Part shown: positions 1 to 58,517 of the stretch, one piece after another
How positions within the stretch are numbered: position 1 is the stretch's first letter
How the letters are laid out: each line of letters begins with the position of its first letter
Virus record (IMG/VR): IMGVR_UViG_3300031746_000019
Span: 1-58,517 of that record
Source: a virus
DNA length: 58,517 nucleotides
Strand: one strand, 5' to 3'
The notes under the pieces: generated by a model
Databases searched by the model: none
What the model was told of the DNA's origin: nothing
What the model saw: only the letters and a program-made list of their open reading frames with translations
Translations under genes and position numbers: made by a program

Positions 1-96
1 GACCTGAACCCCCACCGCGGGGGTGCCGATGGCCGCCCCGATGGCGGCCTTCTCCCCGTCCGTCCCCGGACGAGGGTAGATCTGTTTCTGAGTCAT
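1..96 (-). CDS. Partial small protein, N-terminal 32 residues only
   Basis: An open minus-strand frame starts at an ATG at 94-96 and runs off the left edge of the window. The first residues are MTQKQIYPRPGTDGEKAAIG, followed by an Ala/Gly/Val-rich stretch that could begin a hydrophobic segment. The start is supported by an AAAGGAG Shine-Dalgarno six bases upstream and by a promoter-like octamer GGTATAAG 28 bases upstream. No family is recognised. It seems to be its own short transcription unit, since a terminator hairpin lies just upstream of the promoter. Confidence 0.6.
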   Translation of the reverse strand, partial: MTQKQIYPRPGTDGEKAAIGAAIGTPAVGVQV

Positions 97-123
97 AACT
101 ACTCCTTTCCTCTGTGTACTATC

Positions 124-131
124 CTTATACC
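124..131 (-). promoter_or_regulatory. Candidate phage promoter element GGTATAAG (copy 1)
   Basis: The minus strand reads GATCAAATAGGTATAAGGAT here, between a terminator hairpin (165-193) and the start of the gene ending at 96. The octamer recurs at three other minus-strand intergenic sites in the window. Its position between a terminator and a ribosome binding site is what a promoter would show. No convincing -35 hexamer is visible. Confidence 0.55.
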
Positions 132-164
132 TATTTGATCAATCTGTTTGTAGGCTAAAATGAG

Positions 165-193
165 GCCCCCCGGTGTGCTCACGAGGGGGGATC
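165..193 (-). terminator. Rho-independent terminator after the 69-residue gene
   Basis: On the minus strand six C pair with six G around a 13-base loop, followed by a CATTTTA tail. It lies about 45 bases after the stop codon of the gene at 239-448. The same CATTTTA tail follows the hairpin at 536-553. Confidence 0.6.
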
Positions 194-238
194 GTATGCG
201 CCGATCCGGGGGACCTCAAGCTGCTACGAGGGGGGGGC

Positions 239-448
239 CTAGCCGCCCGCCGCCCCTCCCCGCTTCTTCTCCTGGAACGCGGCCAGGCCGCCCTGGCCGC
301 CCTGCTGCTGCGCAAGAAGCTGTCGGGCCTCCTCGACCCGGGACAGCTTCTTGATCGCCGCGCCCTCCGTGGGGAACTGGGTCCCCACGCCGAAGCCGAC
401 CGCAGCTCCACCGATTCCGGTAAGAGTGGGAAGCAACCAACGCCACAT
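239..448 (-). CDS. Small single-pass membrane-like protein
   Basis: This 69-residue protein opens with MWRWLLPTLTGIGGAAVGFG, a hydrophobic Gly-rich segment that could span or insert into a membrane, followed by a charged, Gln- and Gly-rich tail. An AAAGGAG Shine-Dalgarno sits seven bases before the ATG, a variant of the phage promoter octamer lies 43 bases upstream, and a terminator follows, so it looks like a monocistronic unit. No family is recognised. A regulatory or membrane-active accessory role is possible but not shown. Confidence 0.6.
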   Translation of the reverse strand: MWRWLLPTLTGIGGAAVGFGVGTQFPTEGAAIKKLSRVEEARQLLAQQQGGQGGLAAFQEKKRGGAAGG

Positions 449-490
449 GTCCGTCTCCTTTGCAAAGGTTAGTACTTCGGTACCATAGGC

Positions 491-498
491 CTTATGCC
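491..498 (-). promoter_or_regulatory. Variant of the phage promoter octamer (GGCATAAG)
   Basis: The minus strand reads GATCAAATATTGGCATAAGG, sharing GATCAAATA and GG(T/C)ATAAGG with the element at 124-131. It lies between the hairpin at 536-553 and the start codon at 448. It differs from the octamer by one base and two extra spacer bases, so it is less certain than the perfect copies. Confidence 0.4.
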
Positions 499-535
499 AA
501 TATTTGATCTGGTTTTCACGTCCGTGGGTTAAAAT

Positions 536-553
536 GACCCCCCGGAGGGGGTC
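536..553 (-). terminator. Rho-independent terminator at the end of the left operon
   Basis: A perfect inverted repeat GACCCCC / GGGGGTC with a four-base loop is followed on the minus strand by ATTTTAA. The hairpin begins exactly where the -1 frame extension of the upstream gene stops (TAG at 553-555), which supports that extension being the true end of the coding unit. Confidence 0.65.
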
Positions 554-738
554 TAGAGGGAGTTTGACCGGAGGACCTTGATCAGGTCCTCCCGGTCATC
601 GATGTTGCTCACATCCACCTCAAGAACGAGCTGGCTGGCAAGCAACTTGAGGCCGTCCAAGGTCAGGTCGGCCAGGAAGTCTTCGGTGATGTATGTCAGA
701 TCTTCGGGAGCAGGGGGCCTGACGTTCCCCTCTACTAG
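553..738 (-). CDS. Putative -1 frameshift extension of the 165-residue gene (61 codons)
   Basis: No canonical start codon opens this frame, yet it stays open for 61 codons and looks coding (segments such as APEDLTYITEDFLADLTL and NIDDREDLIKVL). It is entered exactly by a -1 slip on the minus-strand heptamer GGGAAAC (738-744), which has the X XXY YYZ form and sits directly before the TAG that ends the upstream gene. A small stem (AGGGG/CCCCT, 727-731 with 712-716) starts six bases after the heptamer. Translation would give a 226-residue fusion. Independent initiation from a non-standard codon is the alternative. Confidence 0.55.
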   Translation of the reverse strand, partial: LVEGNVRPPAPEDLTYITEDFLADLTLDGLKLLASQLVLEVDVSNIDDREDLIKVLRSNSL

Positions 739-1232
739 TTTCCCTCTTCCCCGTCCTTCTGGAACGCCTCATCCAGCTCTGCGATCCTGGGGTCGAGCTC
801 GTCCGGCTCGTAGGCGGACTTGAACAGGTCCATCACCAGCCCGGAGAGGATGTAGAGCTTGCGCTCCAGCTCGTTCAGATGCTCCGTGGTGGCTTCGTGG
901 TTCTCATCCATGCCCTTCCCGATGGCCTGGAGGTGCTTGACCACGTCAGCTCCCGTGATGGTAGCTGCTGCCTTGCCCTTCGGGGGCTCTGGCTCCGTCT
1001 CCTCCGGCTCCTTGGGGGCGGATGCGAGCTTGCCCTTCCCTGCCGGTGGGGCACCCTTGCCCTTCCCCTTGCTCTTCCCATTCCCGGACTGAGACTCCAA
1101 GATCAGGGACACCAGCTCGTCCGTCTTGTGGTTGGTGGCGGTCCGGTTGTCGATGCCGAGTACCTGCACGGCGGCACGGCGCAGGTCGACGCGGGACAGG
1201 TTTCTGAGTTCTTCTTCGGTGTATTCGGACAT
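735..1232 (-). CDS. SAP-like N-terminal domain protein with Lys/Pro-rich linker
   Basis: This 165-residue protein begins MSEYTEEELRNLSRVDLRRA. Residues 5-45 resemble a small helix-extended-helix (SAP- or Rho-N-like) DNA-binding fold. A Gly/Lys/Pro-rich linker (about 50-90) is followed by a helical region with coiled-coil character and an acidic C-terminus. The ATG at 1232 is chosen because it overlaps the upstream TAA (TAATG) and follows AGGAGAAGAAGG; the frame is open further upstream but that part belongs to another gene. Its last codons form the slippery site GGGAAAC-TAG, so a longer -1 product is likely. Function unknown. Confidence 0.7.
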   Translation of the reverse strand: MSEYTEEELRNLSRVDLRRAAVQVLGIDNRTATNHKTDELVSLILESQSGNGKSKGKGKGAPPAGKGKLASAPKEPEETEPEPPKGKAAATITGADVVKHLQAIGKGMDENHEATTEHLNELERKLYILSGLVMDLFKSAYEPDELDPRIAELDEAFQKDGEEGN

Positions 1233-1453
1233 TACCTTCTTCTCCTGGGTTTGGCGCTCGGCTCTTGTTTGACTAGCCCGAATCTGAGCGCTTGCGATCC
1301 GAGCGTATCCTTCAGCACCTTCCTTGCCTCCAACTCGTATCTCTCTGCCCTGAACCAGTTCTTGCATCGGTGCGTATCCAGAATGAGTGCGTGGTCACAG
1401 GCATCCTGGCAGTCATCCAGGTGTCGGCAGGTGCTACAACAGTGAGGGATCAC
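1232..1453 (-). CDS. Small Cys/His-rich protein, probably zinc-binding
   Basis: This 73-residue protein starts at a GTG that overlaps the upstream TGA (GTGA), with GAGGG just before it, and ends in TAATG coupling to the next gene. It has C5, C6, C9, H11, C15, C19, H20, H28 and C30 in its first 30 residues, then a basic helical half ending in Lys/Arg. That pattern suggests one compact zinc site. Tight coupling on both sides supports it being real. No family assignment. Confidence 0.6.
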   Translation of the reverse strand: MIPHCCSTCRHLDDCQDACDHALILDTHRCKNWFRAERYELEARKVLKDTLGSQALRFGLVKQEPSAKPRRRR

Positions 1454-1779
1454 TTCTCCCTCACTCGTTCTAGAAGCCTGGGCTCACACTCCACCACGGC
1501 ACAGGCTCTGGCTCTGGCTGCTGGGCAATCCCAGCATGCGTAGAACTCACTTCCGCACTTGAGCTGGTTGTAAACGTCCTTCCACTCCTCCTTCATCATC
1601 ATCATGGCTTCTCGATCGTCATCTGCGGGGTCTTTGGTGACCTCGTCAGGGTCTATCCGTCCCTCTATCAGATCGATGAGCACTGGTCTTCCCAGACCGC
1701 GATGAGCGGACAAGCAGCCGGCCTTTCGTGCCAGCTCCGCTAGCTCCGTGAGGTTCAGGTTTGCGTAGTTGTAGGGCAT
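1450..1779 (-). CDS. Hypothetical protein with C-terminal Cys motif
   Basis: This 109-residue protein starts MPYNYANLNLTELAELARKA, a helical region reminiscent of small SAP-like helices. It then has an acidic middle and a C-terminal CGSEFYACWDC segment that could bind a metal with the later cysteines. It shares four bases with the next gene. Unusually, its 5' part lies inside the 3' part of the RusA-like gene in another frame, an overlap of about 134 bases. Confidence 0.6.
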   Translation of the reverse strand: MPYNYANLNLTELAELARKAGCLSAHRGLGRPVLIDLIEGRIDPDEVTKDPADDDREAMMMMKEEWKDVYNQLKCGSEFYACWDCPAARARACAVVECEPRLLERVREK

Positions 1780-2218
1780 CGTAAGCCTCCTTTGTCAGTC
1801 CCACCTCCTCTTCGGGGACCCTGCGTAGGACTACGTACAGGCCAGGGCTCTGTGGGTTGCAGTGCTTCTCCTGCTTGAGGCGGAAGTTGTGGGAATCATC
1901 CAGCCCTACAGCCTCCGAGACGGTGTCTTCGATCAGCTTGATGCGATTGGAGAGATCGATCTTCTTGTACCTGTCTCCTTTTGAGGAGTTCTGGTTCTCC
2001 ACCTGGGGGAAGAAGAGGACCAGGTGAAGCTCGTAGGGGACGTTCTTCTGAACCTGCATCAGAGATACACGCCCCTCCTGCTGGATGGTCTTCATGGCCC
2101 TGATCTTGAACGTCCGGGCTTCCTGACTTAAGATCCTCCCCTTGCCGGAAGGATGCCGGATGTAGATGTTGTTCGAAGACGGCGGGAAGTAGGGCACCCA
2201 GATATTCAAGACGTCCAT
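1646..2218 (-). CDS. RusA-like Holliday junction resolvase
   Basis: The protein (190 residues from the ATG in TGATG) begins with DVLNIWVPYFPPSSNNIYIR, the typical RusA start in which a beta strand leads into a P-P-S-x-N-x-x-Y motif. Further on, KKIDLSNRIKLIEDTVSEAV and GLDDSHNF match the RusA region carrying the catalytic aspartates (D-x-x-N ... D-D). RusA dimers resolve four-way DNA junctions, in phages during recombination or before packaging. The ATG at 2218 is preferred over the GTG at 2221 because GAGG sits six bases before it. The C-terminal 45 residues overlap the next gene and look poorly conserved. Confidence 0.75.
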   Translation of the reverse strand: MDVLNIWVPYFPPSSNNIYIRHPSGKGRILSQEARTFKIRAMKTIQQEGRVSLMQVQKNVPYELHLVLFFPQVENQNSSKGDRYKKIDLSNRIKLIEDTVSEAVGLDDSHNFRLKQEKHCNPQSPGLYVVLRRVPEEEVGLTKEAYDALQLRKPEPHGASGAGTKGRLLVRSSRSGKTSAHRSDRGTDRP

Positions 2219-2829
2219 CACTTCCCTCTCTTCTTGAAGGGGTCAAGCGCGGATCGATGTGCCCTATGGAAGACCTCCTGTGCGGCAGCAGATCCCTGCT
2301 TTCTGGCTGCTGCTACACCCCTGCCCTCTATGTTGATGCGGCTCTCCAGGGCAGCTATGGCCCTGGAGATGGTCTCGATGTTCCTCTTCAGGCCCTCCAC
2401 GATGACCCTGACCTTGGTCAGTACGCTCTCATCCCGGAATAGGGAGGCGTTGATGGACACGTAGCGCGTATCAATCCTGGCCGCGTCGTCCTTGTCTGCT
2501 ACCGTTCCGTCCTTGAGTCGCCTGATCTTGGCCCAAGAGACGCTGCGCTTCTCCTCCGAACCGTTCCGCTGTACCTGGGCATCTGCCTGACGTCCGAGAG
2601 CGTACCCATACCAGGCGGTGAAACGACCCAGGAGAGCAGTGAGCTGTCCATGGTTCAGCTCCCCCAGGTCCGGAGGCATGGAAGGAAGCTCATCGAAGTC
2701 CCCACCCTTGATGAGCGGCCTGACCACAGCGCCAAGACCCATCCTGGTGAGCTGAGCATCCGCCTCATCTTGCGCATCATCGTAGGCTTGGAGCCCCCTT
2801 TCGTATTCGATCTCGAAGTCCCTAGCCAT
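2218..2829 (-). CDS. Hypothetical helical protein of the recombination cluster
   Basis: The protein has 203 residues, is charged and largely helical, with a predicted coiled-coil near residues 140-170 (VLTKVRVIVEGLKRNIETIS). It overlaps the upstream nuclease by eight bases and couples to the RusA-like gene through TGATG, so it is probably made together with these DNA-processing enzymes. No motif identifies a function. Confidence 0.65.
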   Translation of the reverse strand: MARDFEIEYERGLQAYDDAQDEADAQLTRMGLGAVVRPLIKGGDFDELPSMPPDLGELNHGQLTALLGRFTAWYGYALGRQADAQVQRNGSEEKRSVSWAKIRRLKDGTVADKDDAARIDTRYVSINASLFRDESVLTKVRVIVEGLKRNIETISRAIAALESRINIEGRGVAAARKQGSAAAQEVFHRAHRSALDPFKKRGK

Positions 2830-3706
2830 GTTTCACCTTCGAGCCTCTCTTGAAAGCCACGGCACCAGCTGCCATGGTGGCCCTGCTTTTCTTTGGGGGC
2901 TTGCAGATCGCTTTGTACTTGCAGGTGGAGCAGTGGTAGCCGTCCTCTCGATCTGGTTCTTCCTCTTTCAGAGCAGCGTCTCGAACGAAATCGATCTTCC
3001 TAGCGATGGCATCCCACCTGGCGTTGTCGAATACTTGCACGAACTCCGCGATGCTGGAGTCGTTCTTGTTGTAGTAGAGGAACACCATGACGGGGAGGTC
3101 GAGGCACTTCTGGTAGATGGTGCCCTGCATGATGTGCTCGGGGTGCGGGCTGGACGTCTTCTGGTACCCAGCATCGTTGATGCTCTTAATCTCAACACCG
3201 AAACGAAGGTCCCTGTCCGGGTCAGTGATGCTGTAGATGCCGTCCGTGTGCCCGTAGATGTCATAGGCGTCTGCGATCTCGCTGGACTTTGGGCTGATAC
3301 CAGCCTCCGGGGAGAAGTGCTCGTACCCACCAGCCAGGGCGGCGATGACGGAGAGGTAGGCCTGGAGTTGCCCGTGTATTACGGTCCCCGTGTCGAAGAT
3401 TCGACGAAGCCTTGGTTCGATGGAGCCCTCGGATTCACCGCCCGTGTAGTCGTAGTAGAGCATCCGAGTACACCCTAGAGGGAACTTACCGCATAGAGAC
3501 TTCCCTGAGTTTGATCCAAGACTGGAGGGGTGGAAGCATTTGTGCTGGCGGTGTTCGTTGATTGTGACAGGTATCTCTATCTTCCTTGAGTCCACGTTCA
3601 TGTCCTCAAGGAAGGCATCGATCCTGGCAACCAGGGAGATGTGTCGGAGCGTAGATCGTAGATCTACCTGTCCGATGTCAGAGATCAGTGTCAGTTTCTC
3701 AGGCAC
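2822..3706 (-). CDS. PD-(D/E)XK nuclease with probable Cas4/AddB-type iron-sulphur site
   Basis: This protein has 294 residues from a GTG at 3706 (PEKLTLISDIG follows), preceded by GAGAGG. The core signature is visible: a histidine/aspartate motif GHTDGIYS followed by FGVEIKSIN (E-x-K). A first group of cysteines lies near the N-terminus (HKCFH, SLCGK, LGCTR) and a C-terminal CSTCKYKAIC cluster closes the fold, as in Cas4/RecB-like exonucleases where four cysteines hold a 4Fe-4S cluster. It probably trims DNA ends in recombination with the neighbouring RecA-like protein. The frame is open further upstream, but that part is out-of-frame coding of the previous gene. Confidence 0.75.
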   Translation of the reverse strand: MPEKLTLISDIGQVDLRSTLRHISLVARIDAFLEDMNVDSRKIEIPVTINEHRQHKCFHPSSLGSNSGKSLCGKFPLGCTRMLYYDYTGGESEGSIEPRLRRIFDTGTVIHGQLQAYLSVIAALAGGYEHFSPEAGISPKSSEIADAYDIYGHTDGIYSITDPDRDLRFGVEIKSINDAGYQKTSSPHPEHIMQGTIYQKCLDLPVMVFLYYNKNDSSIAEFVQVFDNARWDAIARKIDFVRDAALKEEEPDREDGYHCSTCKYKAICKPPKKSRATMAAGAVAFKRGSKVKHG

Positions 3707-4220
3707 GCATCCTCTCCACGATTTCGAGGAAGAGTTCGTAGGGGACGACGGCGAACTTCCGTCCGAGCTTTCGGAAGTTGATGACGAGCGCGGGCCATTC
3801 GCCTGCAAGATTCGCATGCCGAATGACAGTCGAGAGGCTTTCCACGAGCAGCCTGTACCCCTTCGTGCTCTCGGTGTACTTGTGCTCGATGCGCCACTCC
3901 CCGACCTTCCGGATGTCGTCCTTCGCATCTTGATTGCCTGACCCCGGTTGGACTCGACCGCCGATGTCTTCTGCTACGCCCCGCTCTAGTTTCCGAGAGA
4001 TCTTAATGCGTCGGCGTCTCTCGTTAACCGTCGTTGTGGACTCCCTTTTCGTCTGGAAGTCGATCTCATAGCCCGTGTCTTGACACTTGTCGCAGATCAA
4101 GAACTCCTGAAGCAGGTCGTCTCCCTGCTTCAGGAGGTAACGGGTAGTCTCCCGGACTCGACCGCAGGCAGAACATCGTTTGCCGAAGCCAAGATACCGG
4201 ATCACTAGTTGCATTCTCAT
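3699..4220 (-). CDS. Putative PD-(D/E)XK endonuclease with zinc finger
   Basis: This protein has 173 residues. The N-terminus has CSACG and CDKC, one zinc site. The central part (AEDIGGRVQPGSGNQDAKDD, then EWRIEHKYTES) fits a small phage nuclease of the restriction-enzyme fold, with E...D...E-x-K residues and a preceding Gly/Ser/Asn turn. The C-terminal EWPALVINFRKLGRKFAVVP is a plausible beta-strand core. Such proteins often act as resolvase-like or nicking endonucleases. Its ATG overlaps the stop of the RecA-like gene (ATGA). Confidence 0.6.
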   Translation of the reverse strand: MRMQLVIRYLGFGKRCSACGRVRETTRYLLKQGDDLLQEFLICDKCQDTGYEIDFQTKRESTTTVNERRRRIKISRKLERGVAEDIGGRVQPGSGNQDAKDDIRKVGEWRIEHKYTESTKGYRLLVESLSTVIRHANLAGEWPALVINFRKLGRKFAVVPYELFLEIVERMRA

Positions 4221-5521
4221 TCATCTACGTCCCTGTGACGAATGTGCTGGAGGCCCGACTGAGCCACCATGAGCTTCCAGAGCGTGTTTCTCAGGCCCGT
4301 CTGGGAGTCTGCTAGTGCATCGAGGAACTCGTTCTTGCCGGTGAACTTCTGCTCTCCGACGTAGTAGGTGGCCCCGGCTCTACGGACGATGCCGTTGGCG
4401 GAGCAGTAGTTGACGATGTTCGTATCGACATCTACCTCAGGGGGATCGAAGTAGTAACGGAAGGAGCCGATCTTCCCCTCGTGGGTCCCGGCCTTCCCCT
4501 TAGTGATCTCGAAGGTCAGTTCCTTGCCGACCTTCGTCTTCCCGTCTTTGTCCATGATGATGTCGGATTGACGAAGCTGGATGTCTACTAGCTTCCCGTG
4601 CTTCAGAGCCCAGGACCCACCCACCTTCCACTCCCTGGAACGCATCCCGGCCTTGTTCAGGTTGGCGCGTACCTGGCGGATGCCGATGATCGTAGTCTCG
4701 TTCTCCTCTAGGATGATGCCCTTCCCCTTCCAGCCGCAGGCACAGTAGTAGTTGTACCCGCCCTCGGCGCTGGTCTTCTTGAATTCCAGCTTGTCCCCCT
4801 CGAGTCCGTAGCATTCAGGGCATCGCTTACGTGGGGCAAGCGCGCTCTGTACCTTCTTCATCCACTTCGTCTGGACCGTAGATGCGCTAGCGATTCGAGG
4901 GTCGTCTGCGAGCTCGGTCTGGTCCTCTGCTGTCGTGAGCATGGCATCCCAGGAATCCACGGCCCCAATCTGGAAGACGTTGGATCCGATGAGACGCACC
5001 AGAGCATCCAGGTTCGCCTCGGCTGCACCTCGGAGAACTAGGAATTCCCCACACCCGGCGGCGTCCTTCAGCTCCTTGGCTTCTGGGCCGGTGAGTGGCT
5101 CTTCCCCAGCCTCCCTCCGTCGACGTTTCTCTACCTCTATCTCGTAGTCGGAGTAGGGGACCTTGAATCCGATCTTGCGTGCATAGGCCTTGTCGAAGGG
5201 GAATTCCATGCAGAGCATGAAGATTCTGGTACCGTCCCCATACAGCCGTTGTACCTGGGCGAAGTAGCTGTAGATCAGGAGGTTCTTGCCCACTCCGTCC
5301 GGGCCGTCGATTTGGGACAGTCCCCCCGCTGGGAGACCGCCTCCGGTAGCGATGTCGAGAGAAGGGATACCACAAGGACGCCGTAGATCTAGCCTGCCTT
5401 CCAGGTCGGACCCTCGTTGAAGGACAACCCCGTAGCCTCCCAGGTCAGCATTGATGCTGGCAAGGAGGTTGTCGATTTCTGACTTCTTGGTCGTCGCCTT
5501 GACGCTAGTCTTTTTTGGCAT
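4217..5521 (-). CDS. RecA-like recombinase with zinc-ribbon insertion
   Basis: This protein has 434 residues. The layout follows RecA: GIPSLDIATGGGLPAGGLSQ, then a Walker A GPDGVGKN (residues 73-80), a Walker B region FQIGAVDSWDAM, and a C-terminal GIVRRAGATYYVGEQKFTGK like the end of the RecA core. Two departures stand out. The residue after the Walker lysine is Asn, not Thr or Ser. A zinc ribbon (CPEC ... CACG) is inserted before the strand TTIIGIRQVRANLNKAG, near the position of the DNA-binding loops. It should form filaments on single-stranded DNA and pair homologous strands. Confidence 0.85.
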   Translation of the reverse strand: MPKKTSVKATTKKSEIDNLLASINADLGGYGVVLQRGSDLEGRLDLRRPCGIPSLDIATGGGLPAGGLSQIDGPDGVGKNLLIYSYFAQVQRLYGDGTRIFMLCMEFPFDKAYARKIGFKVPYSDYEIEVEKRRRREAGEEPLTGPEAKELKDAAGCGEFLVLRGAAEANLDALVRLIGSNVFQIGAVDSWDAMLTTAEDQTELADDPRIASASTVQTKWMKKVQSALAPRKRCPECYGLEGDKLEFKKTSAEGGYNYYCACGWKGKGIILEENETTIIGIRQVRANLNKAGMRSREWKVGGSWALKHGKLVDIQLRQSDIIMDKDGKTKVGKELTFEITKGKAGTHEGKIGSFRYYFDPPEVDVDTNIVNYCSANGIVRRAGATYYVGEQKFTGKNEFLDALADSQTGLRNTLWKLMVAQSGLQHIRHRDVDE

Positions 5522-5663
5522 CGGGTCTCTTCTCGAATGGAAGACTTCCCTCCTTCGGATCTAGGGGGATGTTCGTGTTTGGGTGTGGGACCTTATCCCC
5601 CGCCCCCGCCTTCTTTTCCTTCGGAACCTTCTCCGGATCGATGACCACTCCGTATTTTTCCAC
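5505..5663 (-). CDS. Small conserved-looking phage protein (HPNTNIPLDP motif)
   Basis: The 52-residue protein is too short for standard ORF cut-offs. It starts at a GTG (5661-5663) with AAAGGAG seven bases upstream and stops inside the next gene. The sequence is polar with a Lys-rich centre and a distinctive HPNTNIPLDPKEGSLPFEKR segment that looks like a peptide kept for binding rather than folding. It overlaps the tail of the HU-like gene by about 70 bases. Function unknown. Confidence 0.65.
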   Translation of the reverse strand: MEKYGVVIDPEKVPKEKKAGAGDKVPHPNTNIPLDPKEGSLPFEKRPDAKKD

Positions 5664-6036
5664 GTCTGTCTCCTTTTATGATGTCCATGCCCCGTGTTGG
5701 AGCCTTGATCTTGTCCAATCCGAATCGTGCCTCCACTGGCACGGGGCGATAGACTAGCGCAGATCTATCGATGGCTTCTGCCATCTCATCACATGGGCTG
5801 AACTTCAGCCGTCTTCGCTCAGGCAGTATCATCCTCCCGCCTGTTTTTGGATCTCTAACCTCCTTGGCTTTCGCGAGAAGGTTTTTGAATCGACCCAACC
5901 CATAGATCTGTACGTCTCTACCCTCGGCCACAGCATCCCGTATGATCCTGGTCATAGTACGAAGAAGTTTACGGATCTCTCTGGGAGTGTAGTGGGTCTC
6001 GGACGAGACCTTATTTATCAGGTCCTGGTACTCCAT
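5593..6036 (-). CDS. HU/IHF-family DNA-binding protein
   Basis: The protein has 147 residues. Residues 1-95 follow the HU/IHF pattern: an N-terminal helical body (MEYQDLINKVSSETHYTPRE), then DVQIYGLGRFKN corresponding to the conserved GFGxF turn, a strand pair and the DNA-binding arm region around PKTGGRMI. It continues into a basic Gly/Ser-rich tail absent from bacterial HU. The ATG directly follows the polymerase stop codon, with AAGGG in the polymerase coding end. It likely bends phage DNA during replication or recombination. Confidence 0.8.
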   Translation of the reverse strand: MEYQDLINKVSSETHYTPREIRKLLRTMTRIIRDAVAEGRDVQIYGLGRFKNLLAKAKEVRDPKTGGRMILPERRRLKFSPCDEMAEAIDRSALVYRPVPVEARFGLDKIKAPTRGMDIIKGDRRGKIRSGHRSGEGSEGKEGGGGG

Positions 6037-7992
6037 CTAGCCCTTCGCCGCCGCCCAAGAAAATCCCCGACCTGCTTCCGCTGACAAAGGCACAAGTAGC
6101 TCTTCACCTAGTGGATGCTCCATGTGCTGCTGGATGATGGGTGCCGCCTCATCGACGGTCTCTTCGGGAATCTCGAAGATGAGCTCGTCATGGATTTGAA
6201 GAAGCATCTCTACTCCTAGGTCCTTCAGGCGTTGGTCAGCCTCACACCTGAGCATGGCCATGACGATGACGTCACGGGCAGAACCTTGGATGATCGAGTT
6301 GACGCTTTGCCTCTCCGCCTGTGCCAGGTTCTTCTTGGCCGTGCCAGGCAGATTCCACCGCGTCATCTTGTCCAGCATGGTGCCGATGGCGTGTAGCTCG
6401 TGGAATCTTCGTGGCCTGCCGAGAAGGGTCTCGACCATGGCGTGATCGAGGATGAAGTTCTTGGTCCCGTCGATGAACCGCTCTACGTTGGGGTAGGGCT
6501 TGAAGTACCTGCGGATGAGAGCTTTGGCATCATCAATAGAGATGCCCAGCGTCTCCCCCAGGGCTCTCGGTCCTTCTCCGTAATTTAGCGCAAAACCCAA
6601 GGTCTTAGCAGCTTGCCTGGCCAAGACCATCTTCTTCTCGAGATCGCTTAGGTCTACGCCGGACTTCTTCTTCTTGGCTGCGGCTATGATCTCCTCGTAG
6701 GGGTACTCGTACATCAGTGAAGCTGACCCCGTATGGATGTCCCACCCTTTCTTGATGACGTCGATCATGTTGGCGTCTTCGGAGAAGTGGGCCATGAGGC
6801 GCATCTCGAGCTGCGCATAATCTGAGACTAGGAAGATGTGTCCTTCCTTCGGAATGAAGGCGTTGCGCAAACCGAATGGGTCGTTCTCTGACCTAGGTAT
6901 GTTTTGAAGGTTGGGATCTACCGAGCTCTGTCGGCCTGTGACCGTGACATGCTGGGTGAGAGTAGGGTGGATCCGCAGATCTTTATCAATCCACTTGCTC
7001 AGGCCGTCTACATAGGTGCCCTTGATCTTCTGAAGCTCGCGGTACTTGAGCATGAGGGTGGCTGCCTCGATGCCCTTCTTGGACCATGCCTGCAAGCAGC
7101 TTTCGTCCGTGGATGGCTGCCTGTTCCCGCTGTCCCCACCATCAGTCATCTTGATGGGCTCGACGCCGAGCTTCTCGAAGAACAAAGCCCGTACTTGCGG
7201 GGTGCTCTTCAGGTTTAGCTCGTGTCCCGCAATGCGGTTGATCTTCTTGTGGATGCTGTCCATCTCCTTCCCGATCTGCGGAGAGAGGTCGGCCATGTAC
7301 CCAGCATCGATCATTATGCCCCTGCGGCTACACTTATGCAGCACACGGGTGAAGGGCATCTCCACCGCATTGAAGTAGTCCCACAAGACCATGTCACCCG
7401 CGAGGTTGGTCATACCCTCGAGCTTCCCTCGCAAGCAGTGGTAGAGTCGGAAGGTAGCCCAAGCATCGAGAGAGGAGTACGCCTTGGCGCTCTCTGGATT
7501 GTCCCTCATCTCCCGCATCAGTCGTTCAGGGAGAGACTCTCCTCGTTTCCTACCCGAGAAAGCTTCCTTGAACTCGCGCATGTTGAACCCGAGATGATCT
7601 AGGGATGCCTCCTTGAGTCCATGACGACCCTGCCTGTTCTCGTCAACCATCCAGTCCATGACGAGCGTGTCGTAGCAGTCCCCCACGGGGTTACTTACGC
7701 CGGAGTTCTCCAGCATAGCGAAGTCGAAGTTTTGGTTGGTGAAGTACCAGACGATGTTCGGGTTTCTGATCAGCTCTTGCTCCAAGATGCGTAGCATCTC
7801 TTCGGAGAGGCAATAGCGGCTGTCTTCGCTGGGGCAAGCGGACCAGAACAGAACTCGATCTCTGGACCTGTTCAGTCCCGTGGTCTCTGTGTCGACTGCA
7901 CACTCACCCGTATCTTCTATATGGCGGACGAGTCGCATCATCGACTCTGGGTCATCGACCCAGGTCACTGGGGGTACGTATTGGGTCTCCAT
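6037..7992 (-). CDS. polA: Family A DNA polymerase with 3'-5' exonuclease
   Basis: This protein has 651 residues. The proofreading motifs are AVDTETTGL (Exo I), TNQNFDFAML (Exo II) and YSSLDAWATF (Exo III). The polymerase motifs are LVSDYAQLEMRLMAHF (A), RQAAKTLGFALNYGEG (B) and LLQIHDELIFEI (C). The residue equivalent to E. coli Phe762 is Phe. There is no 5'-3' exonuclease domain, as in T7-type phage enzymes. The start has GGAGG four bases upstream. It is the main replicase, working with the neighbouring primase and DnaB-type helicase. Confidence 0.95.
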   Translation of the reverse strand: METQYVPPVTWVDDPESMMRLVRHIEDTGECAVDTETTGLNRSRDRVLFWSACPSEDSRYCLSEEMLRILEQELIRNPNIVWYFTNQNFDFAMLENSGVSNPVGDCYDTLVMDWMVDENRQGRHGLKEASLDHLGFNMREFKEAFSGRKRGESLPERLMREMRDNPESAKAYSSLDAWATFRLYHCLRGKLEGMTNLAGDMVLWDYFNAVEMPFTRVLHKCSRRGIMIDAGYMADLSPQIGKEMDSIHKKINRIAGHELNLKSTPQVRALFFEKLGVEPIKMTDGGDSGNRQPSTDESCLQAWSKKGIEAATLMLKYRELQKIKGTYVDGLSKWIDKDLRIHPTLTQHVTVTGRQSSVDPNLQNIPRSENDPFGLRNAFIPKEGHIFLVSDYAQLEMRLMAHFSEDANMIDVIKKGWDIHTGSASLMYEYPYEEIIAAAKKKKSGVDLSDLEKKMVLARQAAKTLGFALNYGEGPRALGETLGISIDDAKALIRRYFKPYPNVERFIDGTKNFILDHAMVETLLGRPRRFHELHAIGTMLDKMTRWNLPGTAKKNLAQAERQSVNSIIQGSARDVIVMAMLRCEADQRLKDLGVEMLLQIHDELIFEIPEETVDEAAPIIQQHMEHPLGEELLVPLSAEAGRGFSWAAAKG

Positions 7993-8007
7993 CCATCCTC
8001 CGCAAAG

Positions 8008-8036
8008 AAAGGGGGGCCCCGAGGTGGGGCCCCCCC
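8008..8036 (-). terminator. Rho-independent terminator between SSB-like and polymerase genes
   Basis: The minus strand reads GGGGGGCCCC, a five-base loop, then GGGGCCCCCC and TTTCTTT. It lies ten bases after the stop of the SSB-like gene and just before the polymerase ribosome binding site, so it probably reduces rather than ends downstream expression. Confidence 0.7.
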
Positions 8037-8046
8037 TTAGAGTCGA

Positions 8047-9138
8047 CTACTTGTCGTAATCGGCCTCGTCTTCGTACTCCTCCGAGTGCTCCGCTGCATT
8101 CTTGTCATCGGAGCCCCACGGATTCTTGATCTTGAGGATCTTCGCCTGGATGTCGAACGGATCTGCCGCGAAGATCTTCTTGAACTCGAACGGCTTGCAC
8201 ATCTCCTCGAGATCCTTGGGGATGTCAGCCGCTTCCCAGCGGGGGATCTGGATGCTGGACTGGGTGCCCTCTCCCTGACGCTTGATCTCCAGGTTGCAGT
8301 CGAAGATTGATAGCGGGGTAGGGTCTTTGCATTTGTCGCACTCGACCTGCTGAAGGAGCATCCCCACGTGCTTGCACTCGGGGCACGGACGTTTCCGAGC
8401 CACGAAGCTGGAGATGTCCTTCGGCTTCATGTCGGTGGTGTTGAGGTCGACGACGGGGTGCGCGCACTCTTCGCACTCGTAGGTTGCGACCTCGAGACGC
8501 CCGCCACAGCTGGCACATTCCTTCTCGATCTCCTGGACGAAGCCAGCGAGCTCATTCATATGCCCAGAGCCGACGCTCCAGTGGACGTGCTTTCCGAAAA
8601 CCTTCTCGAAATCCGCCTTGCAGTGGGGACAGCGCCGGCCTTCGCAGAGCACCTTGTTCAGGGCCTGCTTGCCAGCGTTCTTCCCCTTCTTGTGCATGAT
8701 CGGTTTGCCGTCCTTGTCCTCTGCCGGTACGTTGTGGTACCAGGCGAGGTGGAGGCCGTTGAATGCGTGGCTCATACGCCAGGAGACGTCTTCAGCGCCG
8801 TTCTCTCTCTCTCGGCATCCGAGACACTTCCCACCCACTGCCGTGAGCTCGCCGTCCACGATCTGGTAGGTCTTGCTGCACATGAAGCCTCGGTTGGCTC
8901 GCTTCGCGAAGTGCTCCACGTAGGGGAAGTACTCCGTCTCTTCTCCCTCGAAGTTGACGTAGCTGCCTGGGAGAAGACGGAAGGACGTGGTGACGTTCTG
9001 GGGAGGAGCCCACCTGTTCCTCCAGCGCATGCCGAGGGCCCCGCCTCCCCCGCCTCCCCCGCTCTCTGCTCTGCGGGTGGTGTACCCGAGAACTCGTTGA
9101 CCGAACGAAGTTGACTTCTTGCTAGGTGAGAACTGCAT
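8047..9138 (-). CDS. Putative single-stranded DNA-binding protein with several zinc motifs
   Basis: This protein has 363 residues. The N-terminal 40 residues are basic and Gly-rich. The middle carries at least four CxxC pairs (CLGC, CPHC, CASC, CEEC, CPEC, CDKC). The C-terminus is strongly acidic and ends EEYEDEADYDK, as in gp32- and SSB-type proteins, where the acidic tail recruits partners. It sits between primase and polymerase, where phages usually encode their SSB. GGAGG lies four bases before the ATG. The SSB role is inferred from context and tail; the zinc-rich middle is unlike the standard OB-fold proteins. Confidence 0.6.
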   Translation of the reverse strand: MQFSPSKKSTSFGQRVLGYTTRRAESGGGGGGGALGMRWRNRWAPPQNVTTSFRLLPGSYVNFEGEETEYFPYVEHFAKRANRGFMCSKTYQIVDGELTAVGGKCLGCRERENGAEDVSWRMSHAFNGLHLAWYHNVPAEDKDGKPIMHKKGKNAGKQALNKVLCEGRRCPHCKADFEKVFGKHVHWSVGSGHMNELAGFVQEIEKECASCGGRLEVATYECEECAHPVVDLNTTDMKPKDISSFVARKRPCPECKHVGMLLQQVECDKCKDPTPLSIFDCNLEIKRQGEGTQSSIQIPRWEAADIPKDLEEMCKPFEFKKIFAADPFDIQAKILKIKNPWGSDDKNAAEHSEEYEDEADYDK

Positions 9139-10126
9139 GTTGCCTCCACGTGTGCCAGTCTGTCGCTGCGTCTAGGACGCCAAAGAGTGCTGGCTGATCG
9201 AGGTTATCCGGCTGCGTCTCTCCCTCTACCCACTCCGGATAGGTTACACAAAGTATCCTGAGTCCGTACCTCAAGAGCCTCTTGCCTACGGATAGCATGC
9301 CCTCCTTTCCGGCCTTATCGTTGTCCAAGAACAGGATGACGGTTCCTCCGAGACGTGAGAAGATCCGTTCCTGCGCTCGAGTCAGACTGCTCCCCTGCAA
9401 GGCTACTACATTCTCAATGTCATTCTGAAGTAACCAGATGCAGGCCTTATAGCCCTCAACAACGATCACTGTATCAAGTTCCCCGTAGAAGGCCAAGGGG
9501 TAGACATTGTGACCGTTCCAGAGGAAGTTGTGGCTCTTGATGTCGTAGCGTTCATACCGCGCCCGAACCTCCGCGTCATCAGGAGCAAAGCGCATAATGT
9601 CCTTGGATTTGTACACCTTGTACCGTTCTGGAGCCCCGGTTACAGACCTGCCCGTCAGCCCAACCAGCCTCCCATTGAGGTCTCGAATCGGGTAGATGAT
9701 TCGCATCTCTTCCCGGTCGAATCCCACCTCTAGATGCTTGAGGAGCTTTGGGTCAAATCCATCCCGAACCAGGTCAGTCGGACAGTACTGGAAGACACCA
9801 AGGATACTTTCGTTCAGGAAGTGCTCCCCATATCCAGCACCCTTGGTCGGGTCGGGTCGGTACTTCTTGGGGGCACTGGCTTCGGCCTCGAGGATGGCAT
9901 CAATTTGTACCGATGGGGCTCCCATCTTCCGTAAGAACTGAGGGAAGGTCCCACTTGTCTTGCAGGTGTGGCAGAAGAAGAGTCCGTTTTCGAGGTTGAT
10001 GTAGAAGGAGGGCTTCTTCTCCTGCCCTCCCTTGTGAAAGGGGCAGGGCCCGCCGATGTTGTTGGGCCCCGACATGCGGACGAAGCGTAAGTGCTTCTTG
10101 GCCGCCTGGTAGATCGCCTCTCTCAC
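9122..10126 (-). CDS. DNA primase (CHC2 zinc finger plus Toprim)
   Basis: The protein has 334 residues. The zinc finger residues are C28, H31, C52 and C55 (CPFHKG ... CHTCKTSG). The Toprim domain shows VIVVEGYKACIWLL and VILFLDNDKAGKEG, the conserved glutamate and DxD metal residues. It is shorter than bacterial DnaG and lacks its C-terminal helicase-binding domain. The ATG overlaps the stop of the DnaB-type helicase gene, so the primase and helicase are translationally coupled. Confidence 0.93.
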   Translation of the reverse strand: MREAIYQAAKKHLRFVRMSGPNNIGGPCPFHKGGQEKKPSFYINLENGLFFCHTCKTSGTFPQFLRKMGAPSVQIDAILEAEASAPKKYRPDPTKGAGYGEHFLNESILGVFQYCPTDLVRDGFDPKLLKHLEVGFDREEMRIIYPIRDLNGRLVGLTGRSVTGAPERYKVYKSKDIMRFAPDDAEVRARYERYDIKSHNFLWNGHNVYPLAFYGELDTVIVVEGYKACIWLLQNDIENVVALQGSSLTRAQERIFSRLGGTVILFLDNDKAGKEGMLSVGKRLLRYGLRILCVTYPEWVEGETQPDNLDQPALFGVLDAATDWHTWRQHAVLT

Positions 10127-11628
10127 TTCTTCGCCTTCCTACTGGGCTTGACGTGCTTGAGCCCCTCCCATGCCTTACGGGCGAGGTTCGCGTGGGCAGC
10201 ACGTGTGGTTGGCTCCTTCTCTTCTTTCTGGTCCTTGAAGAATTCCCTCATCTCCCCGTAGTCCGAAAAGATGACAGGCTGGAGAACAGGGTTCCCCTTT
10301 CGGTCGAGAACTACCACTCCGTCTGCGTCCATCTTCTGGGTGAGGATGCTTCCGAAGTCAGAAGCCGCGTTCCCATGCACAGGGAACCCCGTCATGTTGA
10401 TTTCTCGGGATGCCGTGATGGCTAGCGCGAGCTCGTTCACTTCTTTATCCGGTGTGGATCTCTTGATGATCTCTATCGCTAGATCACAGTCCATGCCGAA
10501 GGAGTCGGAGAACGCGATGTTCCGTACTGACTTGCCCTCCGAATCCTCACTGTCCCTGTTGGCTTGATTGGTACCCATGACGGGGATGTTGAAATCCAGA
10601 GCCAGGTCTTTGATGTCCTGAGAGATGGCTGTCTGGTTGCCCCACTTGATGGAGCGCTTGTTCTCCCGGTCGTCCTTCATCAGGTACATGGCGTCCACGT
10701 AGAGATTGTCGGGTCGGTGGTCCTTCACCTTCTCCCGCAACCCCATGACGCCACCACCGTCTGGGTCAGCCCGATCGCTGGTGACAATCAAGCCCTTGTT
10801 CTTTCCCGTTTCGATGGCACAGATGCCCTCGTCCGTCTTCATTGTGTCGAGGTAGGAATAGAACCTATCCTCCATGGTTCCACCCTCGGGTACAGGGATG
10901 GATTTCATGCTCCCGTGCTTGAACGCGGTGTAGGGACAGCGAATGAGGATGCAGATGCAGCGGTTCATGATCTGTTGTGGCGTCATCTCCCGCGTACAGA
11001 TTAGAACTCTGCGGCTGGCTCGATCGTAGGCGTGGCAAGCACAGGCCAGAAGCAGCCACGTCTTCATCGACTTTGGTCGTCCGTAAAGGATCACGAACTC
11101 CCCATCCAGCATCCCACCTGTCTCGTAGTTCAGAACCTCCCACGGGTATGGGATGCCCAGATACCCATCGTTGTCTCGGTAGGCCTCATAGGCTTGACGT
11201 ACCTGGTCTACGGATGCGGATAGCTCGTAGTCCTCACTGACTCTGCGATGCTTGGCCAGCTCTGCGTACCTCTTCCCGAGGTACTTGATGGCCTCATCAG
11301 GCTTGTCTGCCATGTCCCCCAGTTCACCGGCCAGCACATTGATTTGAGTAGTCACGTAGCCGGAGAGGAATTCCTCCACCAAGGACTGGACAGTGGAGCG
11401 TTCCTTACGGGGAAAGTCCTCCTTTGGAAAGTCCCTCTCGATCAGCGCGAGACTGGGGACCTCCCCGTTGGTCTCTCGGCTGTTGTAGAAGGACAAGATG
11501 CGCTTGAAGATCCCCTTGGCTCCATCTCCCTGGAAGTGACTGACAGTGATCTTCTTGTCGATGAGTGGACGAAGGTCTCCGACCTCGAGCACCTTCGATA
11601 GGAGTCTGATCTCTACAGAGGCTGTCAT
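10123..11628 (-). CDS. DnaB-type replicative helicase
   Basis: The protein has 501 residues. A helical N-terminal domain (about 1-130) is followed by a RecA-fold ATPase. EFVILYGRPKSMKTWLLLAC holds the Walker A, RRVLICTREMT the motif 1a region, DNLYVDAMYLM the Walker B, and GTNQANRDSE the H3/Q motif. The C-terminus is Lys-rich. The ATG follows TAGGAGG, which contains the stop of the upstream gene. It forms a hexamer that opens the fork on the lagging strand and works with the coupled primase. Confidence 0.92.
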   Translation of the reverse strand: MTASVEIRLLSKVLEVGDLRPLIDKKITVSHFQGDGAKGIFKRILSFYNSRETNGEVPSLALIERDFPKEDFPRKERSTVQSLVEEFLSGYVTTQINVLAGELGDMADKPDEAIKYLGKRYAELAKHRRVSEDYELSASVDQVRQAYEAYRDNDGYLGIPYPWEVLNYETGGMLDGEFVILYGRPKSMKTWLLLACACHAYDRASRRVLICTREMTPQQIMNRCICILIRCPYTAFKHGSMKSIPVPEGGTMEDRFYSYLDTMKTDEGICAIETGKNKGLIVTSDRADPDGGGVMGLREKVKDHRPDNLYVDAMYLMKDDRENKRSIKWGNQTAISQDIKDLALDFNIPVMGTNQANRDSEDSEGKSVRNIAFSDSFGMDCDLAIEIIKRSTPDKEVNELALAITASREINMTGFPVHGNAASDFGSILTQKMDADGVVVLDRKGNPVLQPVIFSDYGEMREFFKDQKEEKEPTTRAAHANLARKAWEGLKHVKPSRKAKK

Positions 11629-11631
11629 ACG

Positions 11632-11940
11632 TTAGCCTCCTAGCCTGATGCAGACGATGGCCCCTTTGCTGTAGATGTGGCGTTTCCCGCCTTCTGTGAG
11701 ATCGGGGCTGATGCAGATGTTGTAGCGGTCAGTCCACAACAGTAGGCCTTGTACCTCCCTGCCAGTCAGGAGGTCGACATTTACGACCTTGCCGAGCCAG
11801 TTCCTGATCTCTGCGTGCCAGTTGTCGTGCACGTTGAGTAGGTCTTTGAGCGCCTTCACCTCTTTCTCTAGGTGATCGTGTCTGTCTTTCTGGCCTTGGA
11901 CTTTCTTCGCCAGCCCATCCAGTGTCAGCTTCTGCGGCAT
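11632..11940 (-). CDS. Sm/Hfq-like small protein with N-terminal coiled coil
   Basis: The protein has 102 residues from an ATG at 11940 with GGAG five bases upstream; a longer open frame exists but lacks a site. Residues 1-45 are a charged coiled coil. The second half (VVNVDLLTGREVQGLLLWTD, then IYSKGAIVCIRL) matches the pattern of an Sm fold: a strand with a bulky turn (GREVQG), then a final Y-x-K/H-x-A-I strand resembling the Hfq Sm2 motif. If right, it could bind RNA. The match is by eye and the coiled-coil extension is atypical. Confidence 0.5.
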   Translation of the reverse strand: MPQKLTLDGLAKKVQGQKDRHDHLEKEVKALKDLLNVHDNWHAEIRNWLGKVVNVDLLTGREVQGLLLWTDRYNICISPDLTEGGKRHIYSKGAIVCIRLGG

Positions 11941-11974
11941 GTGTTCTCCGAGGAAAGGGGGAAGGGAAAGCATC

Positions 11975-12014
11975 ACCACTAGCCCCGTGTGCGTCAATCG
12001 CTAGGGCTAGTGGT
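11975..12014 (-). terminator. Hairpin, likely terminator after the DUF932-like gene
   Basis: An 11-base perfect inverted repeat ACCACTAGCCC / GGGCTAGTGGT encloses an 18-base loop and is followed on the minus strand by GATGCTTTCCC. It occupies the gap between the DUF932-like gene and the Sm-like gene. The tail is only modestly T-rich. Confidence 0.5.
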
Positions 12015-12038
12015 GGCTACTGAACTGGCTACTAGGGA

Positions 12039-13166
12039 CTAGTGAGCGTGCTTCTGAAGGATGCGTCCGCCGAGTGCCTCGAACTCGAAACGCTGATCCA
12101 TGTCGTCGTAGGCTTGGGCCGTACGGGTGATCGCCTGAATCACGCCATAGACGGTCTTGAGGGGTTCCTGGTTCTCGAAGGTCTTGACCACCGCATCTCG
12201 GAAGTGCTTGGGCACGTCGAGTTTCTTCAGCTCGATCTCGATGAACTCAGCCGGGTTCTCGATCTCCCGGGCCTGCGCGGCGACCAGATCTCTGCGGGTG
12301 TCTTCCCAGCGTACGGGGGCATGCTCGAACACTTCCTTGAGCTGACGATCGAGCTCGACATCCTCGATGGGGCGGTGCTGGCGATACATCATGCGGCTGT
12401 CGCCCGTGGTGATCATGAGCCCATTGAGGCAGACCAGACGGAAGGAGAACTCGTCGATGGTGATGGCGGTGTAGCCGACCTCGGAGTTGCGGATGTGAAA
12501 GCCGGGGTATACGAAGTCGTTCTCCGGGAGCTTGCCCTCCATGTGAGCGATCTCGTACCACCTGCGGACCTCTGCGTCCGAGTGGTCCCTCTTGATGGGA
12601 CCGAGGTCGATGGCGTCTCCGACCAGGGTGTAGTGCTGGCTGTGATCCGTGCCCCAGCCACCCTTCTTGTGGAGGTGGTTGTGCATGAAGTTGAGGTCGG
12701 AGACCTGGGAGCCGAACTGCCGCTCGAGCCGATCGAAGATGCGCTCGTCATCGATGGGATGGTAGGTTGGACCGAGGACTGCGCGCATGTACCCATCGCA
12801 GTTCTTGACCCCCGGTGCTTCCTTTCGGAAGCGGGAGGTTCTGATCTTCCTGACGTCTCCCGTCTTGGCGAAGCGCCTCTGGATTTCCTCCTGGACGACT
12901 TTGTGATCGACCACCTTGGGGTTGAACCACTTGTCCCACTGGATGCCGAGGGCAGAACCGAGCTGCTTCCTTGCCCAGTCCGTCATGACGAAGGTACCGA
13001 GATGGGGCACCTCCATGCCCAGCTCTGGGGTGACGCGGATGTCGGCCATGTTGATGACCACGTCCGGGTTCTTCAGCGAATGCTGCTCCCCGACTTGCTT
13101 CCGTACGTCGTCAAACTTGATCAGCTTCCTCGTGTCCTGAAGACGCAAGCCCGCTCTCTGAATCAT
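12039..13166 (-). CDS. DUF932-like phage/plasmid protein
   Basis: This protein has 375 residues from the ATG at 13166, preceded by GGGAG. The region GFHIRNSEVGYTAITIDEFS followed by FRLVCLNGLMI is the hallmark of the DUF932 family found in phages and plasmids, whose biochemical role is not established. Upstream parts (GDVRKIRTSRFRKE) are basic. A GTG at 13187 is possible but poorly placed. The start lies inside the end of the previous gene. Confidence 0.7.
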   Translation of the reverse strand: MIQRAGLRLQDTRKLIKFDDVRKQVGEQHSLKNPDVVINMADIRVTPELGMEVPHLGTFVMTDWARKQLGSALGIQWDKWFNPKVVDHKVVQEEIQRRFAKTGDVRKIRTSRFRKEAPGVKNCDGYMRAVLGPTYHPIDDERIFDRLERQFGSQVSDLNFMHNHLHKKGGWGTDHSQHYTLVGDAIDLGPIKRDHSDAEVRRWYEIAHMEGKLPENDFVYPGFHIRNSEVGYTAITIDEFSFRLVCLNGLMITTGDSRMMYRQHRPIEDVELDRQLKEVFEHAPVRWEDTRRDLVAAQAREIENPAEFIEIELKKLDVPKHFRDAVVKTFENQEPLKTVYGVIQAITRTAQAYDDMDQRFEFEALGGRILQKHAH

Positions 13167-13446
13167 TCTCGTTCTCCCTTCCGGCACCCTTGAAGTGTCG
13201 GGGTAGTAGATCGTCCTCCATGGATTGGGTCGCCTGGTTCAGCAACTCCAAGGTACGTTTGCTCCAGATGGCCGGATCGGTGGCCGTACAACGGCCATGT
13301 GTTTTGATGGAACCATCCTGGTTCTTCTCCAAGGTGGCATAGACCACCTCCAAGGCGGCCCATTTCTTATTTGGGTCATTCGTTCGTAGCGTGAGCTCCA
13401 TGATGCACAGCCCATTGATGCGGCATGGGGCCGTGGTGGTGATCAT
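13111..13446 (-). CDS. Hypothetical protein
   Basis: The 111-residue protein has an ATG that overlaps the upstream TGA by four bases (ATGA). The first 75 residues look like a small mixed alpha/beta fold, and the C-terminus is polar and acidic. It runs about 56 bases into the DUF932-like gene. No family recognised. The coupling suggests co-expression with the replication genes. Confidence 0.6.
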   Translation of the reverse strand: MITTTAPCRINGLCIMELTLRTNDPNKKWAALEVVYATLEKNQDGSIKTHGRCTATDPAIWSKRTLELLNQATQSMEDDLLPRHFKGAGRENENDSESGLASSGHEEADQV

Positions 13447-13883
13447 CGGGGGAACTTCCTTGTCTTCTCGCTGCGCCTTGGTGGCTCATCGAGTTCTCGG
13501 GCTGGGGTGCGACCAGCCTTCGGTGGCTCTCCAAGGCCGGAAGAGATCTCCCGTGCGAACTTGTCCATGTGGAGGCCCATCTGTGCTGCCCCCTCCACGG
13601 CCAGGTTCTCAGCCAGGTTTCCTGCGATCTCAGCAGCAGCTTCGATAGCAGCTACCGACTGACCGCAGGTGATGTTGACGGAGACCGTGGACTCCACGGT
13701 CAGCCCCGCCTCTCTGGTGCTGAACCAGTTCTTGAATCCCCTGGTCGCGGTGACACGGGCAGCGCCATCGCCCGCAGGGATTTCGACGTCTCTCGCTCCT
13801 GCCATCTCAGCTCTCCTGATCTCTCTGTCTGCTGTGCGATTCCAGACTCGCGCTGTTCCTGAGTAGGTGGCCTTATTGCCCAT
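13443..13883 (-). CDS. Hypothetical protein
   Basis: The protein has 146 residues. It has an N-terminal basic part, a central Ala-rich helical segment (VAAIEAAAEIAGNLAENLAV) and a basic, Pro-rich C-terminus. The start overlaps the previous gene by 11 bases and has only a weak ribosome binding site. Function unknown. Confidence 0.6.
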   Translation of the reverse strand: MGNKATYSGTARVWNRTADREIRRAEMAGARDVEIPAGDGAARVTATRGFKNWFSTREAGLTVESTVSVNITCGQSVAAIEAAAEIAGNLAENLAVEGAAQMGLHMDKFAREISSGLGEPPKAGRTPARELDEPPRRSEKTRKFPR

Positions 13884-14355
13884 CGTTCACCGGCAGAAGC
13901 GGCAAGATGTAGGCCTTCGGGGAACCTGGAAGTGCAGCAGGAGCCTGTTCCTCCTCGCGGTATGCGTTCTGGACGATCCTCCCATCCACCTCTCCCTGTC
14001 GGGTAAGCTGCTCGAGCAGCTCCTGGTTCAGCTCGTAGACCACCTTCTCGGTCAGTACGAGATCTGCCTGCGCGGAGGGGAGAGTGTTGGAGAGGAACTC
14101 GGCGTCATACCAACGCTTGAATTTCTTCTGTGCCCCCAGCCCATCTATGATGAGCTTGTCCTGGTCCATGCCCCGCAGCTCGTTCTTGACAGAGCGCATG
14201 GCCTCATCCAGGGTCACGTTCCTTCTCTCCACCAGAGTCTCCAGTTCTTGCAAGAGAGCCCTGATGTCTGGGTCGGACATGAACTCCTTCACTGCGTTGT
14301 CCGCTTCTCGGAAACGCTGCACTGCTCGTGTTGCTGCACTTGGTTGGTCAACCAT
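13873..14355 (-). CDS. Hypothetical coiled-coil protein
   Basis: This 160-residue protein starts from the ATG at 14355, chosen because GGAGG lies five bases upstream; another ATG 12 bases earlier lacks a site. It is highly charged and helical throughout (for example SDPDIRALLQELETLVERR), which suggests a coiled-coil or scaffold-like role in the replication cluster. No family recognised. Confidence 0.65.
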   Translation of the reverse strand: MVDQPSAATRAVQRFREADNAVKEFMSDPDIRALLQELETLVERRNVTLDEAMRSVKNELRGMDQDKLIIDGLGAQKKFKRWYDAEFLSNTLPSAQADLVLTEKVVYELNQELLEQLTRQGEVDGRIVQNAYREEEQAPAALPGSPKAYILPLLPVNDGQ

Positions 14356-15052
14356 TTGATCCTCCACGATCTGGCTGCGGAGTCCCGTAGTATGCCTCTC
14401 GCAAGTAGTCGATCACGGAACACGCTAACGCCCAGTCCCCCCAGGATTTGCCCCAGGGGCCCTCGGCACGAAGGTCGTGCGTTCGAAGAAGGAATGCTGT
14501 GTGGTACATGGGGAGGACCGCGTAGCGAAGCTCGGTGTAGCGGCCTGGGAGATGGAGCGTGTGCATCCTCCCACGGACGGAGGCCATCTTCGCTCCCTTG
14601 CTCAGAAGTGCTTGGAAGGGAACCTTCCCAACGGTGATGATGAGAAGTGGGTCTACTAGATAGACCGTTTCCATAAGACGGGTATGGCAGGCAGACCGCT
14701 CATCTTTGTTGGGGAGCCTGTTCTCCGTCTTGGTCCCACCCGTCCGTTCGTCTTTAACTTCCATGGTCGGGCGGCAGCAGACGACATTGGTGATGAAGAG
14801 GTCGGTCTTTCGATCCAGCTTCATACCGTCCAGAAACTCGTTCAGAACCTTTCCTGCGTCTCCCTGGAAAGGTTTCCCGGTTTTGTCTTCCGTAGCACCG
14901 GGTGCTTCTCCTACGATGAGTATGTCCGCTTTGCTGTTCCCTTCCCCGAAGACGACGTTGCTGCGTGTCTCACTGAGCTTGCACCGAGTGCAGTCAGACC
15001 ATTTCTCCTGCAACTCGTAGAGTGGGGATTTCTTCGGGGTCTCTACTGTCAT
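14348..15052 (-). CDS. Uracil-DNA glycosylase, family 4 type
   Basis: This protein has 234 residues. N-terminal CTRC plus later CC and C residues provide an iron-sulphur site as in family 4 and 5 enzymes. Motif 1 is GEAPGATEDKTGKPFQGDAG, CCRPT follows ITNV, and motif 2 is YHTAFLLR, close to the HPAYLLR of the family. Between CCRP and the third cysteine region there is a short polar insertion (KDERTGGTKTEN). It excises uracil from DNA, either for repair or to tune phage DNA synthesis. The start is supported by GGGAG. Confidence 0.88.
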   Translation of the reverse strand: MTVETPKKSPLYELQEKWSDCTRCKLSETRSNVVFGEGNSKADILIVGEAPGATEDKTGKPFQGDAGKVLNEFLDGMKLDRKTDLFITNVVCCRPTMEVKDERTGGTKTENRLPNKDERSACHTRLMETVYLVDPLLIITVGKVPFQALLSKGAKMASVRGRMHTLHLPGRYTELRYAVLPMYHTAFLLRTHDLRAEGPWGKSWGDWALACSVIDYLREAYYGTPQPDRGGSNG

Positions 15053-15459
15053 CTCCGCTCCCTCCGGTGAGGATGCCCCTCATCGGGCATGCTTCCAGTC
15101 ACTACGATTCCCGCCTTCTCGACTCGGTGTCTCAGCTCCTCTACCTCCGCATGCTCGATCATCTTCTGGACTACCTCCATTGCGTCCTCATCTTCTTCGG
15201 GCCACCACCAGGACACCGGACGGATCCTCATGAGGATCCCAGCTCGAGCGATGGAGTTACTAGTCAGAATGTTCTGCTGTGCCACTCCCTGTGGGCCTGG
15301 GACGAGAATGGTGCGCAGGCAACGGCACTCCCCCAAGAAGATGAAGCTGCTCAGACGATCGCTGATTCCGGAATCATCCAAGGGAGTCTTCCCGAGATAG
15401 AGTAGCTGTGGAGTCCCGTCAGAGACTAAGACCCACTTGTCAGAGTTCGGCTTGTCCAT
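15049..15459 (-). CDS. Hypothetical protein
   Basis: The protein has 136 residues with a strong GGAGGG ribosome binding site, and it overlaps the glycosylase start (ATGA). It has an N-terminal beta-rich part and a C-terminal charged helix (EDAMEVVQKMIEHAEVEELR). It lies between a helicase and a DNA repair enzyme and may be an accessory to either. Not recognised. Confidence 0.6.
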   Translation of the reverse strand: MDKPNSDKWVLVSDGTPQLLYLGKTPLDDSGISDRLSSFIFLGECRCLRTILVPGPQGVAQQNILTSNSIARAGILMRIRPVSWWWPEEDEDAMEVVQKMIEHAEVEELRHRVEKAGIVVTGSMPDEGHPHRRERR

Positions 15460-17974
15460 CAGTACCCTCCATGTATGGACGGAGGACGGTGTAGTCCAGG
15501 GGACCTCCCTGATCTACGGGCCATCCTCTCAGTTGCTTCTTCAGGGTGGTGCACATCTTGTGCATCTTCGGCACGTAGATGTAGTCCAAGATCACAACAA
15601 CCGGCGTCTTCTTCCCCTCCCTGTGCCGCTGGATTCTGCCGATGCCTTGCTGGAGGGTGTTGAACCCACCCTCCTCAATCGCAGAGCTCCCGAATGGAGT
15701 CAGGAAGAACAAGGTGTCGAGAGACGCCTCATCCAGCGCTTCTTTCACAAGCTGGAGTGTGCCGAAGCTAAGTCTCTTTGTCTGGATGGTGGTGATTCGA
15801 TCCTCGGGCTTCTCATTCCCGGTGCAGAGTCCGGAGTCAGCAAACATGGCATTGAGCATTTGCAGTTGCTCAACACTGTGGCTGAGTGCCAGCACCTTCC
15901 TCCCCGATTCGAGAGGCTTTCGGAGCTTGCTGGCGATGAACTCGTTGCACTCAGGATGAGTCCCGAGGTAGTTGCGGAGACGCGGGATACAGAGCTTCCC
16001 GTTCTTGTCGTTGATGGCTTCTTGAACGAGGGGATCGTTCAAGTTGGGTCTGAACGCACACGCCTGGAAGTAGACACGAGGCTTCAGGTCTTGGCTTAGG
16101 TCTCGGAAGTAGGCCTGGCCGATGTGGTACTGGTACATCGCTTCCAGGCCGTCTTCTCTGTTGGTCGTAGCTGTCAGTCCGTGTCGTTCTCCGTAGAACA
16201 GGGGCGCAGTCGGAAGGAAAAGGGGTGCAGAAACGTGATGGCAGTTGTGTACTACGGGGCCTCGACCAACTAGGTACGTTGGGCTTCCTTTGATCTGGAG
16301 ATTGTAGACAAGACCATTCGGACAACGTCCGCCAAATGTCCCGTCACTTGTTTGTTGGTGTACCTTAGTACGATCCACCCTAGTCCACGCAGGAAGGCGT
16401 CTTTCCGAGCGTCCTGTTCTCGCCTCTGAAAGGACTGGTGTGATTGGCCGTCCACCTCTATGGCGATCTTCAGTGCCTCGTTCGCTATATCGATTTTGTA
16501 GTGCGTGGGTGCCCCGACGGGCCTCCGACCCTTGGTGGAGATCGTAACTTCCATGGGCCAACCTAGAGAGCTGGCCAGTAGCTGCTGTGGGGCGGGAATC
16601 TCGCGTCCATTCCCTCCCTGTACTGGAGGGTGCCACCCCATGGCGCGGAGAGTTGTCTTCTGCTTCTCTCGCGTCACTGCATCGCTCATCGGGTTCTTCT
16701 TCTTCATACGTCGAGAGTTGATCTTTGCTCTCCGTGTGTTGGTGTCGTGCGCCACCTCGGAGCTTCTCTTCGATCTCCACACAGCCATACAATCTGCGGA
16801 GCAGTACGCCCTTCCAGAACGCCGCCATTGCTCTAGAGCCTTCCGCCCATGCACGAGCACCTGCCCCCCACAGTTGGCGCAAGACGTGTGGAACTTTGTG
16901 CACCTGCTTTGTCTTCTCTCCTCTAAGCACATCTGGCAGTAGGCCCCGGTCCCCTTTCCCGCTGTTGGTTTCCCACATTGGCAGGTCTTCTTCACGTCTC
17001 TGCTCCTTCATGAAGCACAACACCACATCTTCGCACGTCAAATGAATAGCGGCAACCCACCTTCGTTGAGTCCAGAAGGGGTGGTTGTGTGTGCAGACAA
17101 TCTCCTCACCACCAACGATCACGGACATGAGATTACGGGGCCGGGACACGAAGACGTGTTCGACTGGCTGCTTGGTTATTGATCCAGTGTCCTCATCAAA
17201 GGACCAGACTAGATCTCCGACCTTCCTTTGTTCTATGGGGATGCCATCCACAGGCGTTCCGGCTACGAAGCACTCGTCGTATATGACCAGGCCGAAGTAT
17301 CGATCGATGCCCATAGGTAGTTGGGCATGGCGGAGCCCAAGGGAGTGGATCATGGCAAGGACTATGCCCCGCCCTTGCCAGTCCCACTTGTTCGGGGGCC
17401 CTTGAATCAGACCGATGCCTCCGGGCACATCCAGGAACTCCTGGATTCGGTCACGCCACTGATTGATGAGCGTGGTGTTGTTCACGATTACTAGAGCTGG
17501 CACCTTCCGTTGTTCTATCAGGTGAAGTGCCAGTACCGTTTTCCCTTTGCCACAACTCAGATTCAGCAAACCTCCATGTGAAGAGCACATGGCAGCGGCT
17601 GCCAGCTTCTGTGTTTGTAAGTGTGGCTTTTGGGCATCGAGAACAATGCGGCTCTCGAACTCGACTCTGGGTGGCGGGTCTGGAGTAATAGAGACGACAG
17701 GGAACTGCAACGATCCCAACTCTCCATACGGGATGAAGGAGCGAGGAACCACGAGGTGGTCCCCCACATCCTCCCACAGCTGGATGTACTTCAGCCCCTC
17801 GCTGTCCATCACAGGGAACTCGAGCCCTGCCTTCACTGCTCGAGTATTGATGTGTGCCTTGGGCAACCATAGCTGTCTGCCTAGGTAACCTTTGTTCGGA
17901 TCTAGACGGATGAAGATCAAGTCGCCTCCAATTTCATGACGGACGTCATGAAACCTCCAACTACTTGGAATCAT
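15440..17974 (-). CDS. SF2 DNA helicase (UvsW-like) interrupted by an intein
   Basis: This protein has 844 residues including a 343-residue intein. Extein motifs: SCGKGKT (motif I, about 140-146), VIVNNTTL (Ia), the DECHH box (II) split by the intein after DE, LTATT (III), and QQGIGRIQRHR (VI). Spliced, it would be about 501 residues, similar to UvsW-type branch-migration helicases that act in recombination and fork remodelling. The ATG at 17974 has no Shine-Dalgarno; a TTG at codon 19 is preceded by GGAGG and is an alternative start. The host-frame sequence in the middle of the intein is a shadow of a nested gene. Confidence 0.88.
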   Translation of the reverse strand: MIPSSWRFHDVRHEIGGDLIFIRLDPNKGYLGRQLWLPKAHINTRAVKAGLEFPVMDSEGLKYIQLWEDVGDHLVVPRSFIPYGELGSLQFPVVSITPDPPPRVEFESRIVLDAQKPHLQTQKLAAAAMCSSHGGLLNLSCGKGKTVLALHLIEQRKVPALVIVNNTTLINQWRDRIQEFLDVPGGIGLIQGPPNKWDWQGRGIVLAMIHSLGLRHAQLPMGIDRYFGLVIYDECFVAGTPVDGIPIEQRKVGDLVWSFDEDTGSITKQPVEHVFVSRPRNLMSVIVGGEEIVCTHNHPFWTQRRWVAAIHLTCEDVVLCFMKEQRREEDLPMWETNSGKGDRGLLPDVLRGEKTKQVHKVPHVLRQLWGAGARAWAEGSRAMAAFWKGVLLRRLYGCVEIEEKLRGGARHQHTESKDQLSTYEEEEPDERCSDAREAEDNSPRHGVAPSSTGREWTRDSRPTAATGQLSRLAHGSYDLHQGSEARRGTHALQNRYSERGTEDRHRGGRPITPVLSEARTGRSERRLPAWTRVDRTKVHQQTSDGTFGGRCPNGLVYNLQIKGSPTYLVGRGPVVHNCHHVSAPLFLPTAPLFYGERHGLTATTNREDGLEAMYQYHIGQAYFRDLSQDLKPRVYFQACAFRPNLNDPLVQEAINDKNGKLCIPRLRNYLGTHPECNEFIASKLRKPLESGRKVLALSHSVEQLQMLNAMFADSGLCTGNEKPEDRITTIQTKRLSFGTLQLVKEALDEASLDTLFFLTPFGSSAIEEGGFNTLQQGIGRIQRHREGKKTPVVVILDYIYVPKMHKMCTTLKKQLRGWPVDQGGPLDYTVLRPYMEGTDGQAEL
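16244..17272 (-). other. Intein in helicase motif II (DE / CHH), with nested endonuclease gene
   Basis: This 343-codon insertion begins CFVAGTPVDG (block A) and continues with EEIVCTHNHPFW (block B, T-x-x-H type) and RRWVAAIHLTCEDVV. It closes with LVYNLQIKGSPTYLVG (block F) and GPVVHN followed by Cys (block G). The splice residues Cys1, HN and Cys+1 are all present. The roughly 200 residues between the splicing halves resemble no protein; on the same DNA in the +1 frame lies a separate endonuclease gene. Confidence 0.9.
16270..16995 (-). CDS. Nested EDxHD (Vsr/DUF559-like) homing endonuclease gene
   Basis: This 241-residue protein lies entirely within the intein, +1 relative to the host frame. 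It has its own GTG start with AAGGAG seven bases upstream. The N-terminus carries CxC, CxxC and CxxC zinc motifs, then a basic region. The C-terminal domain has KIDI (D169), IEVDGQSH (E180, D182, H186), QDARKD (D195) and GWIVLRYT. This is the Vsr-like fold of the EDxHD homing endonucleases known from split-intein and intron loci. It probably spreads the intein by cutting intein-less helicase alleles. Confidence 0.85.
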   Translation of the reverse strand: MKKTCQCGKPTAGKGTGAYCQMCLEERRQSRCTKFHTSCANCGGQVLVHGRKALEQWRRSGRAYCSADCMAVWRSKRSSEVAHDTNTRRAKINSRRMKKKNPMSDAVTREKQKTTLRAMGWHPPVQGGNGREIPAPQQLLASSLGWPMEVTISTKGRRPVGAPTHYKIDIANEALKIAIEVDGQSHQSFQRREQDARKDAFLRGLGWIVLRYTNKQVTGHLADVVRMVLSTISRSKEAQRT

Positions 17975-17994
17975 TAGGACGGTGTGATCAAGAG

Positions 17995-18019
17995 GGGCTC
18001 TCCGTCTGGTGGAGAGCCC
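17995..18019 (-). terminator. Hairpin between Cys-rich gene and helicase
   Basis: A perfect nine-base inverted repeat GGGCTCTCC / GGAGAGCCC has a seven-base loop. On the minus strand the tail is CTCTTGATC. It lies 26 bases after the stop of the Cys-rich gene. A weaker T tail on the plus side (TTATT) means direction is not certain. Confidence 0.55.
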
Positions 18020-18045
18020 TTATTGTACATACGGCGTGCGTCCTG

Positions 18046-18393
18046 TCAACGGATGCGGTAGTTGCACCAGAAGCTGTACATCTCGTAGAACATGCCTCGG
18101 AGAAGACCTCCTGCGGCATCCTTGAAGAACCTCTCGACCGGCTTTTCTCCCTCGGAGACGACACCGGACTCGTAGTTCCCCGCGTCTGGATTGTGGTTGG
18201 AAGATCGATGACGGACGGGGACAGGCGCACTTGCACCTCCCCCACGGTTTTCGATCTCCGCCCGGCAGGAGTTGCGGAATCTGCATTGATTCGCACACTC
18301 TGGGTCCTGTGGATCGTAGCTTCTTGCGCTGCCCCAGCAGTTGGGCCTTTGACTTGAGTACGCACCTCCTCTAAGACTATCTGCATAGCCCAT
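18046..18393 (-). CDS. Cys-rich small protein, first gene of the replication arm
   Basis: The protein has 115 residues. A CWGSARSYDPQDPECANQCR segment and a following NSC give a CxnCxxxCxxxxxC pattern that looks metal-binding. A polar linker and an amphipathic C-terminal helix ending in WCNYRIR follow. GAGGAG lies five bases before the ATG, and promoter octamer GGTATAAG lies 39 bases upstream, so it is probably the first product of the leftward operon. Function unknown. Confidence 0.65.
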   Translation of the reverse strand: MGYADSLRGGAYSSQRPNCWGSARSYDPQDPECANQCRFRNSCRAEIENRGGGASAPVPVRHRSSNHNPDAGNYESGVVSEGEKPVERFFKDAAGGLLRGMFYEMYSFWCNYRIR

Positions 18394-18431
18394 CGACTCT
18401 CCTCTTGGTTAGTTTGGTTAGGGTCAAATTA

Positions 18432-18439
18432 CTTATACC
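18432..18439 (-). promoter_or_regulatory. Candidate phage promoter element GGTATAAG (copy 2)
   Basis: The minus strand reads CCGCCGGTATAAGTAATTTG in the divergent intergenic region, upstream of the leftward replication operon. It is an exact octamer match to the elements at 124-131, 26,198-26,205 and 38,099-38,106. Confidence 0.6.
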
Positions 18440-18467
18440 GGCGGGGGACTGACTTTTGCGTGTTTGG

Positions 18468-18496
18468 TTGACCCCACGGAAATGTAACCGTAGTAT
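18468..18496 (+). promoter_or_regulatory. Sigma70-like promoter for the rightward operon
   Basis: TTGACC (18,468-18,473), a 17-base spacer, and TAGTAT (18,491-18,496) sit 29 bases before the first rightward start codon. With copy 2 of the octamer, this makes the region a divergent control point with two different promoter types. Confidence 0.55.
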
Positions 18497-18524
18497 CATT
18501 GGGAGATCGCGAGGAAGAAACGCA

Positions 18525-19994
18525 ATGCCTACAGGATCAATCATCGATTTCTACGATGACCCCAACGGTTTCATCCTGAAGCAGAAGGTGTCCCACGTAG
18601 ACCTGCCTGCTTTCGTCAAGACAGCGCAGTACATCAAGGACGAGAATCGTGCAGCACTACCGGATGATGTCTTCGCCCTTGTGATGGTGGACCAGGGGGA
18701 ATGCACCCGGAAGTATGCCTGCGTAGATCCAGGCAACACCGCCCTCTCTGTGATCTACTTCCTTGAGAACTGTCACAAGCTCCCGGAGGAGGCGCAGAAG
18801 ACAGCTGCCTTGAATCTGGTGAAGGCATGTGGTTGGTACGACCTCGAGGTCCCCGATCAGCTACAGAAGCTTGCCGGAGTCGGCACCTTGCTCAACGCTG
18901 GGATGGGGGGCATGCAGCTCAAGGGTAAGATCCAACAAGGTGTGGCCAAGCATCAAGCAGCCATGATGCCCAAGTTCAGCGAGCTCTCCGGCACCAGGGC
19001 CATGCCCAACCAGAGCGATCGTCCGGAGGACGAGGAGAAGACCGCTGGCAAGATTACGGACGCCTTTCGCTTTGGCCGAGCCGGTGGTTCTGCCAATCTT
19101 GCTCGTCGATTGGGGGGCAAGGTGGGCAAACTCGAGGCTGCTGCTACCCATGTAGGTCGACACGCTAAGAAGTACCTAGCTGGTGCTGGCGCCGCAGCAG
19201 CTGGTGTTGGAGCAGAAGAGGCCGTACGTCGTTCGCACAAGGGTGTGAAGGAGCGGACCAACCAGCTCTTCGAGGAAGGTCACAAGGAAGCCGAGGCTCT
19301 CCAACCCTACGTCGATGTGACGGGGAAGCAAGCTCCAGTCAGGATGGAGAAGGTGGCCTCTCAGCACACTCTTCTCCGGGGTCAGTTCCCTGTCGATACC
19401 TACGGCGAGGTCGAGGAAGCCCAGCGGTGGTTCGAAGACTACGGCTCTACCCTCCACCCCACCGATCGCCGAGAGTACTGCATCAAGCTGGCAGCTCGAG
19501 CGGAAGAGCTGAGCGCGCCGGTCAAGGACCACGTCCTGAAGTATGCCGGCAGGGGGTACGGCTCGGATGTCGAGGCGGCGGTCATCACACGCATGCAGTT
19601 CTGGTCTGAGGATGGACCGGAAAGGGACATGCTGAAGGGACTGCTCGAGAAGAGAGCGGAAGTATCCCCAGAGATCTTCTGCGCTGCGCTCGAGCAGTTC
19701 GACGTGACGACCGGGCTGAATCACCACTGGGACAGCCACATCCCAGACCCTGTCTACTCTACCTTTGGCATCGACAAGACTGCTGGTACAGGCTGGTCAT
19801 TCGATCACGGGGGTGATCGAGTGGACGAACATCAGCTCAAGTGCTTGGCCAAAAGTGACCACAAGCAGCTCTGCAAGAAGTTCGGCAAGGAGTTCGTAGA
19901 AGAGTTCACGAAGAAACCCCGGGAGATTTTCAGTTCCCTCCCGCTGGATACCAAGCGTATCATCATGCGGATGGCGAACGATCCGCAGCCCTAA
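18525..19994 (+). CDS. Hypothetical virion-region protein
   Basis: The protein has 489 residues from the ATG at 18,525, which has GAGGAAG upstream; the open frame extends 69 bases further without a site. An N-terminal globular part is followed by an Ala/Gly-rich segment (YLAGAGAAAAGVGAEEAVRR, around 215-235) and a helical C-terminal half with several HWDSH- and SFDHGGD-like turns. It is the first gene of the rightward operon. K-h-A tripeptides (EKTAG, EKVAS, DKTAG) recur as in other virion-region proteins. Not recognised. Confidence 0.65.
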   Translation: MPTGSIIDFYDDPNGFILKQKVSHVDLPAFVKTAQYIKDENRAALPDDVFALVMVDQGECTRKYACVDPGNTALSVIYFLENCHKLPEEAQKTAALNLVKACGWYDLEVPDQLQKLAGVGTLLNAGMGGMQLKGKIQQGVAKHQAAMMPKFSELSGTRAMPNQSDRPEDEEKTAGKITDAFRFGRAGGSANLARRLGGKVGKLEAAATHVGRHAKKYLAGAGAAAAGVGAEEAVRRSHKGVKERTNQLFEEGHKEAEALQPYVDVTGKQAPVRMEKVASQHTLLRGQFPVDTYGEVEEAQRWFEDYGSTLHPTDRREYCIKLAARAEELSAPVKDHVLKYAGRGYGSDVEAAVITRMQFWSEDGPERDMLKGLLEKRAEVSPEIFCAALEQFDVTTGLNHHWDSHIPDPVYSTFGIDKTAGTGWSFDHGGDRVDEHQLKCLAKSDHKQLCKKFGKEFVEEFTKKPREIFSSLPLDTKRIIMRMANDPQP

Positions 19995-20006
19995 CAGGAG
20001 ATCACA

Positions 20007-21116
<1,110 letters not shown>

Positions 21117-21119
21117 TAG

Positions 21120-21989
21120 GTGCCGACTCACGAGGAAAAGCTACTGGCCCTCCTCGAGAAGGTGGGCCAGCCAGCAGAGATCTCTGCTGGGGTGGCTGCG
21201 GTCGAAGACGCGGACTCCAACGCAGATCACGTCGAGACTGTCAGCGCCCCAGCAGAGAATCTCAACACCTCGTCTACCACCGGCCCGAAAGAGCCGGTGG
21301 GATTGGCGCCCATCACCAAGAAGAACCTCTTCGTCCATCACGACACACACCCCGTCGTGTTCGACGTGGCTCTTCTCGCACGCTACGACCTAGACTGGTT
21401 TGTCTGGGACGCTCAGGTACTATGGCGGGAGATCAAGAGCGACTTCCACGTTCCGTCCATCAGTGACCACACGTGCGCCAAGATCCAGGCGCTACGTACG
21501 TTGCACATCAACGAGTGGTTCTGGACAAAGTGGGAGGTGTTCTGCTGGATCACCCAGGCGCTGAACAACAACATCCCTGACTTCCATGTGCTCCAGAAAC
21601 CTTCCCTCGCACAGATCTTGTCGGCGGTGGAGATCGCTGACATGGTACGCACGGGGGAGGAGTACTCACAGGAAGTACAGGACTGGATTGCTGCCAGCAT
21701 GATGGATGAGGGCGTATTCTACGCTCCCAGCCCAATCACGTTCTGTCAGGACGAGATCGAACGCCTCCTCGTGGAGTTGAAGGTAGAGGACGGTGGGAAG
21801 CTGATCGCTGCCGTGCAGGGCAGGTACCAGGAGGTGGCACCTTTCTCCGATGCCTACTGGGCGTCAGCTACGGAGCCTATTCTTCACGAATCTGTGGTAG
21901 ATATACAGGTAGCAAAGCTTAAGGTAGCCACTGACTACCTGGCGATACGGAGACGTCAGCTCAAGGAACAACTGAGGCTCCTCCAATGA
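21120..21989 (+). CDS. Hypothetical virion-region protein
   Basis: This 289-residue protein starts at a GTG three bases after the collagen gene stop, with no clear Shine-Dalgarno, so translation may depend on coupling. The first 75 residues are low-complexity and acidic (Ala/Glu/Asp/Thr). The remainder is a Trp-rich globular domain (HINEWFWTKWEVFCWITQAL) ending in a basic helix. It overlaps the next gene by four bases. Not recognised. Confidence 0.6.
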   Translation: MPTHEEKLLALLEKVGQPAEISAGVAAVEDADSNADHVETVSAPAENLNTSSTTGPKEPVGLAPITKKNLFVHHDTHPVVFDVALLARYDLDWFVWDAQVLWREIKSDFHVPSISDHTCAKIQALRTLHINEWFWTKWEVFCWITQALNNNIPDFHVLQKPSLAQILSAVEIADMVRTGEEYSQEVQDWIAASMMDEGVFYAPSPITFCQDEIERLLVELKVEDGGKLIAAVQGRYQEVAPFSDAYWASATEPILHESVVDIQVAKLKVATDYLAIRRRQLKEQLRLLQ

Positions 21990-22960
21990 CAGCCATCTCT
22001 CCCCGATCGATGCTGGCGTTCGTTGACGAGCTTCAGAAGACTTCCGGAGTTCTCGACACGCTGGGACGGGCGGCTACGTCAACAGCAGGTATTTTACGTC
22101 CTGCATTGGCGGGAAGGTACGGACGGCAGCTATTGGTGGGTGCGGGGCTAGGAGCTGGAGGGAACATCCTCCAGCACAAGGTTCGTGGTGATCTCGATCA
22201 ACAGCGCGGTGGAGTTCTGGGGGCTGGACTTAGAGGGGCGGCGGCAGGAGGTGCAGTGGCTGGAGGTAGAATCTTGGCTACCTCTGAGGGTCGGAAGCGG
22301 GCACGTCAAGCCGCGAGCAACTTCTACGAGCGCGAGCTGTACGGTCTCACAGGCAAGGGGCGGGGTGATGCGCCCATGGATCTAGCCAAGGCGGAGCGCG
22401 TGGGTATTGTATCGGCTAATCCCACAGCTCAATCTATGTTGACTCGGGGCAGTGGGTCGTCTGGTCTGTCTGAGATAGGTCAGCATGGTCCTATTCAAGA
22501 AATGCACGGTCCCATGACACCAAAGCAATCTAAGGGTCTGGGAAAGCTTCTGAAGCAGCACGAAGCCAGTAAGGCGTTATTCGAGAAGGGTTGGGCATCT
22601 GCTCCGGGTGGTTTACACGGCATGGTCACGCACCCATTGGACTACGCCAAGCTCCGTTGGAACTCCATGGATGCTTGGGGCAAGGGCCTCACGGGGCTGG
22701 GTGTTGCAGGTGCTGCTCATGGTATGCTCAAGACGCCCTCGGAGGAGGACCCGAACAAGTACAAGAAGGGTCTGGGTCAGATGGCGGGGATGGTGGGCGG
22801 TGCGCTAGCTCCTGGGGCTGGTTGGATTGGACAGGGTCTCTTGGCTAGTGGGATCGGGAGTGTGGGCAAGGGGGTGGGAGCAGCAGCCGATATTGGAGTG
22901 CGTCGTTTGGGTAGAGTTGTCCCGCATGAGGAGCAGGCCCAGTGGCAGCCGACGCAATAG
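21986..22960 (+). CDS. Glycine-zipper protein with DELQK N-terminal signature
   Basis: This protein has 324 residues. The N-terminus MTAISPRSMLAFVDELQKTS carries the AFxDELxK signature seen in other small virion-region proteins. Several Gly/Ala zipper segments follow (LLVGAGLGAGGNIL, LGAGLRGAAAGGAVAGGRIL, GQMAGMVGGALAPGAGWIGQ), which could insert in membranes. It lies directly before the portal gene and overlaps it by 19 bases. A role as an internal or ejected virion protein is inference. Confidence 0.65.
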   Translation: MTAISPRSMLAFVDELQKTSGVLDTLGRAATSTAGILRPALAGRYGRQLLVGAGLGAGGNILQHKVRGDLDQQRGGVLGAGLRGAAAGGAVAGGRILATSEGRKRARQAASNFYERELYGLTGKGRGDAPMDLAKAERVGIVSANPTAQSMLTRGSGSSGLSEIGQHGPIQEMHGPMTPKQSKGLGKLLKQHEASKALFEKGWASAPGGLHGMVTHPLDYAKLRWNSMDAWGKGLTGLGVAGAAHGMLKTPSEEDPNKYKKGLGQMAGMVGGALAPGAGWIGQGLLASGIGSVGKGVGAAADIGVRRLGRVVPHEEQAQWQPTQ

Positions 22961-24978
22961 TAGGCCAGAGTGCGATGCGCTTCTCCCCCATCCGGGGGAG
23001 GATGAGCGGGGCGGGAGATTGGGGACTTCAGTACCCCAGTCCGTTCTTCGATATCGCCCACACCTACATGCCGGCCACCGTGAAGATGATGTTCCGGTGG
23101 TGCCGGTACTACTTCCTCGTCAACCCACTGATCAATGCCGTCGTCTTCAAGATGTCGGAGTACCCCATCACCGACATCATCTTCGACTCTGACAGACCAG
23201 AGCTGAAGCGGCTGTGGGGAGACTACCTATTCGATCACCTTCGGTATCGTTCATTCCAGATCGAAGTCGGGCTGGACTACCACACCTACGGCAACGCCCT
23301 GGTCTCGATCTTCTATCCCTTTGTGAAGTACCTCGAGTGTCCGAACTGCAAGTTCCGGAAGCCAGCTAGGGAAGTGGAGTACCGCTTCCAGAACTTCCAG
23401 TTCATCTCCTCCTGCAAGTGTGGCCACCATGGCCCCTTCAAGGTGGACGATCACTACGTCAAGGCACCTCGTGGTATCCGTCTACTCCGGTGGAACCCGG
23501 AGGACGTGGACATCAGGTACAACGAGATCACTGGGGACTACGAGTACTACTATGAGATCCCCACGACCCTCAAGAACGACATCATCATGGGTAAGAAGAG
23601 CACGGTGGAATCTGTGCCGCAGCTCTTCATCGAGGCGCTGAAGCAGAAGAAGGCGGTGGTGTTCTCCAAGGAGAACATCTACCACTTCAAGCGCCCGACC
23701 CTGGCCGGGAAGGACCGAGGCTGGGGAACACCCATGATTCTTCCTGTTCTGAAGGACACCTTCTACCTTCAGATCTTGCGTAAAGCACAGGAAGCCATCG
23801 CGCTCGAGCACATCGTCCCTCTCCGCATTCTCTTCCCACAGGCTGGCAGCGCAACGAGTGATCCATACACGACGGTGAACCTCCAGGACTGGAGGGACCA
23901 GGTCGCTTCTGAGATCCGCAGGTGGAGAGCCGACAACAACTACATGCCCATCATGCCTCTCCCCATAGGGAACCAGACTATCGGAGGAGACGGTCGCGCA
24001 CTCCTGCTCAGTCAAGAAGTACGTGTGTGGAGTGAGCAGATCGTAGCTGGCATGGGCGTACCTACTGAGCTCATCTTCGGTGGGCTCAGCTACTCTGGCA
24101 GCAACGTGGCACTCAGGATGCTGGAGAACACCTTCCTGGGCTATCTCCAAGATCACATCTCCCTGCTCAAGTGGGTTGTCAAAAGGACGTCTGCGTATCT
24201 TGGTTGGGCCACGGTGCGTACGCGCTTCAAGCCCTTCAAGATGGCGGACGATCTCCAGAGGAAGGCATACCTCTTCCAGCTCAACTCTGCGTCCAAGATC
24301 TCGGACGAGAGTCTCCTTGCGGACGCGGACTACGATGCGGAGAAGGAAGACTCGATCATGGAGCGGGAGGCTGCTCGTAGAGCAGCCGTCTTGAAGAAGC
24401 AACAGCTTCTCCAGGCAGAGATTCAGGGAGAGGCCGCCATGATCCAGGCAAAGTGGCAGGGCAAGGGCCAGGCTCATCAGATGAAGGAGCAGATGGCGCT
24501 CCAGAACGAGATGGGGAAGGACCAGGCCGCTTTCCAAGCTCAGATACAGTCTGACATGCAACAGCAGCAGATGGCTGCTCAGCAGGGTGGCGAGCCTCCT
24601 CCTCCGAACCCAGACATGCAGGCCTCTCCTCGTAGGCCAGATCTTTTGGAGCCCCCGAAAGAGATCACATCTCCGCTGACTCTTCGCTCCGTTCAGCCTG
24701 TCCCTCCCTCTACCACGGGGGAAGATCTAGTGGGGAAGCAGAACGTAGACCTACTTTTGATGGGGCGGAAGATCGCAGATAAGATCAGTGGCCTCGATCA
24801 TTTCCAAAGACCCCAGGCTCTGGCCCAGCTCAAGCAGCACAACCCAGAGCTGCATGATGTGGTGTTGGGGCTAATGATGAGCGGGGGCAACGGCCCCACC
24901 CAGGCTGGGTCCGACGCCGCACGTCCTCTGCCGGAGCAGAAGCCCGCACGACGTGGACCCGAGTCTGCGCTCATCTAG
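22942..24978 (+). CDS. Portal protein
   Basis: This protein has 678 residues. Portal features include an N-terminal NPLINAVVFKMSEYPITDII, a wing/stem region, WGTPMILPVLKDTFYLQIL, and GVPTELIFGGLSYSGSNVAL followed by a long helix. A zinc ribbon (CPNCKF ... CKCGHHG) is inserted near residues 133-160. The C-terminus is a Gln/Met-rich coiled coil and Pro-rich tail. Twelve copies would form the DNA channel. The GTG at 22,942 has GAGGAG eight bases upstream; ATGs at 22,975 and 23,002 are alternatives. Confidence 0.82.
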   Translation: MAADAIVGQSAMRFSPIRGRMSGAGDWGLQYPSPFFDIAHTYMPATVKMMFRWCRYYFLVNPLINAVVFKMSEYPITDIIFDSDRPELKRLWGDYLFDHLRYRSFQIEVGLDYHTYGNALVSIFYPFVKYLECPNCKFRKPAREVEYRFQNFQFISSCKCGHHGPFKVDDHYVKAPRGIRLLRWNPEDVDIRYNEITGDYEYYYEIPTTLKNDIIMGKKSTVESVPQLFIEALKQKKAVVFSKENIYHFKRPTLAGKDRGWGTPMILPVLKDTFYLQILRKAQEAIALEHIVPLRILFPQAGSATSDPYTTVNLQDWRDQVASEIRRWRADNNYMPIMPLPIGNQTIGGDGRALLLSQEVRVWSEQIVAGMGVPTELIFGGLSYSGSNVALRMLENTFLGYLQDHISLLKWVVKRTSAYLGWATVRTRFKPFKMADDLQRKAYLFQLNSASKISDESLLADADYDAEKEDSIMEREAARRAAVLKKQQLLQAEIQGEAAMIQAKWQGKGQAHQMKEQMALQNEMGKDQAAFQAQIQSDMQQQQMAAQQGGEPPPPNPDMQASPRRPDLLEPPKEITSPLTLRSVQPVPPSTTGEDLVGKQNVDLLLMGRKIADKISGLDHFQRPQALAQLKQHNPELHDVVLGLMMSGGNGPTQAGSDAARPLPEQKPARRGPESALI

Positions 24979-25430
24979 CACTCCTTCTTAATCCTCTCCT
25001 CTTCTAGGCGGAACTGTCGATCCGCCATTGACTCATCGTGTTCTCTCCGGAGATTCTCTACCCGAAGGGCATACACCTCTGTTTGCCTGACTAGACATCT
25101 GTGTCCAGCTGCTCTGCCGTTTTTGAGCAGCTGGACGAGCTTCCTTAGTGAGACCTCGGGCTCTTCCTCGGAGAGCTCGTAGCGCTCCACAAGGGCCCGA
25201 GCTACGGCCCGTGGGTGCCAGACGTAGAGCCAGTCCTTCGACGCCTTCCGTACCCCATCGGGGTTCACGGAGACCAGATACAGCCCTGTCCCGTCGGACC
25301 TACTGATGGCATGGCTGGATAGGTACGCGTTGTGAAACTCATCCAGCTCGAAGTGACACATCTGGTCCAGGTCGTCTCGGGTCAGAATCCCCCTTTCTGG
25401 AACTGGGACGAAGCCAGCACCTTCTTTCAT
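24975..25430 (-). CDS. Hypothetical protein of the minus-strand island
   Basis: The protein has 151 residues. It contains a globular N-terminal half (SDGTGLYLVSVNPDGVRKAS) and a long charged helix at the C-terminus ending RLEEERIKKEC. Its stop codon shares CTAG with the portal stop on the opposite strand. AAGGTG lies upstream of the ATG. It is the last gene of a four-gene leftward unit. Not recognised. Confidence 0.6.
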   Translation of the reverse strand: MKEGAGFVPVPERGILTRDDLDQMCHFELDEFHNAYLSSHAISRSDGTGLYLVSVNPDGVRKASKDWLYVWHPRAVARALVERYELSEEEPEVSLRKLVQLLKNGRAAGHRCLVRQTEVYALRVENLRREHDESMADRQFRLEEERIKKEC

Positions 25431-25434
25431 CACA

Positions 25435-25908
25435 TCACCTTGCTATGCCCAAGAGGAGTTCTCCCTCCTCCACATCACCTTCTCCGAATCCTTCTGCGAG
25501 GCAATTTGGGCATAGAATTGCCTCGTTGTTCACGTCTTCGATAGGCACGAAGCAGGATGTTTCTTTGTCGTACCTACCCAGTTGGATACGAAACGCCCAG
25601 CGTGAGCGGTGGAAAGACCCCTCGCACAGATCGCACGCATGCGGAGCATTGCTACCCCATTCACATCCACGCATTCGATCTATGAGACAGTCTGCGTGGT
25701 AGTACTCCACCACCGCCTCCTTCTGGAGCTTCGTATCGTGCTCGTTGTCGTGGTCGGAGAGAAACACCAGCCAGTCTGGGTCCCTCTTCATGGGCTTGAG
25801 CTGGCCAGATTCGATCAAGACCAGCTCCCGTTCTTCGTCATCCCCAAAGCGTTCTCCGCAAAAGGGGCAGACAAAGCTCGGGTTGATAACAAAGATTGTC
25901 TCACTCAT
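25435..25908 (-). CDS. Zinc-binding hypothetical protein
   Basis: The protein has 157 residues from the ATG at 25,908. That ATG overlaps the upstream stop (ATGAGTGA) and has no Shine-Dalgarno, so it is likely translated by coupling. CPFCGERF, CDLCEG and CPNCLAEG give three CxxC knuckles, probably two zinc sites. The C-terminus is acidic. A nucleic-acid or protein binding adaptor is plausible. Confidence 0.65.
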   Translation of the reverse strand: MSETIFVINPSFVCPFCGERFGDDEERELVLIESGQLKPMKRDPDWLVFLSDHDNEHDTKLQKEAVVEYYHADCLIDRMRGCEWGSNAPHACDLCEGSFHRSRWAFRIQLGRYDKETSCFVPIEDVNNEAILCPNCLAEGFGEGDVEEGELLLGIAR

Positions 25909-26035
25909 TGTTGGGATGCTTTCGCGACCCCACTTCTCCGTCAGCCTGGAGGCTTCTGTGAATTGCAAAGGCCTCCGCAGCCATCTCCTCAAGGAAGACG
26001 GCCAGCGCGGCCAAGACGAAGATGTGAAGCAGCAC
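25901..26035 (-). CDS. Small single-pass membrane protein
   Basis: This 44-residue protein starts at a GTG that overlaps the TAG of the upstream acidic gene, with GAGGAG directly before. The first 16 residues (MLLHIFVLAALAVFLEEM) are a membrane segment and the rest is polar. It is too short for usual gene calling, but both ends are coupled to neighbours. Function unknown. Confidence 0.5.
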   Translation of the reverse strand: MLLHIFVLAALAVFLEEMAAEAFAIHRSLQADGEVGSRKHPNNE

Positions 26036-26148
26036 TACTCCTCGTCGCCGTCGTTGTTGTCCGTGTCAGAGTCCTCGATCTCTCCGTCTACCATCTCCTC
26101 CAGATCTTCGAGACTCGATCCCGTATCTTCGGGTTCTTCAGGCGGCAT
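26035..26148 (-). CDS. Small acidic protein
   Basis: The 37-residue protein is almost wholly Asp/Glu/Ser/Asn-rich (MPPEEPEDTGSSLEDLEEMV, then DGEIEDSDTD). AAAGGAG lies six bases before the ATG, and promoter octamer copy 3 lies 50 bases upstream. It is the first gene of the minus-strand island. Small acidic phage proteins often mimic DNA or bind host factors, but nothing specific is shown here. Confidence 0.6.
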   Translation of the reverse strand: MPPEEPEDTGSSLEDLEEMVDGEIEDSDTDNNDGDEE

Positions 26149-26197
26149 TGCACTCTCCTTTGTGAGTTAGTTAGTCACGCGTTCCTTCTCCACCTTC

Positions 26198-26205
26198 CTT
26201 ATACC
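26198..26205 (-). promoter_or_regulatory. Candidate phage promoter element GGTATAAG (copy 3)
   Basis: The minus strand reads CGTGGGTATAAGGAAGG, 50 bases before the acidic gene that heads the leftward island. It lies between that island and the divergent RNA polymerase gene. Confidence 0.6.
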
Positions 26206-26273
26206 CACGTTCGGGGTTGCTTGAGTGCCCATCGATCTGCTAGTTTAGACCAGCACACATAGGAGTCGGCCAC

Positions 26274-29200
26274 ATGGCTCGTCTTTCACCCGAAGAGGGG
26301 TTCGAGCTCCTCAAGGAAAGGGTGACTAAAACAGTCGATGGCCTCTTCCCCATCGTTGGGAAGAAGCACACCCTCGAATTGAAGAATGTCAACGTCGTCG
26401 ACGATCTCCACATTGACGACATTCGATCTCAGAAAGATGCGAAGGTCAATGGCCGCACCTGGGCCGTGCCCGTGGAAGCTACGGTCGCGCTTAAGGACAA
26501 CGTGACAGGCAAGGTAGTTGATCAGCAGAAGCTGAAGCTGATGAGCCTGCCAAAGTACACTCGTCGCTACTCCCACATTGTGGACGGGCAAGAGTATCAG
26601 ATCGATAACCAGTGGCGACTGAAGTCTGGGGTGTACGCTAGAGTAAAGGACAATGGGGAGCTCCAGTCTCAGTTCAACTTGGCCAAGGGTCGTGGTTTCA
26701 ATCTCGGATTCGATCCCCAGTCACGTCAGTTCACGATGGAGTACGGAACATCCAACATTCCATTGCGCCCACTGTTGCGGGAGCTTGGTGTTGGACAGGA
26801 CGAGATCGAGTCCAGGTGGGGCAAGGATATCGCGGGAGCTAACCCACACACTTCCGACCAGGCCTTGCTGAAGTTCTACAAAGCGGCCACAGGAAAGAAG
26901 GCTGATAGCGTAGATCAAGCACGTCTGCATCTACACGAGACGCTCGCAGGTACGGCTCTACTGCCCGCAACAACACGCATCACGCTGGGCAAGGAATACA
27001 AGTCTGTCACCGCTCCAGCGCTCATGGATGCTGCCACCAAGCTGCTTCACATCTCTCAAGGAAAGGCTCAGCCAGACTCACGAGACTCGCTGATGTTCAA
27101 GGAGCTGCACTCGACTGAGGACTTCATGTCCGAGCGCATCCAACAACACAGCCGGGACATCATGCGTAAGATCCAGAACAACTTAGATCGAAAGACCAAG
27201 GTACGGGAGGTGGTGGGCCCCGACATCTTCCAGAAGCCAGTACGCACGATGTACCGCACCACGCTGGCCAACATCCCAGAGCAGACCAACCCGCTAGAAA
27301 TGATCTCTGGTCAGTTCAAGACCACCATCACCGGGGAGGGCGGCGTCAAGAGCGCACATAAGATCTCAGAGGAAGCCAAGCTAGTTGATCCATCCCACCT
27401 CGGGTTCCTTGACCCTATCCACACACCTGAAGGTCAGTCCACGGGTGTCACTCTTCGTCTTCCTCTTGGTGTGAAGAAGCAGGGTCATGACGTACTGATC
27501 CGCATGCACAACATCAAGACTGGGAAGATGGAAAGCCTGAATCCTGAGCAGGCGATGACTACCAGATTCGTACTGCCGGACCAGGTAGAGTGGAAAGGGA
27601 GCAAGCCAGTACCCACAGGGAAGAGTGTCAAGATCAGTGGGGTGGGTAATGAGATCGTCCAAGGCTCTCTGAAGGACGCGCAGTACATCATGAAGGACCC
27701 CCTTCAGATGTTCTCGATCGCATCCAATCTGATCCCATTCATGCCTGCTGATCACCCGAACCGAAGCACGATGGCCGGTAGGCATATGGAGCAGGCCATT
27801 CCTCTTGCCGCTCGACAGCAACCGCTAGTGCAGAGCCTGGCCGGGAAGTCTTCCTTCGATCGCATCGTCGGCACCTTCGCGGGACATGACTCCCGGCATG
27901 ATGGAGAGGTTGTAAAGATCAAGCCAGACGGCATCACCATCAAGACGGCTGGAGGAAAGCTGATCGAGCAACAGATCTACGACAACTTCCCTCTGAATGC
28001 AGACAAGGCGTTCTTGCATTCCACCCCGCTCGTGAAGGTGGGGGACAAGGTGAAGAAGGGCCAGCCGCTGGCTGATACCAACTTCACCAAGGGGGGAGTC
28101 CTTGCGTTGGGGACGAACCTCCGCGTCGGGTACATGCCCTACAAGGGGTACAACTACGAGGACGGAGTCGTCATCAGTGAATCGGCGGCGAAAGACCTGT
28201 CCAGCGAGCACCTGCATAGAGCATCGCTTACGATAGATCCCAAGACCCACATTCTGGACACTGAGAAGTTCCGCTCCTATGTTCCTCAGGCTATGACTCG
28301 GGAGCAGGTCCGGAAGCTAGATGACGGAGGCGTCATCAAGCCCGGTGAGGTGGTACTCCCCGGAGATACTCTGATCGCTGCGCTGCGCAAGCGGCAGGAG
28401 CGGATGGAGGACAAGGAGCTTGCCCGTCTTCACAAGTCCTTGGTGAAGCCTTACCTCGACTCCAGTGTGAAGTGGGAGTCTGACTATCCGGGGGTCGTCA
28501 CGGAGGTCATACGTAGAGGTAAGGAGGCGATGGTCCACATCAAGACGCTCGAGCCCGCTGAGATCGGTGACAAGCTGGCTGGCAGGCACGGCAACAAGGG
28601 CATCATCACCAAGATCATTCCAGATCTTGAGATGCCCGCCACCAAGGATGGAAGACCCGTTCACGTACTGATGAACCCCACTGGCATACCTGGTCGAGTG
28701 AACCTGGGTCAGGTGCTGGAGACTGCGGCTGGAAAGATCGCGGAGAAGACAGGCTCAACGTACTACATCAAGAACTTCACCCCCAACACGGACCTCCACG
28801 CCGTGGTCACCGCAGACCTGAAGAAGCATGGGATCTCAGACAAGGAGGTCGTGGTAGACCCCACCACAGGACAAGAGCTCGGCTCAATCCTGGTTGGGCC
28901 GCAACACATCATCAAGCTCAAGCACCAGGTGGAGAAGAAGCTCGTCTCCAGAGCTGGCGGTTCCGGGTACACCTACGATCGGAACCTCGTACCCAAGGGC
29001 GGCGGACCTCATGGTGCCCAAGCACTTGGTCAGCTGGGGCTTTACTCCATGCTTGCACATGGAGCGAAGGCGAACCTGCGCGAGATGCAGACGATCAAGA
29101 GTGATGCAGCCCAGAGTGATGAGTTCTGGGCCGCCCTACAGGCTGGCGAGCCACTGCCTGCTCCGCGTCCTACGTTCGCGTACAACAAGTTCATCGCGTA

Positions 29201-32200
29201 CCTGAATGTCCTCGGGCTGAACGCCAAGAAGGACGGGAACAATCTTCAGCTCATCCCATTCACGGATAAACAGATCTTGGAGATGAGCAATGGTGCCATC
29301 AAGGACGCCGGGAAGATGGTCCGGGCCAAAGACCTGAAGGAGGAGAAGGGCGGACTGTTCGACCCTCATGTGACGGGGGGACATGACGGGACGAAGTGGG
29401 CGCATCTAACGTTGCCGGAGGCGTTGCCGAATCCGCTCTTCGAACGTGCGATCCAATCGCTTGTGGGTGTCACGGGCAAGCAGTACGACGACATCATCGC
29501 TGGAAGATTGGCCGTAGATCCAACCAAGGGGACCCTGACGAATGATACAGAGCGTCACCTAACCGCAGGTAAGGCGTTCTCTCGACTCCTCCAAGGCATC
29601 GATGTACCTAAGCAGCTCGAGGCAGCCAAGAAGGCGTTGGATAATCCCAACCTCAAGGGCAACCGCCTAGATCAAGCCAGCAAGAAGGTTCGATACCTAT
29701 CGGCGCTACAGAACGCAGGGTTGACTCCTCATGAGGCGTACATGACCAAGTACATCCCGGTCATACCGCCCATCATGCGTCCTCTGTCACAACGGCCAGA
29801 CGGGGAGATCAATTACGACGACCTGAACCATATGTACAAAGGCATTGGTCTGTCAGCCAGTAGGCTGGAGGGTGCATCTCCCCTACTTCCACAGAGCGAG
29901 CTGCACGAGATTCGTGCTGACATCTACGATGGGATGCGCTCATTGACTGGACTGGGTGGCCACGCCAATCGAGAAGCACGTGGCGTGTTGGACATCATCC
30001 AGGGGCATCGACCGGAGCGTGAGGGAGGAAAGGGGACGGGTCAGAAAGTTGGAAGCCCGAAGGAGGGATACTTCCAGAAGAAGCTGACTCAGCGGAAGCA
30101 AGATCTCTCCATGCGCTCCACCATTATCCCCGAGCCGGGGATGGGACTGGACGAGGTAGGGCTCCCAAGGTCGGCGGCGATGGAGATCTACAAGCCCTTC
30201 GTCATCCGGGAGATCAGGGGACTCACCGGGGTGAGCCCACTCGAAGCGCAGAAGCAGATCAAAGAAGGCGGCCCACTGGTATCCAGGGCGCTCGAGCGGG
30301 TGATGGAAGCTCGCCCTGTGCTCTTGAAGCGAGACCCCGTACTTCACAAGTATGGTATCCAGGCGTTCAAGCCCAGGATCGTAGCGGGAAAGGCCGTCCA
30401 GATCCATCCCCTCGTCACGTCCGGATTCAATGCGGACTTCGACGGGGATGCCATGTCTGCCTTCGTCCCAGTAGGAACAGACGCGGTAAGTGAAGCGTAC
30501 AAGATGCTTCCTTCACGCAATCTGTATAGCCCATCAACGGGCGATCTGATGTACCGACCCACCCACGAGTCACAGCTCGGACTTTACGGCCTGACCACTG
30601 TCGGCACGAAGACAGGCAAATCATTCAAGACAGTACCTGAAATGGAAGAGGCGCTTCTCAAAGGTAGCCTGAAACACAACGATCAGGTGAAGGTGGGCGC
30701 CTTCTCTTCCACTGCTGGTAGGTTTCTACTCTCCGCAGCATTGCCGGAAGCCATGCGAGCGGACTTCCTCAAGGGCAAGGAGCCGCTAGACGGAGGTGGG
30801 CAAGGCCGTCTACTCGAGCAGCTAGCCAAAGACCACCGGAATGACTACGGCATCGTCGTGAACAAGCTGAAGGACCTTGGGAACCGATGGTCCACCCAGT
30901 CCGCTTTCAGCATTGGAATGGAGGACACGAAGCCCGAGAGGGAACTGAGGGATTTAGTCTTGGACAAGGCCCATGCGGAGGTAGCACAGATCAAAGCCAA
31001 GACTCCTCATGAACGTGACGCCAAAGCCATACAGATCTATGGCAAGGCAACCCAGGAGTTGCAGAAGCAACTCAAGGCACTCCCCGATTCCCGAAGCAAC
31101 CTGTTCGTCATGTCCAGGGCTGGCATCAAGCCTGGAGACGATGCTCTCCGACAGATCAAAGTTGCCCCGATGTTGATCGCCAATGCCAAGGGCGAGACCA
31201 TCCCGCACCCTGTCACGAAGTCCTACTCGGAGGGGTTGGACATCGCTGACTACTGGACCTCCATGTCTGGGGCACGCAAAGGGATCATTCAGAAGGTGCA
31301 GCAGGTTCAGAAGCCTGGGTATATCTCCAAGCAGGTCATGAACTCGGTGATGGACAACATCATCGTCGATGATGACTGTGGTACCACGAAGGGCATCGCG
31401 CTGCATGTGGATGAGAAGGACATTTTAGACAGGCATCTTGCTGCGGACGTGAAGGTAGGCAAAAAGATCATCCCAGCCGGGACCCTAGTCACGCCAGATA
31501 TCCGGAGCACGCTTCGCAACAACAAGGTGGGGAGGGTTATGGTCCGCTCACCTCTTCGTTGCCAGCATGGTCCTGGGATCTGCAAGAAGTGTTTCGGTTT
31601 GACAGAAGATGGCAGGCATCCGGAGGCAGGCACCAACGTAGGAGTGATGGCGGGACAAGCATTGGGGGAGCGCGCCACACAGCTTGCGATGAAAGCGTTT
31701 CACACGGGGGGCACTGCTGCATCCAAGGAAGGTCTCGTGGATGAGTTTGAGCGGGTGCAGAACCTACTTCTCTTCCCGAAGACGCTGCCTGGATCTGCTA
31801 CGCTAAGTACCATGAGCGGGCGAGTGGAGAAGGTAGAGAAGGACCCAGCTGGAGGGCACAGTGTCTACATTGGGGGGCAGAGGCACTACGTCCCACAGAG
31901 TCGCGGTATCCCCGCCATTGAAGGGGAGATACTCAAGCGTGGGACTGAGGTGAAGAAGGGGGCCCCGATCTCTGGTGGTCCGATCAATCCCCACGAGATG
32001 CTACCTCTTACAGGTATCGAGCCGGTGCAGGGGTACCTAGCGGGGGAACTGCACAAGATCTATGGAGCGCACGGTATCCGCCGTAGGAACACGGAGGTTG
32101 TGGTAAAAGCGTTGACGAACCTCACCAAGATCGATGACCCTGGCAGTCATGGTGGGTTCATTCGCGGAGACTTTGCCCCGACATCTCTGGTCGCGAACAT

Positions 32201-32444
32201 CAACAGGCAGATGCCCAAGACGGGTAAGCCTGTGCTACACCAGCCTGTGCTCCGTGGTGTCAACGTCCTTCCTCTTGACATGCAGGAGGATTGGATCGCC
32301 AGAATGAATCACCAGAACATCACGAAGACTGTCACCGAGGCGGCGCAAGAGGGATGGACATCGAAGATGCACGGCAAGCATCCAATCCCACCTGTTGTGT
32401 ACGGGGCGGAGTTTGGCAAGGGCCCCAAGCACTGGGAGTACTGA
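26274..32444 (+). CDS. Fused beta-beta' multisubunit RNA polymerase in one polypeptide
   Basis: This protein has 2,056 residues. Beta-type motifs come first: DPIHTPEGQSTGVTLRL (about 380), GYMPYKGYNYEDGVVIS (about 620), GDKLAGRHGNKG (765). The beta end (ALGQLGLYSMLAHGAKANLR) leads near residue 1,000 into a beta'-type start (EEKGGLFDPHVTGG). Then come NADFDGD (1,386-1,392, catalytic magnesium), a zinc site DDDCGTT with CQHGPGICKKC, and GQALGERATQLAMKAFHTGG (trigger loop region, about 1,800). It is much shorter than the E. coli subunits together, and the beta' N-terminal zinc finger is missing. AGGAG precedes the ATG. No alpha, omega or sigma gene is in the window. Confidence 0.95.
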   Translation: MARLSPEEGFELLKERVTKTVDGLFPIVGKKHTLELKNVNVVDDLHIDDIRSQKDAKVNGRTWAVPVEATVALKDNVTGKVVDQQKLKLMSLPKYTRRYSHIVDGQEYQIDNQWRLKSGVYARVKDNGELQSQFNLAKGRGFNLGFDPQSRQFTMEYGTSNIPLRPLLRELGVGQDEIESRWGKDIAGANPHTSDQALLKFYKAATGKKADSVDQARLHLHETLAGTALLPATTRITLGKEYKSVTAPALMDAATKLLHISQGKAQPDSRDSLMFKELHSTEDFMSERIQQHSRDIMRKIQNNLDRKTKVREVVGPDIFQKPVRTMYRTTLANIPEQTNPLEMISGQFKTTITGEGGVKSAHKISEEAKLVDPSHLGFLDPIHTPEGQSTGVTLRLPLGVKKQGHDVLIRMHNIKTGKMESLNPEQAMTTRFVLPDQVEWKGSKPVPTGKSVKISGVGNEIVQGSLKDAQYIMKDPLQMFSIASNLIPFMPADHPNRSTMAGRHMEQAIPLAARQQPLVQSLAGKSSFDRIVGTFAGHDSRHDGEVVKIKPDGITIKTAGGKLIEQQIYDNFPLNADKAFLHSTPLVKVGDKVKKGQPLADTNFTKGGVLALGTNLRVGYMPYKGYNYEDGVVISESAAKDLSSEHLHRASLTIDPKTHILDTEKFRSYVPQAMTREQVRKLDDGGVIKPGEVVLPGDTLIAALRKRQERMEDKELARLHKSLVKPYLDSSVKWESDYPGVVTEVIRRGKEAMVHIKTLEPAEIGDKLAGRHGNKGIITKIIPDLEMPATKDGRPVHVLMNPTGIPGRVNLGQVLETAAGKIAEKTGSTYYIKNFTPNTDLHAVVTADLKKHGISDKEVVVDPTTGQELGSILVGPQHIIKLKHQVEKKLVSRAGGSGYTYDRNLVPKGGGPHGAQALGQLGLYSMLAHGAKANLREMQTIKSDAAQSDEFWAALQAGEPLPAPRPTFAYNKFIAYLNVLGLNAKKDGNNLQLIPFTDKQILEMSNGAIKDAGKMVRAKDLKEEKGGLFDPHVTGGHDGTKWAHLTLPEALPNPLFERAIQSLVGVTGKQYDDIIAGRLAVDPTKGTLTNDTERHLTAGKAFSRLLQGIDVPKQLEAAKKALDNPNLKGNRLDQASKKVRYLSALQNAGLTPHEAYMTKYIPVIPPIMRPLSQRPDGEINYDDLNHMYKGIGLSASRLEGASPLLPQSELHEIRADIYDGMRSLTGLGGHANREARGVLDIIQGHRPEREGGKGTGQKVGSPKEGYFQKKLTQRKQDLSMRSTIIPEPGMGLDEVGLPRSAAMEIYKPFVIREIRGLTGVSPLEAQKQIKEGGPLVSRALERVMEARPVLLKRDPVLHKYGIQAFKPRIVAGKAVQIHPLVTSGFNADFDGDAMSAFVPVGTDAVSEAYKMLPSRNLYSPSTGDLMYRPTHESQLGLYGLTTVGTKTGKSFKTVPEMEEALLKGSLKHNDQVKVGAFSSTAGRFLLSAALPEAMRADFLKGKEPLDGGGQGRLLEQLAKDHRNDYGIVVNKLKDLGNRWSTQSAFSIGMEDTKPERELRDLVLDKAHAEVAQIKAKTPHERDAKAIQIYGKATQELQKQLKALPDSRSNLFVMSRAGIKPGDDALRQIKVAPMLIANAKGETIPHPVTKSYSEGLDIADYWTSMSGARKGIIQKVQQVQKPGYISKQVMNSVMDNIIVDDDCGTTKGIALHVDEKDILDRHLAADVKVGKKIIPAGTLVTPDIRSTLRNNKVGRVMVRSPLRCQHGPGICKKCFGLTEDGRHPEAGTNVGVMAGQALGERATQLAMKAFHTGGTAASKEGLVDEFERVQNLLLFPKTLPGSATLSTMSGRVEKVEKDPAGGHSVYIGGQRHYVPQSRGIPAIEGEILKRGTEVKKGAPISGGPINPHEMLPLTGIEPVQGYLAGELHKIYGAHGIRRRNTEVVVKALTNLTKIDDPGSHGGFIRGDFAPTSLVANINRQMPKTGKPVLHQPVLRGVNVLPLDMQEDWIARMNHQNITKTVTEAAQEGWTSKMHGKHPIPPVVYGAEFGKGPKHWEY

Positions 32445-32445
32445 C

Positions 32446-32796
32446 GTGAACGTGATCACGGAGACTGCTTTTCTAGACGAGCTGGAGAAGATTGCTCTCC
32501 CCGGTTTTTTGGGAGGGCTAGCTAAGGGTTGGGGGGCTGCCGGTAGCAGCATGAAGCGTACAGGAATGGGCATGGGTACTGCCTTGAAGAGTGCCCCCAA
32601 TGTCTGGAAAGAAAGCGGTAACATAGCGAACAGCCTCGGCGCGAAAGAGAAAGGACTCGGCGCTTTCGCCCTCGGCGCCAGAGTCGGCGGCGTTGGCAGA
32701 ATGGTAGCCAAGCCAGCAGCGATTGCTGGTGGTGGTCTTTACGCCGGACACAAATTGTTGGGTGGGCAGCAACCACAGCAACAGCAGAGGTACTGA
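32446..32796 (+). CDS. Small glycine-zipper protein with AFLDELEKIA signature
   Basis: This 116-residue protein starts at a GTG with GGGAG seven bases upstream, one base after the polymerase stop. The start NVITETAFLDELEKIA is followed by Gly/Ala-rich stretches (LPGFLGGLAKGWGAAGSS, AIAGGGLYAGHKLLGG) and a Gln-rich tail. It looks like a paralogue of the next gene. A virion-internal, membrane-active protein is inference. Confidence 0.65.
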   Translation: MNVITETAFLDELEKIALPGFLGGLAKGWGAAGSSMKRTGMGMGTALKSAPNVWKESGNIANSLGAKEKGLGAFALGARVGGVGRMVAKPAAIAGGGLYAGHKLLGGQQPQQQQRY

Positions 32797-32797
32797 C

Positions 32798-33193
32798 ATG
32801 GATAAGGTAGCAATGATGGAAGCGGCGTTCTTGGATGAGCTTGAGAAGATCGGTGTGGACTGGGGCGGGCTTGGGAAGACCCTGAGTGGCTGGGGGAGCA
32901 AGAACGTCCTTGGCTCCACCCTGGGTACGCACGCCAAGCGCTTCGCCGTCGGTGCTGTTCCCGGCGTGGTTGCTGGGGCTGCTGCTGGTGGACCGGGCCA
33001 TCGCCTGAGTGGAGCTGTGAAGGGCGGAGTGGTAGGCGGGGCCACTGGTGTAGCAGGAGGGGCTCTCCTCCAGCGCCGAGCCGCCAACCTAGCCAAGGGT
33101 ACCAAGGGGCTTAGTGCTTTTGAAGGTCCGCTACGCCCGGATGTGTCGCAGCAGGTTTCCAACATCAGTGGTCAGACACTACCGGGGATCTAG
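32798..33193 (+). CDS. Small glycine-zipper protein with AFLDELEKIG signature
   Basis: The protein has 131 residues, and AGAGG sits seven bases before the ATG. MDKVAMMEAAFLDELEKIG repeats the N-terminal signature of the gene before it. A Gly/Ala/Val zipper (AVGAVPGVVAGAAAGG, GGVVGGATGVAGGALL) occupies the middle. The two adjacent genes probably arose by duplication and diverged except at the N-terminus. Confidence 0.65.
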   Translation: MDKVAMMEAAFLDELEKIGVDWGGLGKTLSGWGSKNVLGSTLGTHAKRFAVGAVPGVVAGAAAGGPGHRLSGAVKGGVVGGATGVAGGALLQRRAANLAKGTKGLSAFEGPLRPDVSQQVSNISGQTLPGI

Positions 33194-33194
33194 G

Positions 33195-34478
33195 TTGGCA
33201 GATACCTTCTCCAATTCCAAGGCCACACGTGGCACAGGTGCCGCCGTTATTGAGACGGGCGTGATCGCCAACGTCAACGTTCGCAACATGACGGTGGACT
33301 GGGTCTCTCAGTACAGTGGCAAACAGATCACAGACCTCCAGGTGATGGCCCCCTACTTCCACTACAACAACGGGGAGGGTTTCACCTGCGTGCCTGAAGT
33401 GGGGGCGATCTGTTGCGTATGCTTCCCTTCTGATCAAGATTCCCCCTTCGTCATAGGATTTCTTGGTGGGCCAGAGCTCGAGGGGGCCGGGGTTGATAAA
33501 TACCTTGACGAAAAGCTGACCGACCCTGGCGTGGAGACTTCCACGGATATCACCCCTGGACAGACCACTTCGTCTGGGGGATCGACGGAGCCTGCGGAGA
33601 CCACCAACCCTACAAATGCCAGCTTCCGTGGTGGCAGGCCCATCCTGAACCCTGGAGACATGTACTGGCAGGGTCGGGATGAGAACTTTGTCATCCTGCG
33701 GCGGGGTGGTGTACTTCAGATTGGCGCCACCAACATCTGCCAGCGGGCCTACATTCCTCTCCTGAACTACATCCGGGACTTCAGTGAGAACTACGAGCTC
33801 AACACCGCAGCGGGCAGTCTGAACTGGTCAGTCCAGCGGCAGGAGAATGATCCAGAAGGGAACGCCCCGACCGAGTTCGTACTTACGACACGTGAGTTCG
33901 CTCAAGACAAGAAGGCATCAATCAAGCTCAGCATCGGCTCTCTAGAAGAGGCCGAGAAGCCACCAGGTGGCGACAAGACCTTCATTGAGCTGGTGATAGC
34001 ACCCCAGAAAATCAAGCCTGACACAGGTGAGGTAGAGGGGACCCCTGTCTACGTAGTCCGGCTGGACAAGGCCGGCAACTCCTACGTTATGCAGGCCAAG
34101 GACCGGACGGAAGAGATCAAGGGCAGCCTCACGACTACAATTTCTGGTTCTCGCACGACGAAGATTCAGGGTAGCGACACCACCAACATCACGGGTGATT
34201 CGGATATTAAGATTGGTGGAGTGAGTAAGGAGCAGGGATCTGTGAGCCAAGAGACTTGGTCCACATCCAAAGTGATCTCTGCCCCCCAATTACTACTTGG
34301 TGGGGCAGGTGCTTCCGAGCCAGCCGTACTTGGGCTAAAATTGGCAGCATGGCTGGCTGGCCACACGCACATGGTAAAAGCAATGCCTGACCCAGGTGGT
34401 GGTACGATACCAACACTGCCTCCAGTACAGGCAGCAGGCACCAAGGACTTGATCAGTAAGTCCATAAAGGTTCTCTAG
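33195..34478 (+). CDS. Baseplate spike protein (gp5/gpV/VgrG-like)
   Basis: This protein has 427 residues from a TTG (ADTFSNSKATRG follows). An OB-fold region is recognisable: TGVIANVNVRNMTVDWVSQY, then LQVMAPYFHYNNGEGFTCVP and EVGAICCVCFPSDQDSPFVI, the pattern of phage spike proteins. The C-terminal part has short Thr/Ser/Gly strand repeats (SLTTTISGSRTTKIQGSDTT), as in the triple-stranded beta-helix of gp5, and ends AWLAGHTHMVKAMPDPGGGT. It would form the membrane-piercing tip of a contractile tail. Confidence 0.72.
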   Translation: MADTFSNSKATRGTGAAVIETGVIANVNVRNMTVDWVSQYSGKQITDLQVMAPYFHYNNGEGFTCVPEVGAICCVCFPSDQDSPFVIGFLGGPELEGAGVDKYLDEKLTDPGVETSTDITPGQTTSSGGSTEPAETTNPTNASFRGGRPILNPGDMYWQGRDENFVILRRGGVLQIGATNICQRAYIPLLNYIRDFSENYELNTAAGSLNWSVQRQENDPEGNAPTEFVLTTREFAQDKKASIKLSIGSLEEAEKPPGGDKTFIELVIAPQKIKPDTGEVEGTPVYVVRLDKAGNSYVMQAKDRTEEIKGSLTTTISGSRTTKIQGSDTTNITGDSDIKIGGVSKEQGSVSQETWSTSKVISAPQLLLGGAGASEPAVLGLKLAAWLAGHTHMVKAMPDPGGGTIPTLPPVQAAGTKDLISKSIKVL

Positions 34479-34487
34479 GAGATGATG

Positions 34488-36497
34488 ATGGACCTCTTTC
34501 TCGACAAGAAGCTGACGTTTGTGAAGCTAGGGCAAGAGGCCCTCATGGGGGAAGATCCCAACCAGTGGCCCCAACAGATCTTGGACCAGCTTTTCAAGCA
34601 GGCCCCCTTCACGAGTGACTATGCTCCGAAGGTGGTGCTGGATACGGTAGATCCAGATCGCCGGTATGCCATGGGCAGGGTCGAGCTCACGAACAAACTC
34701 GCCATCAATCCACGGGATGATTCCACGCCACCGGAGATGCTGGGTCGGCAGAAGATCATTGTCCCCACCATCATCCGGGATGGCAGGCTTGCCCCCATGG
34801 ACCTGTTCCTCTGCAACGGCTCCGTCGAGCCGCTCACGGAGGAGAGGGTGAGGACCGCACTGTTTCGTCCTGCGCTCTTCGACTCCATCCGCAAGCGCCC
34901 TGGAGATCTCTCCATGGTCGAGCAGCTGTACCCACCGACCCGCCAGTACGGTGGAGCCAGAGGTCCAATGATCGCGGATGTGGGAGCGAGCGGCGGGGGT
35001 GGGGTGGAGAAAGCATCGTCGGCCAAGCCCGAGCTTCTGATGGACGCCATCCTCCCCACGATCAAGAAGGCGCACGTCGAGCAGCTCACCAGCCAGCTCA
35101 ACCACGATGTGTCTCTACGAACGGCGGTGTTCGCGAACGAAGCCATGGTTCCCTTCATGGCCAAGCTTGCGGGGGTGGAAGCATCCACGCCGGAGTCCTA
35201 CCTTCGGAAGGTGGCTGAGGCCATCCAGCCCACGGTCATCCAGGTGAGCAAGGTAGATGGCGGGTTCCTCGTGAAGAAGGCCAACCCGGACGCTCTAGCG
35301 CCGACCGAGGAGACGATGTCCCGACCGGAGGCAACGGGTGCGCTGGGTGGAGATCTAGTAAGCAAGGTCGAGGCAGACGGCACGACCACCATCAACTCTC
35401 AGCCTGCCATGAAGGATACCCTCACCGACATCGAGATCAAGGTCGCCGATGCCTTCGGCATCTACAAGGTCAAGGCCCTGAACGACAACCGTGAGTTGGT
35501 CGGTTGGGTATTCCCGCACGTCATGGCCTTCACAGGGGAGGTTCTCCCGCTGGCCGTGTTCTCGAACGGCAGTGAGGGTGCGATGCAGGAAGCCATCGCC
35601 GGGGTGCCAGTAGCGAAGCAGACGGACGTGATCGATGTCCCACCGCAGGGGAATGGGTGCTTCTACTACTCGTCCGACAGCGGCTCCGTGGCCTTCGTAC
35701 CTACGCTAGTGAAGTCGGAGATGGAAACACCCGAAGGGCTCGCGTACATGTGCGAGACAGTGATGGGGGAACATCTTCAGATCAGTAAGGTGGAGGGTCT
35801 TCAGGAAGTCAGCCCCATTGGGGAGAGTCACTTCGGTATCCCGATGGATTGTGGGTTCATGCCTCTCGAGAACATCACCGAGCTTGCTGCCAGCCCGGAG
35901 GATTATCTTCAGGACGCCATGGCAAAGATGCAGAAGACCGCTGTTCGTGTGTTCTCGGACGGGACATGCTTCAAGTTCGAGGGCTCGGAAATCGACAAGC
36001 TGGCGAGTGTGATGCCGACGCAGTTCCTAGGCCTGGATGACGCTGTGTTCCTCGCTTCCATCCTCGGTCAAAATCCAGAGCAGATCAAGACTGCCTTCGT
36101 CAACCTGCGAAAGCAGGGTCAGTACGAGACGTGGTTCAACGCCAAGCCTATCCACACGCTTCGTGAGAAGTATGCTGCTGCCAAGACCGCAGCGAAGAAG
36201 GTACTGTCCAATCTGCCAGACCTGCGTGTAGACCTACTGAAGGAAGCCACACCACTCGAAGATCCAACTGCGGTGGACAAGATCTTGTCGGTGGGGTTCC
36301 TCAATCCGGAGAATCTTTCGATCTTCGCCAGCTACATCCCGGAGATCGAATGCACCATCCAGAAGCTGTCCGAGCTTCTCCTGGCTTCCCGCCTGGGGCT
36401 GGGCTCGGTAGATCAAGGGGCACTTCAGAAGTCCCTGGTTCATCTCGACAAGGTAGTCGCGGGGCTGAAGACTCTGGGCACGACGTCACAGGCGTAG
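34488..36497 (+). CDS. Large structural protein of unknown role
   Basis: The 669-residue protein begins with three consecutive ATGs after TAGGAG. The third (34,488) has ideal spacing and is chosen. It is globular and mixed alpha/beta, with Gly-rich linker SGGGGVEK near residue 170 and a helical C-terminus (IQKLSELLLASRLGLGSVDQ). The N-terminal FLDKKLTFVKLG loosely recalls the DELxK signature. Length and position suggest an abundant virion or baseplate component. Not recognised. Confidence 0.65.
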   Translation: MDLFLDKKLTFVKLGQEALMGEDPNQWPQQILDQLFKQAPFTSDYAPKVVLDTVDPDRRYAMGRVELTNKLAINPRDDSTPPEMLGRQKIIVPTIIRDGRLAPMDLFLCNGSVEPLTEERVRTALFRPALFDSIRKRPGDLSMVEQLYPPTRQYGGARGPMIADVGASGGGGVEKASSAKPELLMDAILPTIKKAHVEQLTSQLNHDVSLRTAVFANEAMVPFMAKLAGVEASTPESYLRKVAEAIQPTVIQVSKVDGGFLVKKANPDALAPTEETMSRPEATGALGGDLVSKVEADGTTTINSQPAMKDTLTDIEIKVADAFGIYKVKALNDNRELVGWVFPHVMAFTGEVLPLAVFSNGSEGAMQEAIAGVPVAKQTDVIDVPPQGNGCFYYSSDSGSVAFVPTLVKSEMETPEGLAYMCETVMGEHLQISKVEGLQEVSPIGESHFGIPMDCGFMPLENITELAASPEDYLQDAMAKMQKTAVRVFSDGTCFKFEGSEIDKLASVMPTQFLGLDDAVFLASILGQNPEQIKTAFVNLRKQGQYETWFNAKPIHTLREKYAAAKTAAKKVLSNLPDLRVDLLKEATPLEDPTAVDKILSVGFLNPENLSIFASYIPEIECTIQKLSELLLASRLGLGSVDQGALQKSLVHLDKVVAGLKTLGTTSQA

Positions 36498-36499
36498 TC

Positions 36500-37393
36500 A
36501 TGATTGTGCACTCGCCAAGCGAGTTCTTTATCAGGTTCCTCATCTCGCAACGCGATCATGAGCCCAATACCATTCTGCGGATGCTCGAGGACTTCCGCCT
36601 AGAGGGCTTGACCGCTGAATACATACGGCGTCTTCAGCTTCAGATGGAGCCCTTCCCAGATCCCTGGGAGCCAGCACAAAAGGATGGGCCCACCAAGGAC
36701 TACCTCAAGAAGCAGGGCATCTACGATCTCTGGTACCCCACTCCCCATGTGAAGGAGGCGTACGAGATCTTGTCCGCTCCGCAGTTGCGAGCGGACGTTG
36801 AACAGCTCCTGCTCTCCCCTCTCCGTGTGGAAGAGGTGGTGACGCGGCTCAACAAGCACCACGCCGTGGCTCTTACGGTAGAGGGAGTGCAAGCATTCGG
36901 GCATTACTTCTGGAACAAGAAGCTCCTCCCAATGCACGAGTGGGTGGAGTATCTAGAGGTCAGGCCGAACGCAGCGAACAGTACTGCCGTCCTCAGAGTT
37001 AGCCCTGACGTGGCCCAGGCTCTGGTGCCTTGGGTACTAGGGTTGAGTGGGCCTCCCTCCACACTCAACACGGGCATCGTGGCTCGCAGGATGAGGGACA
37101 TCGCCTTCTTGAAGGTGCTCGAGGTCGAGAGACAGCCTGCGACCTTGGCGCACTCGAAGATGATGAAGAACTACATGGACGTGATCAAGGATGCAGAGAA
37201 TGAGATGCGCCAGAGCGATGTTGCTCTGAAGGATGTGCTCTCTGCGTTCGACAAGTTCCGCCTGCGGAAGGACTCTGAGCCTACAGAGTCGATCGAGGCC
37301 GTCGCAGGTCCGAACTATAGCTTCTCTGGTGCAGGTACCGGCAGGGGTGAGGAGCTGGCCAACACACGAGTCGTGGAGGACGACGATGGTTGA
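36500..37393 (+). CDS. Hypothetical protein upstream of terminase
   Basis: This 297-residue protein starts MIVHSPSEFFIRFLISQRDH, with only a weak ribosome binding site; the frame is open upstream through the previous gene. It is helical, including LRMLEDFRLEGLTAEYIRRL and a C-terminal coiled coil. Its DNA-binding-like helices and its place two genes before the large terminase make it one of two candidates for a small-terminase-like role, but nothing proves it. Confidence 0.6.
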   Translation: MIVHSPSEFFIRFLISQRDHEPNTILRMLEDFRLEGLTAEYIRRLQLQMEPFPDPWEPAQKDGPTKDYLKKQGIYDLWYPTPHVKEAYEILSAPQLRADVEQLLLSPLRVEEVVTRLNKHHAVALTVEGVQAFGHYFWNKKLLPMHEWVEYLEVRPNAANSTAVLRVSPDVAQALVPWVLGLSGPPSTLNTGIVARRMRDIAFLKVLEVERQPATLAHSKMMKNYMDVIKDAENEMRQSDVALKDVLSAFDKFRLRKDSEPTESIEAVAGPNYSFSGAGTGRGEELANTRVVEDDDG

Positions 37394-37922
37394 GACAGTG
37401 GCAAAGAAGAAGCCGTTCTGGATGAGTGACGAGGAGTGGCAGCAGCGTGGACTGCCCGCGATGCCGAACTCTGAAGAGAACATGGCGGGGGCAGTCCAGA
37501 AGGGTGTCCCCGAGCTGAACTGGGTGGAGTGCAAGAGCATCATCGGAGCTTGGGTAGAGAAGGACGGGCTTCTTCTCTACCACTTCTACATGAGAGATCG
37601 GAAGCAGATCTTTGATGATGCTCAGAAGAGGATGGACGTCACCCGGGACATGGCTGCCCCAGGCATCATTCAGAGCGAGCAGCAGCGGATCTCTGCTGAG
37701 GCCAATGAGGCTCTTGAGAAGCATCCCTGGCCACCAGCCTTCAAGGATCTACTGGAGCGCGTCATCAAGGACTGCTTCCGATACCAGACCTTCAAGATCG
37801 ACTACTACCTCGAGGTGGACAGCTGGTCTGTGGCCATGCCCGCGCTCGAGACTCCGACGAAGTGGACGGCCGATCAATACGCCCAGCCCATCAAGAGGCT
37901 AGCAGATCAGCTTCAGAGCTAA
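37386..37922 (+). CDS. Hypothetical protein immediately before terminase, possible small terminase
   Basis: The protein has 178 residues with GGAGG six bases before the ATG, and it overlaps the previous gene by eight bases. It starts with a basic stretch (VETVAKKKPFWMSDEEWQQR) and is largely helical. The position just before the large terminase, and the structured DNA after it, fit a small terminase subunit, but no helix-turn-helix is clear. Low certainty on role. Confidence 0.6.
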   Translation: MVETVAKKKPFWMSDEEWQQRGLPAMPNSEENMAGAVQKGVPELNWVECKSIIGAWVEKDGLLLYHFYMRDRKQIFDDAQKRMDVTRDMAAPGIIQSEQQRISAEANEALEKHPWPPAFKDLLERVIKDCFRYQTFKIDYYLEVDSWSVAMPALETPTKWTADQYAQPIKRLADQLQS

Positions 37923-37927
37923 GTGAG

Positions 37928-38014
37928 GTCCGGCTTTCGCCGGACGACACACCGCTCTCGAGAGATCTGTGGGCGCTACCATGGCCGGCACACAGTAGTG
38001 TCCGCAGATCTCTC
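37928..38014 (-). ncRNA. Structured intergenic element, candidate small RNA or packaging site
   Basis: A GTCCGGC/GCCGGAC hairpin (37,928-37,945) has a GAAA tetraloop on the minus strand. A ten-base perfect stem (37,960-37,969 with 38,005-38,014, extendable by four more pairs) encloses a 35-base apex with an internal ACAC/GTGT hairpin. Promoter octamer copy 4 lies about 85 bases upstream on the minus strand and no minus-strand gene follows. A small RNA of about 170 bases is the simplest reading; a pac-like DNA structure is the alternative. Confidence 0.4.
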
Positions 38015-38098
38015 TAGCTGGGCGAGGAGATTGGGAGCGACTACGGACGCGCCGGCAATGAGTCCACGTTCTGTAGCCAGTTGACGGGACTCTGTACT

Positions 38099-38106
38099 CT
38101 TATACC
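38099..38106 (-). promoter_or_regulatory. Candidate phage promoter element GGTATAAG (copy 4)
   Basis: The minus strand reads CAAAGGTATAAGAGTACAGAG, directed away from the terminase gene into the structured intergenic element. The downstream GTACA resembles the sequence after copy 1 (GTACACAGAG). Confidence 0.5.
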
Positions 38107-38111
38107 TTTGA

Positions 38112-39950
38112 GTGAGCGGGGTTTCAGTGGCAGTCATCAGCCTGGCAGAAGCGGCCATACTCAAAGAAGCGAAGCTCATCCCCCTCTCTTGGTCCATCGA
38201 CCGGGGAAACTCTGAACCCTGGTTCGACTACGATGAGGAGGGCAACCCCACAGACTACGGGTTTGACTCCGAGCCGGAAGATCCAACCATCGAAGATCTG
38301 ATGGGCCTGGATGCATCCAAGTTCATATATGACATCAAGCCATCCCAATTCGCTGAGACTTCGATCCGTATCCCCGAGGCGGGGAGGATCGCAGACTTCA
38401 AGTTCGAGGGGCGTGACTACCTCCGGCGGATCTACGACACCAGTGCGGACAAGGTACTACTGAAGTGCGGACGTCAGGTTGAGAAGTCGACCACCTTGGG
38501 AAACAGGCTGCTCTGCTATTCCGCCCTGACCAACAACTTCCGATCCCTCTTCGTTGCTCCCTCTGCTGAACAAGCCAAGGTATTCTCGGTAGACCGTATC
38601 AAGGACGTCATCGAGAGCTCGCCACTCTTGAAGGCGTACACCACTACCAAGATCAACCAGGCGGTGTTCTTCAAGAAGTTCATCAACTTCTCACAGATCA
38701 GACTCCGCTATGCGTACCTCACGGCTGACCGAGTTCGTGGTATCCCAGCAGATCTGATCTGCATCGACGAGCTACAGGACATTCTCGTAGACAACATCCC
38801 GATCATCGAGCAGTGCGCCTTCCACTCTCACTACAAGCTCTTCATATACTCGGGCACCCCAAAGTCTGAGGACAACACGCTCGAGCACTACTGGCAGGAG
38901 TTCTCCACTCAGAATGAGTGGGTAGTTCCGTGTGATAGGCACGGCACGCCAAACAATCCCTCGTCTTGGCACTGGAACATCTTGGGGGAGAAGAACATCG
39001 GTAAGAAAGGATTGATCTGCGACCAGTGTAAGGAACCCATCAGCGCAGCTCATCCGATGGCTCGATGGGCCTCGATGAATCCCAGGTCGGAGAACAATGT
39101 AGAGAAGGTAACCTTCGAGGGCTATCGCATCCCCCAAATCATGGTCCCCTGGGTGGACTGGGTAGAAATCTTGGAAGCACAGGAGCACTACCCTCGCGCT
39201 CAGTTTATGAACGAGAAGCTCGGGCTATCCTACGACTCCGGGAATCGGCCCATCACGAAGGCTCAGCTTGAGGCTTGCTGCCGACCACACATTCGTCTCA
39301 CTGACATCGAGAACTTCCGCCGCCTGGCACAAGGCCGACCCATCTACGCTGGCATAGATTGGGGCACGGGAGAGCGGTCGTACACAGTGATCGCTCTCGG
39401 TGGGTACTTTGGATCGACCAACTTTTCCATCTTCTACGTTCATCGGTTTACCGGACCCGACCTCGAGCCAGATCGGCAGCTGGACCTCATCTCCCAAATG
39501 ATCACGCAGTTACAGGTACAGGTCATTGGCTGTGACTACGGCGGTGGCTTCCACAACAACAAGACCCTCATCCAGAGGTTCGGGGCAAACAAGGTCATCA
39601 AGTACCAGTACAACCCCAGGCAGAAGAAAAAGATCTACTGGGAGCCCAATCTCCAGCGGTACATGTGCCAACGCTCCGAAGTGATGAGTGACATGTTCTC
39701 CGCTCTCAAGAAGAAGCTGATCGATCTACCTTGCTGGGATGACTTCAGGGAACCTCACGGCCAAGACGTGCTCAACATCTTTAGTGAGTACAACAATCGC
39801 CTGAGGATGGAGGAGTTCAAGCATGCGCCGGGAAAGACAGACGATACGTTTCACGCCATCCTCTACTGTTTGCTCGCTTCGATGATCCAGCATCCGCGCC
39901 CCGATATCATCCAGGCGATCAAGGACACTGGTATGGGCAGGGGTACCTAG
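38112..39950 (+). CDS. terL: Terminase large subunit
   Basis: The protein has 612 residues. ATPase: GRQVEKST (Walker A, 120-127), ADLICIDELQ (Walker B with D219, E220), and LFIYSGTPKS (coupling motif III). Nuclease: AGIDWGTGERSY (D416), VIGCDYGGGF (D475), GKTDDTFHA (D577, D578). A CDRHGT...CDQC pair near 274-306 suggests a small zinc knuckle. It packages DNA through the portal and cuts concatemers. GTG at 38,112 and GTG at 38,127 are both possible starts, neither with a strong site. The stop shares CTAG with the convergent gene. Confidence 0.93.
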   Translation: MSGVSVAVISLAEAAILKEAKLIPLSWSIDRGNSEPWFDYDEEGNPTDYGFDSEPEDPTIEDLMGLDASKFIYDIKPSQFAETSIRIPEAGRIADFKFEGRDYLRRIYDTSADKVLLKCGRQVEKSTTLGNRLLCYSALTNNFRSLFVAPSAEQAKVFSVDRIKDVIESSPLLKAYTTTKINQAVFFKKFINFSQIRLRYAYLTADRVRGIPADLICIDELQDILVDNIPIIEQCAFHSHYKLFIYSGTPKSEDNTLEHYWQEFSTQNEWVVPCDRHGTPNNPSSWHWNILGEKNIGKKGLICDQCKEPISAAHPMARWASMNPRSENNVEKVTFEGYRIPQIMVPWVDWVEILEAQEHYPRAQFMNEKLGLSYDSGNRPITKAQLEACCRPHIRLTDIENFRRLAQGRPIYAGIDWGTGERSYTVIALGGYFGSTNFSIFYVHRFTGPDLEPDRQLDLISQMITQLQVQVIGCDYGGGFHNNKTLIQRFGANKVIKYQYNPRQKKKIYWEPNLQRYMCQRSEVMSDMFSALKKKLIDLPCWDDFREPHGQDVLNIFSEYNNRLRMEEFKHAPGKTDDTFHAILYCLLASMIQHPRPDIIQAIKDTGMGRGT

Positions 39951-40447
39951 ACTGCGATCAGGTTGTCTTTTAAGAGCGTCTGCGCCACTTGTGGCAGTTC
40001 CTGGGGTCTGTCAGATTTTTTGATCATTATCACGGCAGAGTCACGAAGGCTCTTTCGGCCCTTTTCCAGGTAGGCGTAGAGTTGCTTCAGAGTGCCGTTG
40101 CGCATGAATCCCTTTGCGCGCCTCACGGCGGTCATCATGCGGATGACCAAGTTGTAGAAGGGCTCCCAGGTGTGCTCGTAGTCGACAATCTCCTGGAGCC
40201 GGACAAACTCGAATTCAGAAAGCTGGCAGAAGAGCTCCGCCCAGAGTTCACATACCTCAGGCGCAAACTGACGTGCTTCAAGACCGAGGAGTTGGGTCGC
40301 ATCCCGGTAGTACTTGAGCAGCTCTTCATCTGGGGCCGTTCGCAGCTTGGACAGCTCCAGCCCAGCTACACGTAGGAGAAAGGTGACCTGGGACTCAAGG
40401 TTGGAGATACGGGCTTCCAGCTTTCTGATCTCAAAGTCTTTCTCCAT
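39947..40447 (-). CDS. Hypothetical coiled-coil protein, convergent with terminase
   Basis: This protein has 166 residues. An N-terminal coiled coil (FEIRKLEARISNLESQVTFL) is followed by a helical domain (RQFAPEVCELWAELFCQLSE) and a basic C-terminal region. It is a single minus-strand gene within the late region. The minus-strand upstream sequence shows TTGTGA, 17 bases, TAGTAT, a sigma70-like promoter. Function unknown; a regulator of late expression or packaging would fit the place, but that is a guess. Confidence 0.6.
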   Translation of the reverse strand: MEKDFEIRKLEARISNLESQVTFLLRVAGLELSKLRTAPDEELLKYYRDATQLLGLEARQFAPEVCELWAELFCQLSEFEFVRLQEIVDYEHTWEPFYNLVIRMMTAVRRAKGFMRNGTLKQLYAYLEKGRKSLRDSAVIMIKKSDRPQELPQVAQTLLKDNLIAV

Positions 40448-40518
40448 ATGCTTCCCATTGCCGCCTGGCGTATGATATCTATACTATGCACTGGGTGCTG
40501 GTATCACAAGTCCTTGTG

Positions 40519-40548
40519 TTGACAGTGCTGCTACAGCGAATCTATGAT
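40519..40548 (+). promoter_or_regulatory. Sigma70-like promoter for the capsid-region operon
   Basis: TTGACA (40,519-40,524), an 18-base spacer, and TATGAT (40,543-40,548) lie just before the first gene of the capsid cluster. The predicted transcript would start within about ten bases of the ribosome binding site, giving a very short leader. A divergent promoter for the gene at 39,947-40,447 overlaps this region. Confidence 0.55.
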
Positions 40549-40565
40549 TGACCAAAGGTGAGAGC

Positions 40566-41480
40566 ATGAGCGATCAGGGCGCGATTCCCCTTGGACTGGC
40601 CCAGCAGCGGGCCGCAAAGCATGTTGACCCCGAACAGCTAGAATCCATGGGAAAGCGCGCAGCCGCTCTCTATGGTGAAGGCTCACACACCCTGAACGAT
40701 GCGGTCGTGGAAATCCTCAAGACCGCCAAGCTGGCCCCTGAGCAGGTGAAGCGGGTCTGCGAGTTCGCCAACACCTCGGCCTACCTCCGGGAGTTTGAGA
40801 AGGCCGGGGAGATGCGTAACATCACCTTCGACAATGGGCCCGCCGACCCGTCCTACATCCTGAAGGAGCTCAACGATGGGTCTGCTCCCGCTGTTCATCA
40901 GGTCAAGACAGCCGGGTACGCCCCGCCCACCACTAGCTACAAATCCCATGCTTCGGATGCTCTTCTGGCAGAAGCCTTCGGGGTTGACGGTGGTCTGTCC
41001 AAGGTAGCTTCCATCGATCACGCAGCTCGTGCCGATCGTGGGGAAGAGGTCGCAGATCTCAAGATTCGTCTGGAAGGAGTCCACGACGACATCATGAGCA
41101 AGTACGCTTCTTCAGGCGTACTGCTGGGGGACGTGAAGAAGGACCTCTGCGAAGCTACCCGACAAGAGATCATGAACGGTGCGTCCCTGGGGGACGTGGT
41201 CTCTGCTTGGTCTGCCTTCTCCCCGCGTACCTCCTTGACGAAGGAGGCCATGGATCTAGTCCGGAGCCATCTGGCTGAGACCGATACGATGGGGGTGCGT
41301 GACCAGGAGAAGTCACTAGTGAAGGTCGCCAGTGGAAGCTCCCCGAACCCAGCACATCCGATCGTAGATCGATTCATCGCCTTCACGAAAGTCGCCACGG
41401 AGCACCGCAAGCTGGAGCACGCGCTGGATATCGTGAAGGAGCAGCTCCAGGATGTGAACGCGCAACTGAGGAGTCTGTAA
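40566..41480 (+). CDS. Hypothetical capsid-region protein
   Basis: This protein has 304 residues from the ATG at 40,566, with AAAGGTGAG upstream; an in-frame TTG 18 bases earlier is less likely. It is helical and charged, with several K-[VT]-A tripeptides (VKTAG, SKVAS, VKVAS, TKVAT) and a C-terminal coiled coil ending NAQLRSL. It may be an internal or scaffold-associated protein. It overlaps the next gene as TAATG. Confidence 0.6.
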   Translation: MSDQGAIPLGLAQQRAAKHVDPEQLESMGKRAAALYGEGSHTLNDAVVEILKTAKLAPEQVKRVCEFANTSAYLREFEKAGEMRNITFDNGPADPSYILKELNDGSAPAVHQVKTAGYAPPTTSYKSHASDALLAEAFGVDGGLSKVASIDHAARADRGEEVADLKIRLEGVHDDIMSKYASSGVLLGDVKKDLCEATRQEIMNGASLGDVVSAWSAFSPRTSLTKEAMDLVRSHLAETDTMGVRDQEKSLVKVASGSSPNPAHPIVDRFIAFTKVATEHRKLEHALDIVKEQLQDVNAQLRSL

Positions 41481-41788
41481 TGGAGCGCAAACTAGCTGCG
41501 GCGTTCTGGATTCTTCGCAACTCTCAGATCTTTGAGAAGATCGGGGAGGGGGGCGTTCTGGGCGGGGTGAAAAAGCTCTACGGTGCAGTCTCCAAGGGCG
41601 CGAAGACAACTGGAGCGGAACTGACAGCGATGGGTCACCCACTCTTGGGTACTGCCGCTTCTCTGGCCCCTGTAGCGGCTCTCGCCTATGGAGGGAAGAA
41701 GGTCTACGAGTCCCGCCCAGTGCAGCAGGCAATCGCGAATCACAGGCAGCGCCAGTATGAGAAGCAGCTGGCTCAGCAGGGATACTAG
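41480..41788 (+). CDS. Small glycine-zipper protein
   Basis: The protein has 102 residues with GAGGAG seven bases before the ATG. The N-terminus (AAAFWILRNSQIFEKIG) is a looser form of the AFxDELxKI signature. A hydrophobic Ala/Gly segment (HPLLGTAASLAPVAALAYGG) is followed by a basic, Gln-rich tail. Probably the same functional class as the genes at 32,446 and 32,798. Confidence 0.6.
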   Translation: MERKLAAAFWILRNSQIFEKIGEGGVLGGVKKLYGAVSKGAKTTGAELTAMGHPLLGTAASLAPVAALAYGGKKVYESRPVQQAIANHRQRQYEKQLAQQGY

Positions 41789-41790
41789 CG

Positions 41791-42465
41791 ATGAACCCAG
41801 TCGAAGAGTTCCTCGAGCTACAGAAGCAAGCGAACTGGCTTGGTGACTTCGGCAGGGCTCTGGTTGGTCATGGCCCGGGACAGGGAGGTTCCGCCTCGAC
41901 TGCTGCGCAGCTCTTTCAGGCTCCCCTTGCCGCCGCTGCGATAGCGGGTACTGGGCTAGGGATCAGCAAGGGCGTGGGAGCGATCAGAGAGCATTTTGGT
42001 AAGGCTCGGGACTTCCAGAGGATGGTTGAGGAGAACCCATCGCTTCAGAAGGAAGACGCCCGGCACGTCCAGATGCTCTACAACTCTCTGCGTCGCCTCT
42101 CTCCCACGATGGCCAAAGATCCTCTTCTGGCTGGCTCATTCGTACGAGACTCAATCCGCTTCGGACCCGAAGGAGGTCCAGCCGTAGCTCCAAGTACGGC
42201 TAAGATGCTTGCGGATACAGAGAAGGGTGTGGCCGGGGCTGGGAAGAGACATCCAATTCTCGATCTCCTGGGCGGTGTGGGCCGTATAATGCCTCCGCAA
42301 CAGAAACACGAGCTCCCACCGCAGCTAGTAGGACATATCGAAACTCGACGTAATCTCCCAGGGCGCTCTGGAACAATTAGCGCAAAGCAGAACGTATACG
42401 ATCCAGCCGAATGGAACCGCATGTCGGCCGCCGCCGCCGGGGTAGCAGGCCAAACTAACCCATGA
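41791..42465 (+). CDS. Glycine-zipper protein upstream of prohead protease
   Basis: The 224-residue protein begins MNPVEEFLELQKQANWLGDF, a short amphipathic N-terminus comparable to the DELxK set. An Ala/Gly segment (LAAAAIAGTGLGISKGVGAI) and a polar, Pro-rich C-terminal half follow. It overlaps the protease gene by four bases. Function unknown. Confidence 0.6.
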   Translation: MNPVEEFLELQKQANWLGDFGRALVGHGPGQGGSASTAAQLFQAPLAAAAIAGTGLGISKGVGAIREHFGKARDFQRMVEENPSLQKEDARHVQMLYNSLRRLSPTMAKDPLLAGSFVRDSIRFGPEGGPAVAPSTAKMLADTEKGVAGAGKRHPILDLLGGVGRIMPPQQKHELPPQLVGHIETRRNLPGRSGTISAKQNVYDPAEWNRMSAAAAGVAGQTNP

Positions 42466-45400
42466 TCGTCAAGGTTTGCCAATTCCACGCTCGCAGTGAG
42501 CAGGGTGAGCGTCTCGTCGAGGTCTTCCATCCGGGGGACATGGAGAAGGCCGCTGCGTTCTTCGATATGGAGAAGCGTGGCGCTCCTCTCCTACCCGAGG
42601 TGCAGCGGTATCTCCAGAACCTGAAGCCCAACCCGAATAAGATCTACGTGCTCGTCAATGCCCTGGGCGCTGGAGAGTACTGGGGTTCGAATATCAACGG
42701 GGACTACTTCCCAGAAGGCTCATTGATCCATACTGGTCCAGTGTATGGCTACGAGACCTTCTACCAGGCCCATCCCTACAAGCACCACGTCAACAAGGAC
42801 CCAAGCCGGTCCTTCGGACGTGTGGAGCTCTCGGTCTGGCATGACGGAATGAAACGTGTCGAGCTGGTGGTTAGGATCGATCGAGATCTAGCCGCAAGGT
42901 TTGGCGCGCAGGATGTCTGTGACAAGATTGATCACGGGATGTTCCCAGACGTATCGATGGGCTGCCTCCCAGAGGGGAGTCCTGTCTTCCGTGCCGATGG
43001 ACGTCGAGTCCCCATCGAGACGATCAAAGAGGGGGATAGCGTCCTTACCCATAAGGGCAGGCCCCGTCGGGTCACGTCTGTGATGGCTCGTCCACACAAG
43101 GGGTCGATCTATCACGTCAAGGCGTATGGACATCGTGACGCCCTGGTGCTGACCGGGGAACACCCTTTGTGGCTCATTCGCCAAGAACAGATGGAGTGCC
43201 GCCCGTCCCCCAAGACTGTGAACAGGGGCCGGAAGCAGCACGTCTGCACTCCGGACAGCAGCCACTCCAAGATGGGCTGCGCGGGGTGTTCTACCTCTCC
43301 CCAGTACCAGTTCGAGTGGGTCCGTACCGATGAGGCGTGTGAAGGGGATTATCTGGCGATCCCGGTTCCCAATTACAAGACCAACATCAGGTTCACAGCT
43401 GATCAGGCGCGACTGCTGGGGTACTACTTGTCCGAAGGGCTCGTCCTTCGCACGAAGGCCGGCACCCCCATGGCCGTTCAGTTCTGTACGAATCTCTGGG
43501 AGATCCAGACACACGCGGAGTTGTACCAGCTAGGGGAGCGGCTGGGCTTGAATGTGACGGAGTACGACGCAGAGGATCGAAACGGGAAGTACATCAGCAT
43601 CTGGGACAGATCACTGGCAGAGTTGTGCTCTCAGCATTGTGGTGAGAAGGCACTGACGAAGAGGTTGTCGAGCGATCTGATTAGTGCTGACGTAGAGACA
43701 CTTCTCCTGCTTTTGGGTGCTTACGCCAACGGGGACGGTGGCTGCTACAAGGGCTCTCTCTACTTCTCTACTGCCTCGGAGGAGCTGTCAGAGCAACTGC
43801 GTCTAGTTCTGGCCCGTTGTGGGATGATCGCCTCGGTCAACGAGCTTGTTCACAAACCTTCGAAGCTTGTTCCCAAAGAGACCGTCGAGTTTCAGGTGTG
43901 GGTCGGGACTGACACAGCCTGGAAGCTGACGACGGCTCACGTACCTTTTGGGAAGTCAGATCGACTTTGCAGCAAGCGCTTCTTCTACACATACGAAGGC
44001 GTCACGTACCTGGTGACGCCCATCGAATCTGTGGAGGAGACCCCCTACGACGGTGACGTCTACAACTTCGGGGTAGAAGAAGACGAAAGCTACCAGGTGG
44101 AAGGACTTGCGGTCCACAACTGCAAGGTCCCCTACGACATCTGTTCTGTCTGCACAGACTGGGCGAAATACAGGGATGCACAGGCCACCTATGAGCCAAG
44201 CAGACACAAGTCAGCTGGTGCTGCGGTACTCGAGTTCCATCGTAAGAACCCCATTCGGGGTATCTCTGTCACCCGCAACGACTACTGCACCCATCTCAAG
44301 AATCAGCTCAACAAAATTCTTGAGGATGGGCGTAAGGTCTATGCGATCAACGACTACCCTAGGTTCTTCGACATCAGCTTCGTCTTCATCGGTGCGGACA
44401 AGACGGCCAAGGTAATGGCCAAGCTAGCATCGGGCGCGGACTGCGTACCTTCCTGGTATGTTGCCGAGCAGATGGGCTACGATATGCCCTTGATGGAGAA
44501 GGAATTCGAAAAGGCGGCAGTGGCAGGTGGTCTGATTGACGATCTCCTACAAGGTGCCCGAGCGCGCTACAGCCCGGATGCTCTGAATACGAAGAAGATC
44601 GTAAAGCTGGTCACCAAGGCCAAAGAGCGTATGGACGCCCCTCCCCCCATCAAGAAAGAGGGCAGCGTCGCATCTGTGAGGGCACTGCTCCGAGAGAAAA
44701 GGGCTTCCCACAAGAAGGGCGCGGAGATTACAAAGGATGTGGTCCCCTCTCAGTTTGGGGGAAAGGCCGTGCCCGTGGATCGAAACACCCCAGACCTACC
44801 GAATGAGATCTTGGACAGGTTGGGAAAAGGGCCACTCGAAGAAGCACTCTCCACCCCTTCTTCCTTGGGTATGCTCCTCCGGCCTCGAGAGTTCCAGCGC
44901 ATCACCATCATCAGCATCGGTCGTAAGGACCTCGCGGACAAGATGGACGAGGAGGGCAAGGTGTTCCCTCCGACCTCTGACCGTGACGCATCCCTTCCTA
45001 TGGGCGGGGAGCACATCAGCGACGTCATCAAGAAGCTCTTGCTTCCGTTCTTGGAGGACAGGAGCTACTTGGAGCCAGTGGCCAAGAGAAGAATGGCTCG
45101 TAGCGCGGGTGAGAGCTCGAAGGCACCCCAGGTAGAGAAGGTAAAGAGAGCTGCTGTAGAAACCCCCTTCCTACGGAAGATCTCCGCAGCCTATAATGGC
45201 TACCTAGATCGAGCGATAGGATGTTTCAAGTACGCGGCAGAAGCTGTTAACAATGACCCGGAGTTGTGGGAAGCTGTGTTCCACTCTGGGTTGGCTGATG
45301 GGTTCGAGAAGCAAGCAGAAGAGAAAGTGAATCCAGCAGTAGTGCTTGGTGCAATTGGCGGCGGGTGGGCTCTCAGCGAATACGCACGGAGACAGAGAAG

Positions 45401-45587
45401 CAAGGCCATGCAGGGGAACAGAGAGCCAGTGGGACCGATTACAGACCTGATCGCGGAATATCCGAAGATCCTGATGGTCTTGGCCGGTCTCGGTGCATTG
45501 CACCAGCAAGGTTCGTCAATCCCACGTAGACTCGTGGGGAGCTTGGGTGGCTTCGTGAAGGATCCGCTCGGGCCAGGGAAAAGCTAA
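42462..45587 (+). CDS. Prohead protease interrupted by a LAGLIDADG intein
   Basis: The 1,041-residue protein includes a 386-residue intein. The N-extein has NALGAGEYWGSNINGDYF, a His-rich HPYKHHVNKDPSRSFGRV, then RVELVVRIDRDLAARF and FPDVSMG. This fits phage prohead (U9/S78-like) serine proteases, with His and the serine of DVSMG as likely catalytic residues. After the intein come CKVPYDICSVC and GISVTRNDYC, then a long C-terminal region with scaffold-like helices. The enzyme should process capsid proteins during head maturation. Confidence 0.75.
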   Translation: MIVKVCQFHARSEQGERLVEVFHPGDMEKAAAFFDMEKRGAPLLPEVQRYLQNLKPNPNKIYVLVNALGAGEYWGSNINGDYFPEGSLIHTGPVYGYETFYQAHPYKHHVNKDPSRSFGRVELSVWHDGMKRVELVVRIDRDLAARFGAQDVCDKIDHGMFPDVSMGCLPEGSPVFRADGRRVPIETIKEGDSVLTHKGRPRRVTSVMARPHKGSIYHVKAYGHRDALVLTGEHPLWLIRQEQMECRPSPKTVNRGRKQHVCTPDSSHSKMGCAGCSTSPQYQFEWVRTDEACEGDYLAIPVPNYKTNIRFTADQARLLGYYLSEGLVLRTKAGTPMAVQFCTNLWEIQTHAELYQLGERLGLNVTEYDAEDRNGKYISIWDRSLAELCSQHCGEKALTKRLSSDLISADVETLLLLLGAYANGDGGCYKGSLYFSTASEELSEQLRLVLARCGMIASVNELVHKPSKLVPKETVEFQVWVGTDTAWKLTTAHVPFGKSDRLCSKRFFYTYEGVTYLVTPIESVEETPYDGDVYNFGVEEDESYQVEGLAVHNCKVPYDICSVCTDWAKYRDAQATYEPSRHKSAGAAVLEFHRKNPIRGISVTRNDYCTHLKNQLNKILEDGRKVYAINDYPRFFDISFVFIGADKTAKVMAKLASGADCVPSWYVAEQMGYDMPLMEKEFEKAAVAGGLIDDLLQGARARYSPDALNTKKIVKLVTKAKERMDAPPPIKKEGSVASVRALLREKRASHKKGAEITKDVVPSQFGGKAVPVDRNTPDLPNEILDRLGKGPLEEALSTPSSLGMLLRPREFQRITIISIGRKDLADKMDEEGKVFPPTSDRDASLPMGGEHISDVIKKLLLPFLEDRSYLEPVAKRRMARSAGESSKAPQVEKVKRAAVETPFLRKISAAYNGYLDRAIGCFKYAAEAVNNDPELWEAVFHSGLADGFEKQAEEKVNPAVVLGAIGGGWALSEYARRQRSKAMQGNREPVGPITDLIAEYPKILMVLAGLGALHQQGSSIPRRLVGSLGGFVKDPLGPGKS
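42963..44120 (+). other. Intein in the prohead protease, with LAGLIDADG endonuclease
   Basis: The 386-codon insertion begins CLPEGSPVFRADG (block A) and has ALVLTGEHPLW (block B). LLGYYLSEGLV and LLLGAYANGDGG are the paired LAGLIDADG motifs of a DOD homing endonuclease. DGDVYNFGVEEDESYQVEG (block F) and LAVHN before Cys (block G) close it. It sits directly after the VSMG segment that likely carries the catalytic serine, so unspliced protein should be inactive. Confidence 0.92.
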
Positions 45588-45669
45588 CTTCGGTGAACGT
45601 TAGGGGCTGAAGACCTCGAAGAAGCGAATCACCGGGGACCAACGAAACCGAAGAAAGAGGAGAGATCAG

Positions 45670-46482
45670 ATGGACGAGCAGCTTGCCGCGATCTACGGCA
45701 CTGGTAACAACGAGGTCGAGGAAACCGACATCGAGAAGATGGCAGCAGCCGAGCTCCTCGTGAAGCTCGCCGAGGAAGAGGGCGTGGACCTCGATCAGTT
45801 CAACGATCAGGAGATCGCCGAGATGGTCAGCGGCCTCTACAAGGGAGCCGAGTTCCCGCCCAAGAAGGACGAGGGGAAGAAGGAAGAGCACGAGGAGGAG
45901 GAGTCCCCCAAGAAGGAGAAGGAGGAGGAGGCCAAGGAGAAGGCAGCCGAGGCCGACTTCCTGGGGCGCGTGATGGCGCACTCGATGGTCCAGGAGATCC
46001 GCGAGATCGAGAAGGAGGCTGGCAAGGTCGGCGATGCCCTCAAGGCCGTCAAAGATCTGCCGGGTCGGTACGGCAAGAACGTGAAGGAGCGCGCACAGTC
46101 CGCTGCTGCTAGCATGCGTCAGGCCAAGGCTGGCCGTAGCATCAGCGGTCAGGAGCTGACTGGTGGTCAGCGCATTCTGAGTGCTCTGAGGGGCGCGAAG
46201 AAGCTGGCCCCTGAGGCAGGCGTGGCAGCGGCCCTGACCGGCGGTGGCATCCTCGCCGCCAAGTCTGGCAAGAAGAAGGAGTCGTCGGCCAACATGGAGG
46301 CCCTGGATCAGCTGGCCTCTCAGCGGGCCTTCGAGATGGCGAAGGAAGCTGGCTACATCGATGACGAGGGGAACTTCCTGGTCGAGCAGCAGAAGGAAGC
46401 CTCGGCTCTCGAGCTAGCGATCGAGAAGCGGGCCCTCGAGATCTGCGAAGCGAACGGCATCCCCGTGGAGTGGAACGAGTAG
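45670..46482 (+). CDS. Acidic coiled-coil protein, possible scaffold
   Basis: The protein has 270 residues, with AAGAGGAGAG before the ATG. An acidic N-terminal half (PPKKDEGKKEEHEEEE region) is mixed with helical stretches. A Gly/Ala segment (VAAALTGGGILAAKSG, around 190-205) and a further charged helical end follow. It lies between protease and capsid genes, where scaffolds are usually found. The 82-base gap before it shows no clear promoter. Confidence 0.6.
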   Translation: MDEQLAAIYGTGNNEVEETDIEKMAAAELLVKLAEEEGVDLDQFNDQEIAEMVSGLYKGAEFPPKKDEGKKEEHEEEESPKKEKEEEAKEKAAEADFLGRVMAHSMVQEIREIEKEAGKVGDALKAVKDLPGRYGKNVKERAQSAAASMRQAKAGRSISGQELTGGQRILSALRGAKKLAPEAGVAAALTGGGILAAKSGKKKESSANMEALDQLASQRAFEMAKEAGYIDDEGNFLVEQQKEASALELAIEKRALEICEANGIPVEWNE

Positions 46483-46507
46483 TAGTCACCCGGCCTGGGG
46501 CTAAACG

Positions 46508-46819
46508 GTGGAAGAGAACACGATCATGGCTTTCTGGGATGAGCTAGAGAAGATCGGTCAGCAGGCACGATCTCCCGGTAGCCCGTTCGCATCGAAGACA
46601 GTCGGTGCGCCACGTGCCAAGCTCCCGCCGTCTCAAGCAGACCATGCTCCTACTCTATCGGATAACCCCAGCCCCAAGCTGGTTGGCCCTGCCTCGAACT
46701 ACGGGAAGAGGCAGAACTACGCTCAACCAAACGTCGCAACCCCACCCATGACGAATCCGGAACAGGGGGAAGATGTGCGCAATACCCCCGTCCCCAACGT
46801 CGTTTTTGGGGTGCGTTAG
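46508..46819 (+). CDS. Small protein with AFWDELEKIG signature
   Basis: The protein has 103 residues. The GTG start gives MEENTIMAFWDELEKIG, matching the N-terminal set; an internal ATG at 46,526 would cut the leader. The rest is Pro/Asn/Ser-rich and probably unstructured. It has no Gly zipper, which separates the signature from the zipper. Function unknown. Confidence 0.6.
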   Translation: MEENTIMAFWDELEKIGQQARSPGSPFASKTVGAPRAKLPPSQADHAPTLSDNPSPKLVGPASNYGKRQNYAQPNVATPPMTNPEQGEDVRNTPVPNVVFGVR

Positions 46820-46830
46820 AGGAGACCAAG

Positions 46831-48174
46831 ATGGCACGTTTCTCTCTCCAGGACATGGTCCGACAGACTCTCGCGGCAGCGTCAGAGCGCGAGAAGACTG
46901 CTGCGGACGAGTCCAAGAAGGACGAGAAGAGCGAGGTCTCCGGCAAGCTCACCACTCCCAAGGAAACAGGCAATACTCCGGAGCGTAATTACGAGAGCGT
47001 CAACGACAAGACCGCATCGGTCTATGTGTCGAAGCTCGCAAGCGCAGTGGAGTATCTCAACGCCCACTTCCTGAAGGAGGCCGTCGGCAAGCCGGAGCCC
47101 CCGCTGAGTCACAGCACTCCCGAGTCGCCCACGGGCGCTGGCAAGGGTCAGACGGCACTCGAGACCAACCTGAAGAGCCCCACCCCGGGCATCCAGTCGG
47201 AGAACACGGGGGAGGCAAAGACGGGTAAGATTCCAACCACCACAGGTCACGACGTGAAGTCCCCGGGACAGACCAATCCGGAGACTGCACTGGAGACTGA
47301 TCGAAACTCTCCCCCGGGGGGATCTGAGAACTGGACCCACCAGGACAAGATGAAGCAGGCGGCCGACTCCGAGAAGAAAACTCAAGAGGACCGCAGCTTC
47401 ATGACTCCCGTCAACAAGCTGCGTGCGAAGGGTCGGGAGAGCAAGGTCGTTCGTGGTATCACACACGGTCTCAGTGGTGCTGCTCTAGGTGGCAGTGCTG
47501 GAGCAGCCCTGCATCACGTAAAGGGTAAAGCCGGTGGAGGTCTCAAGGGAGCTCTCATCGGGGCAGCTCTCGGTACCGGGGCAGGTATGCTGCGTGCCGA
47601 GAACGCGAAGGGGTGGCGTCAAGCCCGTTCCGAGATGGGTGCGTCTGAGAAGAAGGCAGAAGCCGACCTCGGCCGTATCCTCGGCATCATGGACAAGATG
47701 GCCGGCGAAGATGTGAGCTCGTCTCACATCCTGGCTGCCCATCACGACAACCCTCCGGATGCCACCAAGGCGGAAGAAGGGGTCCCCAAGCTCCCAGGTG
47801 AGGCTAGCAAGCAGGAGGCTCTCGTAGGGAGTAACAAGGCAGCGATCAACTACACGAAGCAACAAGCGAAGGCGGTTCCCAAGGCACGGATGGGTGAGGT
47901 GATCGACGAACCAGCCCAGAGGAAGTCCACGGATCCAGTTCTTCACGAGAATCTCGATGCAACGTCCGGCGCGGGTGTGAAGCTGTCTTCCGCCGAGCAG
48001 GTCGTGGCAGCGAGGGCTCTACTCCGCAAGATCGCGGAGGCAGGGGCGAGAGACGATGCTTCGCCCGAGGAGCAGGAGAGGGCGGCGCAACTGCACGCCG
48101 CTTTCAAGTCCAAGCAGGAAGAGAAGTCAGCGAGTTTCGGTAGCGACACGATGCCCATTCAGGGCGGGTACTAG
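46831..48174 (+). CDS. Virion-region protein with glycine zipper and internal repeat
   Basis: This protein has 447 residues with AGAGGAG before the ATG. A long polar N-terminal half contains a repeated element (TALETNLKSPTPG, then TALETDRNSPPGG). A central Gly/Ala zipper (GLSGAALGGSAGAALHHV, ALIGAALGTGAGML) and a helical, charged C-terminal half with LLRKIAEAG follow. It sits in the capsid cluster. Not recognised. Confidence 0.62.
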   Translation: MARFSLQDMVRQTLAAASEREKTAADESKKDEKSEVSGKLTTPKETGNTPERNYESVNDKTASVYVSKLASAVEYLNAHFLKEAVGKPEPPLSHSTPESPTGAGKGQTALETNLKSPTPGIQSENTGEAKTGKIPTTTGHDVKSPGQTNPETALETDRNSPPGGSENWTHQDKMKQAADSEKKTQEDRSFMTPVNKLRAKGRESKVVRGITHGLSGAALGGSAGAALHHVKGKAGGGLKGALIGAALGTGAGMLRAENAKGWRQARSEMGASEKKAEADLGRILGIMDKMAGEDVSSSHILAAHHDNPPDATKAEEGVPKLPGEASKQEALVGSNKAAINYTKQQAKAVPKARMGEVIDEPAQRKSTDPVLHENLDATSGAGVKLSSAEQVVAARALLRKIAEAGARDDASPEEQERAAQLHAAFKSKQEEKSASFGSDTMPIQGGY

Positions 48175-48185
48175 GAGGGATGACC

Positions 48186-48572
48186 ATGAGCCAGACGAAG
48201 ATCAGTGCAGCTCAGGCCGCGCAGGTCTACGCTGAGGTTCCGGCTGTCCTTCGGGCACTCGTAACCGAGCGGGACGATCTGCGCACGAAGCTGGCGGCGG
48301 CGGATGCCAGAATCCAGGAGTTCGAGAAGTCCGACCGAATTGAGAAGATCGCTCGGTCGATGGAGGAGAAGGGTATCGATACCGGCTCCACCTTCGAAGA
48401 CAAGATCGAGCGGATCAAGGAGGCGACGGCTCGTGGTCGTTCTCTCGATGTGATCGCAGAGGCGATCGAGATGACGGCCCCCAACGGGGACCTGGGCAAG
48501 CTGGCTGGGGCGGAGGCACCGGGGAATGGTGCGGATGCGCTAACTTCCTACCTGCTGGGGAGCGTCTCCTAG
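48186..48572 (+). CDS. Hypothetical coiled-coil protein in the capsid cluster
   Basis: The protein has 128 residues from the second ATG (48,186), which has better spacing to AGGAGGG than the first. It is a charged helical protein (TERDDLRTKLAAADARIQEF) with an Ala/Gly-rich C-terminus. It may be scaffold- or decoration-associated. The gap of 39 bases to the next gene holds only a ribosome binding site. Confidence 0.6.
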   Translation: MSQTKISAAQAAQVYAEVPAVLRALVTERDDLRTKLAAADARIQEFEKSDRIEKIARSMEEKGIDTGSTFEDKIERIKEATARGRSLDVIAEAIEMTAPNGDLGKLAGAEAPGNGADALTSYLLGSVS

Positions 48573-48611
48573 GCAGAGAACGAAGAACGGAAGAACTCAG
48601 GAGGATTTCCA

Positions 48612-49058
48612 ATGGTAGTCAACTTCACGCTGGTCTCGGATCTCCAGCTGCTTCAGCGGAGGGACTTCCCTCTCTACGACAAGACGCTGGCCGACCCGAA
48701 CGGAACGAACCCGCTGATCGACGGCGAGTTCATGAATCTCAACAGCGCGTACCAGCTCATCCGTGGTGCTGATGGCTCCGTGGGTTGGACAGTCTTCGCA
48801 GAGCGTGGGCGTTTCGACGTCCAGGCCCTGAAGAAGACGACGGTGCTGTTCGGGAACACCTACGAGGCGGACACCCGTGTGTTCACCACGACGAACCTCA
48901 CGCTACTGGGCAAGCTTCAGATCAGCCAGAGCGTGGACGTGGACGGCAAGACCAAGTCGGGTCTCGCCATCTTCTCGTCGGGCGAGTGCATCGGTTACGT
49001 CACCAGGCTGCCTGCGAACAATGGGCAGAGGCTTCGGTTCATCCAGACCCTGGTGTAA
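48612..49058 (+). CDS. Probable capsid decoration protein
   Basis: The 148-residue protein with AGGAGG before the ATG sits directly before the major capsid gene, the usual place for a head decoration or stabilising protein. The fold appears beta-rich (DGSVGWTVFAERGRF, LGKLQISQSVDVDGKTKSGL). No family signature is recognised by eye, so the role rests on context and size. Confidence 0.55.
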   Translation: MVVNFTLVSDLQLLQRRDFPLYDKTLADPNGTNPLIDGEFMNLNSAYQLIRGADGSVGWTVFAERGRFDVQALKKTTVLFGNTYEADTRVFTTTNLTLLGKLQISQSVDVDGKTKSGLAIFSSGECIGYVTRLPANNGQRLRFIQTLV

Positions 49059-49094
49059 GAGCCAGGTCAAGAGACGGGAAGAAGGAGAAACAAC

Positions 49095-50216
49095 ATGAGC
49101 GTTCCCTCGAGACTCCTGAACGACCTCTTCGCCAACAAGGTGGGGACGGCCGAAGGGAAAGAGAAGATCGCCGAGTACGCCGGCACCTACATTCGCGACC
49201 GTCTGCGTGAGGTTGCGTTCAGCCGCAAGGTTCTTCCGCCCCAGATGGTCACCCGGGCGGACTGCCAGCGGTCTGTCAACCACGACACCCTGGTCAAGAT
49301 CATCGACGTCGAGCCGAAGTCACGGGCGATGTCCATGACCTTCCGTGGCCAGCCCACGGCCAGGTTCATCCGCGCTCCCCGCGCTGAGGTTGCTTTCTGG
49401 ACGATCTCCTCGGAGAAGTTCGAGAAGACCGAGCAGGAGCTCCTGGCGTACGAGATGCCCATCACCAAGGTCATCGAAGACAACTCGGTGAAGGACATCC
49501 AGGAGATCGAGGACCGCGAGTTCACGATCCACATCGAGGCCGCTGTCCAGGCCCTCCAGGCGGAAGCCAACGGGACCATCACCACCCTCAACGCCACCGC
49601 CATCCAGGGTGGATCTGTGGTCGAGTTCAGCGTTCGTAAGGGCGAGCTGGCTCGCGCTGTTGTCGGAGCCGACAACGGCACGGTGCTCCCAGTCCAGAAG
49701 CCGGACTTCGTCAACCTCTTCAAGATGCTCGATGGCAACCGGCTGCGCTCCGAGCAGGTGCTGATGACCGAGCCCGACTGGGATGACATCCTCCAGTGGA
49801 CGCTCGAGGACTTCGGCGACAAGCTGCTGTCCGAGACCACCGTGGACGGGTACAAGTACAACCTGCTCCTGGGCAAGCAGTACATCCGCACCATCAAGAC
49901 GGACATCCTGCGTCCGGGCAACATCTACTGCTTCACCTCTCCGGACTTCCTCGGGAAGTTCTACATCCTCAACAACACCAAGTTCTACATCGACAAGATC
50001 GCGAACCTGATCACGTGGCAGTCCTGGGAGGACATCGCCATGTCGATCATCAACATCGCGTCGATCAGGAAGCTGGAGCTGTACTCCGGGGATGCCACCA
50101 CACTCGACCTCGACAGCATCCTGTCGAGCAAGGTGCCAGTGGCGGAGGAAGATCTGGGCGCGGAGAACAACAAGGTCGATAGCGGCCTGGTGTTCCCGGG
50201 TATCGAGATCTACTAG
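49095..50216 (+). CDS. Major capsid protein
   Basis: This protein has 373 residues. AAGGAG precedes the ATG, codon use is strongly biased to C/G-ending codons, and a strong terminator follows directly, as expected for the most expressed gene. An N-terminal helical arm is followed by HK97-fold-like elements: a long spine helix region (DREFTIHIEAAVQALQAEAN) and mixed alpha/beta P-domain, with LMTEPDWDDILQWTLEDFGD and a beta-rich A-domain end. Assignment rests on size, place and composition; the fold is inferred. Confidence 0.78.
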   Translation: MSVPSRLLNDLFANKVGTAEGKEKIAEYAGTYIRDRLREVAFSRKVLPPQMVTRADCQRSVNHDTLVKIIDVEPKSRAMSMTFRGQPTARFIRAPRAEVAFWTISSEKFEKTEQELLAYEMPITKVIEDNSVKDIQEIEDREFTIHIEAAVQALQAEANGTITTLNATAIQGGSVVEFSVRKGELARAVVGADNGTVLPVQKPDFVNLFKMLDGNRLRSEQVLMTEPDWDDILQWTLEDFGDKLLSETTVDGYKYNLLLGKQYIRTIKTDILRPGNIYCFTSPDFLGKFYILNNTKFYIDKIANLITWQSWEDIAMSIINIASIRKLELYSGDATTLDLDSILSSKVPVAEEDLGAENNKVDSGLVFPGIEIY

Positions 50217-50251
50217 CAGTTCAGGCCCAGGCCTGTTCTGTCGGGTCATGA

Positions 50252-50291
50252 GGGCGCCAGCGTCTGCTGAAGGCGCTGGCGCCCTTTTTTT
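50252..50291 (+). terminator. Strong rho-independent terminator after the major capsid gene
   Basis: A perfect 11-base stem GGGCGCCAGCG / CGCTGGCGCCC with an 11-base loop is followed by seven T. It lies 35 bases after the capsid stop codon. Confidence 0.92.
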
Positions 50292-50302
50292 AGGAGGCTG
50301 AG

Positions 50303-50821
50303 ATGACGTACCAAGTCGAGAACATCGCACACAATGCGAAGACCCGGACACATCGGGCCAAAGCTGCGGGTGCGAATCGGTGCAAGTTGTACATCGCAGG
50401 ACAGAGGGTTGTCCCCGAGAGAAAGATCTCTATCTCCGAGGTGCAGTTCAAGGCAGAGGCCAATAGCCTCCTGAAGATGGTTCTGGAGGGGAGGATTGCT
50501 CTCTACACCCCAGACCAGATGAAGATCACTAGCTTGCCCACAGGCGAGCTTATCGTGCTTCGCCTCACGGATGGGGCAATCAAGATGCTCCCCCTTGGAG
50601 TAAGTCCCCCGTGCTTCTCCGTGGCCCCTACGATCGAGGCCAAGTCCCCGGTAGCGGAACCCACCAAGGCCGAAGTTGTCCTTGCTGTCCCCGCTATCGT
50701 AGACTTCCAGCCCTCCATGGAGGTCGAGGCCCCAGTGCTCTCCACAGCCGAGGAGACACCAGCTGTGGAAGAGGAAGCCCAAGAAGAGCCGGTCGAGAAG
50801 GTACGCCGGAAGAGGAGGTAG
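50303..50821 (+). CDS. Hypothetical virion-region protein
   Basis: The protein has 172 residues, with AGGAGG upstream of the ATG immediately after the terminator. The N-terminal half is small and mixed alpha/beta. The C-terminal half is acidic and Pro/Glu/Val-rich, ending in a basic RRKRR. It begins the cluster after the capsid gene. Not recognised. Confidence 0.6.
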   Translation: MTYQVENIAHNAKTRTHRAKAAGANRCKLYIAGQRVVPERKISISEVQFKAEANSLLKMVLEGRIALYTPDQMKITSLPTGELIVLRLTDGAIKMLPLGVSPPCFSVAPTIEAKSPVAEPTKAEVVLAVPAIVDFQPSMEVEAPVLSTAEETPAVEEEAQEEPVEKVRRKRR

Positions 50822-50825
50822 TTCG

Positions 50826-51101
50826 ATGGCCAAGGTCACCAACCTGACGGAACGGACGGTCCTTCTGCATCACTGGAAGGTTCTTCCCAAAGGGTCCCGT
50901 CTGCTCAACCCCCAGGGTGTAGAGAAGGACTCGATGCCAGACGTACTGGCCTACAGCCCATCAGGGAAGCACCTGGCTGACCAAGGCCAGCTCGAGCTTG
51001 AAGGCTACATCCCCACAGCTCTCCGTGCCCCCGTGGTTGAGGCTCCGAAAGAGCCCAAGCGTAAGAAGCGAGAGAAGTCGGAGTTTGGGCAGGAGGAGTA
51101 G
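50826..51101 (+). CDS. Hypothetical small protein
   Basis: The 91-residue protein is preceded by AGGAGG. A compact N-terminal part (TNLTERTVLLHHWKVLPKGS) and a very basic C-terminal tail (EPKRKKREKS) suggest nucleic acid or capsid-surface contact. Function unknown. Confidence 0.6.
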   Translation: MAKVTNLTERTVLLHHWKVLPKGSRLLNPQGVEKDSMPDVLAYSPSGKHLADQGQLELEGYIPTALRAPVVEAPKEPKRKKREKSEFGQEE

Positions 51102-51614
51102 ATGGACGCCGGGACGGTCTCAGCCTTCGTAGATGAGATGGGTGATGTGGGCAAGAACGAACGAGCCGCATCGAAGTACTCTGCGATGGAGATGCCTGGT
51201 AAGATCAAGAACCCAGACAAGCAGTCCCCCTACGGTAGACAACTTCTCCAGGGGCAGGAAGTGGAGAAGGAGCACAAGGGGACCATCAACTGGCTGAAGA
51301 AGAACCCAGACGCCCCCTTGGAGGCCGCCACGCGCAGCATCGCCAGCGAGCACATCCCGGAGGACAAGAAGTACTACACTCATCTCAAGGAGATGGAAGA
51401 GAAGTACAAGACGGCCATGCTGCGAGGGCTCTTCGATGAGCTCCAGAAGATAGCTGGCCCTCCTCCTATTCCTTCCTTCGCAAAGACGCTTAAGAATCGG
51501 CTTGTGAAGTCGGCTGTGAAGCCGAAGCCTCAGGGATGGGTTCAGCATGTCCCGGGGAAGGGCTTCACAGTGAATGAAGGTTCCAGCATTCTTCACGGGC
51601 CGTTGGTGGACTAA
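51102..51614 (+). CDS. Hypothetical protein with two DELxK-type motifs
   Basis: The protein has 170 residues with GGAGGAG before the ATG. It begins DAGTVSAFVDEMGDVGKNER, a diverged signature, and carries a clean LRGLFDELQKIAG near residue 108, as if two signature-bearing small proteins had fused. The C-terminus is basic (KNRLVKSAVKPKPQGW). It couples to the next gene by TAATG. Confidence 0.6.
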   Translation: MDAGTVSAFVDEMGDVGKNERAASKYSAMEMPGKIKNPDKQSPYGRQLLQGQEVEKEHKGTINWLKKNPDAPLEAATRSIASEHIPEDKKYYTHLKEMEEKYKTAMLRGLFDELQKIAGPPPIPSFAKTLKNRLVKSAVKPKPQGWVQHVPGKGFTVNEGSSILHGPLVD

Positions 51615-52129
51615 TGACAGCACAGCTTCAGGGCTTGTCTGGCATTCCTGGTGTGAGCGACATCTTCAATGCGTTTATCCAGACCGTGCGCTTCTTCATG
51701 CGTGATCATCCGCAGCTCAACCGCCTCATCAAGGGGGAAGAGTCTTCAGATCGAATGGTCGCATGGGCCATCCTCGACTTCCTTTCCGACTTTGCAGGCA
51801 CCCCCCCGAACCTGGGGTACTACACTCTCGACCAGCTCTTGCAGATGCACTACCAGTCCTTCGCGCTCAGGGGGACGGTGGTATCTCTGCTTCAGTCGGT
51901 GGGCATCCTTCAGACGAGGAACCATCTTCAGTTCTCTGATGGTGGCATCAGCGTGGGAGTATCAGACAAGGCGCCCATGTGGATGCAATGGATCAGGGAC
52001 TTCCAGAACAAGTACGAGCAAGAGAAGATCACTCGCAAGGTAAGCCTGAACATCTCGCAACTAATGGGGACAGTCTCTGGCAGCCATACCGAATATTTTT
52101 TCGTCAATGGGTGGTATGGGATTTACTGA
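51614..52129 (+). CDS. Hypothetical head/neck-region protein
   Basis: The protein has 171 residues. It is hydrophobic and aromatic-rich (FIQTVRFFMRDHPQLNRLIK, LDQLLQMHYQSFALRGTVV) and helical. Its position after the capsid gene and before tail genes suggests a connector or neck protein. No motif confirms that. Confidence 0.6.
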   Translation: MTAQLQGLSGIPGVSDIFNAFIQTVRFFMRDHPQLNRLIKGEESSDRMVAWAILDFLSDFAGTPPNLGYYTLDQLLQMHYQSFALRGTVVSLLQSVGILQTRNHLQFSDGGISVGVSDKAPMWMQWIRDFQNKYEQEKITRKVSLNISQLMGTVSGSHTEYFFVNGWYGIY

Positions 52130-52137
52130 TCATCAGG

Positions 52138-52158
52138 GAGAGCGTTTCTGGCGTTCTC
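52138..52158 (+). terminator. Weak hairpin, possible terminator
   Basis: GAGAGCG / CGTTCTC with one wobble pair and a seven-base loop is followed by TTTAGC. It lies in the 64-base gap after the head/neck-region gene. The T tail is short, so it may attenuate rather than end transcription. Confidence 0.3.
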
Positions 52159-52193
52159 TTTAGCCCGGAAGTGGGCGCATACTAGGAGGCATC

Positions 52194-52616
52194 ATGGCCG
52201 TCTACGGGCGACAGTTCAATCATCTCCAGGAGCTCCTGGACTACCTCAATGACGTGCTGGTCTCCAAAGATCTGGAGCCCACGCTCGATCTGGACGGACT
52301 CGAGCTCGAGTTCAATGCCGGTACAGTCACGTTCGATGGCAACGGACTCACTCCCAATCAGATCGTGGAACAGATCAATGACCAGCTGAGCAATACGTTC
52401 GTTACCCTTCGGAACTACGGGTTGTCTTCCCCCCCACGTTCCAGGCTGGCCATCATCAAGGTGTCAGAGGTTCTGAAGACTTCTGGGACGGCTAACGCAC
52501 TCCTGGGTCTGCCCACCACGGGGGACGACATCACGATCGGGTCGAATCCGAAAGTGAAGGCCGAGATCATTTCGATCACTGAGAACACGAACCGCTTCAC
52601 GGTTCTGCACGAGTAG
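52194..52616 (+). CDS. Hypothetical structural protein
   Basis: The protein has 140 residues, with AGGAGG before the ATG. It has an N-terminal helix then a beta-rich domain (FNAGTVTFDGNGLTPNQIVE, LAIIKVSEVLKTSG). The pattern of a Gly-rich turn followed by QIVEQINDQL resembles a repeated module seen in the tail-sheath-like gene (SANQVKDQMN). This hints at shared ancestry with surface domains. Not recognised otherwise. Confidence 0.6.
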   Translation: MAVYGRQFNHLQELLDYLNDVLVSKDLEPTLDLDGLELEFNAGTVTFDGNGLTPNQIVEQINDQLSNTFVTLRNYGLSSPPRSRLAIIKVSEVLKTSGTANALLGLPTTGDDITIGSNPKVKAEIISITENTNRFTVLHE

Positions 52617-52625
52617 GAGCCTCTC

Positions 52626-54080
52626 ATGCGCGAGGACGAACTCTACAAGATGCTGCGTGCTGAGGAGTCCTCACAAGAGGACTGGGCTCGAGCGGCAGAC
52701 CAGTTCCTGAAGCTGAAGATCGCATCGGGTGGTGTGACTCAGCACCAGGTCGAGGTGGCGTACCGCAAGGTGAAGGTGGCCTCCCGTTTCCAGGAGCTGG
52801 TGAAGACGGCTATCGATCCCTCGATGGTCGCTCCGGAAGAAGCAGAAGCAGCCACCCAGAAGGGCATGCTTGCTGGCATCCGCAGCAAGGTCACTGGAGA
52901 CATGGGCCGTGCTGAGGGCGTTCGCAGGAAGCGCGGAGAGAACGTCGGCAAGCTCTTGGGGATGCTCGGTGGCGGGGCAATCGGTGGTCAGTTTGGTGGC
53001 TCATCCCCTGCCCTCCACCTGGGTGGGGCGGCCCTGGGTGGTCTTGGTGGGCACATGATCGGCAAGACCCTTGGTTCAGAGATCGATCGCGCTCGCATGG
53101 ATCGTCACATGATGCCTCCCAAGGAAGGGGAGATGGAGAAAGAGACGCTCGCTGCGGCTCCGGAGAGCTGGGTAGCCTCGATCGCCAAGCACGTCAAGGA
53201 CAAGGCCAAGAAGCTCCCCGAGGTAGCCAAGAAGACCAAGTGGACCTCGCTCGAGGACGAGACCAAGGAGGCTGGTGTTCGTGGCATGCTCAGGAAGAGA
53301 GCTGCGGCGAAGATCGCTCAAGAGGGCGATGGTCTCCCAATCCAGCCCACTCCCGGCAACACCACGATGGGCAGTGGTCTTGGTGGGGAGGGAGTACCTC
53401 CGGAGATCGAGCAGTTCATGGCGGCTCAGCAGCAGATGAATGAGGCTGAGTTCTTCCGGCAGCAGGCAGAAGAGGCGGGAGCTCAGGCGCAGCAACTCCA
53501 GGAGCAGGCGGAGACGCTCGACCAGCAGAACCAGCAGCTTCAGCAGCAGGTGCAGCAGACGCAGATGGACAGCCAGCAGCAGACGCAGATGGCGCAGCAG
53601 CAGGCTCAGTCCGCGCAGCAGGAATCTCAGATGGCTCAGCAGGACGCCATGGCAGCGCGGGATGAGAGTCTCCAGGCACAGCAGCAGAGCTTGGCCATCC
53701 GGAATGCTGTGACCCAGTACCGTCAGCAGCTGATGGATCTCCTCTCCCAGGACCCGATGTCCGCGATGGGACCGCCGGCAGTTCCCACAGGGCCAGCCCC
53801 CATGCCTCCTGGCCCTCCCCCGGGTCCTGAGCAAGGTGGGCCACCGCCAGGTGCGGAGGGTATGCCCCCAGGACAGCCCGGGGAGATGCCACCAGAAGCA
53901 GCAGGAGGCCCACCAGGGGCCGAACAGGGCATGCCCCCACCGGGAGCAGAGATGGCTCCTCCCGAGGCTCCACAGGCTCCTCCGGCAGTGCCAGAGGCAC
54001 CCGCCCAGGGTGGAAGTCCTGTAACCGTCAACGTGAAGGCCCCCAAGCCCGCGAAGCAGCCAGCTCAGCCGGCCGCGTAG
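52626..54080 (+). CDS. Large Gln-rich coiled-coil and Pro-rich protein with glycine zipper
   Basis: This protein has 484 residues. Helical N-terminus, then a glycine zipper (LLGMLGGGAIGGQFGG, HLGGAALGGLGGHMIG, about 110-150), a Gln-dominated coiled coil (about 265-360) and a Pro/Gly/Met-rich tail with repeated MPPG-like elements. The domain order resembles an elongated internal or connector protein. VKVASRFQELVKTA near the N-terminus has two K-h-A sites. Low-complexity tracts may inflate similarity searches. Confidence 0.62.
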   Translation: MREDELYKMLRAEESSQEDWARAADQFLKLKIASGGVTQHQVEVAYRKVKVASRFQELVKTAIDPSMVAPEEAEAATQKGMLAGIRSKVTGDMGRAEGVRRKRGENVGKLLGMLGGGAIGGQFGGSSPALHLGGAALGGLGGHMIGKTLGSEIDRARMDRHMMPPKEGEMEKETLAAAPESWVASIAKHVKDKAKKLPEVAKKTKWTSLEDETKEAGVRGMLRKRAAAKIAQEGDGLPIQPTPGNTTMGSGLGGEGVPPEIEQFMAAQQQMNEAEFFRQQAEEAGAQAQQLQEQAETLDQQNQQLQQQVQQTQMDSQQQTQMAQQQAQSAQQESQMAQQDAMAARDESLQAQQQSLAIRNAVTQYRQQLMDLLSQDPMSAMGPPAVPTGPAPMPPGPPPGPEQGGPPPGAEGMPPGQPGEMPPEAAGGPPGAEQGMPPPGAEMAPPEAPQAPPAVPEAPAQGGSPVTVNVKAPKPAKQPAQPAA

Positions 54081-54089
54081 GAGAGGACA

Positions 54090-54896
54090 ATGGAAAGGTT
54101 CTTGACCCAGTTGTACCAGGAGGAGATGGACAAGACGGCTGAGGTGGAGCTGGAAGAGGCTCTCGTGGCGCAGCCGATGGAGGTACTGGAGGCGATGCTG
54201 GGCATCAGCAAGCACGCGGTGGCTGGACCTCCAGCTCCTGTTCTTCCGGGACCGAACCAGGGCAAGGTACTCGATGCCCGGCAGAAGGCGGTGGACGAGT
54301 TCTCTGCCAAGAACCGTACCGAGCCTCCTCCGACCAGAGATCAATCTGCTGCGGCTACCCACACGAACGATGATGGTGAGCAGAAGAAGGCGATGGTGTG
54401 GGCAGATCAGATGGGACGCAAGATCGCTGGGGTGATGGACCACCTTCGGGAGTTCGGCCGAGGTGTGGGGGCACATGGATCTAATCTAGCAGCGGCTGCC
54501 AAGGGTTTGGTTCGTTCTGACCCAAATGTTTCCCGGATGATGGGCGCCGGTCATCTCGTGGCCCCGGTGGCTGCCCTTGGTGGAACTGCCGCACTGGCTC
54601 ATCACTTGGGAAAGAGAAAGGGACTGAAAGAAAAGTCCTCTCAGGGAGTGGGCGACAGCGGTGGCATGGGTCTCGCAGGTGGAGGCTCAGGACAGGGCAT
54701 CGAGACCACCGGTAGTGCAGACGGTGGAGCAGAGATGTCGACGACGGCGAGTGTGAAGGCAAAGATCGCTTCGATCGCTCTCCGTGCTACCCGTGGTGCT
54801 CCCGATCACATCCGCAAGGTAGCGGCTGCGGTGGCGGGCCAAAAGATCGCAGCAGTAAAGGAGCAGGGTACCAACCCCTTTCGTCTCGGGCGCTAA
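54090..54896 (+). CDS. Hypothetical virion-region protein with glycine-rich segments
   Basis: The protein has 268 residues, with AGGAGAGG before the ATG. The start MERFLTQLYQEEMDKTAEVE is a remote relative of the DELxK signature. Ala/Gly segments (LVAPVAALGGTAALAHHLG) precede a Gly/Ser linker and a basic C-terminus. Function unknown. Confidence 0.6.
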   Translation: MERFLTQLYQEEMDKTAEVELEEALVAQPMEVLEAMLGISKHAVAGPPAPVLPGPNQGKVLDARQKAVDEFSAKNRTEPPPTRDQSAAATHTNDDGEQKKAMVWADQMGRKIAGVMDHLREFGRGVGAHGSNLAAAAKGLVRSDPNVSRMMGAGHLVAPVAALGGTAALAHHLGKRKGLKEKSSQGVGDSGGMGLAGGGSGQGIETTGSADGGAEMSTTASVKAKIASIALRATRGAPDHIRKVAAAVAGQKIAAVKEQGTNPFRLGR

Positions 54897-54927
54897 GGTA
54901 TCTCCGGCGGATAGGGCATCTCTGAGC

Positions 54928-55242
54928 ATGCTCCAGGGAGAGCAGGCCAAGCAGGAGTCCTACCCTGGGCGCATGCTCGGTGGAGCAGCAATGGGGGCGA
55001 TGGCAGGCGGAGCTGTGCTTCCGTGGCTGTCGCACCAAGTTAGTGAGCGGATCCCAGCTACCACCTTGGCAAAAAATCCGCGCCTACTCGCAGCCTTCGA
55101 GGCTTTGACGAGCAAACCAGTGATTGGTGCTGGGTTGGGATTGGCCGCAGGAGCAGGTGTTGGGGCTCTGCTGGCTCATCGTGCGAAGAAGCACCGTGAA
55201 GAACTCACGGCCCAAGCTGCACGTGGCATGAAGCCCAGATGA
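54928..55242 (+). CDS. Small glycine-zipper membrane-like protein
   Basis: The protein has 104 residues. Two hydrophobic Gly/Ala segments (MLGGAAMGAMAGGAVLPWL and VIGAGLGLAAGAGVGALLAH) flank a polar part, giving a possible two-pass hairpin. The ribosome binding site is weak, and no other start exists in the frame before a stop. It overlaps the next gene by four bases. Confidence 0.58.
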   Translation: MLQGEQAKQESYPGRMLGGAAMGAMAGGAVLPWLSHQVSERIPATTLAKNPRLLAAFEALTSKPVIGAGLGLAAGAGVGALLAHRAKKHREELTAQAARGMKPR

Positions 55243-56150
55243 GCAACCTCGTCATCAAGAACCCTCTTGTCCGGGGCTTCTCTCTCGACTTTCTGGACGT
55301 GATGTGGGAGATCGAAGACACCTTCCTCGATCCCCACGACTTCTTGATGTACGTCTACCGCAGCGAGTCTCCCATGGGTCCATGGGATCTTGTTGCCGGC
55401 CCCTTCGAAGATCGATACCGCTTCGTTGACAACAGGGTCAATCTCCAGGCTCGGTGGAGGATTCTCTACTACAAGATCAAGAGCGTAGAGAAGATCGACC
55501 CCACGAACGTGATGGAGTCAGATCCCTTCTGGTTGGAGGGGGACCCTGACCTGATTGCGGCAGAGATTCAACGGCTCGAGCGGCTACTCTGGGAAGAGTA
55601 CGCTGGTCGCCGTTGCTTTATCTTCCCGGCTCGTACCTTTGGGCAGCACTGTCCGAACTGCTTCGAGGGACCGGACAAGGGGAAGGGGTACAGCTCCCAG
55701 CGTCGTAGGTCTCAGTGTTTGACCTGCTACGACACGGGGTTTGTGCGGGGGTACTTCGACCCCATCGAGATCTTCATTCAGATTGACCCCTCACCGAAGT
55801 CCGTACAGCCCCTGCCCATCACGGAGCGGCAGCAGAACGACACCACGGCTCGACTTCCTAACTTCCCACTGATGAAGCCTAGGGATATCATTGTCGAAGC
55901 CGAGAACATCCGGTGGCGGGTGGTACAGGTGACTGCGACAGAGAGACTGAGGAGTGTGGTACATCAGGAGCTCAGGCTTCACGAGATTGTGAAGGGAGAC
56001 ATTGAGTTTCAGCTTCCGGTTCGGATCGCAGACTTGAGGAACTTCGAGCCAAGCCCTGGAAGGAACTACACGGACCCTCAAAACCTGGAGAGCTTCGAGC
56101 AAGAAGCGATCAAGAATGTATTTGGGATCTACGGCTATGGTCGACGTTAG
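55239..56150 (+). CDS. Structural protein with zinc ribbon, likely head-tail connection
   Basis: The protein has 303 residues. It has an N-terminal beta-rich domain with fibronectin-like pattern (LDVMWEIEDTFLDPHDFLMY, RWRILYYKIKSV) and a zinc ribbon (CPNCFEG ... CLTCYDTGF) near 147-170. A beta-rich C-terminal domain follows (DIIVEAENIRWRVVQVTATE). Its place between capsid and sheath suggests a connector, neck or tail-completion protein. Not matched to a named family. Confidence 0.6.
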   Translation: MSNLVIKNPLVRGFSLDFLDVMWEIEDTFLDPHDFLMYVYRSESPMGPWDLVAGPFEDRYRFVDNRVNLQARWRILYYKIKSVEKIDPTNVMESDPFWLEGDPDLIAAEIQRLERLLWEEYAGRRCFIFPARTFGQHCPNCFEGPDKGKGYSSQRRRSQCLTCYDTGFVRGYFDPIEIFIQIDPSPKSVQPLPITERQQNDTTARLPNFPLMKPRDIIVEAENIRWRVVQVTATERLRSVVHQELRLHEIVKGDIEFQLPVRIADLRNFEPSPGRNYTDPQNLESFEQEAIKNVFGIYGYGRR

Positions 56151-56499
56151 CTACTCAGCGTTCTTTGACGAACTGTCCAAGATCGCCGAGGCGAAACCTG
56201 AGGACGACAAGGGATACGTCACCAAGGAGAAGCTGAAGCGGCTAGGGCTCGTAGCAGGAGCTGCTGGTCTTGGGGGAGCTGCTGGTGCAGGTGGGGCCTA
56301 CCTGGTGAGAAGGCAGCTTCGGAAGTACAGGCCGGAGATAAAGGGGTTCCTCCACAAGCATCCCAAGCTACGATACCTGATCCCTGGAGCAGCGGGGGCT
56401 TTGGCCGCAGGGGCTGGAGCAGCGGCGGCTTTGAAGAGTCGAAAGGTCAAGCAGTACCTAGAGAAGAAGAAGGATGACCAAGGCAGCGGACCCAAGTAG
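56137..56499 (+). CDS. Small glycine-zipper protein with AFFDELSKIA signature
   Basis: This 120-residue protein uses the ATG at 56,137, which gives MVDVSYSAFFDELSKIA in line with the other signature proteins; an in-frame ATG 21 bases earlier is less likely. Two Gly/Ala zippers (LVAGAAGLGGAAGAGGAYLV and PGAAGALAAGAGAAAAL) follow, separated by a basic stretch. It overlaps both neighbours. Confidence 0.65.
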   Translation: MVDVSYSAFFDELSKIAEAKPEDDKGYVTKEKLKRLGLVAGAAGLGGAAGAGGAYLVRRQLRKYRPEIKGFLHKHPKLRYLIPGAAGALAAGAGAAAALKSRKVKQYLEKKKDDQGSGPK

Positions 56500-57331
56500 C
56501 GCAGTCTACAGCGCGGGGAGACTCGACGCTGATTGGACGAACGACCCGCTGAACTATGCGGTGACGTGTTTCGTTGCCTTCTTGCAGTCTATCTTCGAGG
56601 AGGCTCCCGAGGGGTATTTCCACTGGCGTCTTCTGATGGAGGAGACGGAGATCGTCATCACGGAAGACAACCCCATCAAGATCGAGACCATCGAGCGTAA
56701 GCCAGTGGTCTCTGTCGTTCTAGGTCCGACTCGGTTCAATGGTACCTCCCTCGACGATCTCCTGTCAGTGGATGCGAAGAACGCCTCCGAGACTCACGTC
56801 GATCTCCTGCCCGGAACCATGTCTCTGAACTGCATGAGCAAAGTCCCGCAGGAAGCACGCTTCATTGCTTGGCTGTGTGCCAGAACAATTTGGAACTTGC
56901 GCAAGCTCTTCATCCGGGAAGCAGGGTTTCATGAGGTGGGGCGGAACATCTCCATCGGCTCTGTCAGTCCGGCTGGAGCATTCGTGCAGGGGGATACCGA
57001 AGGGGAATGGCACGTAGTGCCTGTTTCCTGCCCCTTCTTCCTGCGCTGGACAGACAAGGTGACTCCTCTCACTGAGGACTGGTCGGGTAGACCGATCCAC
57101 CCGCTCCAGAGAATCGATATGCGTTTCCGAACGAGGCTCGGCCTCGCTCAACCTAATCTGACGCACTCTCAAGATGCGGGCCCCATTCTGTGGGGCGAAG
57201 AGGCGAGTCGTACCCGTGACAGTCAGATAGCTGCACGGATGCGCCCTGCCTCTATTCGTGGAAGAGTGATCAGAACCAACGACCAGCCGGGATCGACATC
57301 GATTCCGCTGGACACAAAGCACAAGGTCTAG
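56474..57331 (+). CDS. Hypothetical tail-region protein
   Basis: The protein has 285 residues, with AGAAGAAGG before the ATG. It is a globular mixed protein (YFHWRLLMEETEIVITEDNP, CPFFLRWTDKVTP) with a basic C-terminus. It sits just before the tail-sheath-like gene, so a neck or tail terminator role is likely by position only. Confidence 0.6.
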   Translation: MTKAADPSSAVYSAGRLDADWTNDPLNYAVTCFVAFLQSIFEEAPEGYFHWRLLMEETEIVITEDNPIKIETIERKPVVSVVLGPTRFNGTSLDDLLSVDAKNASETHVDLLPGTMSLNCMSKVPQEARFIAWLCARTIWNLRKLFIREAGFHEVGRNISIGSVSPAGAFVQGDTEGEWHVVPVSCPFFLRWTDKVTPLTEDWSGRPIHPLQRIDMRFRTRLGLAQPNLTHSQDAGPILWGEEASRTRDSQIAARMRPASIRGRVIRTNDQPGSTSIPLDTKHKV

Positions 57332-57346
57332 TGAAGGAGGCCTGCA

Positions 57347-58517
57347 ATGGCAACTGAGCTTCTCCAACCAGGCGTATCTGTCATTCAGGAGTTCCGGACT
57401 GTCAGCCCGACCATCGTGACCCCCACGCTGGTTCCGTGTGCTGTTGGTCCGGCCTTCCAGATCTTGGATGCGCTGGAAACAGACTCGACGGGCAACCGCC
57501 TGATCAACTCCGACGCCATCGCCTCGGTTCCTGCGGTACTCACCGCTGCGAACCCTGGCGACTACGCGGGGCTCGATGGGCTAGTTCTGAAGGTCAGCGT
57601 CAACAACGGCTCCGTTCAGGAGTTCACCTTCGCGGATGCGGGCTCTCTGGGCCTGAGCGCGAATCAGGTGAAGGACCAGATGAACGCTTCCGTTCCTGCT
57701 CCGTCAGGGTTTGCCCCTTACGTGAAGTTGGTGGGAGCGAACTACTACCTCCAGCTTCGGTCGACGAACCTTGGAACGGGACAGCTGCTCAAGGTTCTGG
57801 ATGGGAACGCGAACTCGATCCTTGGATTCAACGACAACTTCCAGGATGAGGGCGTCTCGAACTACCGGAACTACGACGTACGGGTCGAGCAGGCGAACTT
57901 CCCAGATCCAAAGGGGATCATGGACGAGCTGGACGTAGACGAGTCCAGCATCCGAGTCTTCGTCAACGCTGGAAGCTCGGGTGGAACCAACCTGAAGGAG
58001 ATCAAGGACGCTGAGTCCTTCCTCCGCAAGTGGAAGGGTGCGACCTACACGAGCGTTCCGACCTTCGGGAGTGGCTACTACAACACAAAGAAGTTCGCCT
58101 TCCGGTACAAGCGTGGTGACACGACTCACGAGTTCACCTTCGTCAGTGAGCCAGGCAACATCGGAGCCCTGGAAACCGCCATGAACGCTCTGGTGGTCAG
58201 CCTCTCTGGAATCACGTTCGAGGCAGACGGGGCCAACCTGCTGGCGAAGTCTACCTTCGGGTACTTTGAGGTCATGACTCCCTCGGTAGACTCCTGTCAT
58301 GTCCGGCTCGCCTGGACAGACGAGGACAAGGCCTACACGGTCGAGGCCGTGGATGACGGAGATGGGGACTCGAAGACCCCATACATCATCGTCGATCAGG
58401 ACAACTTCAACGCTCCTCCCGATGCGGCAACCCTGCTGGGCACGGTCACGATCTCCACGGAGATCGCGGTACACAACAAGACCTTCATCGCCTCCCTGGA
58501 TGGGGCCATCCAGGGAG
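57347..58517 (+). CDS. Probable tail sheath protein, N-terminal 390 codons
   Basis: An ATG with GAAGGAGG upstream opens a frame that stays open to the right edge. MATELLQPGVSVIQEFRTVS then TPTLVPCAVGPAFQILDA resembles the conserved start of contractile-tail sheath proteins (PGVxVxE ... PxxVGPAxQ). Beta-rich domains with Gly turns follow, suiting the surface domains of a sheath. The C-terminal interlocking strands lie beyond the window, so the call rests on the N-terminus and place in the operon. Confidence 0.65.
   Translation, partial: MATELLQPGVSVIQEFRTVSPTIVTPTLVPCAVGPAFQILDALETDSTGNRLINSDAIASVPAVLTAANPGDYAGLDGLVLKVSVNNGSVQEFTFADAGSLGLSANQVKDQMNASVPAPSGFAPYVKLVGANYYLQLRSTNLGTGQLLKVLDGNANSILGFNDNFQDEGVSNYRNYDVRVEQANFPDPKGIMDELDVDESSIRVFVNAGSSGGTNLKEIKDAESFLRKWKGATYTSVPTFGSGYYNTKKFAFRYKRGDTTHEFTFVSEPGNIGALETAMNALVVSLSGITFEADGANLLAKSTFGYFEVMTPSVDSCHVRLAWTDEDKAYTVEAVDDGDGDSKTPYIIVDQDNFNAPPDAATLLGTVTISTEIAVHNKTFIASLDGAIQG

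Follow-up and report, generated by a model that had tools for sequence, protein, structure and literature searches.

The window, by which we mean the whole 58,517-nt stretch of virus record IMGVR_UViG_3300031746_000019, encodes on its plus strand (26274-32444) a single 2,056-residue chain that, judged by its sequence, is the catalytic core of a bacterial-type DNA-dependent RNA polymerase (RNAP), with the β and β' subunits joined in one frame. By the same kind of evidence, such a fusion is the norm in a large phage family whose members are mostly uncultured. The reading that we favour, with slightly more than even confidence, is that the enzyme would be made early by host transcription and would not be a virion component, that it would work without α, and that together with a phage sigma factor it would read promoters of the form GNAA-N16-GGTATAAG. 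If this scheme is true, the family possesses a minimal bacterial-type RNAP that has both large subunits in one chain, no α, one zinc ribbon fewer and no flap tip, and yet is sigma-dependent. Such an enzyme bears on how α can be dispensed with, on how sigma can dock when the flap tip is missing, and on the evolution of a deep-branching viral RNAP. The family has isolates, Salmonella phage Arash (host Salmonella Typhimurium ATCC 14028) and several Vibrio phages, so that timing, virion content and promoter use are testable.

One chain with the domains of β and β'

The frame starts with ATG and contains no internal stop. Pfam domains follow one another along the chain in the expected order, Rpb2_2, Rpb2_3, Rpb2_6 (4e-61) and Rpb2_7 and then Rpb1_1, Rpb1_2, Rpb1_3 and Rpb1_5, while among NCBIfam models the chain matches rpoC_TIGR at 2e-148 and the β/β' fusion model PRK09603 at 1e-156, the latter under the model's own cut-off. 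Pfam, NCBIfam and PDB searches assign residues 1-985 to β and those from about 1000 to the end to β'. A previous sequence-only reading had described one frame of this length with the landmark motifs of both large subunits, joined near residue 1,000, and both statements are borne out by the domains, by the position where β homology stops and β' homology begins, and by the motifs K767LAGRHGNKG776 and N1386ADFDGD1392 and the zinc site. The latter is made of four cysteines, C1763-x6-C1770-x2-C1773 plus C1702, and corresponds to bacterial Zn2. No stop or frameshift was found between the halves. The same gene is present with 100% identity in one more IMG/VR contig (L005), which comes from a different sample, and the frame is open there and in dozens of diverged relatives; a frameshift, chimera or other assembly artefact is therefore excluded.

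The two halves were folded separately, so that the AlphaFold models cover the halves and not the whole chain. Structure prediction, which the sequence-only reading had proposed for the full chain, returned the bacterial folds for these halves: the β half (pLDDT 83.8) had bacterial β as its top PDB matches (Foldseek best E 7e-74), and the β' half (pLDDT 79.3) had bacterial β' (8e-65). The β part (26274-29230, plus strand) comprises the protrusion and lobe, the fork, the double-psi barrel with its KLAGRHGNKG motif, and the flap. In alignments with bacteria, the phage chains have no counterpart to the tip of the flap, where sigma region 4 docks. At the junction (residues ~985-1005; 29226-29290, plus strand), which is nearly linker-free in alignment and model, the subunits are bridged by about 10 residues, and the bacterial β C-tail and β' N-tail are missing. 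The β' part (29290-32441, plus strand) is without the N-terminal Zn1 ribbon that bacteria possess, retains clamp helices of diverged sequence, and carries NADFDGD, the Zn2 cysteines and the trigger loop TQLAMKAFHTGG. Most of the positions that contact rifampicin differ in the phage enzyme, which is therefore predicted to resist the drug.

These losses, together with that of an α partner, could be taken to mean that the chain is a captured RNAP that has lost transcription and persists as a degenerate or auxiliary protein. We consider this very improbable: the equivalents of the β catalytic lysines K1065 and K1073 are invariant across the aligned set, the aspartate triad of NADFDGD is kept in β', both these features and Zn2 are conserved in the main clades of the family, and relatives with as little as 37% identity still have an open frame.

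A profile scan of IMG/VR identified 271 stretches encoding relatives of the RNAP. Among the best 80 of these 271 loci, 67 of 68 full-length relatives, on contigs of up to 198 kb and with 37-100% identity to the window, have a single open frame, a count in which some contigs are near copies of one another. All 16 contigs of 137-198 kb encode one RNAP, and a second copy was found in none of them. Some relatives carry in-frame inteins, a second unusual feature of the family. The seven insertion sites fall within or next to conserved motifs around the active site (HTPEG, GDKL/AGRHGNKG, GNKGI, MQTIK, NADFDGD, the zinc site and the trigger loop); one chain with four inteins reaches 3,596 codons. The closest isolates are Vibrio phages D69, D148 and D181 and Salmonella phage Arash (~31-33% identity), in which β is fused to the first half of β' and the C-terminal half of β' is a separate gene, cut at about residue 1477 of the query. 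A D69 query against IMG/VR found just one relative.

The phylogeny suggested by the earlier reading was computed as unrooted trees over the alignable range of β and β', with archaea left out. The window falls inside the fused clade, with locus L011 as its sister and the D69/Arash type attached to the clade, and the branch that separates the fused and D69-type chains from bacteria has full support (1.00 / SH-aLRT 100). Searching genome contigs yielded no host assignment, since the best 80 matches listed were all cellular RNAPs of at most 30% identity; Rfam and tRNA scans were empty.

The window is syntenic over nearly its full length with two longer contigs and is therefore probably a fragment of a genome of ~170-200 kb. 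As the sequence-only reading had it, the gene lies between a portal and a spike gene: upstream is the portal gene (22942-24978, plus strand; weak match to phrog_2833, 6e-5), at the place where Arash has an annotated portal, and downstream a gp5-type baseplate hub/spike gene (33114-34478, plus strand; weak match, 6e-4).

Absence of α and a conserved phage sigma

No α-like protein was detected in 21 records, with a control that was positive in 13 of 14 genomes. Profile and homologue searches of the window found neither sigma nor α, and a copy of either hidden there was rejected. However, every near-complete relative examined encodes one family-wide sigma70-family protein of ~250 residues (G004, G006, G010, G014, G016, G022, G024, G029, G030, G033, D69 and Arash), which matches SigA in a PDB phmmer search at 2.9e-10 and phrog_351 at 1.4e-16. 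Its gene lies outside the span that matches the window, which explains its absence there; mostly it is found ~54-75 kb upstream of the RNAP gene on the same strand, apparently among tail genes. A 118-kb contig (G008) gave no sigma match and may end before the gene. D69 and Arash encode an additional, different sigma besides the conserved homologue. The earlier statement that no sigma or α is visible thus stands for the window and, as regards sigma, fails for the lineage. The idea of a self-sufficient enzyme finds no support for the lineage, given this conserved protein and the host-type sigma70 promoters that precede the RNAP gene and form a divergent pair elsewhere in the window.

Two promoter classes and a proposed scheme for transcription

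Unsupervised k-mer counts upstream of genes yielded GGTATAAG in four relatives (G016, G022, G024 and G029), GTTATAAG in D69 and a weaker GGGATAAG in G033. Enrichment, which rests on related genomes and simple ORF calls, amounted to 11 occurrences upstream of genes vs 0.2 expected in G016, 12 vs 0.1 in G022, and 13 vs 0.3 for the variant GTTATAAG in D69. The window contains four copies of GGTATAAG against 0.33 expected (0 of 100 shuffles), and in Arash the motif stands ahead of annotated leftward genes. It has sigma70 geometry with G in place of T as the final −10 base, and in ~82% of 88 sites positions −18 and −17 are both A, which gives a −35-like GNAA at sigma70 spacing.

The motif heads leftward genes, the replication block among them. 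At the head of this block, the copy at 18432-18439 (minus strand) precedes the ATG of 17988-18386 by 46 nt. The copy at 26198-26205 (minus strand) points away from the adjoining promoter of the RNAP gene; it is retained, with at most one mismatch, on this strand in 54 of 59 relatives and on the other strand in none. The first leftward gene after it is a small acidic ORF of 37 residues with a Shine-Dalgarno sequence (26035-26148, minus strand), and a Cys-rich, zinc-finger-like leftward ORF (25435-25908, minus strand), a weak candidate whose frame is present in 14 relatives, also lies between portal and RNAP. A third leftward copy, upstream of TerL (38099-38106, minus strand), has no convincing ORF after it and possibly heads a short non-coding RNA; the fourth is near the contig end (124-131, minus strand). 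Across Vibrio and Salmonella phages with GC contents of 45-61%, the occurrence of the motif goes with phage lineage and not with host or GC, so that GNAA-N16-GGTATAAG is most simply read as the predicted promoter of the phage's own enzyme and its sigma.

The sigma70-type geometry of the motif would also suit a phage sigma that redirects host RNAP to GGTATAAG, the fused enzyme then reading other, late promoters or working with another factor. Some phage sigmas do recruit host RNAP (PMC7824862), and the phage chain has no flap tip for sigma region 4, a fact that also counts against the scheme we favour. We nevertheless regard such redirection as improbable: a late-motif search identified no separate promoter class that the fused enzyme could use, and the second sigma of D69 and Arash implies that sigma roles are not one to one. 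TCTGGTA, a candidate late-promoter element upstream of the RNAP gene, was rejected, being part of the host-type promoter there and not found genome-wide.

That promoter, TTGCTT-N15-TGC-TAGTTT (26217-26246, plus strand), is of the host sigma70 type and ends 27 nt before the ATG. Of 62 relatives, 19 have the pattern TTGNNN-N14-16-TGN-TANNNT before the RNAP gene, where 0.53 would be expected. As some of these upstream sequences had been looked at before the pattern was defined, this count is not blind; the controls are the opposite strand (0) and other genes (portal 1 of 51, hub 0 of 55). Near 40.45-40.55 kb, two host-type promoters that face away from each other are also conserved; there, TTGACA-N18-TATGAT (40519-40548, plus strand) precedes the gene annotated from 40548.

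The presence of a host-type promoter at the RNAP gene, and its absence at the portal and hub genes, leads us to favour an early, host-transcribed polymerase that is not a virion protein. Host RNAP would probably transcribe the gene early, from the gene's own sigma70-type promoter; the chain would fold without an encoded α dimer, part of whose role in assembly would fall to the fusion; and the core would pair with the sigma70-family factor whose gene lies in another part of the genome. Core and sigma would then transcribe the genes behind GNAA-N16-GGTATAAG, mainly those of the leftward replication block and the small leftward genes within the structural block, so that the phage RNAP, once made, would drive middle genes. 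In this scheme we infer the function of the promoters, the joint action of sigma and core on GGTATAAG, the timing, and that carriage in the virion would not be needed.

Several observations weigh against the early scheme. The RNAP gene lies within the structural block, and in relatives the gene for sigma seems to be located with tail genes, positions that late expression would fit; the host-type promoter is recognisable in just about a third of relatives; and no late promoter has been identified. The virion polymerases of N4, phiKZ and P23-45 are made late, packaged, injected with the DNA and transcribe first, and many virion RNAP genes are located in structural blocks. The fused enzyme may behave likewise, being made late, packaged and injected to transcribe the GGTATAAG genes first; that it may travel in the virion had been suggested by the sequence-only reading. 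Its place between portal and hub genes is kept in Arash and D69, the replication genes have a phage-specific promoter, and there is a single RNAP per genome. We hold this to be unlikely, although it is the foremost of the alternatives: the position is weak evidence on its own, as leftward non-structural genes share the interval, and the host-type promoter specific to the RNAP gene, together with the other conserved host-type promoters, suggests that host RNAP starts the programme.

On a wider scale, we give about even chances to the view that a transcription system parallel to that of the cell operates across a large phage family, with an α-free single-chain core, a dedicated sigma, the GNAA-N16-GGTATAAG promoter class and a start by host RNAP, in very different hosts.

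Comparison with known polymerases

In the open literature, subscription papers and supplements lying outside our search, we found no description of a fused chain in this phage lineage. The window's family is likely the lineage of multi-subunit-RNAP-encoding Caudovirales (mReC) of Weinheimer and Aylward (2020; PMC7481178), with which it was compared by published description. Both consist of uncultured tailed phages, many of which come from IMG/VR. In both, the RNAP gene lies among structural genes, β and β' can be aligned with those of cells, and the RNAP forms a clade apart from cellular RNAP. The main text on mReC reports no fused chain, sigma, inteins or promoters (PMC7481178). A defining feature of mReC is a capsid of family PF07068, whereas the window capsid (49095-50216) matches only phrog_2522 and no Pfam model at 0.05; the mReC terminase family is PF03237, which the window TerL matches at 8e-4, under the cut-off and behind PF05876 (8e-13).

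The comparison first offered for this enzyme was right in setting a compact, fused, single-copy chain apart from the multi-gene polymerases of the phiKZ type but was incomplete, since the phages of the D69/Arash type and the uncultured family with fused RNAPs, and not N4, are the nearest counterparts here. D69, D148, D181 and Arash share with the window the RNAP gene after the portal gene and the fusion of β to the N-terminal half of β', and with its family the sigma homologue and a promoter motif that is the same or a one-base variant. They differ in the separate C-terminal half of β', divided as in cyanobacterial rpoC1/rpoC2, in a diverged trigger loop, and in the second sigma.

Natural β-β' fusions with the junction in the same place are known in cells, namely the RpoB-RpoC proteins of Helicobacter and Wolbachia (PRK09603 and PRK14844). 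Unlike the window's chain, which falls under the cut-offs of both families, these are proteins of ~2,850 residues that work with α. Cobetia phage Carin-5 and Yersinia phage GN1/YerA41 also have alignable phage β and β', but as separate genes, in the order β' then β and near DNA polymerase; they lie on the opposite side of the tree's main branch from the fused clade, and in Carin-5 a sigma gene adjoins those of β and β'. The virion and non-virion RNAPs of phiKZ and AR9 are likewise multi-subunit-type phage enzymes without α, yet there are two of them, each of 4-5 genes, in a group without a sigma70 homologue (PMC7824862, PMC13282480), where the window has one chain. Finally, the RNAPs of crAssphage and P23-45, and YonO, hold both catalytic barrels in one chain as the window's enzyme does, but are extremely diverged, the crAss enzyme having no match to COG0085/0086 (PMC7481178), whereas the window's chain matches bacterial profiles at ~1e-100 or better.

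Leftward promoter-like elements and what follows them

The leftward phage promoter-like motif GGTATAAG that lies upstream of the TerL gene (window 38099..38106, minus strand) is conserved in the majority of the compared relatives. Downstream of it, at about 37900-38099 on the same strand, we found no convincing open reading frame, and the stretch contains hairpins, for example GCCGGCGAAAGCCGG; it is possibly a short non-coding RNA. At the leftward promoter beside the fused beta-beta' RNA polymerase gene, the first gene downstream is a very acidic 37-aa ORF (26035-26148, minus strand) with a good Shine-Dalgarno sequence.

Divergent genes and replication block proteins

Two divergent genes of no known family (39947-40447, minus strand, and 40548-41480, plus strand) have host-type, sigma70-like promoters that are conserved in about ten relatives, and this pair is a candidate for immediate-early host-takeover genes. 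The replication block encodes a uracil-DNA glycosylase family protein (14348-15052) and an HU-type DNA-binding protein (5593-6036), both on the minus strand.

Inteins and breaks in the polymerase chains

In-frame inteins with LAGLIDADG domains, up to four per chain, were observed in the polymerases of relatives (loci L026:9986-20773, L012, L017, L018, L023, L025, L030 and L031). The seven insertion sites fall within or next to conserved motifs, including NADFDGD, GRHGNKG, the zinc site and the trigger loop. The window polymerase is without inteins; intein/Hint domains occur in two other proteins of the window, a helicase (15440-17974, minus strand) and a large protein of the structural block (42462-45587, plus strand).

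Among the full-length relatives in the best 80, only the frame of locus L111 is broken, near query residue 679, which may be either an error or a genuine split. In the D69/Arash-type phages (L001, L002, L003 and L128), where the C-terminal half of beta' is a separate gene, beta' is split at the same position as cyanobacterial rpoC1/rpoC2.
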